From Candidatus Buchananbacteria bacterium (lineage in GTDB: Bacteria > Patescibacteriota > Patescibacteriia > 2-01-FULL-39-33): 58,549 nt of DNA. The notes under the pieces were generated by a model. That model saw nothing but the letters and a program-made list of their open reading frames with translations. It was not told where the DNA came from and ran no database searches. The position numbers and the translations under genes were made by a program. Within the stretch, counting starts at the first letter, position 1, and each line of letters opens with the position of its first letter. The stretch lies in assembly GCA_030650095.1 (NCBI GenBank), contig JAUSEE010000031.1:1-58549 (forward strand). The letters run 5' to 3'. Below, one piece after another: positions 1 through 58,549 of this stretch.

Positions 1-101
1 TCACACTGCCCTTCATCCCCTGGCTTAAAAGCCAGGGGTATCTGGGCAGCAACATTATAAAAATTGATTATCCGCTGTTTATGACCTATTGTAAAACAAT
101 A

Positions 102-130
102 TTGACAAAATTATTAATATATGTTATGGT
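102..130 (+). promoter_or_regulatory. Putative sigma70-type promoter (TTGACA-17-TATGGT)
   Basis: TTGACA at 102-107, 17-nt spacer, TATGGT at 125-130, upstream of ORF 214-699. Confidence 0.45.
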
Positions 131-213
131 TACTTTTATTAGCAAGCTAAGTATGGCTAGCTAAGAAACTTGAAAAAGCATCAAAGCTTAAGATAAAAAA
201 GGAGAAATGAATC

Positions 214-699
214 ATGGGGTTTCTATGGTGTAGCTTGATTGTGGTTGTTTTTGTCGCTTTTGCGGTATTGACATTTATCGCGCATTTATGGAATGTGTAT
301 GATTGTCCATCAATGGTTAGGAAACTGACAAATTTGTCGTTAAAAATGGATGGCAACGACGAATATGAACGGTTGTACGCGGCTAAAGAATGGATTAGTG
401 AAATGCGCAAATCTCGTATTCTGCGCGGCAGAGAACAAAAAGTCGCCGAAGCTGAAAGACTCGTCGAGCAACTTGACGCAAAAATAAAGTCAGAAGAGAA
501 AGCTCGAGAGTTCGACAGTTCCTACTTAATCGTAAGCAGTGATAAAGTTGGTGACTCAGGTGAGTTCTTTGTCTTGAATCTTAAAAACGATTACGGTCAT
601 CAGGTTAAAGCATTTTCGTCGAGCGATCTACTTGTGGGATCAAGAGTTACTCTCAAACCGTCTATGTTATATCAAGCCGTGCCACTTTCGGCCGAATAG
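214..699 (+). CDS. Hypothetical protein with N-terminal TM/signal anchor and coiled region
   Basis: ORF 161 aa; hydrophobic N-terminus; preceded by promoter-like motif and followed by a terminator. Confidence 0.7.
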   Translation: MGFLWCSLIVVVFVAFAVLTFIAHLWNVYDCPSMVRKLTNLSLKMDGNDEYERLYAAKEWISEMRKSRILRGREQKVAEAERLVEQLDAKIKSEEKAREFDSSYLIVSSDKVGDSGEFFVLNLKNDYGHQVKAFSSSDLLVGSRVTLKPSMLYQAVPLSAE

Positions 700-732
700 C
701 ACGAAAAGTAGCTCATGTAGCACATTACTCGT

Positions 733-767
733 CCGCCCAGGATTTCTCTGGGCGGCGTTTTATTTTG
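733..767 (+). terminator. Rho-independent terminator
   Basis: CCGCCCAG-loop-CTGGGCGG followed by T-rich tract. Confidence 0.8.
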
Positions 768-841
768 TAGTAAAAATAGATTAACTTGGATTATGGATAT
801 TTTAATGATCACATTAAAATTCCAGGATGACTGCAATAATT

Positions 842-882
842 AATCCCTTGGATTACATAGATGTGATTCAAGGGATTTTTTT
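842..882 (+). terminator. Terminator-like hairpin
   Basis: AATCCCTTG...CAAGGGATT followed by TTTTTT. Confidence 0.6.
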
Positions 883-911
883 ATTGAAAAAATATTTTAT
901 AACCAATATCT

Positions 912-2261
912 TTAATATTGCAAAACAGTCTCAACCTTCTTAGCCTTCTGGTATTGATGGAAAATTATGTCCTCTATATTGTAAGTGCCGAATTTAGGAG
1001 CTTCCAAAAAGCCTTGCATAGCCGCTTCGGCCAGCCAGCCGGATTTGAGCCAATCAACCAGCCATTCGTTGACATACTTAGGCTCCTCGGCTTTAATGCC
1101 GGCGCCGATTGTCCTAAGCCACCTTTGATTGAAATCTTCCTGCGAGCCTATGGGCGGAGCCGTAATAATCGGTATGCCCAAAGCGCAATAAAAAGACAGC
1201 TCGCTTGGCTTGGTCCATAAGATATCGGTTTTCCTTAAAACTTTATTGAACTTATTGAAAAAGCGATATTTGTTGCGATCAAATAAGATATTAACGCTTT
1301 TGCCCAAATGGGAAGAAATGCCTACTTTTTTGGCCTGGTCCTTAAAATACTGATTGACCGCCAAGTGGGTGCCGGCCATGAGGTTAAGGGTTATTTCTCC
1401 GCTGGCAATTTGTTTTTTTAAGCTATCCATAATAATCCCGCCCAATTCCCTTTGAGCTCCGGCCCCGCCTACGGCAAAAGTGATAGTTAGAGGTCGAACC
1501 GAATTTTTGAGTAATTTACGGCCCAGATGATGGCGCAGGGTTTTTTCATATTGTGAAATATAAAATTTATCCGGATCAAGATTAATCAATCTTTGGCCCA
1601 AATCCTCTTTGATTATTTCTAAATTTCTACCCACATTCTCCGGTGGCAAAGGAAAGCCGGTTAAAAATATCTTTTCCGGCCTAACGCCATACAAAATGAG
1701 CCTATCCACTACTCTCCTGTTAGGCGCAAAATACATTATTTTACTATTCTTAGGATCAAGTGGCACCCAAGTCCGGCTGACATCGGTATCGGTGGCAATG
1801 CAATAGATCTCTCCGGGATAACCGAAATACTCGGCCATAAAAGCCGTGATAAAAAAAGTGGTGATAAGCGGCAGTGGATTCTTTGACAGCCTCTCAATCA
1901 AATCCTGCCCCCAGCAAGATTCTTTAAACAAGCGATAAATCTGCTTAAGCTGTAAATTCGGCCGTGACAAATCGCGCCGAGGATAAAACTGGGGTATGGA
2001 TTGAAACCTGTCATAGATATTAAACAACTTGTTTCCCAAAAATGGCACTTTTTTAAAACGGGAAACAAACTCGTAAAAGCCTTTGCTGTTGACCCAAATA
2101 TCTTTATCTTTTTTGGGTATGCCTTTATAATTATTAGCCGTGATAATTCCTTCATAGGCTAAATAATTCAAAGGATGAGCGGCTCTTTGATGGCCATAGC
2201 CCATATCAACAGTAATCACCCAAGCTTTGCGCATCTTTTCTTTAGAGTTTTTACCAGGCAT
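912..2261 (-). CDS. Glycosyltransferase/UDP-glycosyltransferase-like protein
   Basis: ORF 449 aa; GYGHQRAA N-terminal motif and C-terminal GGAGAQ / KPSELSFYCALGIPIITAPPIGSQE resemble GT28/MGDG synthase-like folds. Confidence 0.6.
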   Translation of the reverse strand: MPGKNSKEKMRKAWVITVDMGYGHQRAAHPLNYLAYEGIITANNYKGIPKKDKDIWVNSKGFYEFVSRFKKVPFLGNKLFNIYDRFQSIPQFYPRRDLSRPNLQLKQIYRLFKESCWGQDLIERLSKNPLPLITTFFITAFMAEYFGYPGEIYCIATDTDVSRTWVPLDPKNSKIMYFAPNRRVVDRLILYGVRPEKIFLTGFPLPPENVGRNLEIIKEDLGQRLINLDPDKFYISQYEKTLRHHLGRKLLKNSVRPLTITFAVGGAGAQRELGGIIMDSLKKQIASGEITLNLMAGTHLAVNQYFKDQAKKVGISSHLGKSVNILFDRNKYRFFNKFNKVLRKTDILWTKPSELSFYCALGIPIITAPPIGSQEDFNQRWLRTIGAGIKAEEPKYVNEWLVDWLKSGWLAEAAMQGFLEAPKFGTYNIEDIIFHQYQKAKKVETVLQY

Positions 2262-2309
2262 GTATTATAAATTGGAAATTATTAAATCGCTTAACTATAT
2301 TATAACACA

Positions 2310-2340
2310 AAAACTCTCCCAAAAAAATTGGGAGAGTTTT
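2310..2340 (-). terminator. Terminator hairpin downstream of HU gene
   Basis: AAACTCTCCC...GGGAGAGTTTT. Confidence 0.75.
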
Positions 2341-2358
2341 GAGATAGTTAGCAACTAA

Positions 2359-2640
2359 TTATAACAATGCGTCTTTAGCTGCCTTGGCTACCCTGAATTT
2401 AACTACTGTTTTGGCTGGAATTTTAATTTCCGCGCCAGTGGCTGGGTTGCGTCCCATTCTTGCTTTTCGGTTAACTTTTACCAATTTTCCGATACCGGAA
2501 ATGGTAAACTCGCCACTATTTTTAACCTCTGAATAAGCCATTTCAGTAAGGGCGTCTATTAATGATGTGACATCTTTCTTACTGATATTGGTCTTTTCTG
2601 CCAAAGCAGCCAATATTTGAGATTTGGTCATCTTAGCCAT
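2359..2640 (-). CDS. hup: HU family DNA-binding protein
   Basis: 93 aa; GRNPATGAEIKIPAKTVVKFRVAKAAKDAL motif. Confidence 0.95.
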   Translation of the reverse strand: MAKMTKSQILAALAEKTNISKKDVTSLIDALTEMAYSEVKNSGEFTISGIGKLVKVNRKARMGRNPATGAEIKIPAKTVVKFRVAKAAKDALL

Positions 2641-2791
2641 AGTGCTCTATTAGTTAATTAATAAATTATGGAATTAGTTTTCCACATACCTAGATTATAT
2701 ACCAATATAACAGGAAAAACAAGGGAAAAGGCCAATACTGTAATTTGGCAAGAATTGGCGGTAATTAAAAAACCACCTGATATTCAAGTGG

Positions 2792-3550
2792 TTAAGTTTT
2801 GATAAGCTTAATTACCATGGCAGTCAAGTTGTCTCGGCTGCCTCTTTGTGAAGCTGTTTTGGTGATTTCTTGGGAAATATCTTGAGTATTATCCCCATTT
2901 TTAACTATTGTAGCCACATCTTCGTTGGTCATTGTTTCAAAAATACCGTCGGAAGCTACTATTAAAGCCAAATCACTAGGCTTCAAAATGTATGTGGCCG
3001 TATAAGGAGTTGAGATTAAACCTAAAGAATAATACTCAAAATCGCCAATGGAACGGCTGATGGCAATTGATACGAGGTCATTTGAAAAAATACGATTGTT
3101 CATTACGACACCATCAAAATGACTTATTCTTTCTTCTTCTATCTTATTATCCGGGTGATGATCGACTGTTAATTGATCAACTTCTGATCCAATAGCCAGT
3201 ATCCTGACATCGCCGGCATTAGCCAAATAAACATCTCCTTGAGAAATGATTAAATTGGCAGCGCAAGAACCTCCGGGTAAGTCTAAAGTTTTCGTTTCAC
3301 TGGAAATTTTTTCATAAGCTAAAATGAAAGACTCGGCAAAATCAAGTCCTTCGTCCAAAAAGGACAAGAAACGCAAGTGTAATTCTTTTTCCACCAATTT
3401 TACAACCTCATCTCCGCCATGGCCGTCATAAACGCCGGCAAATAATTCGCCCTGATTTCTAAAATTAGCATCAAAATAAAAACGATCCTCCATGTACCGG
3501 CGCCGGCCACAATCGGCCGAGACTCCTATTTCAAACTTCAAAGTAATCAC
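2792..3550 (-). CDS. PP2C family serine/threonine phosphatase
   Basis: 252 aa; MEDRF, GVYDGHGGD, SRSIGDFE, ASDGIFE motifs. Confidence 0.93.
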   Translation of the reverse strand: MITLKFEIGVSADCGRRRYMEDRFYFDANFRNQGELFAGVYDGHGGDEVVKLVEKELHLRFLSFLDEGLDFAESFILAYEKISSETKTLDLPGGSCAANLIISQGDVYLANAGDVRILAIGSEVDQLTVDHHPDNKIEEERISHFDGVVMNNRIFSNDLVSIAISRSIGDFEYYSLGLISTPYTATYILKPSDLALIVASDGIFETMTNEDVATIVKNGDNTQDISQEITKTASQRGSRDNLTAMVIKLIKT

Positions 3551-3663
3551 CTCCTTTGTTGTTTTAAGGTTCTATATTCGATTTAGGACAGATTAACACG
3601 GCAAAAACTTTCTGTCAATTATAAAAAGCGGTTTTAAACCGTTTTTTATAATGGAATTAATTA

Positions 3664-4023
3664 TTACAAACAAGATTTAGCTTTGGCAAAGTCAATTAAG
3701 CTGGGGGAAGCACCAGCTTTAATGGCAGCTACCCTATCAGCTCCCAATTTGGCTGTAAAACAATCTTCCATGGCCGGAGTAATTTCACTGGGCAGTTTAG
3801 ACGGATCAATGCCTATTTTTTCCAAAGTGGATTCTTGGCTGGGAGTTAAAAGCGGATTTTTATCTCCTGAGACCTGGTTGGTTGAGGTGGCTTGATTAGC
3901 GCTATCAGATGATGGAGATATTAAAAATGACTTTAGAGTAAAATAAACATAAAGGCCGCCCCCGACGAGCAGTAGCATAACAATAACCAAAACGATAATT
4001 AAAAAAATCACTAATTTTTTCAT
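3664..4023 (-). CDS. Hypothetical membrane-anchored protein
   Basis: 119 aa, N-terminal TM helix. Confidence 0.7.
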   Translation of the reverse strand: MKKLVIFLIIVLVIVMLLLVGGGLYVYFTLKSFLISPSSDSANQATSTNQVSGDKNPLLTPSQESTLEKIGIDPSKLPSEITPAMEDCFTAKLGADRVAAIKAGASPSLIDFAKAKSCL

Positions 4024-4072
4024 CTTATTATATTAATGAATAATTAAACAAAAAATTATCACTGTTTTCTGC

Positions 4073-4540
4073 TTACTTCAGATTTTTAATATCACTCAAA
4101 ACTTCCCGGGCATGATCAGCCGGCTTAACCTTTTCATAAATCTTAGCTATCCGGCCTTGGGGATCAATCAAAAATGACATTCTTTTAATCCCTAAATAAC
4201 TTTTACCCATAAACTTTTTCTCTCCCCAAACGCCATAAGCTTTAATCACTTTTTTATCAACATCTGCTAAAATCGGAAAGGACAATTTAAACTTACTGTA
4301 AAAATTATGGTGGCTCTCCACGGAATCAGCGCTCACGCCCAAAACAGCGGCTTGGCTTTTTTTAAAATCAGAAAAATTATCTCTCAACTGGCAAGCTTCT
4401 TTAGTGCAACCAGGAGTGTTGTCTTTGGGGTAAAAATAAAACAAAAGCCACTTGCCCTGATAATCAGACAAAGAGTGGATATGGCCGGCTTGATCCGGCA
4501 ATGTAAAATTAGGAGCTTTTTGTTTTAATTTTAGTGGCAT
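4073..4540 (-). CDS. bcp: Thioredoxin-dependent peroxiredoxin (Bcp/PrxQ)
   Basis: 155 aa; FYPKDNTPGCTKEACQLRD motif. Confidence 0.95.
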   Translation of the reverse strand: MPLKLKQKAPNFTLPDQAGHIHSLSDYQGKWLLFYFYPKDNTPGCTKEACQLRDNFSDFKKSQAAVLGVSADSVESHHNFYSKFKLSFPILADVDKKVIKAYGVWGEKKFMGKSYLGIKRMSFLIDPQGRIAKIYEKVKPADHAREVLSDIKNLK

Positions 4541-4549
4541 GAAACATTA

Positions 4550-4945
4550 TTATTCCGTTGTTTTACCGTCAAAATGCTCGTCGGAGGCTTCGGCTTCGGC
4601 TTTAGCTTTAAACACCACGCCATCCTGATGATTGGCCGGAGAATAAACAGTGTAAAGTTTCATTTCTTCGCTGGCCGAAGTATTTACTATATTATGATTA
4701 GCGCCAGCCGGCACAACTACGGCCGAGCCGTCTGATAATTCGTGCTCGACACCGTCTAAAATCGCCTTGCCCGTGCCTTTTTCCACTCTGATAAACTGAT
4801 CAAGAGTGTGGACTTCTGCGCCGATTTCTTCACCCGGAAGCAAGCTCATTAAAACCAATTGGCTGTGTTTGGCGGTATAGAGAACTTTCCGAAAGTTATC
4901 ATTAGCTATAGTCTCTGTTTCTAGATTAACAATGTATCCTTTCAT
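4550..4945 (-). CDS. Cupin domain protein
   Basis: 131 aa; GEEIGAEVHTLDQFIRVEKGTGKAILDG...VVVPAGANHNIVN. Confidence 0.9.
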   Translation of the reverse strand: MKGYIVNLETETIANDNFRKVLYTAKHSQLVLMSLLPGEEIGAEVHTLDQFIRVEKGTGKAILDGVEHELSDGSAVVVPAGANHNIVNTSASEEMKLYTVYSPANHQDGVVFKAKAEAEASDEHFDGKTTE

Positions 4946-4994
4946 AAATTTGTGATTAATTATTAAATATTTTTCATCTAATTAAAATTAGAAC

Positions 4995-6479
4995 TTATTC
5001 ATCGCTTTTCTCCGGCCTCATCAGAGGGAATAAAACCACATCCCGCAGATTGGACTGCTGGGTTAGGAGGGCGACAATCCTTTCTACGCCCATGCCCCAA
5101 CCGGAAATAGGCGGCATACCGTATTCCATGGCCTTGATATACTCGTCATCTTTGGACATAGCTTCTTCATCACCTCTTTCTTTGTCTTGGGCTTGTTTTT
5201 CCAGGCGTTCTTTTTGGTCCAGAGGATCAATCAATTCGCTGTAAGCATTTAATATTTCCCAGCCGTTGACAATCAGTTGGAATCTATCGGCAACGGTTGG
5301 ATCATCATTATTTTTTCTGGCCAAAGGAGATAAATCAATGGGGTGATGCAATAAGAATGTCGGATTGATGATTTTGGCTCTAGAAACTTCCTTATAGAGC
5401 GCATCAATCAGATTGCCTCGCCCTAATTTATCCATGTCTTCGATTTTTATTTTCTTTTTCTTGATTTCCTGACGCAAAGACTGGGCATCAGAAAACTTAT
5501 CAATATCAATGCCGCAATCGGTTGTGATTAAATCCTTAAAAGAAACCTTTTTCCAAGGTGGCTTGAAATCAACCGTTACGGACTTGCCCTCTCGATTGAT
5601 AATTTCTATTTTGGTAGTGCCCTTTAACTTTTTTATAATGGAAGAGAGCATCTCCTCGGTGAATTTCATATTATCCTGATAATCCCAATAAGCGCAGTAA
5701 TGTTCGACCATGGTGAAATCCTGCAAATGGCCCGGATCCATGCCTTCGTTTCTAAAAACTCTGGCCACTTCAAATATTTTTTCATAACCGCCGATAATCG
5801 CCTCTTTCAAATAAATTTCCGGGGCAATCCGCAAATAAACATCCAAATCTAAAGAATTATGGTGGGTGATAAACGGCTTAGCCAAGGCCCCAGAAGCGGA
5901 ATTGCAAAGCACCGGAGTTTCAATCTCATAAAATCCCTGATCCTTATAAAATTTTCTAAGTTCCCAAATAAAATCGCTCCTAAAATTAAACCGGTCGCGC
6001 GTGTCTTGACTAGTAATCAAATCCAAATATCTTTGGCGATACTTGGCTTCCTGATCCTTGAGACCGTGCCATTTTTCCGGCAGAGGCCTTAGAGCCTTGC
6101 TTAAAAATTGGTATTTTTCCACCAAGACAGATACTTCGCCTTTTTGTGTTTTAAAAACTTTGCCGGCCACGCCGATGAAATCGCCCAGATCAATCATTTT
6201 GGTGATATTTTTATAATCATCCTGATTTAAAACATCATTTTTAAACACCACCTGCAATTTGCCGGAAAAATCCTGGATATGAGCAAAGGCGATTTTTCCC
6301 ATATTGCGAAACAACATCACTCGGCCGGCTACTTTGACGGCCGTGTCCAATTTTAAATTTTTGATATCGGTGGCCTGATGAGTTTTGGCAAATTTATCAG
6401 CATAAGGATTAAGGCCTAAATCCTGGATTAGCTTTAATCTTTTTAACCTATCCTCCTGTTCGTTTATATTTTTGTTCAT
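4995..6479 (-). CDS. lysS: Lysyl-tRNA synthetase (class II)
   Basis: 494 aa; LysS OB-fold and class II motifs (VARVFRNEG, GWGMGVERIVALL). Confidence 0.97.
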   Translation of the reverse strand: MNKNINEQEDRLKRLKLIQDLGLNPYADKFAKTHQATDIKNLKLDTAVKVAGRVMLFRNMGKIAFAHIQDFSGKLQVVFKNDVLNQDDYKNITKMIDLGDFIGVAGKVFKTQKGEVSVLVEKYQFLSKALRPLPEKWHGLKDQEAKYRQRYLDLITSQDTRDRFNFRSDFIWELRKFYKDQGFYEIETPVLCNSASGALAKPFITHHNSLDLDVYLRIAPEIYLKEAIIGGYEKIFEVARVFRNEGMDPGHLQDFTMVEHYCAYWDYQDNMKFTEEMLSSIIKKLKGTTKIEIINREGKSVTVDFKPPWKKVSFKDLITTDCGIDIDKFSDAQSLRQEIKKKKIKIEDMDKLGRGNLIDALYKEVSRAKIINPTFLLHHPIDLSPLARKNNDDPTVADRFQLIVNGWEILNAYSELIDPLDQKERLEKQAQDKERGDEEAMSKDDEYIKAMEYGMPPISGWGMGVERIVALLTQQSNLRDVVLFPLMRPEKSDE

Positions 6480-6642
6480 AATTTTGTTGGCTTTATTGTT
6501 ATCATAATATCATATAAGATTGCATAATTCAACGCTATTATCAGCTAAACCGGCCGCTGGTTTAATTATAACTTAACAATTAAAAAACACCTGGAAATGG
6601 TGTATTTTGACAATATTATTATAAATAAAAATTATTTAGAAA

Positions 6643-7689
6643 CTATTGATGCCTAATAACATCTTCATATATTTCTTTTAATTCTCTATTGTCAGGATCG
6701 AGTTGAGTAGCTTGTTTAAAATTTAAGATAGCCTTATCAACTTGATTAAGCACCCAATAATAATTTCCTAGCGCAACATAACACCAAGCATAATTCGGCT
6801 CGTATTCAACACAATATTTGGCATGACTTAATGATTTTTCATATTCTTTTTCAACTAGATAAACATATGAAAGTGAAGCATGGGCTGCGGCATATTTAGG
6901 AATTAAACTGATTGCTTTTAATTGGTATTCTTTTGTTTTTTCAATATTACCTTTTCGACTTTCTGAAATACCAAGCCAATAATACGCAATTGCCCTTTCC
7001 TCATCTGTTTCTGCATCTTCTAGCGCCTTTTTAGCGTTATCATTTTGTTGATTCCAATCTTGCTTTATCCAGCTAGCTCGAGTTTCATAGGCTCTTGCAT
7101 CAAAATTACTACTATTATTAATAAGCCCAACAACTACTACGGTCAAAATAATTAAAATAATTTCGACAACCTTTTCAATACCATTTTTATACTTATTAAT
7201 AAGAAATAAAAGAGGAATTACTAAAATAATCAGAACAATAACAGAAAAAAGCGCGTCATATCTTACAAAAGCATAATTAAAATCTGCCACATCCGACTCA
7301 TTAAATGTTTCTTGAAAAATTGGTCTTATCGGCATCGTTATAAGTATTGAAGAAAGGATAATAAATGAATCACTCAGAAGAGATAATTTAAAATTAGTTT
7401 TTTGATCTTTAGTTTTACTATTAAATCTGGCATAGACTAAACTAGACAAAAAAGAGAAACGATTTCTTAAAATGCTATAAATAAACACGAAAGAAAAAGT
7501 AACAGAAATTGATCTGACAAAAATTATTAGTAGCAGTTCCAAGTTGATATGTTTTTCAATAAAAATTAAACCTCTGGTGTATGACTCAAAAATTAACCCT
7601 ATAAATACCAACAAAAAAACTAATGTTGCTTCAATAATGAATCTACTAATATTTTCCTTATAAACTATACTTCTGTTTTTATTTTTCAT
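6643..7689 (-). CDS. Multi-TM protein with C-terminal TPR repeats
   Basis: 348 aa; several TM segments followed by TPR-like repeats. Confidence 0.8.
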   Translation of the reverse strand: MKNKNRSIVYKENISRFIIEATLVFLLVFIGLIFESYTRGLIFIEKHINLELLLIIFVRSISVTFSFVFIYSILRNRFSFLSSLVYARFNSKTKDQKTNFKLSLLSDSFIILSSILITMPIRPIFQETFNESDVADFNYAFVRYDALFSVIVLIILVIPLLFLINKYKNGIEKVVEIILIILTVVVVGLINNSSNFDARAYETRASWIKQDWNQQNDNAKKALEDAETDEERAIAYYWLGISESRKGNIEKTKEYQLKAISLIPKYAAAHASLSYVYLVEKEYEKSLSHAKYCVEYEPNYAWCYVALGNYYWVLNQVDKAILNFKQATQLDPDNRELKEIYEDVIRHQ

Positions 7690-7731
7690 ATTTTTAATTA
7701 TATCACAATTTAAACCATAATATTTAATAAT

Positions 7732-7760
7732 TAAAAAACACCCCTTTCGGGGTGATTTTT
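7732..7760. terminator. Terminator hairpin
   Basis: AAAAACACCCC-TTTC-GGGGTGATTTTT. Confidence 0.7.
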
Positions 7761-7765
7761 AATTG

Positions 7766-7836
7766 CAGGCGATGAGAGAATCGAACTCCCGCCATCGGTT
7801 TTGGAGACCGATGTTCTACCACTAAACTAATCGCCC
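7766..7836 (-). tRNA. tRNA-Trp(CCA)
   Basis: Cloverleaf GGGCGAT...ATCGCCT; anticodon stem TCGGT/ACCGA, loop CTCCAAA. Confidence 0.93.
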
Positions 7837-7877
7837 AAACAAGCAAACGGCCAACAAATTGCCAGCCGTTTTACCAG

Positions 7878-8033
7878 TTACTTAGTTTCTTTATGTAGGG
7901 TGTGTTTTTTGCAATGCTTACAATACTTTTTAAGCTGTAATCTCTCTTTTAAAAGCTTTTTGTTTTTGGAAGAGAAATAATTAACACGTTTACACTCCGT
8001 ACACTCGAATTTAATCATATTTTCCTGTGACAT
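7878..8033 (-). CDS. rpmG: 50S ribosomal protein L33
   Basis: Hand-translated 51 aa [51 protein letters not shown]; not in the ORF track (short). Confidence 0.95.
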
Positions 8034-8063
8034 AGCTGTACTTAGATTAATAATTTATTGATC

Positions 8064-8140
8064 TGGAGCCACCCTTCGGATTCGAACCGAAGACCTGCTG
8101 TTTACAAGACAGCTGCTCTAGCCAGCTGAGCTAGGGTGGC
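8064..8140 (-). tRNA. tRNA-Thr(TGT), CCA encoded
   Basis: GCCACCC...GGGTGGCTCCA; anticodon loop CTTGTAA. Confidence 0.95.
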
Positions 8141-8256
8141 AAAATAAAATAAAAGCGTTTACGGGCACACTTTAGTGTGGTTATATTAGCATAAAACGCC
8201 CAAAAACACAAGTTCACGATTACACGGCATTTACTGGCATTAAAAAACAGAGATTT

Positions 8257-8469
8257 TTAATCTCTGTTTAAATTCAAAGCTAATATTTTAGCCATGGTAG
8301 CGCTGATGGCCGGGCGGTGTTTCTCTACGGTTCCTATAATTTCATTTAGATCATCAACGCTTGAGAGTTCCAAATCCAAGAAAATGCCCCAAGCCTCATT
8401 ATCGCTAAAATTGTCGGTGTCAATTATGACTAATTTAGCTCTTTCCAGTGAGTTTAATTCATCAGACAT
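8257..8469 (-). CDS. Small hypothetical protein
   Basis: ORF 70 aa. Confidence 0.5.
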   Translation of the reverse strand: MSDELNSLERAKLVIIDTDNFSDNEAWGIFLDLELSSVDDLNEIIGTVEKHRPAISATMAKILALNLNRD

Positions 8470-8562
8470 GTTTTGTCCTCCAAGTTGGATTTAATGTGCT
8501 GATAAGAGATTAACAGACAATAATCTATAAGTCAATAGTAACCAGAATAATATCTATATAAC

Positions 8563-8592
8563 AAAAAGAGCGGCTTGTAGCCACTCTTTTTG
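8563..8592 (-). terminator. Terminator hairpin downstream of ABC transporter remnant
   Basis: AAAAAGAGCGGCT-TGTA-GCCACTCTTTTT. Confidence 0.7.
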
Positions 8593-8612
8593 CTGGTGAT
8601 AATTTCACCTCT

Positions 8613-8696
8613 TTATTTAATAAATCCGCCGGCCTGAAGCTCCCACAATTTCTTGTATATGCCGTTTTCTTTTTTAATCAATTGTTCATGATTGCC
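8613..8696 (-). pseudogene. 3' remnant of an ABC exporter ATPase (C-terminal GNHEQLIKKENGIYKKLWELQAGGFIK*)
   Basis: Hand translation gives a typical ABC exporter C-terminus; the frame ends at 8696, where repeat sequence begins. Confidence 0.75.
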
Positions 8697-8697
8697 T

Positions 8698-8720
8698 TAC
8701 TCACTGCCAACCCGTTCGAA
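8698..8720. repeat. Direct repeat copy 1 (actcactgccaaccYgttcgaat)
   Basis: Matches 11978-12000; both copies sit next to a perfect hairpin. Confidence 0.8.
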
Positions 8721-8801
8721 TCTCAACTTGAACAACTCAATTAAATTAAAAGAACGGGAATAAATTCCCGTTCTTTTAATTTAATGTGGAGGATAATGGA
8801 C

Positions 8802-8877
8802 ATAGCTCGAACGCATTTTCGGGCCGTCGCCGACGGCACTGATTTCCCCCCAAAAAAAATTAAGCCCGAATTCTGAA
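8802..8877. repeat. Inverted repeat IR1-left flanking the RDD gene
   Basis: tggaggataatggacatagctcgaacgcattttcgggcc... matches reverse complement of 10140-10224. Confidence 0.85.
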
Positions 8878-8930
8878 CTTTGACAATTTCCAGTTTTTCA
8901 ATGATTTTTATTAAAAAATCATTTCAATAT

Positions 8931-10040
8931 TTATTGATTTGGTGGCAAATTATTTTTTTCTTCAGATTGCCATTGTACTTGGTGATCATATTGTCTAGTA
9001 GAATGACTATAACTAAGTCCTAGGTCAACGCCAGTTCTTAAGGTTATGACGATATAATTCAATTGTTCTGCAATCACCACATCATTAAGGTGTTTATCGT
9101 AAATATCCTTTAATATGCCATTAACGATTTCTTTGGATTGACTCTCATTGTCCAATATTTCACTTGGCACCCAACCCTCTATATATAAAATTTTTGTGTT
9201 GCCTACAGTACCAATTGTACTTTGGGTTTCAAAAGAAATGCCAATATTCTTTAAGCCATGACCAATCCGTAATTCATTATATAAAGAAATGTAATCTGAT
9301 TTAATAAATTTTTTCATTAGAATCCCAGCAAAAAAACTATTCATTAAAACGATGGCAATAATACCAATAATGGTAACAATGGTTACTGCGGTATATAAAA
9401 ATTTATTCTTTTTATCTTTTACATCATTATTAATCTTAGAAAAGTCCAATGTATGATTTTCTTGTAAAAAATATTGGTTAACAACATAAGATCCAGTAAT
9501 TATGTCAACTAATCCCCTTTTTTGATAATGGAATAATGGAAAAATAAAATAACCAATTAAAATAAATAGATCAATTATAGCTATCACATAACTAACTACA
9601 ATTTGATTCTGAATGACATTATTTAAAGAAATTGATATTCCAGAACTAAAGACAACAAAAACTAATGGGATAAATCTTATTAATGCAATTAGTGGATTAA
9701 CAAAATTACCATTTTTATTTACAACTGATATTTTAAATATCTTTTTACCTATTGTTTGGCCTTTATCTATAAAACTATCTGAAACTATGAAATAACCAGC
9801 CATTATTATCGCCGATATCCACCATAAATTTTCACCCAAACCATACAAAAATACCCCACCAAGCATTGCAATCAAAATTAATAGAATGGCTAAAGCAATT
9901 TCGTCGATTAAAAATGCAAAAAATCTATTGGGTAAGCTGGCAAATTGGGTTTTAGGAATTTTAATTGGTTTTTTACTCTTTCTCACTTCTTCATTTTTTT
10001 CATCTTCGTCAATGCTTTTTAAAAAATCGTTGTTTTCCAT
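8931..10040 (-). CDS. RDD family membrane protein
   Basis: 369 aa; FASLPNRFFAFLIDEIALAILL, DKGQTIGKKIFKISVVNKNG typical of RDD domain. Confidence 0.85.
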   Translation of the reverse strand: MENNDFLKSIDEDEKNEEVRKSKKPIKIPKTQFASLPNRFFAFLIDEIALAILLILIAMLGGVFLYGLGENLWWISAIIMAGYFIVSDSFIDKGQTIGKKIFKISVVNKNGNFVNPLIALIRFIPLVFVVFSSGISISLNNVIQNQIVVSYVIAIIDLFILIGYFIFPLFHYQKRGLVDIITGSYVVNQYFLQENHTLDFSKINNDVKDKKNKFLYTAVTIVTIIGIIAIVLMNSFFAGILMKKFIKSDYISLYNELRIGHGLKNIGISFETQSTIGTVGNTKILYIEGWVPSEILDNESQSKEIVNGILKDIYDKHLNDVVIAEQLNYIVITLRTGVDLGLSYSHSTRQYDHQVQWQSEEKNNLPPNQ

Positions 10041-10065
10041 ATATTATTTTATTATTACAATATAT

Positions 10066-10085
10066 TTAAAAATTTTCTTTTACCC
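10066..10085. repeat. Inverted repeat IR3-left
   Basis: atttaaaaattttcttttaccc vs ggtaaaagaaaatttttaaatt at 10329-10350. Confidence 0.7.
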
Positions 10086-10139
10086 AAAATGCGGTTCGAC
10101 CCGATATTTTTTCTGGCTCTTTGGCAGTCTTGGATGTTC

Positions 10140-10224
10140 AGGATTCGGGCTTAATTTTTTTGGGGGGGAAATCAGCGCCACCTGTGGCGGCCCGAAAATG
10201 CGTTCGAGCTATGTCCATTATCCT
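10140..10224. repeat. Inverted repeat IR1-right
   Basis: Reverse complement of 8802-8877, with an internally diverged hairpin. Confidence 0.85.
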
Positions 10225-10225
10225 C

Positions 10226-10322
10226 CACCAGTTCGGAAAAGTCAAATTTTGTTGGTCATTTTGGCCGCCTTCGGCGACCAAATCATACGGAATTTTAAAG
10301 TCCAAAAGCAATTAGCGGTTTT
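10226..10322 (-). pseudogene. Inverted remnant copy of the recombinase 3' end
   Basis: ~96 bp, about 2 mismatches, reverse complement of 11745-11838; would encode ...LLLDFKIPYDLVAEGGQNDQQNLTFPNWW. Confidence 0.85.
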
Positions 10323-10380
10323 GAATTATGGTAAAAGAAAATTTTTAAATTCTAAATTATTAATCATTAATTAATCCCAA

Positions 10381-11901
10381 ATGAAATACTTTATTTACGC
10401 TCGCAAGAGTACAGAGGAAGAGGATAGACAAATATTATCTATCGAAGCTCAATTAGTTGAATTAAAAGAATTTGCCGCCAAAGAAAAACTGGAAATTGTC
10501 GCTTCCTTTCAGGAAGCCAAGACTGCCAAAGAGCCAGGCCGAATAATATTCGGCGAAATGCTAGCCAGAATCGAAAAGGGCGAAGCTAATGGCATTATTT
10601 CGTGGCACCCAGACAGATTGGCCAGAAATAGCGTTGACGGGGGCAAGATTATACACATGATCGACAAAGGAGTAATAAAAGCCCTCAAATTCCCAACCTT
10701 TTGGTTTGAGCCCACGCCACAAGGATTATTCATGCTTAGCATTGCTTTTGGCCAAAGCAAATACTATATCGATAACTTGCGCGAAAATGTTAAACGAGGT
10801 ATGAGGCAAAAGCTGAGAAATGGCGTCTGGCCTTCGCTTGCCCCGATCGGCTACTTGAATAATCCTAAAACCAGAGGCATTGATGTTGACCCTATTAAAG
10901 GGCCACTTGTTAGGCAGATATTTGAGCTCTATGCCTCTGGGGATTATTCATTAGGCGATTTAGAGAGATTCTGCGAAGAAAACAGTTTGGCAGGCTTTCA
11001 GGGCAAGCGAATCAGGACGAGCTACTTCTTCACGCTTTTGCAAAACATTTTCTATATTGGGCTCATGAAATTCGGAGGGGAAGTATTTGAGGGCACTCAC
11101 GAGCCGTTAATTTCTAAGAAACTTTTTGAAGATGTAAAAAATGTCATGAGGCAAAGAGGCAAGAAACGAGGCAAGATAAAAAAACATGATTTTCCATATA
11201 TTGGACTGCTAAAATGCTCGTGCGGGTGCGGTATCACGGCCGAGATGCAAAAGGGCCACCATTATTATCGCTGCACCAAGAAAAAACAAAATTGCCTCGA
11301 AAAACATTTTTTACGGGAAGAAGAACTGGAAAATCAAATCAAAACTTACTTTCAAAAAGTTTCAATTACAACCCAAGAAACCGAGAAAATATTGTTTGAG
11401 CTGGACAAAGAGGAAACGCAAGCAAAGGAAGAAGTAATCATTATTGTTCAAAATCTGAAAAGTGAGTTAGAAAATATAAACATAAACCTTGAGAAATTAC
11501 TCGACGTTTATTTAAGCGAGGCAATCACAACCGAGGAATACACCACCAGAAAACAAAAAATCCTAACTCGAAAGTTAGAACTTAATGAGAGAGTCCAAGA
11601 TTTTGAACAAAATGGTGTTTCTTGGGTCGAACCGGCTCGTGAGTTTATTTTATCGCTCAATCAAGCCAATATCCTAACACAGAGCACGGAGAAAAAAGAT
11701 CTGGCTGCATTTCTAAAAAATATCGGGTCGAACCGCATTTTACAAAACCGCCAATTGCTTTTGGACTTTAAAATTCCGTATGATTTGGTCGCCGAAGGCG
11801 GCCAAAATAACCAACAAAATTTGACTTTTCCGAACTGGTGGGCCGGGAGGGATTTCCGCCATAAATCGCCAACAGAAACTTGGCGATTTATTTTGTCCTA
11901 G
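10381..11901 (+). CDS. Large serine recombinase (resolvase domain + recombinase + zinc ribbon)
   Basis: 506 aa; IYARKSTEEEDRQ, WHPDRLARN, GYLNNP; zinc ribbon CSCGCGITAEMQKGHHYYRCTKK..NC. Confidence 0.95.
   Translation: MKYFIYARKSTEEEDRQILSIEAQLVELKEFAAKEKLEIVASFQEAKTAKEPGRIIFGEMLARIEKGEANGIISWHPDRLARNSVDGGKIIHMIDKGVIKALKFPTFWFEPTPQGLFMLSIAFGQSKYYIDNLRENVKRGMRQKLRNGVWPSLAPIGYLNNPKTRGIDVDPIKGPLVRQIFELYASGDYSLGDLERFCEENSLAGFQGKRIRTSYFFTLLQNIFYIGLMKFGGEVFEGTHEPLISKKLFEDVKNVMRQRGKKRGKIKKHDFPYIGLLKCSCGCGITAEMQKGHHYYRCTKKKQNCLEKHFLREEELENQIKTYFQKVSITTQETEKILFELDKEETQAKEEVIIIVQNLKSELENININLEKLLDVYLSEAITTEEYTTRKQKILTRKLELNERVQDFEQNGVSWVEPAREFILSLNQANILTQSTEKKDLAAFLKNIGSNRILQNRQLLLDFKIPYDLVAEGGQNNQQNLTFPNWWAGRDFRHKSPTETWRFILS
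11838..11854. repeat. 17-bp duplicate of tRNA-Tyr 3' end inside recombinase ORF
   Basis: gtgggccgggagggatt, identical to 12049-12065. Confidence 0.85.
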
Positions 11902-11977
11902 GTTGGCGCCCAATGCTCGCACTTGCTCGCATTGTCCGATCATTCGTTTCGTCGTTTTCGCTTCCGCTAAAACTCCT

Positions 11978-12000
11978 CACTCACTGCCAACCTGTTCGAA
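11978..12000. repeat. Direct repeat copy 2 (actcactgccaaccYgttcgaat)
   Basis: Matches 8698-8720. Confidence 0.8.
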
Positions 12001-12049
12001 TATCTCCAAACAAATCAAAAAACAGGACTATGTCCTATTTTTTGATTTG

Positions 12050-12131
12050 TGGGCCGGGAGGGATTCGAACCCCCGAAGGCGTAGCCAAGAGATTTACAGT
12101 CTCCCCCATTTGACCGCTTTGGTACCGACCC
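12050..12131 (-). tRNA. tRNA-Tyr(GTA)
   Basis: GGGTCGG...CCGGCCC acceptor, long variable arm, anticodon GTA. Confidence 0.95.
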
Positions 12132-12155
12132 TTAATAACTATTAACAATTAACAC

Positions 12156-12518
12156 TTAACTATTGACATTATTCAACTTTTTTATAAAACCACCTAATTG
12201 TTTAGCCACTAATTCTGATGATTTAAACAATTCAACATATAATATTTTATCCAAATAACCGATATTGTATATTAAATTCAAGCAAGCAACTAATTCATTA
12301 ACCGATCCTAAAGAGATTTGTAAATACCTGGCAAAATCTTTATCCGATTTTTTAGCTGAACCTTCTGCAATATTTAGAATAATAGATAGAGCTGATCTAG
12401 TAGTTTGATCTTTTAATGAATTGTTATTTTTGATTTTTTCAGATGCTATTAATACTTTTTTATACAAATCTTTAGCATCATTATAAACCTGAAACTGAAA
12501 AAATCTAAATGTGTCCAT
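12156..12518 (-). CDS. Four-helix bundle protein (23S rRNA IVS-type/S23)
   Basis: 120 aa; FQVYNDAKDLYKKV...RSALSIILNIAEGSAKKSDKDFARYLQISLGSVNEL. Confidence 0.93.
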   Translation of the reverse strand: MDTFRFFQFQVYNDAKDLYKKVLIASEKIKNNNSLKDQTTRSALSIILNIAEGSAKKSDKDFARYLQISLGSVNELVACLNLIYNIGYLDKILYVELFKSSELVAKQLGGFIKKLNNVNS

Positions 12519-12562
12519 TCTGCTTGTTAATTGTTAAAAGTAAATTGTCAAATGTTAACTTG

Positions 12563-12645
12563 AGCCGTTGTCCAGGATTGAACTGGAGACCTTCCCGATT
12601 ACTATCGGGACGCTCTACCTGTTTATTACAGATACATACAACTGC
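12563..12645 (-). pseudogene. Degenerate tRNA-Thr-like sequence
   Basis: Keeps GCaGTTGTA, GGTAGAGCG and AGGTCTCCAGTTCAATCCTGGACAACGGCT; D-arm replaced by TGTATCTGTAATAAACA; anticodon loop is 8 nt (ATAGTAAT). Confidence 0.6.
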
Positions 12646-12648
12646 CTA

Positions 12649-12690
12649 AGCCGTTGTCCAGGATTGAACTGGAGACCTCATCCTTACCAT
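12649..12690 (-). pseudogene. 3' half of split tRNA-Thr(GGT), starting at the anticodon loop
   Basis: ATGGTAAGGATGAGGTCTCCAGTTCAATCCTGGACAACGGCT on minus strand, with no 5' half adjacent. Confidence 0.85.
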
Positions 12691-13183
12691 CAATTTAGTA
12701 TAGGATATTTACCCTGACAACAGCTAAATTTAAATAATAAATAGAAGGTTTATGACAATTTTATCGATCACCTGGATGACCTACTCCTTGCAGCTCAAAG
12801 AATACTTTTTCGAAATCTATTATTAATTAAGTAATGTAACTTTATCAAAAATTGTCTAAAAAATCAAGCATAGATATTATCTTTCAAAGTATGGGTATTC
12901 CTAAAAAAATATCTATTTTTTTGACCAAAGTATACTTATATGATTTTTATCGAACATAGCCAGTAGGAGGTAGCTTAAAATCGTTAGCTGACTAAGATGA
13001 CCTGTTAGTGGTTATCTAATAAAATTTCCTATCATAATATCCTTTCCTCTCTAAATAACTCAAAACATCATTGCTTCTGTTAATATCAATGACTCTCAAA
13101 TCACGCATATTATATTTGGAAAAAATAATTAATAAATAATTAACAATTGGTCTGCTTGTTAAGAGCATTATTTTAGAACTATA

Positions 13184-13202
13184 AGTGCCACCAGGTGGCA
13201 CT
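13184..13202. repeat. Palindrome AGTGCCACC-A-GGTGGCACT
   Basis: Perfect 9-bp arms. Confidence 0.8.
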
Positions 13203-13789
13203 AGTGGCACTTTATTGCCAGAGAAATATGGTGATCCTGACTAGTAACCACACACAGAAAGGTTAGAGTTAAAACCTAATAATCCCCTTAACTTATCTTT
13301 GGTTAAATAATATTCTTTTAAAATATCAAAATTTAAATTATATAAAAAGTAAATACAATTAAATCGTTCATCTTCCCATAGTTTTTAAGATTTTTATCTG
13401 ACATATTATTGTTTATTTAAAACACCGATATAATCATTACCCCAATCATCAAAAACAGTAGACGCTGAAATCCCAGAAATGATATGTCAATAAAAATAGT
13501 TGCGCATTGGCGATAACTTTTTCAAGTCACCCTACACAATTTCAAACATAAACCGTGCCACCCAAATAATAATAGTTTGGGTTGTTATAATTATTTCTTC
13601 TTTATATCAAAAATCGGCGAAAAATGCCAGTAGGCTAACCAATCAGCGAACCGCACCTTAATGAATAGAAAAGCCCTTTTTATTGGGGAAATCTATTTCA
13701 GGAAACAAAAACAGGCACTAAAATACCTGTCTTGTCCAGTCAGCTCCGCGCTATAAACGTCTATATTTAGGTGTTTTTAATTTTATATC

Positions 13790-13808
13790 TTTGCCACCTG
13801 GTGGCAAA
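13790..13808. repeat. Palindrome TTTGCCACC-T-GGTGGCAAA
   Basis: Perfect 9-bp arms. Confidence 0.8.
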
Positions 13809-13831
13809 CATAATAACTTTTCTAACTATAG

Positions 13832-13852
13832 GGTGTTCACCTGGTGAATACC
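13832..13852. repeat. Palindrome GGTGTTCACC-T-GGTGAATACC
   Basis: One mismatch in 10-bp arms. Confidence 0.7.
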
Positions 13853-14043
13853 TTGATAATATTTTTTCTAAACTTTTAGCCGTATCCCATGCAGTCATAG
13901 TGTTGTGATGAATATTTTCAATCACTTGTCGCATAAATCTATAACGGACTTAAAGAAGCAAAATAACTTAGAATGACGATTAATTAACCAGGACTGACAA
14001 AACCGTAATTAAATGATATGATTTTGATAATAACCCATTAATT

Positions 14044-15189
14044 ATGCCTTATCTTTCAACTGAAAGCCTGTGTCTGGCAAAAATGCTCTTGATTAAGGGT
14101 GATTATTTAAGTAACTCACCAGTTACAATCGACTTAATTGAAAAAACTACTGGCATAAAAGCTCCATATATCGCCAAAGCATTAGGTCATTTATTGAAAC
14201 TACGGATTATTACTATCCAGAATCTTCAATTAGATAAAAGATGTGTTGCCACAACAACCCTAGTCACCTGTAAAAAAACTGGCAACATTATAGAGCTGGT
14301 TAACAAAAAATTGCCGAAGGTAATTAAAGCAGTTAATGATTATCTGGAGTACGTCGAAACTTGCTACGATCCTTATAGTGGTGAACACTTAAAAGATAAA
14401 CCGACTGAAGCAACATCTTTTCTTCTAAATTTTAATAAAAACAAATTGAGTGAATTTATAGACAGCTACCTTGCTGACTATCGCGCAAACATGTTTGCGA
14501 CGAAAAACAAATTATTTTTTAAGGGCAGAAAAGAAGGAGTTCGATCTTTTTTAGTAAATACTGTTAATGCTGAAGTCTCTAAATTAAAAGCAAAAGAAAA
14601 AAAATTATCAAATATCAGTTTAGTCCTAAACTGCAATAGTGATGATCAACTGCCTCATGATATAGTAGAGATATTAATGTTAATGGAGAATGATAATAAT
14701 ATTATCATTACCAGTATTGATATATTTACTCATATTGATGTTGACCCAGAACAAGGTAATGCAACGATCAGTAGGCGCTGTAATAAAGTAGGACTAATCA
14801 TTACTGATTGGATGAATAATAAACTGCTTGAAAAAGATAATAACAATGACCTATCTTTTAGACACAGATTTATAGTCGAAAACGGAATGTCCAAAAGCTA
14901 CTTGCAAATTAATGATTATCAGGAAATACCACACACTAAGAAACCAGCCCTTATTATCAATTATTTTTATAATAAAATTAAGTACGATAAAACTTTTAAG
15001 AACTTTCATGATTTCAATAAATCTTTACCAAAGACTGAGAAAGACATTACCTCAGATGATTTCACTGATCGGATTAATAATATCAATAAAAGGGTGCGCA
15101 AAGTAACCGATGGAGTAATAGACGAGATTATCATTAAGGGCGAAAACGATGCCAGGGAGGCCAATATTTACCGCTGGTTAATTGATTAA
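14044..15189 (+). CDS. Hypothetical protein, possible N-terminal winged-helix
   Basis: ORF 381 aa. Confidence 0.75.
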   Translation: MPYLSTESLCLAKMLLIKGDYLSNSPVTIDLIEKTTGIKAPYIAKALGHLLKLRIITIQNLQLDKRCVATTTLVTCKKTGNIIELVNKKLPKVIKAVNDYLEYVETCYDPYSGEHLKDKPTEATSFLLNFNKNKLSEFIDSYLADYRANMFATKNKLFFKGRKEGVRSFLVNTVNAEVSKLKAKEKKLSNISLVLNCNSDDQLPHDIVEILMLMENDNNIIITSIDIFTHIDVDPEQGNATISRRCNKVGLIITDWMNNKLLEKDNNNDLSFRHRFIVENGMSKSYLQINDYQEIPHTKKPALIINYFYNKIKYDKTFKNFHDFNKSLPKTEKDITSDDFTDRINNINKRVRKVTDGVIDEIIIKGENDAREANIYRWLID

Positions 15190-15428
15190 ATCCAGTCGGT
15201 ATTTTGGTAGGTGTTAATAACTTAAAATAAAATGGCTGTAATTAGCCATTTTTAATTTTTTTAATTTTTGCAAACACCCACCCAAAAGTCAATAGATTCA
15301 ATATTTTTATAATAGTACAATTAGCTTATCGATTAGCGCTAAATGAACATTGACAACTAAATAACAAAAAGTCAGAACAACAAACAACAGTTTGTCCAAA
15401 TTAAATAATTAACTTAACAATTAAATTT

Positions 15429-15836
15429 ATGAAAAACACAACTTTCAACAACCAGTCAGTAAAATTATTCAACATATTATTTGCCTTTAACGATGCTGTT
15501 AAGCATGGGGCGATAATTGATGCCGATTTGATAAACAGAATAAATAAAGTCAGTAAAAAAATAGCAAAAGCCGCTAGTGAAGCTATGAATATCGGCATAA
15601 AGAAAAATCTGACATATGATACGCCAAGAAGAAAAGTATTTCCTAAACAATATGCCGATCAAAAGACTAGGCTAATATTGGATATCGGCTCAGCGTTTAC
15701 AGATGCTATCTATGTTAAAGCTTTAACTGACAAAAAAGTAATAAAAGAAATGAGTGAGATCAATGATAAGTTATTAGACTATCTCAGAAAATCCCCTGCA
15801 AAAACAAAGGCCAGTAACAAATCAAAGAAACAATAA
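15429..15836 (+). CDS. Hypothetical protein, Lys-rich
   Basis: ORF 135 aa. Confidence 0.65.
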   Translation: MKNTTFNNQSVKLFNILFAFNDAVKHGAIIDADLINRINKVSKKIAKAASEAMNIGIKKNLTYDTPRRKVFPKQYADQKTRLILDIGSAFTDAIYVKALTDKKVIKEMSEINDKLLDYLRKSPAKTKASNKSKKQ

Positions 15837-15842
15837 TCAAAT

Positions 15843-16019
15843 ATGAACAATAACAGAAAAAAGAAAATCATCGGCTGGATTGATATGTCTGGCAATAATC
15901 GTTGCCTAGCATGCGACGATGGTGACGGTAATGAAACAATCACTGTTGCTGATCTTGAAAAAGCAGAATGCCAGATAAAGTGCGACATCTGTGGTCACTT
16001 GATCAAAGAAGACTACTAA
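15843..16019 (+). CDS. Small two-CxxC zinc-ribbon-like protein
   Basis: Hand-translated 58 aa MNNNRKKKIIGWIDMSGNNRCLACDDGDGNETITVADLEKAECQIKCDICGHLIKEDY; below ORF-track size cutoff. Confidence 0.65.
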   Translation: MNNNRKKKIIGWIDMSGNNRCLACDDGDGNETITVADLEKAECQIKCDICGHLIKEDY

Positions 16020-16029
16020 TTAATTACAA

Positions 16030-16065
16030 AACCCCTCGGGGGCATTAATTTTCCTCGAGGGGTTT
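16030..16065. terminator. Bidirectional terminator between convergent genes
   Basis: AACCCCTCG...CGAGGGGTT. Confidence 0.8.
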
Positions 16066-16081
16066 ATTAGTAGCTTCAGTA

Positions 16082-16276
16082 TTATTCGCCTGATAAATAA
16101 TTCTCATTAATTGAATAAGTTTGAGACCCTGGATCAAAGCATCCTCTCTGCATCCTCTCTGCTAATTTCCTTATAAGGTGGCTTAAAATCGTTAGATGGC
16201 TAAGATGACCTCTTGATAATTTAAATATCTTTAAGTGGTTGTGAACACGTTTAAATAACTCAGGATTTATCTCCAT
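16082..16276 (-). CDS. Hypothetical small protein
   Basis: ORF 64 aa overlapping upstream ORF stop/start; a 35-40 bp stretch recurs at 12963-13003. Confidence 0.5.
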   Translation of the reverse strand: MEINPELFKRVHNHLKIFKLSRGHLSHLTILSHLIRKLAERMQRGCFDPGSQTYSINENYLSGE

Positions 16277-16689
16277 TATTTATCTAATGCTTTCAGAACA
16301 GCAATATAATCGCATTTACACCATACATTACTACATGATTGAATTGGTAGTGGTTGTTTTTCCAGTATTTCTTTTAAATTATATATCCCATGAGCTTGGG
16401 CGCATTCTTCGCAGCAACCAGGATTATTTATAATCTCCACATTATCAACTACCTCGCTATCAATATATGATTTTAATATTTCTGATAATGCTATTTTATG
16501 GAATTTAATATAATTGCTAAATATAAGTGATGCATCAATATTTCTCTCCCTTTTAAACTTAACCATTTCGGCATAAATATATGCTATCTGAAAATTGTCA
16601 TTATTTTTCATTGCTTTTTCTAATTTTTCATGAAGAGACTTCCATTTATAATCATCTTTACTCCAGTTCTTATTGTTTAACTTAGACAT
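16276..16689 (-). CDS. Hypothetical protein with Cys-rich treble-clef-like motif
   Basis: 137 aa; CCEECAQAHGIYNLKE...CSNVWCKCDY. Confidence 0.65.
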   Translation of the reverse strand: MSKLNNKNWSKDDYKWKSLHEKLEKAMKNNDNFQIAYIYAEMVKFKRERNIDASLIFSNYIKFHKIALSEILKSYIDSEVVDNVEIINNPGCCEECAQAHGIYNLKEILEKQPLPIQSCSNVWCKCDYIAVLKALDK

Positions 16690-16830
16690 ACATATTAAAT
16701 TAATTTTTTCTACTCATAATCTCATTATGGTTATAGTGATCAAATCTAGTGTCTGATTCAAATAATATGGCCAGGGCCATTAATATCTTTTTATCAATGT
16801 TAATAATATTTTATCCCACTTCCCTATTAT

Positions 16831-17397
16831 TTATTTCAGTAAATCAATATCAATTATATCAATTAGGGGGATACAAAATTTTCTGCTAGATTCTTCGTAG
16901 CCGTAATATCCACAATCTAAACCTCTAAATTTTCCTATTACTAAATAAATATCTCTTTCAGAATCAATTTGATCACTAGTCAATCCATCATATCTTTTAA
17001 GTATATAGCTAACCCACTTACCTTTGTGCTGATAAGCGGTTATGTCTAATAAGTCCTCTGGTGATGCCCAAAAAAACTCGTAGTCTTTTCTTTCTCCTTT
17101 GATAAACTCATCATCATAAGGCCAAAATTTTATTCCATCAATTTGGCTTTGATTGCTAATTTTTCCCTCCCATTTAATAATTTTTTCAATACTAGTTGAG
17201 GTTGCTATATTATTTGGGTTGCTTAAATCATTAAAAGTTAAATCTGTAATTAATTTTTCATCGACTATTGGTTCTGAATAAACAACATTTGGCTCATCTT
17301 CTGTTGCTGTAATATTTAATTTATTATTCGTCTGTAAATTACTACTACAGCCAGATAAAACAAAGATAAAAATTAATAGTGGTAATATTTTTATCAT
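16831..17397 (-). CDS. Putative lipoprotein
   Basis: 188 aa; LIFIFVLSGCSS lipobox. Confidence 0.7.
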   Translation of the reverse strand: MIKILPLLIFIFVLSGCSSNLQTNNKLNITATEDEPNVVYSEPIVDEKLITDLTFNDLSNPNNIATSTSIEKIIKWEGKISNQSQIDGIKFWPYDDEFIKGERKDYEFFWASPEDLLDITAYQHKGKWVSYILKRYDGLTSDQIDSERDIYLVIGKFRGLDCGYYGYEESSRKFCIPLIDIIDIDLLK

Positions 17398-17449
17398 ATT
17401 ATTTTTTTTAAATAATCCATAAGAAACCCGCTAGCGAATACATTATCTT

Positions 17450-18649
17450 TTATTCTTTAGTTGTATCAGCATTGGGGAGCTCTTCAAATTTAACTGACAT
17501 TGTAGGATTCCCTCGGGTTAGCTTTTTAATTGTCAAATCTTCTATTTTATTATTGGCTATACGAAGATTATTTTCTGACGACAGGAGAGCATCTTTGGTT
17601 TTTTGGAGATGATCTATGGTTTTATCTATTTCTTCGATGGCGGTTTTAAATTTACGACTGGCTAGATCATAATTTTTTGCAAATCCTTCTTTAAATTTAT
17701 TTACATTATCTTCAAAGTTTGTAATATCAATATTCTGATTCCTTACTAAAGCAAGCTCAGCCTTGTATTTAAGCGAATTCATAGCTGCATTACGTAGCAA
17801 GGTTATTATAGGAATGAAAAATTGTGGACGAACTACATACATTTTTTGATATTTATAAGAAACATCAATAATACCAATATTATATAGCTCATTTTCGGCT
17901 TCCAGAAGCGTCACAAGCACGGCGTACTCACACTTCTTCTCTATGCGATCTTTATCAAGCTCACGCAAAAAGTCTTCATTTTTATGCTTTGTGGCGGTCT
18001 CATCGCCTTCATTTTTCATTTCGAACATAATGGAAATGATTTCATTGCCAGAATCATCTGTTTCGCGATAGATATAGTCACCCTTACTGCCTGACTTGGA
18101 ATTATTGTCCTTTTCAAAATATGCTCGCTGGAAACCAGTAGCACGGAGTTTATTAAATTCAGTCTCACAATGTTGCTCCAAAGTTTCGCCAACCATTTTT
18201 GTACTGAGTTTTAATTTCATGTCCTTATAGCGTTCGATCATCTCGTCCTTTGACTTCAATTCGTTTTCATATTTATTCCTCAATGAAGTTTCAAGAAGGT
18301 GTTTTTCGTGTTCTTTACTTTGAAGTTTGGCAGTGAGACCATCACGCTCTTTCTCGATTTTATTGACCGCCTCAGTGACAGCAAGTTTTTTCTGAAGTTC
18401 TGCGTTATTGATTTTTGATTTTATTTCAGCTAATTCGGATTCCTTGTATGCAAGATCTTTTTGTAATATATTGGTAATATTTGCTTCAGCAAGTTTAATT
18501 GCATTTTCTTTTTCATTTTCTGCAATGTTTAATCGCTCTCGTAATTCTTCCTCAAATTGATGATCTCGAACTTGCTTAAGAATATCAGCAAAACCAGCCT
18601 CATCGACTTTGAAAACTTTTTTACAATTTGGACATATAATTTCTTTCAT
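17450..18649 (-). CDS. DUF2130-like protein (coiled coil + PD-(D/E)XK-like nuclease core)
   Basis: 399 aa; N-terminal CPNCKK, coiled coil, [11 protein letters not shown]...IMFEMKNE. Confidence 0.8.
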
Positions 18650-18719
18650 ATTGGTTTTTTAATCTTATAATGGTTTTGTTTTGAAATAAAAGGTAGTTAA
18701 CTCCGTTTCCATAAATTTT

Positions 18720-19346
18720 TTAAAATCTTCTACGATAACCGCCTCGGCCCTTCCAGTTTGGGGCTTCCATGATCATAGAATTAGCTAAATTTTGTTTAGG
18801 TTTATCAAATGCAAAATCTTCTAACAATTCCGCTCCTTGAATTCTGTCTAGTCTAAATGTTCGTAAATCATGAGCCAAATGACAATTAGCAACTACATAA
18901 GTCTTATTCAAAGAATATGGATCAACTATCCTCCAAATCCCCTTATAACGAATCTTTATTGACCGACTCTTATTTATACCAGCTTCCAAGACTGAATAGT
19001 AATTCACTTTTGTCTCGACTGGTTTTGCATGATCAATAACCACCTCATTATATTTTTTACGTGCAGTATTATATGAAGCTAATTGTCCCTCACTAAATTT
19101 TTGTTTAATACTTTCTAAATAATTAACTTTCTCTTGTGCCCTACTTGTTCCTCTGGAATATTTTAATGGATCACCAGTAAAAGAAAGTAATTTATTTATA
19201 TCACTCTTTGACGCCTCAAGCTCACGCCTCGTGCGACGCCCACCGCTAACCGAAATATACTCTGAAGAATAAGATTTTGTTTTACATACAGAACAAAATC
19301 TGCCAAAGCCAGTAATTAGCGCCTTATCTTTAAAATCTGATAACAA
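18720..19346 (-). CDS. WYL-like domain protein, probably N-terminally truncated in the ORF call
   Basis: 208 aa; IKIRYKGIWRIVDPYSLNKTYVVANCHLAHDLRTFRLDRI; an in-frame CPRC lies upstream of the called ATG. Confidence 0.6.
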   Translation of the reverse strand: MLSDFKDKALITGFGRFCSVCKTKSYSSEYISVSGGRRTRRELEASKSDINKLLSFTGDPLKYSRGTSRAQEKVNYLESIKQKFSEGQLASYNTARKKYNEVVIDHAKPVETKVNYYSVLEAGINKSRSIKIRYKGIWRIVDPYSLNKTYVVANCHLAHDLRTFRLDRIQGAELLEDFAFDKPKQNLANSMIMEAPNWKGRGGYRRRF

Positions 19347-19435
19347 TTTTATTTCTCCACAACGAGGACAAATCTTGGAATTACCGCTACGTAAATCATG
19401 AATAGTATCCTGTATATTATTGACTATTTCATGAT

Positions 19436-22400
19436 TTATAATTTTTTTTTTACTATTTCATATATTCTAGAATCTAATGTGCTGATTGGATTTTCCCCTA
19501 AATTAAACTTGTTTATTCTAATGAATTTATAACCATAACTTTCAAGAATATATTGTCGATATACATCTTCTGGAGAATAATATTCTTGATAATTTGACTC
19601 GTTAACCAAACCAATATAATCACCAAAATGCTCAAGGAAGCCATCATATTCAATAATGATTTTATATTGTTTTCCGTCATTATCGTCGTAAATAAGAAGA
19701 AAATCCACTCTATAATTTGGATGATTATAGCTTTTATCCAGTTGCTTTAGATACACGCCCAATTTAAACTGAGGCAAAATTTCTGCTGAATCTTTGTTTT
19801 CCTCCCAAAATTTAGTTTGATAAAACCAGTCAAGAACCAATGGTTCCATGGCAGATTTTTTATCAACAGCACTACTATCAAGCTCTTTCTGTCCATCAAT
19901 AAGTATATTGGAATAGTGTTGTAAAAATTCCTTGGTTGTTCCACTATACTGATCTATTGGCTTGCTTAGAACAAAATGCATACATTCTTTAGCACGACTT
20001 AAACCAACATTAAGACGTTGTGCTTTAATTTTTCCTTCATCGTCGTCTTGATCAATACTATTTAAATCACTAATAAATACATAATTTAATTTATCGTCAC
20101 TCAATGTTGCGACCATCGAATAAAATATTATATCCATTTCCTCTCCCTGACAGGTATCAAAAGTCATTATTTTTAGCTTTAGAATATCAAACAAATAATC
20201 CGCCTCTGGTAGATCGCTGATTTTCTTATATAATAGCTGCTGTTGATTTGTATGAGGAGTAATAATACCAACGGTACACTTCTTGCTATGATTCTTAATT
20301 TCTATAAGCTGTAAAATAATATAATCAACCTCTGGAGTGTTGGTATTTTTTATTATCTCCTCTAAACCATCGTGTTTTATTTGACTAAATTTTATAACTG
20401 AGTTAATTGAAACTCCCCTAACTTTCATGACCTGAAGACTACCTTTATAAAAATATTTATTTGAATAAGAGATAAGTTCTCTATAGCCACGAAAATGTTT
20501 TACTAGACGGATTTGATAATTATTAATAAAACCAAAGAAATCTAAAATTGAAACCTTAATATTAAACTTTTCTAATCGAACAACCTTATCAGTCTCAGAA
20601 GATATATGATTTAAAAATACATCCTTCAAATTAGATAGATATTGTTTATTTATGTCACCACGGGCTAACGCAGACTTAACATTACTGAATTGCAAACTAT
20701 CTCCGAGGACGACTACCTTCTTGGCTCTCAAAAGAGCGGGAAAAGCTTGGGCAATACTTACTTGAGAAGCTTCATCAATAACAACTAAATCAAAAATCTC
20801 AGGTTCTAATGGTATATACTCGGCATAATCACGAATCCCAGACAAAATACAGGGGAATGCGCTCTTTAACTTTATAAACTGCTCCTTGGGAAATTTCTTT
20901 TTATCTTTTATTACCTGTTTAAGTGCTTTTGCATCACCCTTATAGTCATTAGTAAAGCCAACAAACCGCTCATCCATTAGATAGGTCATTTGCATTGTTA
21001 CAATATTTTCTATCTGTCTTGTTCTGTCTCCATAGTTTAGATCCTTAATTTCATCAAACTTTGATATTAAATCTTGATGAATAGAAATTAGTCTAACTAA
21101 TTTTTCAAATTCAAGATCTGAAATACTTGTCAGTTTATTTTCACATAAAGATTTAAACAAATTATCATTAATGCCAGCGGCGGTAAAACTAGACTCATGG
21201 TTACATGATACCCCTCTTAGATAATTGATATCATCATCAATTTCTATCAGAGAATCAACATATTCCTTGCAGACACTTATTCCTTCTATTATTTTTTTTA
21301 AAAAAATTGTTTGTAGTAGTACATCAATACTTATGTCTTTTTTCAGGTTAATATTTGCATTAATTAAATCACTCTCTTCTGATATTAATTTAATTATATT
21401 TTCGTATAAAGAGTTTAATTCATAAACAACCGATAAACAATTCAGATCTTTAAGAGTTAAAATATTAATTGATCCCTCTCTTAATTTTTCAGTAAGTATT
21501 TCTGCCTTAGACAATCCTGCAGTTAAATGATTTAGTTTTGATAGTTGATCTTCAGATAAATAAACGTCTTTATTTTTTAAAATTGACGTTACTAAAAATA
21601 TAAAATCAATATTATCAAAAAAACTTAAATCACTCTCAACTTTAAGCTCAAGAATATACTTATAAATACCCATAATTGTTTCCAATTCCTTGATTTTTTT
21701 ATGAGGATTTTCGATGTTTGAAAGTACAAATTTTTTAAGAAAACCTTGATTTAGCTTCTCTATCTGCTTCGTCTTACCAAAATAGCCAAAAAGAAAACCC
21801 TTTAACTCCTTGGCTGATTTAATATACTTATCTAAAGAAGCTAAATCATCGGAGTGAGATTCGTTGAATAAATTTAATAATGATAAATCATCCTTAATGT
21901 AATACCTGGATTTTTTTACAACATCATTAAGTATTAGCGAAAACTTAATAACTTCTCGAATGATTTCTAGTGAGTTTAGATGATTTTTTCTCACGCCCAA
22001 GATACTTATATATTCTTTTTTGCCATCTAAAATATCGACAATTTCAAAAATATCTGTCAAATAACCAAGCAACTCACTAACAATCGATTCATGACTCTTG
22101 ATTAACGGCTGATATACCGTAAATAATTCATCAATTTGAAACTGAGAATTTTCTGCTATAATTCTCTTCATATCTATAAGATCAGTAATAACCTCTTCTA
22201 AATTCTTTGAATTATCTATATTTAGTTCTTTTTTGAAATCAAAATTAAAAGAAATAGATCTATTTGATTGAATTTTTTCTTTAATTTTTAATAGAATGCT
22301 CCTTATTTTGATTAGTTCTTCCACTGAATTAGTATTTTTAACCGCCTCATCAATATCAATACATAAACCATCATGATCAAAATGTTTTTTTAATAACACG

Positions 22401-24262
22401 AGCTCATTGATTTCATTAATAGAAATTTTATTATATGCGCTCACCTGATCCTCTACTCCATTCCTTAATGCAGCTATTGCAGTGTCAATTTGTTCATTTA
22501 AATTGGGATATTTACTTCTAACGGCTCTAAACTGCTCAGTTATCCCAGCAATAGATGATTGTGTTAGTAATTGGCTATATGTATTGCCAGTCTTACCCAA
22601 TCTTAATAATGGATTTTGAAATTTTTCATCAACCCTAACTTTATTGAGTGTATTAACTATATTTTTTTCTACCACGTCTAAAGCTTCCTTTTTATCGGAC
22701 AACACCAAAACTGATTTATCTTTAAGGATAGTATCAAAAACAATTGCTGTTATGGTGTGACTTTTTCCAGTTCCAGGGGGACCTTCTACTAATAAATATT
22801 TACATTTATCATTATTAATTGCCGAAAGAATCTGCTGCTGTTCACTATTTAATGGTATTGGACTTTTACAAACTAGTCGTTCATCGATATTCTTCTCGTC
22901 CCATTCATCAATAATAACCATATTAACAGATTCTGGATTCTTATGAATAAAATCATCAATTAAAATCTGAAATCCATTCATTAATGAGCTACCTTCTGGA
23001 GCATTAAGAATATCTTCATAATCATTAAGAAGTGCCTCATCCGACTTGTCAAATAAAGCTACATAAACATTTGAACTCACGGACACGTAAAGATTTTTTG
23101 TTGCTTGAATATCTGGATTGGATACTTGGATTTTACCGTCAAGATTAAAAAAATTAGTAATGTCTGTCAGTGTTTCCTGTAAGACTAAATGAAGATCTTT
23201 TTTATGGTCTGCCAAATAAATAATACGCTCCGCAATTGTTTGAAGAGAACCCTTTTTATCGCGTTCCAAATTATATTCCTGAGCGATATAGGCTAACGCT
23301 TTTTTATTAATGTATATCTGAGAATCAAAAATAATATAAAATATATCGCTCTTGCGCTCAATTGAGAAGGGTATATAAAATATCGGATATTTATTTTTCT
23401 GATAACTTATATCATAAAAATAAAAATAAAATTCTTGCTTATCCTCTGTTTTAAAATTTTGATACAACTCATGTAGATCATTAAATAAATCAGAAACCTT
23501 AAACATGTCAAAAAATTTGGTTAAACTATCACATACATCATTCAAATTTAATGCACCTATTAATAATTTTTTTGTATTTGATTTTTCTCCACTTAATTTC
23601 TGTCTAATAGCCTCAGATACAGAATCGCTGATTTTCATCTTTAAAATCTCAGTTAACTCTTCTTCTATTTGAAATATAGCATTTTCATCGGCAAGCTTAT
23701 TGTTATCTAAGGATTTTTCTAAACTTTTCACCAAATCAAGCACAATGCGTTTTTTAAATACCTTATCGGCATCAGCCATAACACAATTAAAGGCCTGCAA
23801 ATAATCGTCACTATACTTAAGAGCCGATTGCTTAATAGATTCATCAAGATCTTTAATTAAATTAACAATATCAGATTCTGACACCTTAGCTATTTGTTTT
23901 TTTATTAAGTCAAGCAATGACTTGGGTATATCAGCCTTGTATACGCTCTTCTGTACTGAGCTCAATATATCGCTATTAAAACAATTATTAACTAACTTAT
24001 AGGCTACTTTATAGAAGCTTGGGTATTTACTCAAATTAATACCAGTAAGCAACCCCTTATCATTATGAAGTTTTACGCTTCGACGGGGTAATTTTCTTTT
24101 ATGGAAATCGGTTTCTAAAAATTCCATAAAATAACCGCCAACTTCTTTAATAAAGCAAGATAGTGAGTTGGGCTGTTTTTCTATAGATTGTTTAGCCATA
24201 AATTTAAATAAATTCTCATAAATATTAATTTTAATAATACCACTTTTCACTTGATAAGTCAA
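19436..24262 (-). CDS. SF1 (DNA2/NAM7/UPF1-like) helicase with C-terminal restriction-endonuclease-like domain
   Basis: 1608 aa; Walker A VEGPPGTGKSHTI, Walker B LVVIDEASQ, GDSLQF, NVGLSRAKE; C-terminal VDFLLIYDDNDGKQYKIIIEYDG resembles DUF559/Vsr-type fold. Confidence 0.9.
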   Translation of the reverse strand: MTYQVKSGIIKINIYENLFKFMAKQSIEKQPNSLSCFIKEVGGYFMEFLETDFHKRKLPRRSVKLHNDKGLLTGINLSKYPSFYKVAYKLVNNCFNSDILSSVQKSVYKADIPKSLLDLIKKQIAKVSESDIVNLIKDLDESIKQSALKYSDDYLQAFNCVMADADKVFKKRIVLDLVKSLEKSLDNNKLADENAIFQIEEELTEILKMKISDSVSEAIRQKLSGEKSNTKKLLIGALNLNDVCDSLTKFFDMFKVSDLFNDLHELYQNFKTEDKQEFYFYFYDISYQKNKYPIFYIPFSIERKSDIFYIIFDSQIYINKKALAYIAQEYNLERDKKGSLQTIAERIIYLADHKKDLHLVLQETLTDITNFFNLDGKIQVSNPDIQATKNLYVSVSSNVYVALFDKSDEALLNDYEDILNAPEGSSLMNGFQILIDDFIHKNPESVNMVIIDEWDEKNIDERLVCKSPIPLNSEQQQILSAINNDKCKYLLVEGPPGTGKSHTITAIVFDTILKDKSVLVLSDKKEALDVVEKNIVNTLNKVRVDEKFQNPLLRLGKTGNTYSQLLTQSSIAGITEQFRAVRSKYPNLNEQIDTAIAALRNGVEDQVSAYNKISINEINELVLLKKHFDHDGLCIDIDEAVKNTNSVEELIKIRSILLKIKEKIQSNRSISFNFDFKKELNIDNSKNLEEVITDLIDMKRIIAENSQFQIDELFTVYQPLIKSHESIVSELLGYLTDIFEIVDILDGKKEYISILGVRKNHLNSLEIIREVIKFSLILNDVVKKSRYYIKDDLSLLNLFNESHSDDLASLDKYIKSAKELKGFLFGYFGKTKQIEKLNQGFLKKFVLSNIENPHKKIKELETIMGIYKYILELKVESDLSFFDNIDFIFLVTSILKNKDVYLSEDQLSKLNHLTAGLSKAEILTEKLREGSINILTLKDLNCLSVVYELNSLYENIIKLISEESDLINANINLKKDISIDVLLQTIFLKKIIEGISVCKEYVDSLIEIDDDINYLRGVSCNHESSFTAAGINDNLFKSLCENKLTSISDLEFEKLVRLISIHQDLISKFDEIKDLNYGDRTRQIENIVTMQMTYLMDERFVGFTNDYKGDAKALKQVIKDKKKFPKEQFIKLKSAFPCILSGIRDYAEYIPLEPEIFDLVVIDEASQVSIAQAFPALLRAKKVVVLGDSLQFSNVKSALARGDINKQYLSNLKDVFLNHISSETDKVVRLEKFNIKVSILDFFGFINNYQIRLVKHFRGYRELISYSNKYFYKGSLQVMKVRGVSINSVIKFSQIKHDGLEEIIKNTNTPEVDYIILQLIEIKNHSKKCTVGIITPHTNQQQLLYKKISDLPEADYLFDILKLKIMTFDTCQGEEMDIIFYSMVATLSDDKLNYVFISDLNSIDQDDDEGKIKAQRLNVGLSRAKECMHFVLSKPIDQYSGTTKEFLQHYSNILIDGQKELDSSAVDKKSAMEPLVLDWFYQTKFWEENKDSAEILPQFKLGVYLKQLDKSYNHPNYRVDFLLIYDDNDGKQYKIIIEYDGFLEHFGDYIGLVNESNYQEYYSPEDVYRQYILESYGYKFIRINKFNLGENPISTLDSRIYEIVKKKL

Positions 24263-24265
24263 AAG

Positions 24266-24303
24266 AAAAACAGGAGCAGTTTTTATGTCTGCTCCTGTTT
24301 TTA
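24266..24303 (-). terminator. Terminator hairpin
   Basis: AAAACAGGAGCAG...CTGCTCCTGTTTT. Confidence 0.8.
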
Positions 24304-24318
24304 TAACAATAATTTATC

Positions 24319-24861
24319 CTAAATTACCCATTCACGAGGTAGTCCTACAAATGAAAATCCAAAAGTAATTAATAGTGAAATAACAGCAATAACAGCGACC
24401 GGTACCAGCAGCTTCTTATTGGTCAAAATGGGCTTCTTCAAAGTCGAGATAAACCAGCGTTCTAAAACCGATAGGGCCAATAAAGTGATAGATAATTGCG
24501 CCAACAAGCTGGCAATACTATAAATTGACCATTGAAGATTATATGACAGATTTTGGTCAGCATGCCATATCTCCCCGTAAGGCAAGCTACCGCTTATGGT
24601 AAGCAAGATTACTGCGGCTAACAGCAACTTATATCCTAAATCACGATATTTCTTAGGCATTATCAGTATCAGCAATAATGCAGCGATCCAACATCCAATC
24701 AACTGGACGAAAAACAGCTGGTTATTGCTTAGGAAGTTATTGCTGACATTAATGCCTACCAAGAGATCACTGATAAATATAAATAACCAAAAGAATACCA
24801 CCAAGTAAGCGCCCCCGATTATTACTGAGATGAATTTTTTGAAGTCGTTGGATAAGGTCAT
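24319..24861 (-). CDS. Multi-TM hypothetical membrane protein
   Basis: 180 aa, about 5 hydrophobic segments. Confidence 0.75.
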   Translation of the reverse strand: MTLSNDFKKFISVIIGGAYLVVFFWLFIFISDLLVGINVSNNFLSNNQLFFVQLIGCWIAALLLILIMPKKYRDLGYKLLLAAVILLTISGSLPYGEIWHADQNLSYNLQWSIYSIASLLAQLSITLLALSVLERWFISTLKKPILTNKKLLVPVAVIAVISLLITFGFSFVGLPREWVI

Positions 24862-24892
24862 AAAATTATAAATTTAATATGTGAATGATTAT

Positions 24893-25708
24893 TTAACGAC
24901 AAACAACTGCTTCTTCGCCAATTACATCACTTAAATATTTCTCTACATCAAAGGAGTCACCAAGTTGATCTATTAAGCCATTATCCAAAGCCTTCTGACC
25001 ATCCATAGAATTGCCATCAGCTAATTGTTTTACCTTCTCAATATCCAGTTTTCTATTTTCTGCAACATTTCTGACAAATATATCATAGCCAGTTTGCAAA
25101 TTAGCTATGAGCATATCTTTCTCTTCTTTAGTTAATTTTTTATCTGAATTTCCAGTATCCTTATACTTGCCAATGCTTAATTGATTAAATGTTAATCCTT
25201 CTTTTTGGTTTTTATTAACATTATCCAAATATGACATAGTTATTCCAATCGATCCAACATCAGATAAATCAGAAGCAAATATCCTGTCAGCTCCACTGGC
25301 GGCAAAATAAGCTGCTGAAGCTCCCATGTCCCTGATTAAAGCCACTGTTGGTTTTTCCGATCGCTTAAGAGCATTGGCAATTTCTTGACCTGTGGTAGGC
25401 CAGCCCCCACCAGAATCTATGCTTAATAATATGGCTTTAATATTTTCATTGGCATCGGCGTCTTTGATTTGATTCACTATTTCTTCTGAAGATGAGCAGT
25501 CGGCACACTCCTCGTTCTCTTGGATGTAGGTATAAAGATCGCCATATAAATTTATTTTAGCGACATTGCAATCGCCATAAACCAAGGAATCATCATCAAA
25601 CCACATAATCACAGCGATAGACCAAAAAGCTATAACAGTTACTATTAGAATAATAACAGATATAGCTTTGGATATTTTTTTGATTTTTGGTGGTAGATGA
25701 AATTTCAT
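24893..25708 (-). CDS. sppA: Signal peptide peptidase SppA-like (S49 family)
   Basis: 271 aa; LSIDSGGGWPTTGQEIANAL...IRDMGASAAYFAASGADRIFASDLSDVGSIGI. Confidence 0.93.
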   Translation of the reverse strand: MKFHLPPKIKKISKAISVIILIVTVIAFWSIAVIMWFDDDSLVYGDCNVAKINLYGDLYTYIQENEECADCSSSEEIVNQIKDADANENIKAILLSIDSGGGWPTTGQEIANALKRSEKPTVALIRDMGASAAYFAASGADRIFASDLSDVGSIGITMSYLDNVNKNQKEGLTFNQLSIGKYKDTGNSDKKLTKEEKDMLIANLQTGYDIFVRNVAENRKLDIEKVKQLADGNSMDGQKALDNGLIDQLGDSFDVEKYLSDVIGEEAVVCR

Positions 25709-25718
25709 AGATTATATC

Positions 25719-26060
25719 TTATTTTTTATTCTTTTTACTAAAAACCACTTTATTAAATATCATAGTAATAATAATTGCCAGAAAAGCATAGCCAACAATC
25801 TCCCCAAAAAAACCAACAAGCCCATTGCTCTCAGTAAAATTAATATAAATTGATCTACTTTGAAGCAAAAGAACAATAATAAAAATAATCATGAACATTT
25901 TCCATGTTCTCCGACTATTATTGTCATCTTTATTTTTTGATAAGACGGTTGAATCTTTCGGAGTTGAAGCAACATCATCTATTTGTTTGACTTTAACGCC
26001 ACACCCACCACAAAAACGGCTATTTTTTTCTATGACCAGCCCACACCTTGAACAAAACAT
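25719..26060 (-). CDS. Zinc-ribbon membrane protein
   Basis: 113 aa; MFCSRCGLVIEKNSRFCGGCG + TM helices. Confidence 0.8.
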   Translation of the reverse strand: MFCSRCGLVIEKNSRFCGGCGVKVKQIDDVASTPKDSTVLSKNKDDNNSRRTWKMFMIIFIIVLLLQSRSIYINFTESNGLVGFFGEIVGYAFLAIIITMIFNKVVFSKKNKK

Positions 26061-26089
26061 AAATTTATTATTTATTATTTTTTAAGAAT

Positions 26090-26947
26090 TTATTTACATG
26101 TTCCCCAAAAACCTCTTTTAGCGGCTCTAGCGACCTCTTGTTCATTATTTTGCAATCCTAACGCGTAATTAAAATCGCCAATATGGTAATTTGCAACAGC
26201 ATAACCTGCGTATACTAAATTTTTTTCGACGCTTATTTGTTCATCAGATTTAAGTTTACTAAAATCAAGAACTAATGGATCTACATCACTGCTTAGAATC
26301 GAAACATATCTCAAAAGACGTGGCTTCAACTTATCCACCGATTTATAATCTTCGGGAGTCGCTAAATAGACATATTTATGCTCGATAAACCTCTTTAAAA
26401 AATCAGTAGCCAATCTTGATCGACAATCATTACTACCTATGTCATAGATCCCAGTAATCTCTATGGTTCTAAAAGTTATAAAATTTTCATTTCCTTTTAT
26501 AATTAAATAGGATACGATAATAGTATTATTATCAACAACTTTCTCTACCCAAACTGATTTATTGTCATCTGGATCATTAGAAATTTGTTTTTCACTATCA
26601 ATTATAAAACCGTTTGGGTTAGAGAGGTAGACTGGATTAGTCGTCGAAGGCACATTATTAGCATTCCTATCTTCATCTGCTATCCTCTGTTTTTCGATTA
26701 AGTTATTAATAACATCTTTAGCAACCAAAAATCCAAAGGCTATAGCTATAATTACGACGACAATAATAATTATTTTAACCAAAGTTGAAAAACTTTTATT
26801 CTCTCCCATACTAATATCACCTACTGTCACCGTACTACCACAGCTAATACAAAATTTATTACTTGGTTTAAATTTTTGTCCACATTTTGGACAATTTTTT
26901 GGTTTTTCCATATTTTTAAATAATTTTAAGTAATCAAAAAAGGCCAC
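26090..26947 (-). CDS. Zinc-ribbon + TM + staphylococcal-nuclease-like domain protein
   Basis: 285 aa; CPKCGQKFKPSNKFCISCG; C-terminal NLVYAGYAVANY...EQEVARAAKRGFWGTCK resembles SNase. True start may be the internal ATG of MEKPKNCPKCG. Confidence 0.65.
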   Translation of the reverse strand: MAFFDYLKLFKNMEKPKNCPKCGQKFKPSNKFCISCGSTVTVGDISMGENKSFSTLVKIIIIVVVIIAIAFGFLVAKDVINNLIEKQRIADEDRNANNVPSTTNPVYLSNPNGFIIDSEKQISNDPDDNKSVWVEKVVDNNTIIVSYLIIKGNENFITFRTIEITGIYDIGSNDCRSRLATDFLKRFIEHKYVYLATPEDYKSVDKLKPRLLRYVSILSSDVDPLVLDFSKLKSDEQISVEKNLVYAGYAVANYHIGDFNYALGLQNNEQEVARAAKRGFWGTCK

Positions 26948-27055
26948 CCGTACTGGTATGGCAATCTTTCAACTGCCCTATGACCTTTCGGACATAGGCT
27001 CACACAAGCAAAACCAGACGGAATGGCCGTCTCTGTGCTCGTGTGAGTCTTTTTA
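26945..27055 (-). ncRNA. Candidate structured RNA / leader with several adjacent hairpins
   Basis: CTCACACaAGCA..CCAGACGG/CCGTCT..TGCTcGTGTGAG; CCTATG..CATAGG; GGCA..TGCC; then TTTTTT. Confidence 0.4.
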
Positions 27056-27182
27056 TAATCATGCCCGAAGCTAAAGCAACGAGTTTAGATTATCTACTAG
27101 ATTGTATCTGTAATCTACCAAAAAACGGCTCAAAAATCAAGCCAGTGGGCTAACCAGCTAAATAACCAATTAGCCCACAGTA

Positions 27183-27205
27183 ACTCTGTCACCTGGTGGC
27201 AGAGT
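27183..27205. repeat. Palindrome ACTCTGTCACC-T-GGTGGCAGAGT
   Basis: 11-bp arms, one mismatch. Confidence 0.8.
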
Positions 27206-27214
27206 ACATTATTA

Positions 27215-27418
27215 TTAAACCGACCGTGAATATTTTGCTAACCTTAAACAACTGAGGCATAACACTTTTTCTGGTTTTTTTATATGCGGAAAGGAAAGAA
27301 AAACGCGGTATTTAATGAATAATCGAAGGCACCGATTACATCGCCAGCAATTTGCATTCTCCCTTATCTGATATTTTTCTAAATAATAAATAACCTGCCC
27401 ATTAATTCGTTTCAACAT
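27215..27418 (-). CDS. Small Cys-rich protein
   Basis: 67 aa; CWRCNRCLRLF...VLCLSCLRLA. Confidence 0.55.
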   Translation of the reverse strand: MLKRINGQVIYYLEKYQIRENANCWRCNRCLRLFIKYRVFLSFPHIKKPEKVLCLSCLRLAKYSRSV

Positions 27419-27421
27419 AAG

Positions 27422-28195
27422 CTACTGGTTTAATAACTCCTCTATTAGTTGGCTAGCCTCAAATTTGGATAATCCTTCTGAAGTTTTAAGATGTTCTTCC
27501 AGTTCTTCTTTTTCAAAATATCTTTGACTGATTAAATTATAAAGAAACCTCTTTTGCTTGGCAGTGGCTGGAATAAAGCCAAATTCATCCCCCTGATCAG
27601 CTACAAAAGCGTTATTCACGGCGTCTGGGAAGCGCTGGGAGCTATTCTCTATATCAACCTGAACATTATGACCTCTTGAATAATCAACAGCCTCTGAGCG
27701 ACTGCTATCTAACGCTTCTGACAAATTTTCGATGTCTTGAGTGAAAATATCAGACAAGCCAGTTGTTCTGATCACAGCGTCTATGTAGGATGACTTTTGG
27801 CTCATCTTGATTGTCTTGTTCACATCCCATTGGTTTTTAGAAAGAGTGGCGGCTCCTCTGCCTTGCCCAACCACTTGATTATTTCGACAAAGATTACAGA
27901 CATAAGCGATTATATCTTTGACCTCACTAAAAGCGTTCATGGTGTCGTCATCTCTCTTAAAAGTGGCAGTTAAATTATAAATGTTTGCTAATTTTTCAGC
28001 TCCACCTTTCGCCAAAGATTTTCTGCCTTTTATTTCATAATAATCCTGATTCTCCTGCAGTTTGGGCAGTACTTGAGAAATAAAATAACTTCGCTTCGCC
28101 AGCAGATTATCCACTCCTTGTTTAAATGCCTCCAAAGTATCGGCCATCGGTTGAGCAATATTATCGGACATTGTTGTTGATAGTGCTTGAGTCAT
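27422..28195 (-). CDS. Hypothetical phage/plasmid-type protein
   Basis: 257 aa; GRKSLAKGGAEKLANIYNLTATFKRD resembles conserved phage recombination-associated proteins (inference). Confidence 0.65.
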   Translation of the reverse strand: MTQALSTTMSDNIAQPMADTLEAFKQGVDNLLAKRSYFISQVLPKLQENQDYYEIKGRKSLAKGGAEKLANIYNLTATFKRDDDTMNAFSEVKDIIAYVCNLCRNNQVVGQGRGAATLSKNQWDVNKTIKMSQKSSYIDAVIRTTGLSDIFTQDIENLSEALDSSRSEAVDYSRGHNVQVDIENSSQRFPDAVNNAFVADQGDEFGFIPATAKQKRFLYNLISQRYFEKEELEEHLKTSEGLSKFEASQLIEELLNQ

Positions 28196-28380
28196 ATGAT
28201 TTTAGTTATGATTAATTTGTTTAACTCATACTCAACATTTATTTTGTCACCAGTGTTGAAGCCACAAGCTAATAAGTAATTATTGACTATGCGAATATAC
28301 GGGATAATTCGACGATTATGATTGAGATGACTGACAGTCATTGTTCTGACTGCGCTATCGTTATTGATTGTTTCTGACAT
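28192..28380 (-). CDS. SymE/AbrB-like small protein
   Basis: 62 aa; RRIIPYIRIVNNYLLACGFNTGDKINVEYELNKLIIT; start overlaps previous gene's start by 4 nt. Confidence 0.55.
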   Translation of the reverse strand: MSETINNDSAVRTMTVSHLNHNRRIIPYIRIVNNYLLACGFNTGDKINVEYELNKLIITKII

Positions 28381-28398
28381 AAAAATTGATTAAGTTAA

Positions 28399-28566
28399 TT
28401 ATTGATCCATTTGGCCGCACTTCTTGCACACGCCGATATAAATCACCTTGTCATTTTGAATATCAAGCATGGATATGGTTTTATAGCGATGCTTGCATTC
28501 GGCTTTTCTAAGATGATTGACGACTTCTTGATTGAGGCCAATTTCTCGCAGATTAGTCTTAGACAT
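28399..28566 (-). CDS. Small zinc-finger protein
   Basis: Hand-translated 55 aa ending ...VIYIGVCKKCGQMDQ. Confidence 0.55.
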   Translation of the reverse strand: MSKTNLREIGLNQEVVNHLRKAECKHRYKTISMLDIQNDKVIYIGVCKKCGQMDQ

Positions 28567-28741
28567 GTTCTCTCACCTCCTGTTTGACTTTAGGTTTATT
28601 GTTTTGAGGATTTGGTCCGACTGGACACGGTTCTCCTCCTAAATCCAACCACCTGAAAATACGGTTAAAGTAGCTTGATCGTCTGTAAGCTGACAAAGAA
28701 ACCAATGGAGTTATATCCATATTGGTAATTGAGTTAAACAT
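28559..28741 (-). CDS. Small hypothetical protein
   Basis: 60 aa, overlaps adjacent small ORF. Confidence 0.4.
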   Translation of the reverse strand: MFNSITNMDITPLVSLSAYRRSSYFNRIFRWLDLGGEPCPVGPNPQNNKPKVKQEVREHV

Positions 28742-28755
28742 AGCTGATTTGGTTA

Positions 28756-29055
28756 TTAATTAATTGGTTCAACTTGCAGATAGTAAAACAAATTGACTCG
28801 TTTGGGATAAGTGCTGATAACCTCGCCGTGTTCATCTTTGCGATCAACATAAGTAATACTTGGTATGGCACGTTCCCCGCGTTTGACTCTAAAGTTATTA
28901 GCCAACCATTGCTTGAAAGTAAGGCAATTATAATATGGGTCATAGTTTTTAACTTCTGCCTCGCCATACCTTCTGGCTATTTCTTCGGCCACCATTTTGG
29001 CAGTAGCCGTCGATCCTTTGTAGTTGGATTTAATAATGGATTTGATTGATTCCAT
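28756..29055 (-). CDS. Hypothetical protein
   Basis: 99 aa. Confidence 0.6.
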   Translation of the reverse strand: MESIKSIIKSNYKGSTATAKMVAEEIARRYGEAEVKNYDPYYNCLTFKQWLANNFRVKRGERAIPSITYVDRKDEHGEVISTYPKRVNLFYYLQVEPIN

Positions 29056-29653
29056 AAATTTGTTTGATTAATAATTTAGTAAATAAAAAAGCCACCAGTC
29101 GACTTTTAAACACTGACGGCTTGAGAAAGATTTAGCTATTAAACTAAATCAGAGATGGGGTATTTAATTATTAAATTAGGGCTTGGGGGAGCGGTTGATT
29201 AAGGAATCATCTATCAATATGGGAACTAGGACATAAAGGAATCATCTTCTTCTGCGACCAAATTTAAAGCTTGGGGGTGGTTTGGAAATAATTTCAAAAT
29301 AAAAATAATCTTGGTTAAAAAAATTCCACCAAATTTTTTAAACTTTTTTAACATCTAGTAAATTACTATTACTCTGCCAACCCTACTAAGTAGATATGAA
29401 AAAAAATAATTTCTTGTTAATAAACATATTTTATCCAATATACGCTTGTCTTGTTTAAATGATTAATAGTAAAAAATAATAAAAAATGTAACTTTACATC
29501 TAAATTTAGTGTTTTTTTGCGATGTGTCTTGACATTTAATTTCCCCACTAAGAATCATCATTAAAAGATGTTATTTCGACAAAAAAACAGAGCTTTTTTG
29601 TGATAAAAAATATCGTTTTCTTGTCTAAATTTATTATTTTTTCACAACGACAC

Positions 29654-29682
29654 TTGACAAAATGAAAATACTCGTCTATAAT
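29654..29682 (+). promoter_or_regulatory. Perfect sigma70 consensus promoter TTGACA-17-TATAAT
   Basis: TTGACA 29654-29659, 17-nt spacer, TATAAT 29677-29682. Confidence 0.85.
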
Positions 29683-29712
29683 TATATTTAATAAGCATCA
29701 CAACTAAATAAA

Positions 29713-29751
29713 AAACAAAGACGCAGCCAAGGGCTGTGTTTTTTGTTGCTG
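29713..29751 (+). terminator. Terminator/attenuator hairpin in the leader
   Basis: ACGCAGCC-AAG-GGCTGTGTTTTTTG just downstream of the promoter. Confidence 0.65.
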
Positions 29752-29804
29752 TCTGACTAAATGTTGGCAAAAAAAGCTTATTAAAAGATTAACTTAGATT
29801 ATTT

Positions 29805-30302
29805 ATGGCAAAAAAATTAAAATTCACTCCACTTACTGCTATCAAAATGAAATGTCTGAACTGCCAGGGATTCAATAAGATGGGCGTCAGGAGGTGCGGA
29901 CATCAAAATTGTCCTAATTTTCCCTATAGATTAGGCAATAATCCTAACCGTAAGGGAATCGATAATGGAATAATGACCAAAAACAATCATGGACTGGAGA
30001 AATCCTTAATTGAGTCGATAAAAAACAGGCAAAACAAGGCTGATAACACACTCATACCAAGGCCACTCTCAACTATTAGACAAGAGTGTCTTGATTGTTG
30101 TTTGGATCAGCCAGGAGAAGTATCTTTTTGTCCAGCTCTAGAATGTCCTTTTTACTTATTTCGTTTTGGACGCAGACCGACAGACAAAGAAATAAGTCAG
30201 TTCCTTATTGATTGCCATGAGCCAGAGATATTGAATGAAGCATATATCGACCTAGCAACTCAAGTCAAGAAAATCCTTAATTCAGTCAAAGAAAATAAAT
30301 AA
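29805..30302 (+). CDS. Phage-type Cys-rich zinc-binding protein
   Basis: 165 aa; two repeats of KCLNCQGFN..VRRCGHQNCPNFPYRLG / ECLDCCLDQPGEVSFCPALECPFYLFRFG. Confidence 0.75.
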   Translation: MAKKLKFTPLTAIKMKCLNCQGFNKMGVRRCGHQNCPNFPYRLGNNPNRKGIDNGIMTKNNHGLEKSLIESIKNRQNKADNTLIPRPLSTIRQECLDCCLDQPGEVSFCPALECPFYLFRFGRRPTDKEISQFLIDCHEPEILNEAYIDLATQVKKILNSVKENK

Positions 30303-30317
30303 ATAACAATAAAAATT

Positions 30318-31340
30318 ATGAACAACAAAAACATCAAAGAATTATTTGATGATTTTATTAAACAATGCCGCTACATCACAAAGTTATCTGAATCATCAAT
30401 TGACGGCTATAATTCAACTTTTGAGCTTCTGCTTAAAATCTATCCTGATTTGACAGTCGAAATGCTGACTCCAGCACTAATGACAGAATTCTTTGAAAAA
30501 TTAGAGAAGAGAGCCAGAATAGTTGGGCGAAACAAAACAGTTAAAGTCGGCATTAAAAGCTCAACTGTGGCCACCTATCGATCAAAGCTTAATAAGTTTT
30601 TCAATTGGCTGGTAAGCAATGGATATCTTAAAAGCGATCCCTTTGGGGGGATGGCGTACCCAGATGTCGATTACGACGACAAAAAATTCCTCCGTAAAGA
30701 GGAGTTGGAAAAGATTGTTGCTGCTATTTCCACCAGATCGAATAATCTTCTTGTTAGAAAACGCGATCTAGCCATGTTTTACACTCTGCTTTATTGCGGC
30801 TTAAGGCGCGGGGAATTAATCGGTCTTAAGGTATATGATATTAATCTCGAAAAAAGAGAAATGACTGTGGCAGCAGAAACATCTAAAAGTAAGAATTCTA
30901 GAATTATTCCAATCCACCTAGAGCTAGTAACACTGTTTAAAGATTATTTGGCAGAAAGAAAAAAACTTAGATATCAAACATCATCTCTGTTCGTTTCCAA
31001 TAACAGGGACGCTGGTATTACTTTTAACGGGCTTAAACATTTTGTTGATAACATAAAAAACGCGTCGGGGGTGAATTTTCATCTACACCAACTGCGACAC
31101 ACATTTGCGGTCAATCTATTAAACAATCACAGCGATATAGCAAAATTAAAACAACTAATGGGCCACAGAGATATCAGAATGACTGCCAGCTATCTGCGTT
31201 GCCTGCCCACCGAGTCTATGAGAGCTGATGTAGAATCACTGAGATTAGATAAGATGTGTTGGAGATATTTCAGATATGATTCAGAGGATGTTTGCCAATC
31301 TGCGACCGTAAATGTTCGGCAGAAGCGGCCAAATAAATAG
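30318..31340 (+). CDS. Tyrosine recombinase/integrase
   Basis: 340 aa; CGLRRGEL, HQLRHTFAVNLL, LMGHRDIRMTASY. Confidence 0.93.
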   Translation: MNNKNIKELFDDFIKQCRYITKLSESSIDGYNSTFELLLKIYPDLTVEMLTPALMTEFFEKLEKRARIVGRNKTVKVGIKSSTVATYRSKLNKFFNWLVSNGYLKSDPFGGMAYPDVDYDDKKFLRKEELEKIVAAISTRSNNLLVRKRDLAMFYTLLYCGLRRGELIGLKVYDINLEKREMTVAAETSKSKNSRIIPIHLELVTLFKDYLAERKKLRYQTSSLFVSNNRDAGITFNGLKHFVDNIKNASGVNFHLHQLRHTFAVNLLNNHSDIAKLKQLMGHRDIRMTASYLRCLPTESMRADVESLRLDKMCWRYFRYDSEDVCQSATVNVRQKRPNK

Positions 31341-32163
31341 TAGTGGTCTTAATATCGCTGTGACCCATCATTTTAGAAAGAGAAAATATGTCACTGCCTC
31401 CTTCCAACATCAGAGTGGCAAAAGTATGACGAAGTTTATGAACACCAAAATTCTTACCCATAGCTCTGGTGATATTCAGCATCAAGCGCTTTAAGCCGTC
31501 TTCGCTTAAATCCAAATTTTTATTTAGAGCAGTGAAAAAACCAGGACAAGATTTACCCAGATTTTGGCGTTCTGCCAAATAACGTTTTAAAATTTCAGCC
31601 AGTTTATCACAGATTGGAACCACTCTGTCTTTGCTACCCTTACCCATTCTGACAAAAATTGACCTGTTCAATAAATCAACATCAGCATATCTAAGATTCA
31701 ACAATTCTTTCTTTCTTAATCCAGCAAAGAGAAAAACAGACAACACAGCTTGATTTCTGTACTTTGAAAATTTATTTTGATAAGGATAATTATAGGCAAT
31801 TTCCAAGAGTCGCATAGCTTCTTGCTTAGTAAGCCTGGGTGGCAATTTTTTCTCCACCTTGGGCAATTCCATATCTTCTGCTGGGTTGATCTCAATATAT
31901 TTTTCTTTTTGGCACCAGCGAAAGAAAACCACTAATGATTTAAGAAAGGTAATGAAAGAATTGGCTGACCAATGCCTTACTGTGCGGCCATAGAGAAAAA
32001 ATTCCCTGATATTTTTCTCATTAGCTTCTTCAACATGACTAATGCCAGAAAACTTGACATAAATGCTAATGGAATAACGATAGCGTTTTATGGTGCAGGG
32101 GGAATAACCGCGAATAAAAGAAGAATGCTCACAGAATTGATCAGTTAAAGTTTTTATTTCCAT
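31270..32163 (-). CDS. Tyrosine recombinase/integrase (XerC/D-like)
   Basis: 297 aa; AGLRKKELL, HKLRHTFATLML, MMGHSDIKTTTIYL. Confidence 0.95.
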   Translation of the reverse strand: MEIKTLTDQFCEHSSFIRGYSPCTIKRYRYSISIYVKFSGISHVEEANEKNIREFFLYGRTVRHWSANSFITFLKSLVVFFRWCQKEKYIEINPAEDMELPKVEKKLPPRLTKQEAMRLLEIAYNYPYQNKFSKYRNQAVLSVFLFAGLRKKELLNLRYADVDLLNRSIFVRMGKGSKDRVVPICDKLAEILKRYLAERQNLGKSCPGFFTALNKNLDLSEDGLKRLMLNITRAMGKNFGVHKLRHTFATLMLEGGSDIFSLSKMMGHSDIKTTTIYLAASAEHLRSQIGKHPLNHI

Positions 32164-32206
32164 AAAAATAACACCTCCGAGATTTCAAAAGTGTTATTCT
32201 TGATTG

Positions 32207-32477
32207 AGCCGTTGTCCAGGATTGAACTGGAGACCTCATCCTTCGATTACACCTCTATTTCAAAATATATTAGAGGACTAGACTGTATATCAAGCATGGC
32301 CTTTCGGCTTTAGCTTCCCTTGTCAGTCGTTCGGGCGTGTCAGAGTGAGTGACGCCACGGTCTTAACCATTACTGGCCTTTGACCGTTATTGGGGATTCA
32401 ACAACCAGTTTCCTGATTGAAGGGCGAAGCCTTTTCGGCTCACCATGGATGCGCTCTACCAACTGAGCTACAACGGC
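32207..32477 (-). tRNA. tRNA-Thr(GGT) interrupted by a group I-like intron between positions 36 and 37 (exons 32442-32477 and 32207-32243)
   Basis: Exons join to GCCGTTGTAGCTCAGTTGGTAGAGCGCATCCATGGT|AAGGATGAGGTCTCCAGTTCAATCCTGGACAACGGCT, a perfect cloverleaf. Confidence 0.9.
32244..32441 (-). ncRNA. Putative self-splicing group I intron (198 nt)
   Basis: 5' exon ends in U, intron ends in G; core-like segments CGAACGACTGACAAGGG (R-like) and GATATACAGTCTAGTCC (S-like) with GACTG/CAGTC P7 pairing; small size as in bacterial tRNA introns. Confidence 0.78.
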
Positions 32478-32591
32478 ATAATTTTTTAAATTGTCATGTG
32501 TCTATCAGACCTACTCCAGTAAAGAGTTGGTCTATGTTTTCTACTTTATAGCTAAATTTAGAATCAAAACAGGGTTATGCACAGTCCCATA

Positions 32592-32632
32592 TCATTACCA
32601 TGGATGCGCTCTACCAACTGAGCTACAACGGC
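32592..32632 (-). pseudogene. 5' half of split tRNA-Thr(GGT), ends in the anticodon loop
   Basis: GCCGTTGTAGCTCAGTTGGTAGAGCGCATCCATGGTAA then diverges (TGATATGGG). Confidence 0.88.
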
Positions 32633-32693
32633 GTAATTTAAAATAAAAACTAGGAAAAGTCTAGTTATTAGCTTTGTTATACTAACAAATTTT

Positions 32694-33548
32694 TTATAAA
32701 TTTTCAATAGCTTTCTGTAAATCGGCTAATTTAGCATTATCCGGATTAATCTTCTTTAAATTATTAAAAGCGTCCTTGGCTAAACCGCGATCTTTCATTT
32801 TTAGGCTCATGTCCAATAATTTATCCAGGTATTTAGGATTATTGGGATCAATGGAAGTGGCTTTTAAATAAGAATCCAGGGCCCTATTGTCTTTCTTCAT
32901 AGCCTCATAAACCTGCCCCAAATCTTCGTAATAAACGGCTATTTTAGAATCAATATCCAATTTAGACAAAGCCTCGGCCTCTAATTCTTCCATTTTATGG
33001 CCTCTGATAATTTTCTTGCCGCCATCGCCAACTAATTTTAGCTTTAATAAATATTTGTAAATCTCCTCGGCTTGATCATAGCTTTTGGTAGAAAAATAAA
33101 GATCACCCAGCATTTCATAGGCCTGGATATTTTTATTATCTTTGGCAATTATTTCAATTAATGATTTTTCGGCTTCGGCTGATTGATTTTCGTCAATGAA
33201 TTTATCCGATTCTTTAAAAAGTTCTTCGATTGTTTTTGGTTTTAAATTTTCATCTTTATTTGCTTCATATTTCTTTTCCAGTTCGACCACAATTTTCTGA
33301 ATCTGTTTTATTTTGCCCGATAGCAACCCGCTTCTAACAGAAGTAACTTTGCTGATTTTGGCTTTTAAATTATGGCTCAATCTTAAAAATTTGGCTTCCA
33401 ATATTTTATTTTTAATCAATCCCTGTTTCTCTTCTGTTAAAGATTCAATATTAAGATTCTTCAAATCCGGAATCTTCTTAAAAATCATATAACCCAAAAC
33501 AACTACGCCCAGAATTACTACTGCTAGTGAAATTATAAATATAATCAT
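32694..33548 (-). CDS. Membrane-anchored TPR protein
   Basis: 284 aa; N-terminal TM + TPR repeats. Confidence 0.8.
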   Translation of the reverse strand: MIIFIISLAVVILGVVVLGYMIFKKIPDLKNLNIESLTEEKQGLIKNKILEAKFLRLSHNLKAKISKVTSVRSGLLSGKIKQIQKIVVELEKKYEANKDENLKPKTIEELFKESDKFIDENQSAEAEKSLIEIIAKDNKNIQAYEMLGDLYFSTKSYDQAEEIYKYLLKLKLVGDGGKKIIRGHKMEELEAEALSKLDIDSKIAVYYEDLGQVYEAMKKDNRALDSYLKATSIDPNNPKYLDKLLDMSLKMKDRGLAKDAFNNLKKINPDNAKLADLQKAIENL

Positions 33549-34312
33549 AAAGATTTAACAATTTCTTTGAACTTATTAATTTCCAAGCTGGCCCCGCCCA
33601 CCAAGAAGCCATCCAACAATTTAAGCTGGGAAAAGCCGACAGCGCCATCAGAATCAACACTGCCACCGTACACCATCCTGACATTATTTTTAACAACTGT
33701 CAATGGATAGATATCAATCAAAACTTGCTGTATCAATTCAAAAACTCTGGCCACTTCTTCCGGCTCGGCTATATCGCCGGAACCAATAGCCCAAACAGGC
33801 TCGTAAGCAATTACAATATCTTCATTGTCAACAATATTTACGCCATCTAAACATTCCTTTAACTGATGGTACAAAACATTGTCAGTAAGGCCTTCATGCC
33901 TTTCGTCTTTGGTTTCGCCAATGCACAAAATAGGTGTTAAATTATTTTCTAAACAAATATTTACTTTTTTATTCACCATTAAATTCGTCTCGCCCAAATA
34001 TTTACGCCTTTCGCTGTGGCCGACTATAGTATACTGGCAACCGATTTCCTGTAAAACGGCTGGCGATGTTTCACCGGTATAAGCGCCGTTTTCTTCCCAA
34101 AAAACATTTTGAGCGCCCAGTTTAAGATTGGTATTTTTAATCAGGCCAGCCACAGATGAAAGAGCCACAGCCGAAGGGCAAACAATAATATCTTTATCTT
34201 TTATTTCACTTAAATCGTCTTTAACTTGAGAAGTTAAATCAAGCGTCTTTTGAAATGACAAATTCATTTTCCAATTAGCTATGATGATAGGTTTTTTCAT
34301 ATATTTGACCAA
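33545..34312 (-). CDS. tpiA: Triosephosphate isomerase
   Basis: 255 aa; NWKMN, VGHSERR, AYEPVWAIG, YGGSV. Confidence 0.97.
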   Translation of the reverse strand: MVKYMKKPIIIANWKMNLSFQKTLDLTSQVKDDLSEIKDKDIIVCPSAVALSSVAGLIKNTNLKLGAQNVFWEENGAYTGETSPAVLQEIGCQYTIVGHSERRKYLGETNLMVNKKVNICLENNLTPILCIGETKDERHEGLTDNVLYHQLKECLDGVNIVDNEDIVIAYEPVWAIGSGDIAEPEEVARVFELIQQVLIDIYPLTVVKNNVRMVYGGSVDSDGAVGFSQLKLLDGFLVGGASLEINKFKEIVKSL

Positions 34313-35241
34313 TTAAAATTATTAAAAACCCAATAAGCCAAGCTTTTGGTATCGGTAAACCGGCTGTTAATAGTAGAACTGCCTAAAACAATCACTAGAA
34401 TCCGGCGATTACCGCTGTCACTAACTCGGCTGGCAAAATTATAGCCGGCTATTTCCAAATAACCTGTTTTGCCATTTTCTACTTTGTAACTTTGATCTCC
34501 CAAACCAAATTCCTGGTTTAATATTTTATCAGTACTTTTTATATTTCGAGTTAAGCCTCTATTTATTATAGTAATGGTGTAAGATTCAGTGCCGGTGACT
34601 TCTTTAATGCGGCTACTATCAAAAGCGGCTTTAGATAGAATAGCCAGATCCACGGCAGTAGATTTATTGTAATTGCTCAAACCCGTCACATCCGAAAAAG
34701 AGGTGCTGTTCATACGAAGCTCCTTAGCTTTTTCATTCATTTTACTGACAAATTCATCCAAACTTAAACCGGTTGATCTGGCCAAGGCCACTGTGGCTTC
34801 ATTGGAAGAAGAAATTAAAGAGGCATGAAAAAGATCAGAAACGCTAATCACTTCTCCATTGATCAGATACTGAATGCCGCCATCGCGGTAATCCAAATCA
34901 GATATTTTTACCGAACTATCCCAACCGGGGTTATAATCCAAAAATACCAAAGCGGTCATTAATTTGGTAAGGCTGGCAATGGAACGGACTTCCTGTGAAT
35001 TTTTATCATAAAGAATTTTATTGGTTTTATCATCAACCACCAAAACGCTTTGAGCCGAAACATTTACTCCTAAACTGTATTTAGAATCATCTTTTTGTGG
35101 AGCCTTTTTTTCTAAAGACCTCACTTCAGCCTGCTCGAGGCGGTATTCCGGCCGGATTAAACTATCCAGGGTCATTTGCCCGCCCGCCTGTGATTTTAAA
35201 AACAAACTGGTTAGTATTAAATTGACTAAGAGTTCAAACAT
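34297..35241 (-). CDS. D-alanyl-D-alanine carboxypeptidase (S11)
   Basis: 314 aa; SIASLTKLMTAL, SSNEA, KTGYL. Confidence 0.9.
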   Translation of the reverse strand: MFELLVNLILTSLFLKSQAGGQMTLDSLIRPEYRLEQAEVRSLEKKAPQKDDSKYSLGVNVSAQSVLVVDDKTNKILYDKNSQEVRSIASLTKLMTALVFLDYNPGWDSSVKISDLDYRDGGIQYLINGEVISVSDLFHASLISSSNEATVALARSTGLSLDEFVSKMNEKAKELRMNSTSFSDVTGLSNYNKSTAVDLAILSKAAFDSSRIKEVTGTESYTITIINRGLTRNIKSTDKILNQEFGLGDQSYKVENGKTGYLEIAGYNFASRVSDSGNRRILVIVLGSSTINSRFTDTKSLAYWVFNNFNWSNI

Positions 35242-35255
35242 GGAAATTAATATTA

Positions 35256-35849
35256 TTATTCGCTTATTTCTTGACTGTTTATTGTCTCGCCGGTATTTTT
35301 ATTGTCGTTTATGCCGGATAATAATTTATCCAGATTATTATTACGGTTCAATTTTTCAAAATCAGGCAAATCTTCTATCTTCTTTAGTCCTAAATATTTT
35401 AGAAAATCAAAAGTAATGCTATAAAAAACAGTCATCTTTTTGGCATCTTCTTTGGCCTCAATCAAGCCCCGAATCAGCAGATTGCGCAAGATAACACTGC
35501 AATTGACACCTCGGATTAATTCTAATTCCGCTTTGGATATAGGCGCGCGATAAGCGATAATGGTGAGTGTTTCAAGCGATGGCTTGGTTAGTTCGCCTGT
35601 CACCTCGCTTTTAATGAATTTTTTGACCGCTTCGCTGGAATCATTTGAAGTGGCTAGCTGATACTTATCATCTATTTTAATAATAACAATTCCGCCGTCT
35701 TTAGCCTGATATTCCTTTTCCAAATCAGCTAAAACATCAGTTACTTCTTTTAAGTTAGCCGAGATGGACTTAGATAGCTCCTTAATAGATAAAGGCTTAT
35801 GAGAAATGAAAAGCAAGCTTTCAATATTATTTTTCAATTTCTTATTCAT
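35256..35849 (-). CDS. scpB: Segregation and condensation protein B
   Basis: 197 aa; ScpB winged-helix; pairs with scpA. Confidence 0.9.
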   Translation of the reverse strand: MNKKLKNNIESLLFISHKPLSIKELSKSISANLKEVTDVLADLEKEYQAKDGGIVIIKIDDKYQLATSNDSSEAVKKFIKSEVTGELTKPSLETLTIIAYRAPISKAELELIRGVNCSVILRNLLIRGLIEAKEDAKKMTVFYSITFDFLKYLGLKKIEDLPDFEKLNRNNNLDKLLSGINDNKNTGETINSQEISE

Positions 35850-35871
35850 TATTATATATGATTATTAATCT

Positions 35872-36570
35872 TTAGGCTTTTTCCACAAAAATATCATCAA
35901 ATACCCCGCCTTGGTTCACAGCCACCTCCCCTGATTTTATCAGCTCCAAGAGAGCCATAAAACTGATAACTATTTCGGTCCTATTTTTAGCATCAATTAA
36001 GACATCGCGAAAATTAATTTTTTTCAGTTTCAAAATTGCGTCCCTGATACTGGTGACTTTTTCTTTCAAGGTAACCGTTTGCTGCATTACTTTCTGCGGC
36101 AGATTAACCACATAATCTATACGCGCTAGTATCTCCGCATAAATGGCGCCCAGATCACCGGCAATTAGCGCTTGGGGCGGTGAAAATGCAGTTTCCACAC
36201 TAAAAGAAATCTTATCTCGGCTAAACAAAAAATTATTGCCGGCGATTATTTTTTCAATATTTTTGGAAGCATCCAAATAATCCTTGTACATTTTCAGCTG
36301 GGCTTCCAATTGCTCGGCACTATCCTCTTCGTCATCGGCTAATTGAGGTATTAAGGTCTTGGATTTTATGACTAAGAGTTTAGTGGCTACTACCAAAAAA
36401 TCAGCCAGTTCAGTGGCGCTGATTTCTGGATGATTATCTAAATAAGCCAAATACCCATCAGTGACTTCGGCTAAGGCAACTTGGGAAATATCCATTTCCC
36501 GGCTTTCTATAAGCTGCAGGAGCAAATCCAAGGGGCCCTGAAATTTTTCCAAAGCTATTTTATAATCCAT
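35872..36570 (-). CDS. scpA: Segregation and condensation protein A
   Basis: 232 aa; FQGPLDLLLQLIESREMDISQVALAEVTDGYLAY. Confidence 0.95.
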   Translation of the reverse strand: MDYKIALEKFQGPLDLLLQLIESREMDISQVALAEVTDGYLAYLDNHPEISATELADFLVVATKLLVIKSKTLIPQLADDEEDSAEQLEAQLKMYKDYLDASKNIEKIIAGNNFLFSRDKISFSVETAFSPPQALIAGDLGAIYAEILARIDYVVNLPQKVMQQTVTLKEKVTSIRDAILKLKKINFRDVLIDAKNRTEIVISFMALLELIKSGEVAVNQGGVFDDIFVEKA

Positions 36571-37167
36571 TTATCTTTTTTTCTTTTTGGCCGCTGTTTT
36601 CTTTTTAGCCGGTTTTTTCTTAGGAAAAGATTTCTTCTTGGCTGCTGCCTTTTTCTTAACCTTGATCATTTTTCTTTTGGTATTTTTGGGTATCTTATAA
36701 CCGCCTTTCATGGCAATATCGGCCATTTTCGCTTCCTCCATTTGAATAAAATCCTTCACCTTGATAAAAACACTGTCGGTAACGCTGCCGGTGCTAAAGA
36801 CCGCTTTTTTGGTGCCAAGCATGGCCTTATCCACTAACATTTCTAATTTGTGCAGTTTGCCAAAAGAAGAAACTGCGCCCGGTTTTATCTTTAAAACTTT
36901 AATTATGACTTTTTCACTGGGAATAGACACCTTCTTGGCTTTCAAGGCCTTTTTTATCTTGTTTAAATCCAGCTTTTTGTCAGCCGGCACGACCACTAGA
37001 GCATAAGTGTTATCGGCTTTGATGATCAAATTCTTGGCGATTTCTTTTAATTCTTTTTTAAGTGTTTGAGCGGCATCATAGGCGGTATAAACAGTTTTAT
37101 GGGCTATTTCCTCATAATCAATATTCTGCTTATCCAAATAACTTTTTATTTTTTTGGGAATTGACAT
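36571..37167 (-). CDS. YbaK/aminoacyl-tRNA deacylase-like domain with Lys/Ala-rich tail
   Basis: 198 aa; YbaK-like N-terminal domain; C-terminal KKKAAAKKKSFPKKKPAKKKTAAKKKKR. Confidence 0.8.
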   Translation of the reverse strand: MSIPKKIKSYLDKQNIDYEEIAHKTVYTAYDAAQTLKKELKEIAKNLIIKADNTYALVVVPADKKLDLNKIKKALKAKKVSIPSEKVIIKVLKIKPGAVSSFGKLHKLEMLVDKAMLGTKKAVFSTGSVTDSVFIKVKDFIQMEEAKMADIAMKGGYKIPKNTKRKMIKVKKKAAAKKKSFPKKKPAKKKTAAKKKKR

Positions 37168-37199
37168 ATTAAATTATTTAATTAATAGTTATGGCAAAA

Positions 37200-38126
37200 T
37201 TACCTGATAATCGCAGCCCCCGGCTTTTGCAAGTCTAATAAATTAGTAACCTCCTGTTCAAAGCATTGTCGTCCGCTTTGATGATAATACCAATTCTCTC
37301 CGGTCACAAAGTTATTATTATCCGAAGTGTCAGCCGTCAGTTCAAAATCAGCGCATAATTCATATTTGGTTTCGCTGATCACCCGGTATTCATAGAGCTG
37401 TTTGGTTGTGGGATCAATCATATTAGAAAATTTAGGAGCTGATAAATCGCCGGGCAGAGATTTGGTGGAAACATAATCAGAAGCGATCATGTTTTTGATA
37501 TTGTCCAATTTATAAACCCTGTCCTGATCGCGTTTTTGTTTTCTGGTATTTTGAGGTGAATCAATCAAGAAAAATCCGCCCACCACCGAGGCGATGACAG
37601 CCACAACCACTACATAAAAAAATATCTTGGAAACCGAGCTTCTGGAGCCATAATCAGTGCGCTTGAGATCATACCAATAATAGCCGAAGATGCCGCTGGC
37701 AATTAACAATACGACTAAAATCTTTAAAATAGACGCCCAGGTATAACTGCCATCTAAAAATTGGAAAATTAATTGAATCAAACGGCCGATAATATTTAAG
37801 GCGGCAGCTAAAAGAACCAAATAAGTCAGCCAGCGATAAACGCCGCTTTGGTGGTTTAAAACATTATTCTTGTAATGCTTGTGCAAAAAGCCGATTACCA
37901 AGAGAAATATTGGTGCTACAATCAAAGCCGAAGCAATACCAAACTTCAAGCCTGACTGGGAAAAGGAATTATAGAGATAAAGTTCTTTCGGACTAAGAAA
38001 TTTATCGATGATCTGAAAAAGAATTATGCCGATAGAAATCGACATCCAGCTTAAAGTAATCAAGCTGAAAAGGTTGAGGAAAGCGTCCAGCGCCCCCTTG
38101 CCTTTATAATGATCTTGTTCTTCCAT
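37200..38126 (-). CDS. DUF5671-like membrane protein
   Basis: 308 aa; multiple TM helices. Confidence 0.65.
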   Translation of the reverse strand: MEEQDHYKGKGALDAFLNLFSLITLSWMSISIGIILFQIIDKFLSPKELYLYNSFSQSGLKFGIASALIVAPIFLLVIGFLHKHYKNNVLNHQSGVYRWLTYLVLLAAALNIIGRLIQLIFQFLDGSYTWASILKILVVLLIASGIFGYYWYDLKRTDYGSRSSVSKIFFYVVVVAVIASVVGGFFLIDSPQNTRKQKRDQDRVYKLDNIKNMIASDYVSTKSLPGDLSAPKFSNMIDPTTKQLYEYRVISETKYELCADFELTADTSDNNNFVTGENWYYHQSGRQCFEQEVTNLLDLQKPGAAIIR

Positions 38127-38150
38127 ACATTTAGGTGGTTAAATAATTAT

Positions 38151-38798
38151 TTATTTAATAGAATTATATATTTTTTCAAAAATTACAAATAAATCATCAT
38201 AACCGCCTCCTGACAGCTGACAAGATTTTTGAAACTCATCGTTTTCACCACTGCCAATAAATATTAATGCGATTGGATTTAGATCATTTAAAGGTGTGCC
38301 GAGCCAAAGCTTAACAGTTTTACTTTTATTTTCAGAAATAATTTGACGCTGACTAGTTTGAAAGTTCCAAGCCTCATATCCAATTTCTAAAATTGGACAT
38401 TTTAATTCCATTTTTACATCTTTGCCATCAAAAAATAATATGTACCCGCCATTAACAGCTGTTGTCCAATGATTAGGATATAAAAAACTATAACCATAAT
38501 GTTTATATTCCAACCAATTATCTGTTGAATCACCACTTTCCGGTAATTGATTGTTATTTTCATCTATTTTTGATAATAATTCTTCTTGAGTGCTCTTCAA
38601 CTGAGTTTGCAAATCAGTAATTTGATTCTGCAGTGACTTATAACTTTCACTATTGCTATCAATGATTGTTTTTTGCCAAAAATAAACGCCTCCACCAACC
38701 AAGACCGCGGTAACAACTACACTAATAATAACTGCCAGCCAAATATTAATTGATCCTTTTCCAATTACATTAAATTGCTGTGGATCTTGTTCTTCCAT
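38151..38798 (-). CDS. Membrane-anchored hypothetical protein (paralog B)
   Basis: 215 aa; N-terminus nearly identical to 38819-39658. Confidence 0.75.
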   Translation of the reverse strand: MEEQDPQQFNVIGKGSINIWLAVIISVVVTAVLVGGGVYFWQKTIIDSNSESYKSLQNQITDLQTQLKSTQEELLSKIDENNNQLPESGDSTDNWLEYKHYGYSFLYPNHWTTAVNGGYILFFDGKDVKMELKCPILEIGYEAWNFQTSQRQIISENKSKTVKLWLGTPLNDLNPIALIFIGSGENDEFQKSCQLSGGGYDDLFVIFEKIYNSIK

Positions 38799-38818
38799 AA
38801 ATTTAGGTGGTTAAATAA

Positions 38819-39658
38819 TTATTGAATGAATTTAAAACTGTCGGCCATTTCATCATCAAAAGTGGTATAAGCATCGGTATTGTTGTTTTCATCATAAGTC
38901 ATGAAAAGAAAAGATTGGCCCAGATCCCAAATAGCTGCCCTTTTTAAGGTGGGCGAATATCTAATCACGAAACGAAAATTTATATGGCAATTGCTTTTCT
39001 CTAAATCCAAACCATCGCCATTAACTCGAACATCATAAGTATCATAACTGCCTATCTTACTTTTACTGCCAATAGAACAACCGCTGCCGTAGCGGCTTTT
39101 GATTAAAGAGGACAACTCTAAATCATTATTGACTGTTCTAACCATAATACCCCATTGTATGCCTTTGGTTTTATCAATATCGCTTAAATTACCTGCGCTT
39201 CTGGTTAAAATGTCGTTATAATCATAACTTGTCTTATAGGTAACATAAACGACATTTTCCGATTCAATGATTGTAATTTTTTCCGATGGAGTATTAACAT
39301 TTGATATTGTTTTTGGAATTTTAAGTGAAAAGCCTAAATCATTATTGGTATATAAATCCCAAGTTTGATCTATGCCAGTTATGGTTGAGTTACCACCTAT
39401 TGATTGATCACTATTATCCTGGTCTGTTTTTTCAGACAGTTCTTTTTGAGATTCAAGTAACAGTATTTGTAACCCATTTATTTTATTCTGCAGAAATCTA
39501 TAACTTACATTATTCCTATCAATGATTGTTTTTTGCCAAAAATAAACACCTCCGCCAAATAAGACCGCGGTAATAACTACACTAATAATAACTGCCAGCC
39601 AAATATTAATTGATCCTTTTCCAATTGGATTAAATTGCTGTTGATTTTGTTCTTCCAT
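38819..39658 (-). CDS. Membrane-anchored hypothetical protein (paralog A)
   Basis: 279 aa. Confidence 0.75.
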   Translation of the reverse strand: MEEQNQQQFNPIGKGSINIWLAVIISVVITAVLFGGGVYFWQKTIIDRNNVSYRFLQNKINGLQILLLESQKELSEKTDQDNSDQSIGGNSTITGIDQTWDLYTNNDLGFSLKIPKTISNVNTPSEKITIIESENVVYVTYKTSYDYNDILTRSAGNLSDIDKTKGIQWGIMVRTVNNDLELSSLIKSRYGSGCSIGSKSKIGSYDTYDVRVNGDGLDLEKSNCHINFRFVIRYSPTLKRAAIWDLGQSFLFMTYDENNNTDAYTTFDDEMADSFKFIQ

Positions 39659-39668
39659 TATTTTATGA

Positions 39669-39986
39669 TTATTTTTTATCTTTATATTTTTTGAAGGGCA
39701 ACTTTTGTTGCCGGCCCAGAAGTTCTTTGGCCTTTTTTGTCCCCTCTTTAGTCAAAACAACCTCTTTGATAAACCATTTTTTGGCCGTTTTAATGCCCAC
39801 GCCCCTGATCAAGCCTCTTTTTATAAGCTTATCAACGCTTTTGGTAATGATATTAAGCTTATCTTCCTCGCTGGGGCTGATTTTTTGGCCAACATAAAAC
39901 CTCTTCAAAACAGCTTTGTTAACTGTATTCTTTTCACCCTCCAACCCTTTTTTCAGGATATATTTTTGCAAGCCAGAGAGCACCAT
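39669..39986 (-). CDS. Small winged-helix-like protein
   Basis: 105 aa; VDKLIKRGLIRGVGIKTAKKWFIKEVVLTKEGTKKAKELL. Confidence 0.6.
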   Translation of the reverse strand: MVLSGLQKYILKKGLEGEKNTVNKAVLKRFYVGQKISPSEEDKLNIITKSVDKLIKRGLIRGVGIKTAKKWFIKEVVLTKEGTKKAKELLGRQQKLPFKKYKDKK

Positions 39987-40092
39987 AAAACTATAATTTA
40001 TGGTTATATTATACTAAAATAGTCATTTTAATACAAACTTGGCCACACTAAAACCGCTACCGATTAAATCGGGAGCGGTTTTAAATAGGTGA

Positions 40093-41874
40093 TTAATCTT
40101 CTTTAACTATTTTAATATGCAATTCTTCCAATTGTTTAGGCTCCACTTCGCTGGGGGCGTTTAACATAGCATCTCGGCCTTGGCCGTCTTTGGGGAAAGC
40201 ATAAATATCCCTAATGGACTCCCAATCATTTAAAACCATTAAAAGCCGATCAATACCAGGGGCATTGCCGCCATGGGGTGGAGCGCCATACTCAAAGGCT
40301 CTAATCATATGGCCGAATTTATCATCAACCTGCTTTTTGCTATAGCCGGCAAGTTCAAAGGCTTTATACATAATCTCTGGGTTGTGATTTCTAATCGCTC
40401 CAGAAGTCAGTTCGTAACCGTTTAAAACAAAATCATACTGATAGGCCAAAATATCCAATGGATTTTTGTTTTCCAGAGCTTCCAAGCCGCCTTGGGGCAT
40501 AGAAAAAGGGTTGTGGGCAAAATCCAGCTTACCATCCTCTTCATGATACATTGGAAAATCGGTAATCCAGGCCCAAGCAGCCTGATTATTGTCTTTCAAA
40601 CCCAGCATCTGGCCGCATTTGTCTCTAACCGCTCCCAAAGATTGAGAAGCCACCAGCCATTTATCAGCCGTAAAGAAAACTATATCGCCCGCTTGGGCTT
40701 CAACCGCTTTAATGATTTCAGCTGATTTTTCCTGGCTTAAGAATTTTAAAATGGGAGATTTCGGCCCTTCTTCCGCCATAATGATATAAGCCAAGCCTTT
40801 AGCTTTGTATGTTTTGGCAATTTCGGTTAACTCATCTATTTCTTTTCTAGAAAATTTAGCTCCGTCTTCAACTTTCAGCGCCTTAACCGCTCCGCCGCTT
40901 TTTATGGCCTCATCAAAAATACTAAAACCGCTATCGGTTGCCAAATCGGTTATATCCTTTAATTCCAAAGCAAACCTCAAATCCGGCTTGTCTGAGCCGT
41001 ATCTGTTTATAGAATCAATCCAGGGCAATTGGATAAAGCGGCCATTTTTGCCAAGATTAACAATTTTTTTATGGCTGAATTTTTCTGTTAATTCTATCAT
41101 TAAAGGTTCCATAATCTGGAAAATATCATCCTGCTCCACAAAACTCATTTCCATATCTAGTTGATAAAACTCGCCGAAATGCCTGTCGTTTCTGGGGTCT
41201 TCATCTCTAAAACAAGGGGCGATTTGAAAATACCTGTCCACGCCCGCCACCATCAAAAGTTGTTTGAACTGTTGTGGCGCCTGGGGCAGAGCATAAAACT
41301 TGCCTGGATAAAGCCTGGAGGGCACCAGCCAATCGCGAGCTCCTTCCGGAGAAGAGTTGGCTAAAATAGGAGTTTGGACTTCTCGAAAATCATGCTTATG
41401 AAAATAGGCTCTAATGTGGGTGATGAGATCATCTCTGACTTTTAACATTTCCTGCAATTTCGGACGACGCAAATCTATAAAACGATATTTAAGCCGTATA
41501 TTTTCTCCGGCCTCAAAGCCTTTTTCGGCGTTTACTTCAAAAGGCGGAGTTTTTGATTTGTTCAAAACATTAATGCCGGTAGCTTCGATTTCAATCTCGC
41601 CGGTAGAGATTTTTTTATTGATCATTTTTTCCGGCCGAACAGCTACTTTACCAGTCACTTGTATAACCCATTCGCTTCTAACTTCGTCGGCTAGCTTGGT
41701 AACTTTTTTTTCTGTTTCCGGATCAAAAGTGATTTGAGTTAAGCCGTAACGATCGCGTAAATCAATAAAAATAATTCCGCCATGATCGCGCCGGCTATTA
41801 ACCCAGCCCGACAAAGTGACTTCTTGGCCTTCATTTTTTTTAGTTAATTCGCCGCAGGTGTGTGTTCTAAGCAT
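40093..41874 (-). CDS. aspS: Aspartyl-tRNA(Asn) synthetase
   Basis: 593 aa; bacterial AspS with GAD insert, FRDEDPRNDRH, GIDRLLMVL. Confidence 0.97.
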   Translation of the reverse strand: MLRTHTCGELTKKNEGQEVTLSGWVNSRRDHGGIIFIDLRDRYGLTQITFDPETEKKVTKLADEVRSEWVIQVTGKVAVRPEKMINKKISTGEIEIEATGINVLNKSKTPPFEVNAEKGFEAGENIRLKYRFIDLRRPKLQEMLKVRDDLITHIRAYFHKHDFREVQTPILANSSPEGARDWLVPSRLYPGKFYALPQAPQQFKQLLMVAGVDRYFQIAPCFRDEDPRNDRHFGEFYQLDMEMSFVEQDDIFQIMEPLMIELTEKFSHKKIVNLGKNGRFIQLPWIDSINRYGSDKPDLRFALELKDITDLATDSGFSIFDEAIKSGGAVKALKVEDGAKFSRKEIDELTEIAKTYKAKGLAYIIMAEEGPKSPILKFLSQEKSAEIIKAVEAQAGDIVFFTADKWLVASQSLGAVRDKCGQMLGLKDNNQAAWAWITDFPMYHEEDGKLDFAHNPFSMPQGGLEALENKNPLDILAYQYDFVLNGYELTSGAIRNHNPEIMYKAFELAGYSKKQVDDKFGHMIRAFEYGAPPHGGNAPGIDRLLMVLNDWESIRDIYAFPKDGQGRDAMLNAPSEVEPKQLEELHIKIVKED

Positions 41875-41892
41875 ATTATTATTATTTTAAAT

Positions 41893-42110
41893 AAAAAAGC
41901 CGAAACAGCTTTCCAAGAGCCTTAAACAGGCGGTGCCATCTCGGTATTTACTTAATTATGGCAATAACGGGCCTACCCGGCGAGTTCTACTGGCTCGGCT
42001 AAAAACCTGAATTAGATTTTTAACTTAACTTTCTTCCCGCGCCTTCTTTAGTGTTGGCTAAAGTAAAAACGGCTTTAAATAACTTGTCTCTGGGTTAATT
42101 TTAAGAAATA
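41893..42110 (-). promoter_or_regulatory. T-box-like leader upstream of aspS
   Basis: Minus-strand CGCCGGGTAGGCCCGTTATTGCC...CCGAGATGGCACCGCC followed by terminator AAAGCTG-TTT-CGGCTTTTTT; specifier codon not resolved. Confidence 0.5.
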
Positions 42111-42176
42111 ATCGACAATTAGTCAAGATTGACAAAAACAACTAATCGTATTTAAGTAAAAAATAATAACTTATAT

Positions 42177-42743
42177 CTAATCAAATAACTTGGACAACAT
42201 AACATAGCTTTTTACCTGCCGATCCGCTATTTCCGTAACAATCTTATTAAATTCCGCTATGAGCCCTTTTTGTTTGTTGGATTTTATTTCCGGCTTATAA
42301 CCCAAATGATCCAGAAGTTCAAAGATATTTTTATTTAAACACAGCAAATCATCCTGCTTGGACTTACCATCATCCAATAAGCTTAGGAACCTGGTTATTA
42401 TTTCAAAAACAACATCATCTTCAAAATCATATTTAATCAGTAAATTGACTACCTCTAAAAAATACAAAGCAATGATAGTCTTGGAAGTGCTGCTATTTAT
42501 ATTTTTATATTTCACTTCCAGCTGGGCGCCAGCTAATCTATTAAACGAAGCTCCTTTGGCAACCATGATCTTAACAACCGAGAAAAACTCCAAATGGGAA
42601 TTAAGTTTGGAAGTTATCTTCTTAGCCCCTCTTAAAATGGCCGAGATTTTGCCATGCCCAAGAGTATAAATAACAAATTTTGCATCGTAATCTTTGTGAT
42701 TATCTTTGTTTAAAATTACGCCATGAGTGAGATAGGTGGACAT
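42177..42743 (-). CDS. recO: DNA repair protein RecO
   Basis: 188 aa; RecO N-terminal OB fold (GVILNKDNHKDYDAKFVIYTLGHGKISAILRGAKK). Confidence 0.85.
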   Translation of the reverse strand: MSTYLTHGVILNKDNHKDYDAKFVIYTLGHGKISAILRGAKKITSKLNSHLEFFSVVKIMVAKGASFNRLAGAQLEVKYKNINSSTSKTIIALYFLEVVNLLIKYDFEDDVVFEIITRFLSLLDDGKSKQDDLLCLNKNIFELLDHLGYKPEIKSNKQKGLIAEFNKIVTEIADRQVKSYVMLSKLFD

Positions 42744-43136
42744 TTATTTGCTGAAAGAATCAAAATAACCTTGCAGAATAAGCATAGCCGAAACATCATC
42801 ATCTTTGGATTTTCTTTTAGCTATTAACTTTTGCGCCTCCTGGGTGGAAAATCTTTCATCTTGCCCGATTATCTCCAAGCCGGTTTCAGTCCTAAGCTTA
42901 AAAATAAAATCTTCTATTTTTTTAATCTGCTCTGATTCAATGACCATAGGATTAACCGGCACGCCCACGATTATTTTTTCGATTCTTTCCTTTTCGCAAA
43001 CGCTTTTTATCTGATGAATGGCATTATTCCAGCCCAGGTTTTTGATAACGCCATAGGGCGTGGCTACGCCGCTTTCTATATCGCCGATAGCTAAGCCTAT
43101 CTTGGAATCGCCATAATCTATGCCTAATAATTTCAT
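42744..43136 (-). CDS. ruvX: Holliday junction resolvase-like / RuvX (YqgF)
   Basis: 130 aa; LGIDYGDSKIGLAIGD, VGVPV, DERFST. Confidence 0.93.
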   Translation of the reverse strand: MKLLGIDYGDSKIGLAIGDIESGVATPYGVIKNLGWNNAIHQIKSVCEKERIEKIIVGVPVNPMVIESEQIKKIEDFIFKLRTETGLEIIGQDERFSTQEAQKLIAKRKSKDDDVSAMLILQGYFDSFSK

Positions 43137-43137
43137 A

Positions 43138-43905
43138 TTATTTAGTAATTATTTCGTATCCTTTATCAGTTACTACTATGGTATGCTCAAAATGAGCCGA
43201 GATGCTCTTGTCATGGGTTACTATGGTCCAGCCATCTTCCAGACTGTCAACCTCCCAACCACCGACATTAACCATAGGCTCAATAGCCAAAACCATGCCT
43301 TCTTTTAACTCTATATCGGGAACGCTGCGGTCAAAAAAATTAGGAATCTGGGGGTCTTCATGAGCACTGTAGCCAACACCATGTCCCACCAGTTGACGCA
43401 CTACTGAAAAACCATTTTTTTCCACATGCTCTTCAATGGCTTTGGATATATCAGAAATATGACGACCGGGTTTGATTTGCTTTATACCTTTCATCAATGA
43501 TTCATAAGTCACCGAAACCAATTTGCTTAAGCCCTCTTTGGCTCGCCCGACAATTATGGTCCTGGCCATATCGGTAAATAAGCCTTGATACTCCAAACCG
43601 CAATCAATGCCCACAATATCGCCCTCTTTGATAATTCTGTTGGGCACCGGCAGGCCGTGAACAACCTCCTCATTTATAGAAACGCATAAGGCTGAAGGAT
43701 AAACGCTATCGGCCCAAGCCGCCTTGTAACCCTTGAAGCTGGGCCGTCCACCTTTTTGCTTGATGAGGTTTTCCGCCAATTGGGTGAGTTTTTCGGTAGA
43801 AGCTCCTGGTTTAACTTCTTTGGCCACTTCACTTAAAACCCACGACAAAACATGCCCGCCCAAGCGGAGTTTTTCTATATCTGATTTAGTTTTTAATCTG
43901 ATCAT
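43138..43905 (-). CDS. map: Type I methionine aminopeptidase
   Basis: 255 aa; GHGVGYSAHEDPQIPNF, EGMVLAIEPM. Confidence 0.97.
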   Translation of the reverse strand: MIRLKTKSDIEKLRLGGHVLSWVLSEVAKEVKPGASTEKLTQLAENLIKQKGGRPSFKGYKAAWADSVYPSALCVSINEEVVHGLPVPNRIIKEGDIVGIDCGLEYQGLFTDMARTIIVGRAKEGLSKLVSVTYESLMKGIKQIKPGRHISDISKAIEEHVEKNGFSVVRQLVGHGVGYSAHEDPQIPNFFDRSVPDIELKEGMVLAIEPMVNVGGWEVDSLEDGWTIVTHDKSISAHFEHTIVVTDKGYEIITK

Positions 43906-43946
43906 GGAATTATTATATAGAAATAAACGATGACTGACTATTTTTA

Positions 43947-44621
43947 CTACAAATTAATTTTGCTTCTTAAATCATCTACCAAATATTTAATCGTATCCTG
44001 GAAGACTTTCTCAATATGCTGATCGCCGTTAACTTTAATCAATTTATTCTGCTCTTGATAGTAATTTAAAATAGGATCATTATTCTTATGGTAAATTTCC
44101 AGGCGATCTTTTATTTTCTCCGGCGTATCGTCATCCCTAACATAAAGCGCTTCACTGCAAACATCACAAATGCCATCCACTTTAGTGGGCGAATACTTGA
44201 TATGCCAACTATGTCCGTTTTTGCAAGTCCGACGGCCTGATATCCTTTCAATGATAACCTCATCTTTAATTTCAATTAAAAAAACATAATCAATATTAGA
44301 AATACCATCTAAAAATTTAACTTGTTCCTCGGTTCGAGGAAAGCCGTCTAAAATATAGCCAACTTGGCAATCGTCTTTTTTAATTCTTTCTGATACCATT
44401 TGATTAACCAGTTCATCAGACACCAACCGGCCGTTATCAATTAAATCAGCAATCTGTTTAGCTAAATGATTATCTGAGTCCGCTTTTATCTCCCTTAGTA
44501 AATGACCGGTGGAAATATGAGGAATAGTAAAAGTATCGGCTAATAACTTAGCTTGCGTGCCCTTGCCTGAGGCCGGCGGACCAAATAGAATGATTTCAAA
44601 CGGCTTGTTGTTTTTGCTCAT
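43947..44621 (-). CDS. adk: Adenylate kinase (zinc lid)
   Basis: 224 aa; LFGPPASGKGTQAKLL, DGFPRT; lid C..H....C..C. Confidence 0.97.
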   Translation of the reverse strand: MSKNNKPFEIILFGPPASGKGTQAKLLADTFTIPHISTGHLLREIKADSDNHLAKQIADLIDNGRLVSDELVNQMVSERIKKDDCQVGYILDGFPRTEEQVKFLDGISNIDYVFLIEIKDEVIIERISGRRTCKNGHSWHIKYSPTKVDGICDVCSEALYVRDDDTPEKIKDRLEIYHKNNDPILNYYQEQNKLIKVNGDQHIEKVFQDTIKYLVDDLRSKINL

Positions 44622-44729
44622 AAAGACATTTTACATAATTAATTACTAATCTATTTTAACTTATTTTGAAGAATAAAAAAAGGTAAAAACGTGGGAGTAC
44701 CGCGTTTTTACCATATAAACAAATAAACT

Positions 44730-46004
44730 TTATATTTCTTCGTAATCCCTCATTGACAATTGGGCATTAATCTGGTTAAACATTTCAATGACAACCGAAA
44801 CTACGATAAGTAAACTGGTACCTCCAACCACTAACGATTGAGTATTGGTAATTTGAGCCGTAACTAGGGGTAAAATAGCAATAATGCCCAAAAACAAAGC
44901 ACCAGTAAAGACTATTCTGGTAACTATTTTCTGCAAATAAGCGGCCGTATTTTTACCCGGTCTTATGCCTGGGACAAAGCCACCTTGCTTTTGCAAGTTT
45001 TCAGCAATCTGATCCGGATGGAAAATAACCGCAGTATAAAAATAAGTGAAAGCCACCACCATGACAAAATATATAATGCCATAAAAAAGTTGATTTTGGA
45101 AAAGTTGAACCACCCATTGGGAAGCCGCAGCGATCCAATCGGTTTTAACTCTCAAAAAAAGCTGGGCGATTATTGGCGGAAACATCACCATGGCAATGGC
45201 AAAGATAATCGGAATAACACCCGCCTGGTTAACCCGAAGTGGCAAATGGGTATCTACGCCGCCATAAACTTTATTGCCCCTTATTCTCCTGGCATAAGAC
45301 ACCGGAATATTCCTTTGACCTTCAGTAATAATAACTACGCCGATTATGGTAACAAGAGCAATGGCAGCGAATATAACCATGTTAATTATTTGCGCCTGAT
45401 CATAAGTATAAAGAGTGCTGCCCACGCTAGTTGGCAAAGCTGATATAATGCCGGCAAAAATAAGCAGCGAAATGCCGTTGCCGATATGCTTTTCCGAAAT
45501 CAATTCTCCTATCCACATCAAAAATATAGTACCGGCTGTGATGGTTAACATCGCCACAAAAATATCCCAGGAAGTGAAATTAGGCAGAACATTAACGGCT
45601 GATTGCCTAAGCAGGGTAATGGTGGCAAAAGATTGGAAGAAAGCCAAAGGAATTGTTAGCCATCTGGTCCATTTATTTATTTTATTACGGCCATACTCGC
45701 CTTCCTTGGAAATTTCTTCCAATTTAGGCACCACCATAGTCAGGAGTTGGAAAATAATGGAAGCGGTGATATAAGGCGCAATGCCCAACATGACAATAGA
45801 AAAATTTTCCATGCTGCCGCCGGAAAAAACATTAATTAATCCTAAAAACTGATTGCTCTGGAAAAGATTCTTAAGAGCCACGGTATCAACACCCGGTATT
45901 GGAATATGAGCAGCTATCCTAAAAATTATAAGCATAGCCAAAACGAACAAAATGCTTTTCCTTAAATCTTTAATCTTCCAAATTTGGATGATTTTATTCC
46001 ACAT
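44730..46004 (-). CDS. secY: Preprotein translocase SecY
   Basis: 424 aa; 10-TM SecY motifs. Confidence 0.97.
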   Translation of the reverse strand: MWNKIIQIWKIKDLRKSILFVLAMLIIFRIAAHIPIPGVDTVALKNLFQSNQFLGLINVFSGGSMENFSIVMLGIAPYITASIIFQLLTMVVPKLEEISKEGEYGRNKINKWTRWLTIPLAFFQSFATITLLRQSAVNVLPNFTSWDIFVAMLTITAGTIFLMWIGELISEKHIGNGISLLIFAGIISALPTSVGSTLYTYDQAQIINMVIFAAIALVTIIGVVIITEGQRNIPVSYARRIRGNKVYGGVDTHLPLRVNQAGVIPIIFAIAMVMFPPIIAQLFLRVKTDWIAAASQWVVQLFQNQLFYGIIYFVMVVAFTYFYTAVIFHPDQIAENLQKQGGFVPGIRPGKNTAAYLQKIVTRIVFTGALFLGIIAILPLVTAQITNTQSLVVGGTSLLIVVSVVIEMFNQINAQLSMRDYEEI

Positions 46005-46068
46005 ATTTTATGGGTTAATTTTCTGGAGTAAAATTTCTAACCAGAAAAAATATATTTATTTGTAAAAT

Positions 46069-46515
46069 TTATTTAACGATAATTTCTGCCTGACCGCCGG
46101 CTTTTTCAATAGCCGCTTTAGCTGAAGCAGAGAAAGCATTAGCTGAGACGCTTATTTTTTTGGACAATTTTCCAGAACCCAAGACCTTAACTCCGTTTTT
46201 AGCGGAAGTGATCAGGCCTGTTTTAATCAGTTCTTTGGCTGTAACTTTATCACCCTCTTTAAAAATTTTATCCAAATCAGACAAATTAACAACAGCCAAC
46301 TTGGCTTTTAAACTCTTAAAGCCGCGTGATTTGGGAACTCTTTGCATAGTTTGTTTGAAACCCAAAGCTTTCAAACCGGATCGTCCTCCGCTTCTGGCTT
46401 TTTGTCCTTTCATGCCTTTGCCTGAATAAGAACCGCGTTTGCCGCCTCGGCCGACACGCTTTCTTCTTTTAGTGGAGCCTTGGGCCGGTTTTAAATTTGA
46501 TAAAGTTAAATTCAT
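46069..46515 (-). CDS. rplO: Ribosomal protein L15
   Basis: 148 aa. Confidence 0.97.
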   Translation of the reverse strand: MNLTLSNLKPAQGSTKRRKRVGRGGKRGSYSGKGMKGQKARSGGRSGLKALGFKQTMQRVPKSRGFKSLKAKLAVVNLSDLDKIFKEGDKVTAKELIKTGLITSAKNGVKVLGSGKLSKKISVSANAFSASAKAAIEKAGGQAEIIVK

Positions 46516-46535
46516 AATATTTTAGTATATAGATA

Positions 46536-47087
46536 TTATTTTTTATCCTCTTGGATTATTTCTTCATCTTTAGGCTTGGCTGGAACATTCTCTGTTTTCA
46601 CTTTACGATTAACTTTTTTTAGAGAACTAAGGGCTTTAATGGTAGCGTCCACATTATTAACCTTGCTATTGGTGCCCATGATTTTAGAAACAACATTTTT
46701 AACACCGGCCAGTTCCAAAACTATTCGGACAGCGCCGCCGGAAATAATACCGGTACCTTCGGGAGCTGGTTTCAAGAACACTTTAGCAGCGCCAACTTTG
46801 ACATAAATCTCATGAGCGATAGTGCCGCTGGAAACATCCACTTTAATCAAGTTCTTTTCCGCTTTCGCCACTGCTTTGCTGACAGCCAAGGAAACATCTT
46901 TGCCTTTGGCCAAACCAACGCCAACCCGGCCCTTTTTATCGCCAATCACAACGCAGGCCCTAAAGCGCATTCTTTTTCCGCCGGCCATAACCCTGGTAAC
47001 ACGAGCCAAATCAACAATCTGCTGTTCGAATTCAGGCTGTTCTTTTTTGGGTCTCATTTTTCTCTTGTGGTTATCTTTTTCTGCCAT
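46536..47087 (-). CDS. rpsE: Ribosomal protein S5
   Basis: 183 aa, with C-terminal charged extension. Confidence 0.97.
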   Translation of the reverse strand: MAEKDNHKRKMRPKKEQPEFEQQIVDLARVTRVMAGGKRMRFRACVVIGDKKGRVGVGLAKGKDVSLAVSKAVAKAEKNLIKVDVSSGTIAHEIYVKVGAAKVFLKPAPEGTGIISGGAVRIVLELAGVKNVVSKIMGTNSKVNNVDATIKALSSLKKVNRKVKTENVPAKPKDEEIIQEDKK

Positions 47088-47101
47088 ATTATCTTTAAAA
47101 A

Positions 47102-47476
47102 TTAAATTTTTAGTCCGGCTGCTCTAGCGCCTTCAGCTATAGCCTTAACTCGGCCATGATACTTAAACATGCCCCTGTCAAAAACTGCTTTTTCTATTTT
47201 TTTAGCCAAGGCTTTTTGGGCGATTAATTTGCCGACGACAGCCGCTTTTTCAGTTTTTGTTTTTCCTTCTTTAACATCTGCATCACTAGCGCTAACTAGG
47301 GTTTTACCGCTTTGATCATCAATAAGCTGGGCATAAATATGATTTAAGCTTCGATAAACCGAAAGCCTGGGACAATCAGGAGTTCCAAAAACTTTGGCTC
47401 TAACTCTTTTGTGCCTTCTGGCTCTAGCTTCATTTTTTATTTTCTGTGACTTTTTCATATTATACTTAAACTTCAA
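47102..47476 (-). CDS. rplR: Ribosomal protein L18
   Basis: 124 aa. Confidence 0.97.
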
Positions 47477-47481
47477 TTAAT

Positions 47482-48024
47482 TTATTCTTTACCCGCTGCC
47501 TTACCGGCCTTCTTTCTTACTTCTTCACCGGTATACCTGATGCCTTTGCCTTTATACGGCTCTGGTTTTTTTATTTTTCTGATTTGAGCAGCCACTTCTC
47601 CGACTAATTGCTTATCAATGCCGGAAACATTTATGGTGTTACCTTCGGTTTTGACTTCTATGCCGTCAGGGATATTATATTCCACCGGATGAGAAAATCC
47701 AACATTCAAAACTAATTTCTTACCCACAGCATTGGCTTTAAAGCCCACGCCATTGATTTCCATTTGCTTGGAAAAACCAACTGTAACGCCTAAAACCATG
47801 TTATCCAACAAACTGGCGAAAAGACCCCAAAGAGACCTTTGTTGCTTGTTATTTTCGTCTTGTACCTTAACGGTAAGAAAGCCACCTGCGATTTCAACTG
47901 AAACAACTGGATGAAGCTCTTGCTTTAAGAGCCCCTTTGGACCTTTGACACTAACAACTCGGCCGTCGATCTTAACTTCAACGCTGCTAGGAATTTTAAT
48001 TTGTTGTTTTCCGACTCTGCTCAT
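47482..48024 (-). CDS. rplF: Ribosomal protein L6
   Basis: 180 aa. Confidence 0.97.
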   Translation of the reverse strand: MSRVGKQQIKIPSSVEVKIDGRVVSVKGPKGLLKQELHPVVSVEIAGGFLTVKVQDENNKQQRSLWGLFASLLDNMVLGVTVGFSKQMEINGVGFKANAVGKKLVLNVGFSHPVEYNIPDGIEVKTEGNTINVSGIDKQLVGEVAAQIRKIKKPEPYKGKGIRYTGEEVRKKAGKAAGKE

Positions 48025-48029
48025 ATTAT

Positions 48030-48431
48030 TTAGTAAATTTCACAAATAATTTCTCCGCCCAATCCTAGCTTCTTGGCTTTTTTATTGGTCATAATACCCT
48101 GGGAAGTAGATAAAATAGCAATGCCCAGATTGTTTAAAACTTTAGGCAAATTATCGCTCGTGGCATAAATCCTTCTGCCCGGCTTGGAAATCTTTTTAAT
48201 ACTAGTGATAGCCGAACTGCCGTCTTCATATCTCAAATCAACTTCAAGACCGCCAAACTTCTGATCATTTGATCCCGGCTTGATTTCATTGAAACTAGAA
48301 ATAAATCCTTCAGATTTTAAAATCTTAAGAATTTCCAATTTTATTTTGGAAAACGGAACATACACCTGCTTTTTCTTAACAGCAGAGGCATTTCTGATTC
48401 TAGTTAGCATGTCAGCAATTGGATCTGTCAT
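48030..48431 (-). CDS. rpsH: Ribosomal protein S8
   Basis: 133 aa. Confidence 0.97.
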   Translation of the reverse strand: MTDPIADMLTRIRNASAVKKKQVYVPFSKIKLEILKILKSEGFISSFNEIKPGSNDQKFGGLEVDLRYEDGSSAITSIKKISKPGRRIYATSDNLPKVLNNLGIAILSTSQGIMTNKKAKKLGLGGEIICEIY

Positions 48432-48468
48432 ATTTCAATATTAAAAGTTATTTTAAATTTATAATTAA

Positions 48469-48654
48469 TTACCAAGACGATTTAGTGACTCCGGGAATCT
48501 GGCCATTGGTGGCTAATTCTCTAAAGCAGATACGGCATAAATTGAATTGCCTCATATAGCCATGCCTTCGTCCGCAACGCCAACAACGGTTAATCGTTCG
48601 TGTTGATTGACTTGGTGTTCTTTTTGATTTTGCGATTTGCGCTTTAGTTGCCAT
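48469..48654 (-). CDS. rpsN: Ribosomal protein S14 type Z
   Basis: 61 aa; [23 protein letters not shown]. Confidence 0.97.
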
Positions 48655-48705
48655 ATCTTTATTAATCGGCGGGAAACAGCCCTAGAGAACCATTTCCGGC
48701 TTACT

Positions 48706-49260
48706 TTAATTATCTATATTTTTCTTAAATGGAAATCCTAATGTTTTAAACAGCTCCAAACCTTCTTCATAGGTTTTAGCGGAAGTGGTTATAGAAATTT
48801 CCAAACCATAAATCCTTTCGACTTCATCAGATTTTATTTCTGGAAAAACATTATGTTCTTTAAGACCCAGGGTTAAATTTCCCTGTTTATCAATATTTTT
48901 AGGATCCAAACCTCTAAAATCCCTAATTCTAGGAATAGCCACTAACACCAATTTATCTAGAAAATCATACATCCTCTGTCCGCGCATTGTAACCTTGGCG
49001 CCCACCACCATGCCTTCTCTTATTTTGAAAGCGGAAATCGCTTTTTTAGCTTTGGTTTTAATTGGTTTCTGGCCGGTGATTCTGGTTAGAATATTTTCAA
49101 TATTATCGGCGTAGTTGCTTTCAGAATTTCTGGCATTAATGCCAATATTAACACTTACCTTTTCCACCTTAGGCACAGCATTGCTATTCTTATAATCAAA
49201 CTTGGCCTTAAGCGCAGGAATGGAGTCAGTTTGATATTTTTGATATAATATTGATTTCAT
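48706..49260 (-). CDS. rplE: Ribosomal protein L5
   Basis: 184 aa. Confidence 0.97.
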   Translation of the reverse strand: MKSILYQKYQTDSIPALKAKFDYKNSNAVPKVEKVSVNIGINARNSESNYADNIENILTRITGQKPIKTKAKKAISAFKIREGMVVGAKVTMRGQRMYDFLDKLVLVAIPRIRDFRGLDPKNIDKQGNLTLGLKEHNVFPEIKSDEVERIYGLEISITTSAKTYEEGLELFKTLGFPFKKNIDN

Positions 49261-49269
49261 AAGTATTAT

Positions 49270-49593
49270 TTATATAACTTCTTTACATTTTTTACAAACC
49301 CTGTTGTTTGATGTTTTAGTTTTATCTTCTGAAACAGTCTTTTTTGATCCAACTCTGACAGCTTGACCGCATTTGGGACAAACAAGAGCAATATTGGAAA
49401 TATTAACCGGTGATGGAAATTGGATTCTTTGTCCTTTTTCACCTTGTTTTTTTGGACGTTGGTGCTTGATCATCAAATTAAGGCCTTCAACTACAATTCT
49501 TTTTTCTTTCACGAAAACTTGCAAAACCTTGCCGGTTTTACCCTTGTCTCTGCCTGACAGCATTTTTACTTTATCGCCTGTTTTTATTTTCAT
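49270..49593 (-). CDS. rplX: Ribosomal protein L24
   Basis: 107 aa. Confidence 0.97.
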   Translation of the reverse strand: MKIKTGDKVKMLSGRDKGKTGKVLQVFVKEKRIVVEGLNLMIKHQRPKKQGEKGQRIQFPSPVNISNIALVCPKCGQAVRVGSKKTVSEDKTKTSNNRVCKKCKEVI

Positions 49594-49605
49594 AAATTTA
49601 TTCTT

Positions 49606-49977
49606 TTATAATACTTCTGGAGCTAAGCTAATAATTTTTTGATAACCTAAATTCCTTAATTCCCTGGCGACCGGACCAAAAACACGGGTTCCTTTCATAT
49701 CCTTATTTTTAGTGTCAATAATCACAGCGGCATTATCATCAAACCTGATATAAGAACCGTCTGATCTTCTGACTTCTTTTTTGGTGCGAACCAAAACAGC
49801 ATGAACCACATCACCCTTTTTAACCATGCTATGGGGAGTCGCTTCTTTAACAGTGACTGTGACAACATCGCCCAATCTGGCATATCTTTTCCTGTAACCG
49901 CCCAAAACCCTGATGACCTTTAATCTTTTGGCACCGGTGTTGTCAGCTGATTTTAATGTTGATTCTGCTTGAACCAT
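49606..49977 (-). CDS. rplN: Ribosomal protein L14
   Basis: 123 aa. Confidence 0.97.
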
Positions 49978-50003
49978 ATGTTTTTGATTTAGCTATTTAG
50001 TAG

Positions 50004-50079
50004 ATTAGCTTATTAGCTAATTAGGACTTATTTATAAGATATTTTTATAAACAACCCCTAACAAGCTAAAAAGCTACAA
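50004..50079. repeat. Intercistronic hairpin repeat, copy 1
   Basis: TTAGCTTATTAGCTAATTAGG...CCCTAACAAGCTAAAAAGCTA. Confidence 0.85.
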
Positions 50080-50084
50080 CTTGA

Positions 50085-50336
50085 TTATTTTTTATAAACT
50101 ACTTTCCATCTCTTATCCTTGCTAATAGGCTTGGATTCAACTATTTCTATGACATCGCCAATTTTATATTGATTCTTAGGATCATGAGCCTTGTATTTCT
50201 TGCTTACTCTGTATCTTTTTTGATAAGTCGGATGAAGCTTGAATTGATCAACTCTAATCACGACAGTCTTTTCCATTTTGTCGGAAACTACCTCGCCTTT
50301 GAGTTTTCTTTTGATTGTCTTATTTTCTTTATCCAT
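50085..50336 (-). CDS. rpsQ: Ribosomal protein S17
   Basis: 83 aa. Confidence 0.97.
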   Translation of the reverse strand: MDKENKTIKRKLKGEVVSDKMEKTVVIRVDQFKLHPTYQKRYRVSKKYKAHDPKNQYKIGDVIEIVESKPISKDKRWKVVYKK

Positions 50337-50358
50337 ATAAATCAGTTATTGTGATATA

Positions 50359-50553
50359 TTATTTTACTTTTTTATTTTCGCCTAAAGCGGTCATGACCTT
50401 GGCAATATCCTTTTTGATAACTCTGACTTCCCTGATATTCTTCAATTGATTCTGAAAAACTTTGAATTTCAAATCAGCCAACTTTTTCCTTAAATCATCA
50501 AGGAGTTGATTCAACTCAGCTACCGGCTTGTTTCTAATTTCTTTAATATCCAT
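50359..50553 (-). CDS. rpmC: Ribosomal protein L29
   Basis: 64 aa. Confidence 0.96.
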   Translation of the reverse strand: MDIKEIRNKPVAELNQLLDDLRKKLADLKFKVFQNQLKNIREVRVIKKDIAKVMTALGENKKVK

Positions 50554-50557
50554 ATAA

Positions 50558-50968
50558 TTAATCCTTGACGATGAATTTAGTTTTAACTGGTAATTTATAG
50601 CCTGCCAATTTCATGGCTTCTTTAGCTTCCGCTTCGCTGATACCGTCCATTTCAAAAATAATGGTGCCTGGTTTCACTATAGCCACATAATATTCCGGAA
50701 CGCCCTTGCCTCCGCCCATGGTGGCCTGAGTGCCTTTTTGAGTTATCGGCCGATGAGGAAAAATCCTAATCCAGATTTTGCCGCCGCGCTTAAGGAACTT
50801 AGTAATCACCCTTCTGGCTGATTCTATTTGTGCAGCGCTCACCCAAGCACCGGTTGTCGCTTTAAGAGCAAAGGCGCCAAAAGCAATAGTGTTGTTTCTG
50901 GCAGCAACACCTTTAACATTGGGACGATGCGGTTTTCTCATTTTTAATTTCTTTGGTGCTAAAGACAT
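50558..50968 (-). CDS. rplP: Ribosomal protein L16
   Basis: 136 aa. Confidence 0.97.
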   Translation of the reverse strand: MSLAPKKLKMRKPHRPNVKGVAARNNTIAFGAFALKATTGAWVSAAQIESARRVITKFLKRGGKIWIRIFPHRPITQKGTQATMGGGKGVPEYYVAIVKPGTIIFEMDGISEAEAKEAMKLAGYKLPVKTKFIVKD

Positions 50969-50974
50969 ATTTTG

Positions 50975-51057
50975 TTAGCTAGTTAGCTTATTAGCTAATT
51001 AGGATTTATTTATAAGATATTTTTATAAACACGCCCTAACAAGCTAAAAAGCTACAA
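50975..51057. repeat. Intercistronic hairpin repeat, copy 2
   Basis: Same arms as copy 1. Confidence 0.85.
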
Positions 51058-51070
51058 TCTAAATTATTAA

Positions 51071-51781
51071 TTATTTCAATCTCTTAGCCAATTCCGGTTT
51101 TTGGGCAGGCTCTTGATTATTATCATAATTAAACACTTCACCGCGATAAATCCAAACCTTAACTCCGATTTTTCCGTATATGGTCATAGCGGCGTCTCGG
51201 CTGTAATCTATATCAGCGCGTAAAGTGTGTAGCGGAACCTTGCCGGTAGAAAAAGTTTCTCTGCGGGCAATTTCTGCTCCATTCAACCTGCCGGCAACAA
51301 TAACCTTGATGCCTTTGGCACCGGCTTTTTCCGATCGGCCCATGGCTTGCTTGACCGCCCGCCTGAAAGGAATTCTTTTTTCCAAATCGGCAATAACCTG
51401 TTGGACAATAACAGCCGAATCCAAACTGGGGTTTTCAACTTCAATGATATTAATATTAATATTCTTAATGCCCTTTTTGCGAGAAAAAGAATCTTTCATA
51501 AACTTGTTATGAATTTCTTTCTTCAGCTCTTCGGCGCCTTGGCCGCCTCGGCCAATAACAATGCCAGGCTTGGCGCAACGAACATTAATACTAATGCCAT
51601 TATTTGATCTCTCGATATCAACTCGAGAAACTCCAGCGGCTTTGAATTTCTTCAAAATAAATTTTCTTATTTTTATATCATGTTCCAAAAGCTGAGAAAA
51701 ATCACGATCAGAAAACCACTTGGAATCCCAAGTTTTGTTAATATTCAATCTAAAGGCTTTTGGATGAACTTTCTGTCCCAT
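51071..51781 (-). CDS. rpsC: Ribosomal protein S3
   Basis: 236 aa. Confidence 0.97.
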   Translation of the reverse strand: MGQKVHPKAFRLNINKTWDSKWFSDRDFSQLLEHDIKIRKFILKKFKAAGVSRVDIERSNNGISINVRCAKPGIVIGRGGQGAEELKKEIHNKFMKDSFSRKKGIKNININIIEVENPSLDSAVIVQQVIADLEKRIPFRRAVKQAMGRSEKAGAKGIKVIVAGRLNGAEIARRETFSTGKVPLHTLRADIDYSRDAAMTIYGKIGVKVWIYRGEVFNYDNNQEPAQKPELAKRLK

Positions 51782-51793
51782 ATATATTAATTT

Positions 51794-51873
51794 TTAGCTG
51801 GTTAGCTTATTAGCTAATTAGGATTTATTTGTCTTCCTTTACAAACGATCCCTAACAAGCTAAAAAGCTACAA
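51794..51873. repeat. Intercistronic hairpin repeat, copy 3
   Basis: Same outer arms, different but self-complementary inner loop. Confidence 0.85.
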
Positions 51874-51887
51874 CCTGTTATAATTAT

Positions 51888-52406
51888 TTAACTGCCAGTT
51901 CTTCTATTAAAAATTTTATTGCCTGTTTTCTTGCTGGTGCTGCCGCTTCTCTTACTGCCTGTGTCTGATTTTTTATCTTCTTTCTTGTCTTCGTGGCCCA
52001 GACTGCCTAAATCTTCTATTTTAATCAAATCATCTTTAGTATCTTCTTTCTTAACTTTCTTGGAAGTAGTCGGCACCCTTTCTCCTAAAACAACAGTAAT
52101 GTGAGAAGATCTTTTAATCAACGGGGTGGCTCGGCCCATGGCTCGAGGCATCCACCGCTTTAGGGTTGGGCCGCCATCAACTGTAATTTCCTTAACAAAC
52201 AAATTATTTCTTTTTAGATCTTCATTTTCTTCGGCGTTAGCCACGGCTGATTTCAATAATTTTCCCAGAGGTAATGTAGCCAGTTTTTTATTAAACTGAA
52301 GCTGAACCAAAGCGTCTTCCACGTTTAAACCACGGACTAAATTAGCTAGTAATCTAACCTTCTTGGGAGACATTCTTATAAATTTTGCTTTAGCTTTAAC
52401 TTCCAT
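51888..52406 (-). CDS. rplV: Ribosomal protein L22 with long basic C-terminal extension
   Basis: 172 aa; core ends ~110 aa. Confidence 0.96.
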   Translation of the reverse strand: MEVKAKAKFIRMSPKKVRLLANLVRGLNVEDALVQLQFNKKLATLPLGKLLKSAVANAEENEDLKRNNLFVKEITVDGGPTLKRWMPRAMGRATPLIKRSSHITVVLGERVPTTSKKVKKEDTKDDLIKIEDLGSLGHEDKKEDKKSDTGSKRSGSTSKKTGNKIFNRRTGS

Positions 52407-52417
52407 AATGTTTTATC

Positions 52418-52711
52418 TTATTTAGCTGGTTTGGCTGATTCGATTGATTTTTGAATCTTACCGCCATGTCTGACAAATTTTTTGGTAAGTGAAAATTCGC
52501 CCAACTTATGTCCAACCATGTTTTCAACTATCAATACCGGAATATGATCCTTGCCGTTATGAACGCCAAAAGTAAACCCGACCATTTCTGGGGTGATAGT
52601 GCTTTCCCTGGCCCAAGTTTTAATAATGACTTTTTCTCCTTTTTGGATTTTAGCCATTTTTTTCAATAATTTTTGGTCGACGTAAGGACTTTTTTTAGAA
52701 CTTCTGGACAT
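52418..52711 (-). CDS. rpsS: Ribosomal protein S19
   Basis: 97 aa. Confidence 0.97.
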
Positions 52712-52799
52712 ATTTTATTAAGAGTTATGACAGGCAGTGAACGGTCGGCGGAACTTTTTAATTTTCTACCTACTGTTCACTACCCGTTTAACTTATTTA

Positions 52800-53648
52800 T
52801 TATTTATTTCTTTTTTTAGCGTTTCTTCTGGAAATGATCATAGCATCTGATTTCTTGCCGCGCTTTCTGGTCTTAACTCCCAGTGCCGGTTTGCCCCAGG
52901 GAGTTTTCGGATTCTTCAAACCGATAGGGTTGCTGCCTTCACCGCCGCCATGAGGATGATCTACTGGGTTCATGGCTTTGCCTCTGACTGTCGGCCTAAT
53001 GCCTCGGTGGCGCATACGGCCAGCTTTGCCCCAACGGATATTTTTGTAATCAGCATTGCTAACCGAGCCGATGGTTGCCAGGCATTTGTCGGAAACGAAT
53101 CTAACCTCGCCGGAAGGCAGCTTGAGCTGGGCGTTGCCGCCATCAATGCCCATTAAATAAATGGAATTACCGGCGCTTCTGGCCAACTGGCCGCCTTTGC
53201 CCGGAGTTATTTCCACATTATATACAAACATGCCGGCCGGAACAAACTCCAGAGGCATAGTATTGCCAACTTTCAGCTCAATCAATTTTTGAGAACTCAA
53301 CAGTTTTTCTCCAACTTTTAAATCAGCCGAAGCAATGATATATCTTTTTTCTCCATCGGCATAATTAAGCAAAGCAATGCGGCAATTCCTGTTTGGATCA
53401 TATTCAATGGTGGCCACTGTGGCCGGAATATCAAATTTATCCATTTTATAATCAATGATTCTGACTTTCTTTTTGTTGCCGCCGCCTTGATGTCGAACCG
53501 TGATTTTACCTTGGTTGTTACGACCAGCCATGTTTTTACCGGAAACAATCAGCTGTTTGTGAGGCTTGCTAGTGGTAATATCATAACTAGTCAGCACGGA
53601 AGTGTGACGCCTAGAGGGAGAAGTTGGTTTGTAGATTTTTACTGCCAT
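52800..53648 (-). CDS. rplB: Ribosomal protein L2
   Basis: 282 aa. Confidence 0.97.
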
Positions 53649-53657
53649 ATTTTTTAC

Positions 53658-54116
53658 TTATACGCCTTCATGAATCTTAATATTTTTTCCTTCAGGCAAG
53701 GTAACGATAGCTTTCTTCCAATCTTTGGTTTTACCGGTGTTTCGGCCATGCCTGACTATCTTGCCTAAATTATTCAACACATTAACCTTAACCGGCTTAA
53801 CGCCGTACTTGGCTTCAATGGCTTGAGCTACTTGAATCTTGTTAGCCTGATTTGATACTTCAAAAACATATTTATTGCTTTGTCCCAAGTTAGTCGCTTT
53901 TTCAGTGATAAGCGGTCTGATCAAAATGCCATGAAGCTTTGAAGCTCTTAGGGCAGTAATTGGGGTAGAAACAGATTTTTCTTTCTTTTCTTTTTTAATT
54001 ACAGCTTTAGCCTCCGAAGAATCAACTTCATTTTTAGCAACATCAACTCGAGCGGTTTCTTTTTCAGAAATTGCTTCATCTTCTTTTGATTTTTTAAACT
54101 TATCAAAAATGCTCAT
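53658..54116 (-). CDS. rplW: Ribosomal protein L23 with N-terminal extension
   Basis: 152 aa; ~55-aa charged N-terminal extension. Confidence 0.95.
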   Translation of the reverse strand: MSIFDKFKKSKEDEAISEKETARVDVAKNEVDSSEAKAVIKKEKKEKSVSTPITALRASKLHGILIRPLITEKATNLGQSNKYVFEVSNQANKIQVAQAIEAKYGVKPVKVNVLNNLGKIVRHGRNTGKTKDWKKAIVTLPEGKNIKIHEGV

Positions 54117-54135
54117 AGCTTTCTATCTAAATATA

Positions 54136-54819
54136 TTATTTTTTATCTTTAATCTGGCTTCTTTTAACGCTCACCTGCTTGTAATGCTTATCAATCTTAT
54201 CAACGGCTTTCTCGGAAGCAAACATCGTATCGTGATTTAAGATATCAACGCAATTCAAACTGTCGGCTAAAATAACATCAACTTTATCTAAATTTTTTAC
54301 TGCTCTGATTAAGTTATCATCGTTCTTATCCAGTACCAATAAAAATTTCTTGCCGTTTTTAATATCAGTTATCTTTGATTTAAGGCTCTCAAGCCAATCC
54401 TTTAAATCTTTGGTCTTGCCACTGGCCAGTTCTATTTTTTCAAAGACTAAAAATGAACGGTCTATAACCTTATCAGACAAACACATGGCCATGGCCAATT
54501 GCTTTTGCTTTTTATTGATGCCTTTGGTGAAATTCCTGTCGCTGGTCGGGCCGAAAGTAACGCCACCGCCCACCCAAATAGGAGAACGGCTGGAACCATG
54601 CCTGGCTCGGCCGGTGCCTTTTTGCGCCCAAGGCTTTTTACCGCCGCCTCTGACTTCGCTTTTATCCTTGGTATCGGCTAAAACTCGTCTGGCATTGGCT
54701 TGTTGGGCTACCACCACTTGGTGGATAACTTCTGTTTTCGGCTTCACGCCAAAAAGACGCTGGCTGATTTCGATATCCTTGGTTTTATCACCATTTGAAT
54801 TGTAAACTGATATCTTCAT
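54136..54819 (-). CDS. rplD: Ribosomal protein L4
   Basis: 227 aa. Confidence 0.97.
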   Translation of the reverse strand: MKISVYNSNGDKTKDIEISQRLFGVKPKTEVIHQVVVAQQANARRVLADTKDKSEVRGGGKKPWAQKGTGRARHGSSRSPIWVGGGVTFGPTSDRNFTKGINKKQKQLAMAMCLSDKVIDRSFLVFEKIELASGKTKDLKDWLESLKSKITDIKNGKKFLLVLDKNDDNLIRAVKNLDKVDVILADSLNCVDILNHDTMFASEKAVDKIDKHYKQVSVKRSQIKDKK

Positions 54820-54825
54820 ATTATT

Positions 54826-54900
54826 AGTAATCAGTAAATCGTAATCCGTAATCCGTAATTTTCCATAAAATTACGAGTTACGAGTTACGAGTTACAAATT
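54826..54900. repeat. Short tandem/inverted heptad repeats (gtaatcc x2 / acgagtt x3)
   Basis: gtaatccgtaatccgtaatt...aattacgagttacgagttacgagtta. Confidence 0.75.
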
Positions 54901-54907
54901 GTAAAGA

Positions 54908-55645
54908 TTATTTATTTTCTTCCTTAATCTCTGGTATCACGTCTTCTGCTATTTTTTCACTGGTAACTTCTGGTTCGACTTTAATTTCCGGTTCAACTTT
55001 TACTTCTGGCTTAACTTCTTTTAAAATCATTTCTCCTGGAGCGCTAATGATAAGCAAGCCGTTTCTGGCGCCTGGCACAGCTCCTTTGATGTACAATATG
55101 TTTTTTTCTTGATCAATATCGACTATAGTCAAGCCGGAAATGCTGATTTGGTCGTTGCCCATTCGGCCGGCCATTCTCATGCCCTTAAAAACCCTGGCTG
55201 GATCGGTAGCTCCGATAGAACCTGATTTTCTTAACTGATCTTTATGTCCATGAGAAGCCGGGCTGCCATGGAATCTATGCCTTTTAACCACGCCCTGATA
55301 ACCTCGTCCCTTGGATGTGCCGGTAACTTTAACCTCATCATCTTTGGCAAAAACACCCACCGTAATCTGATCGCCTCTTTTTATCTGGGCAACTTCCTTG
55401 GAATCCACTCGGAATTCCTTCATGGTTTTAACAGAAGCCAAATCCTTAAGATGTCCGGCTTGTGGTTTTTTAATATGCTTACCTACGCCAAAGCCAACTT
55501 GGACAGCGCTGTATTTATCTTTATCTTCAGTTTTTATTTGAGTCACAACATTGGGCTGGGCTAAAACGGCAGTCACAGGAACAACTCTTCCATTTTCTTG
55601 GAAGATTTGAGTCATTTCTAATTTTTTACCTAATATGAATTTCAT
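54908..55645 (-). CDS. rplC: Ribosomal protein L3 with acidic C-terminal repeat extension
   Basis: 245 aa; core + EVKPEVKVEPEIKVEPEVTSEK. Confidence 0.96.
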   Translation of the reverse strand: MKFILGKKLEMTQIFQENGRVVPVTAVLAQPNVVTQIKTEDKDKYSAVQVGFGVGKHIKKPQAGHLKDLASVKTMKEFRVDSKEVAQIKRGDQITVGVFAKDDEVKVTGTSKGRGYQGVVKRHRFHGSPASHGHKDQLRKSGSIGATDPARVFKGMRMAGRMGNDQISISGLTIVDIDQEKNILYIKGAVPGARNGLLIISAPGEMILKEVKPEVKVEPEIKVEPEVTSEKIAEDVIPEIKEENK

Positions 55646-55820
55646 TATCTTGTGATACTTTTCTATTTAAAATAAAAAACCTGGCTATATCCTAATATAC
55701 CAGATTACAACAGAGCCCGGGCTTTTAAAAAGCCTTACTCAATTAATCTAATTTTACTAAGATATTTTTATCCTTATCAATCAAAATTACATCGATGGAG
55801 GTTTTCCCCTTTTTGCTTCT

Positions 55821-55987
55821 ATTGAGACCATGGGAGAATATCATTCAGACTGAAATCTCCATATTCCGGTTAAATTTTTTAAAAATTTTCTTAGCTTACT
55901 ATCCAGTAGGCTGCAAAAATTATTTAATAAATTTGCCTCGGAATCTGAAAATTTCATCTCAGAAGCATATTCTCCTATGGTCTCATT
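55821..55987. repeat. Imperfect inverted repeat between rpsJ and rplC
   Basis: attgagaccatgggagaatat vs rc of atattctcctatggtctcatt. Confidence 0.7.
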
Positions 55988-56024
55988 GCCCGGGATCTTT
56001 TTCCATTTATGAAAATGATTGCAT

Positions 56025-56162
56025 TTAAGAACCGAAGATAGAAGGAGAGAGAACGCTCAACTGTTCACACGCTTCGCCGTAGCGTATAGTGCAATTCGTT
56101 CAGCTGAGCCCAGGCGAGCTCTCTCTCCAAAAATAGAAAATGTTCTATCTTCGGCTCTTAAT
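56025..56162. repeat. Long inverted repeat abutting rpsJ stop
   Basis: TTAAGAaCCGAAGATAGAA...TTCTATCTTCGGcTCTTAA with inner GGAGAGAG/CTCTCTCC. Confidence 0.85.
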
Positions 56163-56168
56163 TTTAAT

Positions 56169-56513
56169 TTACATTTTAATCTCAATGTTCACACCCGCCG
56201 GAAGATTCAAATTCATCAAAGCATCAACTGTCTTGGCATCCGGATCAATGATATCCAATAATCTTTTATGGATCCTCATTTCAAACTGCTCGCGGCTGTC
56301 TTTGTGTACAAAAGTCGACCGATTGACTGTGTATTTCTTTTTTTCGGTCGGCAGTGGTACTGGACCAGCCACCTTGATGCCGTTTCTCTCACAAGTCTCA
56401 ATGATCTTTTTGGCAGAATTATCAATAACCTTATGATCATAAGCCTTGATCTTTATTCTGATCCTCTGATGAGTCTTATCTTTCTCTTTGGTTGCAATAT
56501 TTGTACTTGCCAT
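56169..56513 (-). CDS. rpsJ: Ribosomal protein S10
   Basis: 114 aa. Confidence 0.97.
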
Positions 56514-56594
56514 GTTTTTTATTTCAATCTATTTTCGGGATGCCGAGAGGCAAGCTCTTTCAAGCCTGCCTTTCAACCCCTGACTTAAATAGTT

Positions 56595-57782
56595 TTATTT
56601 TATAATCTTGGTTACTGAACCGGCGCCAACGGTATGGCCGCCTTCACGAATAGCGAATTTCATTTTGTCTTCCATGGCCACATCTTTACCCAACTTGATC
56701 TTCAAATTAATGGTATCGCCCGGCATAACCATTTCGGTGCCCTCTGGCAAATCAATTTCACCTGTTACATCAGTAGTTCTAATGTAGAACTGCGGTTTAT
56801 AGCCTTTGAAAAATGGTTTGTGTCGGCCGCCTTCTTCTTTGCTTAAAACATAAACTTCGGCTTCAAATTCGCTGTGAGGAGTAATAGTACCCGGTTTAGC
56901 CAAAACTTGGCCTCTTTCAACATCATCTTTCTTAACACCTCTTAGCAAAATACCAGCATTATCACCGGCCCTACCTTCGTCCAAATTCTTGTTAAACATT
57001 TCAATGCCGGTTACAACTGTCTTTTGGGTTGGAGCCAAACCGACGATTTCAACTTCTTCGTTCAATTTAACGATGCCTCTGTCGATTCTGCCGGTCACAA
57101 CAGTGCCGCGGCCTTCAATAGAGAAAATATCTTCGATAGGCATCAAAAATGGCTTATCAACAGCTCTTTCTGGAACTGGGATATAGCTGTCTAAAGCTTC
57201 CATTAATTTCATAACCGGTTCAGCATCAGCGCCATTTGGATCCTGCAAAGCTTTCAAAGCTGAGCCTCTGATAACTGGGGCATTATCGCCGTCAAATTCA
57301 TATTTCTTTAATAGATCCCTGATTTCTTCTTCTACCAAATCAACCAGTGAAGGATCATCAACTTGATCTACTTTGTTAATGAAAACTACAATGTAAGGCA
57401 CGCCCACCTGTCTTGAGAGCAAGATGTGCTCTTTGGTTTGAGGCATGGGGCCATCGGTAGCAGAAACAACCAAGATAGCTCCGTCCATTTGAGCGGCGCC
57501 GGTAATCATGTTTTTGATATAATCAGCGTGGCCAGGACAGTCAACGTGGGCATAGTGCCTGTTGGCAGTTTCATACTCAACGTGAGCAGTAGCGATGGTA
57601 ATTCCTCGCTCTTTTTCTTCTGGAGCTGCGTCAATCTGATCAATAGATTTATTTTGTGAAGAAAAACCTTTAGCTCTAAGCACCTGCAAAATAGCAGCAG
57701 TTAGAGTGGTTTTACCGTGGTCAACGTGACCAATAGTGCCTACATTTACATGAGGCTTGCTTCTGTCGAAATTTTCAGCCAT
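56595..57782 (-). CDS. tuf: Elongation factor Tu
   Basis: 395 aa; [18 protein letters not shown]. Confidence 0.98.
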
Positions 57783-57963
57783 TTTGGTTAATTCCTTCTC
57801 GAGACCCTCACCTTTGAGTAAGGGAGTTTTACCCAGGCCTCGATAACTTATTTATTTTATTAAATTAAAATCGTTAAAAAACGAAACTTTTTGCTTAGAT
57901 GCAAAAATGCTTAATTATTATAACAAAAATTATAATTTTTGCAAGAGCTGTAATTATCTACAG

Positions 57964-58359
57964 TTATTCCACTGGTTCAAAATAGTATCTGTCTTCGTCT
58001 TCTTCGTCAGAATTGTCTAAATTTAGCGAAAAATCTCCATTAAGAGCAGAAACTGGTATATCGTTAAAATTAGGATCAATCATGAACTCATCATTTTTGT
58101 CTAATTCTTGCGAAAAATCATGTTGTTCAATGGGCAAATGATCATTTTCCTGAGAATCTTTCCAAATTTCAATATCACGATTTATTTTATCTAATAATTC
58201 ATCTTCTGTCAAGCCTTTTATTTCCGACCTGCCTAAGACCAGTTTTTCGTAATCACTGATGGTCATAATGACGCAGTCTAAGTTGTCGTTTTTGTCTAAA
58301 ATTACAACTTTATCCCCTGTTTTCTTAATTAAGTTGATGACTCTTTGGATGGATTCCAT
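57964..58359 (-). CDS. Phd/YefM-like antitoxin-type N-terminal domain protein
   Basis: 131 aa; KKTGDKVVILDKNDNLDCVIMTISDYEKLV; acidic C-terminus. Confidence 0.6.
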   Translation of the reverse strand: MESIQRVINLIKKTGDKVVILDKNDNLDCVIMTISDYEKLVLGRSEIKGLTEDELLDKINRDIEIWKDSQENDHLPIEQHDFSQELDKNDEFMIDPNFNDIPVSALNGDFSLNLDNSDEEDEDRYYFEPVE

Positions 58360-58549
58360 ATTTTTGGGAGATTTTTAATTTATGGCTTAATATGGGTTAA
58401 TTCTAATGGAAAAAGGATAATTTATCAAGTTTTAGATACCTCTTGTTACTTTTGTACCGCCAAAAGTAACCAAAAGCTCGCGAACGTAAAAAATCATATC
58501 ATTTGGCCTCCCGATATATCGGGAAGCACAATATTTTTTAATGTTCGCC

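Follow-up and report, generated by a model that had tools for sequence, protein, structure and literature searches.

Classical tRNA islands (Islander, PMC4383910) have a tRNA gene as target, a tyrosine recombinase and cargo genes, and they rebuild the tRNA at one junction through a longer stretch of shared sequence. A different arrangement, tRNA-dependent lysogeny, was described in actinobacteriophages (Guerrero-Bustamante and Hatfull 2024, PMC10865867), where the Lactobacillus prophage Lj965 is cited as a further case. In these phages, a tyrosine recombinase uses a very short core within a host tRNA gene, at the anticodon loop in the mycobacteriophage cases; the tRNA is rebuilt at neither junction, and the host is kept alive by a full tRNA of that isotype carried on the element. 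No introns are described for the carried tRNAs, and the paper does not discuss how they escape the integrase. Why a carried rescue tRNA does not become a target of its own integrase is a puzzle posed by tRNA-dependent integration. Introns have been brought into a related argument in archaea. Randau and Soll, as cited in PMC4390854, proposed that tRNA introns protect against integration, and in Caldiarchaeum, where tRNA-Thr(GGU) was disrupted, an element-borne intron was proposed to prevent further invasion (Sugahara et al. 2012, PMC3293823). There, a 5' fragment of tRNA-Thr(GGU) lies upstream of an intron-containing tRNA-Thr(GGU), a recombinase gene is present, and the intron is a protein-spliced archaeal one, at position 24/25 of the rebuilt host gene. 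In bacteria, small group I introns without an ORF interrupt the anticodon loops of Azoarcus tRNA-Ile and Anabaena tRNA-Leu (PMC3984707), and an earlier paper notes such introns in tRNAs of CPR bacteria too (PMC8172020).

We analysed a stretch of 58,549 nucleotides from a Candidatus Buchananbacteria genome (the window), in which an integrative element interrupts the anticodon loop of the host tRNA-Thr(GGU) (Table 1). The core ATGGTAA is present at both ends of the element, with the host tRNA halves lying outside. Unlike in classical islands, the shared sequence is a 7-bp repeat and nothing is rebuilt: each junction consists of half a tRNA only. A short core with the tRNA rebuilt at neither junction was also seen in three further elements, and 17 elements including this one carry a whole tRNA of the isotype that they disrupt. 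The locus thus resembles tRNA-dependent lysogeny, but the element is a non-phage element of Patescibacteria and its rescue tRNA lies directly upstream of the recombinase. This extends rescue-type integration to Patescibacteria. Two genus mates (G001 and G002) share the flanks of the host locus, a TPR gene upstream and a gene with the Pfam name 23S_rRNA_IVP plus tRNA-Tyr downstream. In both, the flanks enclose an intact tRNA-Thr(GGU) that lacks an intron, and the element is absent; these loci represent syntenic empty sites.

Table 1. Features of the integrative element and its target in the window
Feature	Position	Strand	Remarks
Integrative element, ~19.9 kb core to core, in anticodon loop of host tRNA-Thr(GGU)	12684..32601	-	ATGGTAA direct repeat
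Junction, host tRNA-Thr(GGU) 5' half + 7-bp core ATGGTAA	32595..32632	-	core 32595-32601
Leader, 117 bp, core to rescue tRNA	32478..32594	-	inverted repeat AGACC...GGTCT
Rescue tRNA-Thr(GGU), 5' exon	32442..32477	-	ends ...CATCC ATGGT; identical to host 5' half, 36/36
Group I intron, 198 nt, between U36 and A37	32244..32441	-	all 41 model pairs formed
Rescue tRNA-Thr(GGU), 3' exon	32207..32243	-	AAGGATG...GGCT; identical to host 3' half, 37/37
Tyrosine recombinase 1, 297 aa	31270..32163	-	start codon 43 nt past rescue tRNA
Tyrosine recombinase 2, 340 aa	30318..31340	+	homologues in elements L131, L136, L138
LOOT RNA (RF03000), cargo	26960..27091	-	also in L024 2157-2278, L027 1599-1712
Superfamily 1 helicase, 1608 aa, cargo	19436..24262	-	similar in part to anti-phage proteins, though far under the family cut-offs
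Other junction, host tRNA-Thr(GGU) 3' half + core	12649..12690	-	core 12684-12690

The original prediction had placed a complete tRNA-Thr(GGU), interrupted by a 198-nt insert between U36 and A37, about 115 bp inside the 5'-half junction, with exons matching the split host gene and without the integration core. All of these features were recovered. The gene occupies the minus strand at 32477-32207, 117 bp inside the core, and the insert has the coordinates 32244-32441. The joined exons (73 nt) are identical over 73/73 positions both to the joined host halves and to the intact tRNA of G001, and differ by one base from that of G002. When the joined exon sequence was submitted to ARAGORN, tRNA-Thr(GGT) was called. 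The ATGGTAA core is absent from both strands of the precursor DNA. A contiguous anticodon arm was not found anywhere in the window, because the tRNA gene is split. The unspliced gene was called neither by ARAGORN run without introns nor by the Rfam tRNA and RF00028 models, and routine annotation therefore overlooks it; when introns were allowed, ARAGORN reported a gene of matching extent with the intron misplaced and the anticodon mislabelled. The insert stands far beyond chance: the fold has z = -4.5 (0/200 shuffles), and 22 homologues share the same position in the tRNA with strong covariation.

An alignment of these 22 distinct homologous introns was used to assess a hand-written structure comprising P1, with a U.G pair at the splice site, and P2-P9, including the P3/P7 pseudoknot. 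Pairing was possible in 94.5% of cells, and 20 of the 41 model pairs changed on both sides among the homologues. The covariation score was 0.396, against 0.134 for shuffled alignments and at most 0.087 for slid versions of the structure. P1 and P7 were invariant, and P4 varied at one pair and on one side. RNAalifold returned the same helices without P3 and with the anticodon stem added. Base pairs are kept in 436/451 cells in element copies and in 416/451 cells in chromosomal copies, indicating that the introns on elements are as well kept. The features that define group I membership, namely a U.G pair of P1 marking the 5' splice site, a P3-P9 core, the P3/P7 pseudoknot and a 3' G, were all found, the last also being demanded by the extraction script. 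RF00028 gave no significant match to the insert in the window, the genome or the relatives; in control genomes it gave signals in 8 of 14, two of them above the cut-off. The miss is a shortfall of the profile and not of the structure. Judged by the covariation over 22 relatives, the insert is a group I intron, as had been predicted, even though the Rfam model passes over it, and it may self-splice by the guanosine-initiated route. Like the introns of Azoarcus and Anabaena, it is small, has no ORF, lies in the anticodon loop and has the P1 U.G pair and the 3' G; unlike them, it resides in tRNA-Thr(GGU), is not reached by RF00028 and, in some of its occurrences, is borne by a mobile element.

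We next consider whether the host depends on the carried gene. Genome tRNAs were read from the stretches around Rfam hits. A second tRNA-Thr(GGU), which would have made rescue unnecessary, was not found in the genome of the window (1.16 Mb, 98% complete), while tRNA-Thr genes with TGT and CGT anticodons are present. ACT and ACC together account for 159 of the 202 threonine codons (79%) counted in 12 host ORFs. With no other GGU gene, the commonest threonine codons are very probably decoded by the carried copy alone. That the carried tRNA replaces the destroyed one, as predicted, agrees with the lack of any other GGU gene in a 98%-complete genome, and we hold this step with high confidence; the rescue tRNA is very likely essential to the integrated host. 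Annotation that misses such tRNAs would list the host as being without an essential tRNA. The presence of the TGT and CGT genes, together with a second tRNA-Thr-like sequence at 12563-12640, could also be accommodated if the intron-bearing tRNA were a pseudogene and the genome were served by wobble of tRNA-Thr(UGU) or by a GGU gene in the missing 2%. However, the exons are perfect and the intron has kept 41/41 pairs, the degenerate sequence was called by neither ARAGORN nor Rfam, and 165 of 230 genomes of the class contained a match to one strict pattern for an intronless GGU gene, indicating that the gene is generally kept. Decay of the carried copy is, in our assessment, highly improbable. 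The sequence at 12563-12640 (minus strand) is a degenerate tRNA-Thr-like copy whose anticodon loop reads AGT and whose D arm is broken. It follows immediately on the 3' half, at the spot where the intact tRNA of G001 ends, and may be what a previous insertion into this site left behind.

Sister elements were collected through homologues of recombinase 1, with L098 alone coming via the intron motif. The same layout, a split tRNA-Thr 5' half, a leader of 100-177 bp, a complete tRNA-Thr(GGU) and the recombinase, is seen in 17 elements. Of the 17 rescue genes, 11 bear the intron (the window, L022, L023, L024, L025, L098, L106, L123, L125, L128 and L130); the remaining six are intronless (L027, L039, L113, L114, L124 and L126). 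The far junction with the same core was located in three elements, giving lengths of ~8.6 kb (L131), ~8.1 kb (L136) and ~15.9 kb (L138). The anticodon loop is always the target, and L072 and L026 are inserted at the same place in tRNA-Ala(TGC) and tRNA-Gly(GCC), respectively. Extra partial tRNA-Thr 5' fragments (GCCGTTGTA...) were seen upstream of the target or the intron-bearing tRNA in L024, L097, L103, L106 and L123, as if the tRNA locus had been hit repeatedly. An inverted repeat in the leader (GACC ... AACAGGTC-like) is conserved in the window (32478-32594), L022-L025, L040 and L072, and is a possible accessory site for the recombinase.

We propose that the tyrosine recombinase inserts the element at the 7-bp core in the anticodon loop of the single host tRNA-Thr(GGU). 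The attP would have only this core in common with the target, so that neither junction restores the tRNA, and the whole gene is carried between junction and integrase. If carried in plain form, this gene would offer the integrase that comes with it a further attB. In this element and at least 10 sisters, the group I intron splits the core in DNA, with RNA splicing presumably giving back a normal tRNA; sisters without an intron have a different anticodon stem or loop. The rescue gene would thereby be taken off the list of integrase substrates while its product stays normal, which presumes that the integrase fails on it and that this failure has been selected. Transcription may occur by read-through from the host promoter region, promoter-like sites in the sequence being no commoner than in shuffles. 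Unlike in Caldiarchaeum, the rescue copy is a gene apart from that of the host, and its anticodon-loop intron is of group I and sits within the integrase core.

The evidence for shielding comes from the distribution of introns and anticodon stems among the rescue genes. The 5' anticodon stem is that of the target in 9 of 11 intron-bearing rescues and in none of the 6 intronless ones (Fisher p=0.0023, with relatedness ignored). Two random host genes would match in this stem with a chance of 0.22, and 0/6 alone is unremarkable (p=0.23); the excess of stem matches therefore sits in the intron group. The tRNA-Ala element L072 conforms to the intronless pattern, its rescue stem differing from that of its target. 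L022 and L125 have both an intron and a changed stem. The stem of L114 is close to that of its target (CACCC versus CGCCC), so that this slight change would need to be enough. A common host-type stem was seen in a single intronless rescue, that of L127, in which the split half and the leader are gone. The intron trait changes ~4 times across the integrase tree, and the phylogenetic contrasts, of which 2 to 4 are independent, were all in the predicted direction and non-significant. Gene conversion of the whole 5' half was considered as the sole source of the stem matches and rejected: L123, L128 and L130 differ from their target in the acceptor stem and keep its anticodon stem. The either/or pattern supports, without proving, the view that the rescue gene would have to escape being an integrase substrate, and suggests that the sister elements all need a spare tRNA that cannot be cut, through either an intron or an altered anticodon stem. 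The intron is one of two solutions among these elements.

The same observations bear on a simpler account, in which the rescue tRNA was taken from an intron-bearing host lineage, the intron is a neutral, spliced passenger and loss of the core is a by-product. Chromosomal tRNA-Thr(GGU) genes do contain the same intron family, the copies intermingle in the tree, and six elements have no intron. However, introns are ~20-fold commoner in rescues than in chromosomal tRNAs, being found in 10 of 16 rescues located via the recombinase and in 11 of ~373 chromosomal tRNA-Thr genes (p=1e-10, relatedness ignored); within the phylum sample alone they occur in 2 of at most 7 rescues (p=0.02, relatedness again ignored). 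Moreover, rescues that lack an intron do not have the anticodon arm of their targets, and we consider rescue with a passenger intron unlikely, though worth keeping in view. Shielding of the carried gene from its integrase is, in our judgement, probable. The complete model, in which a rescue tRNA is protected from the element's own integrase by a core-splitting intron or an altered anticodon arm, is the reading we favour, with reasonable though not strong confidence. Absence of the core from the DNA and the either/or pattern would be indirect evidence for protection of the kind envisaged by Randau and Soll. Of the 'restore-and-immunise' function originally predicted, restoration agrees with the sole GGU gene, and immunisation is narrowed to shielding the element's own rescue gene. 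The original prediction also stated that no described mobile element was known to use a self-splicing tRNA intron in this way. In the literature that the search covered, bacteria yielded group I introns in CPR tRNAs and no rescue tRNA with an intron; carried rescue tRNAs have been described earlier (PMC10865867), and protection by an intron, even one delivered by a mobile element, was proposed for archaea (PMC3293823). Two natural answers to the puzzle, an intron in the core and a rewritten anticodon arm, would occur within one integrase family, and small DNA substrates would allow a direct test of the old idea that introns guard against integration.

Only 43 nt separate the rescue tRNA from the recombinase, which follows it on that strand; this spacing is tight and conserved in nearly all elements, and terminator prediction between the two gave none. 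The intron might then be regulatory, with splicing or tRNA processing setting integrase expression from a shared transcript. Intronless elements keep the same spacing, which therefore does not require an intron, and no sequence evidence links splicing with translation of the recombinase, making regulation a very unlikely reason for the intron.

The intron was not invented by the element, because the same family is present in ~11 of 380 Patescibacteria genomes (~3%) in a chromosomal tRNA-Thr(GGU) with no element visible beside it; it is not peculiar to the element, and six sister elements do without it. Several of the 11 chromosomal intron tRNAs are near tRNA-Tyr, tRNA-Thr(TGT) or tRNA-Trp. The carriers are distant relatives, and the intron is absent from both genus mates, whose genes are intronless, so that the prediction of no intron-bearing tRNA in relatives without the element stood for the two genus mates and not for these distant relatives. 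In the poorly resolved intron tree, element and chromosomal copies intermingle; the intron was therefore available in host chromosomes, or was left there by elements. The window element and L022 share a recombinase lineage and an intron lineage while their rescue exons differ, indicating that the module was inherited and the exons in the window rewritten to the host type. In the rescue gene of L023, a seam of this kind is visible as GCCGTTGTA followed by a host-type tRNA start. A route to domestication is suggested by the collapsed L127 and by L103, in which a broken 5' half is kept upstream of its intron tRNA: the two 5' halves would recombine, the element would decay and the rescue tRNA would become the chromosomal gene. 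It is possible but rather doubtful that the scattered chromosomal introns are domesticated remnants of this kind, with elements turning host tRNA-Thr genes into alleles that have the intron and resist the integrase; if so, they would immunise their lineages against the whole integrase family.

Recombinase 1 has the conserved residues R150, K175, H242, R245, H268 and Y277. Recombinase 2 is distinct, is common to all four elements with both ends known and lies at the far end in three. Identity as a prophage, or tRNA-dependent lysogeny in the strict sense, was rejected: among 10 element proteins scanned, no virion genes were recognised save an S49-family peptidase, which resembles head maturation proteases too. 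In viral contigs the exact intron motif was absent and recombinases were just 25-32% identical. The LOOT RNA adjoins recombinase 1 in the relatives L024 and L027 and may be a component of this element family. Outside the element, a large serine recombinase (506 aa) and a 162-aa neighbour (9886-11901, plus strand) lie near tRNA-Tyr and tRNA-Thr(TGT), possibly as a second mobile element. Finally, in Bacteroidota and relatives (L042, L045 and L051), relatives of recombinase 1 adjoin complete tRNA-Lys genes, and the same strategy may therefore operate with another tRNA outside Patescibacteria.
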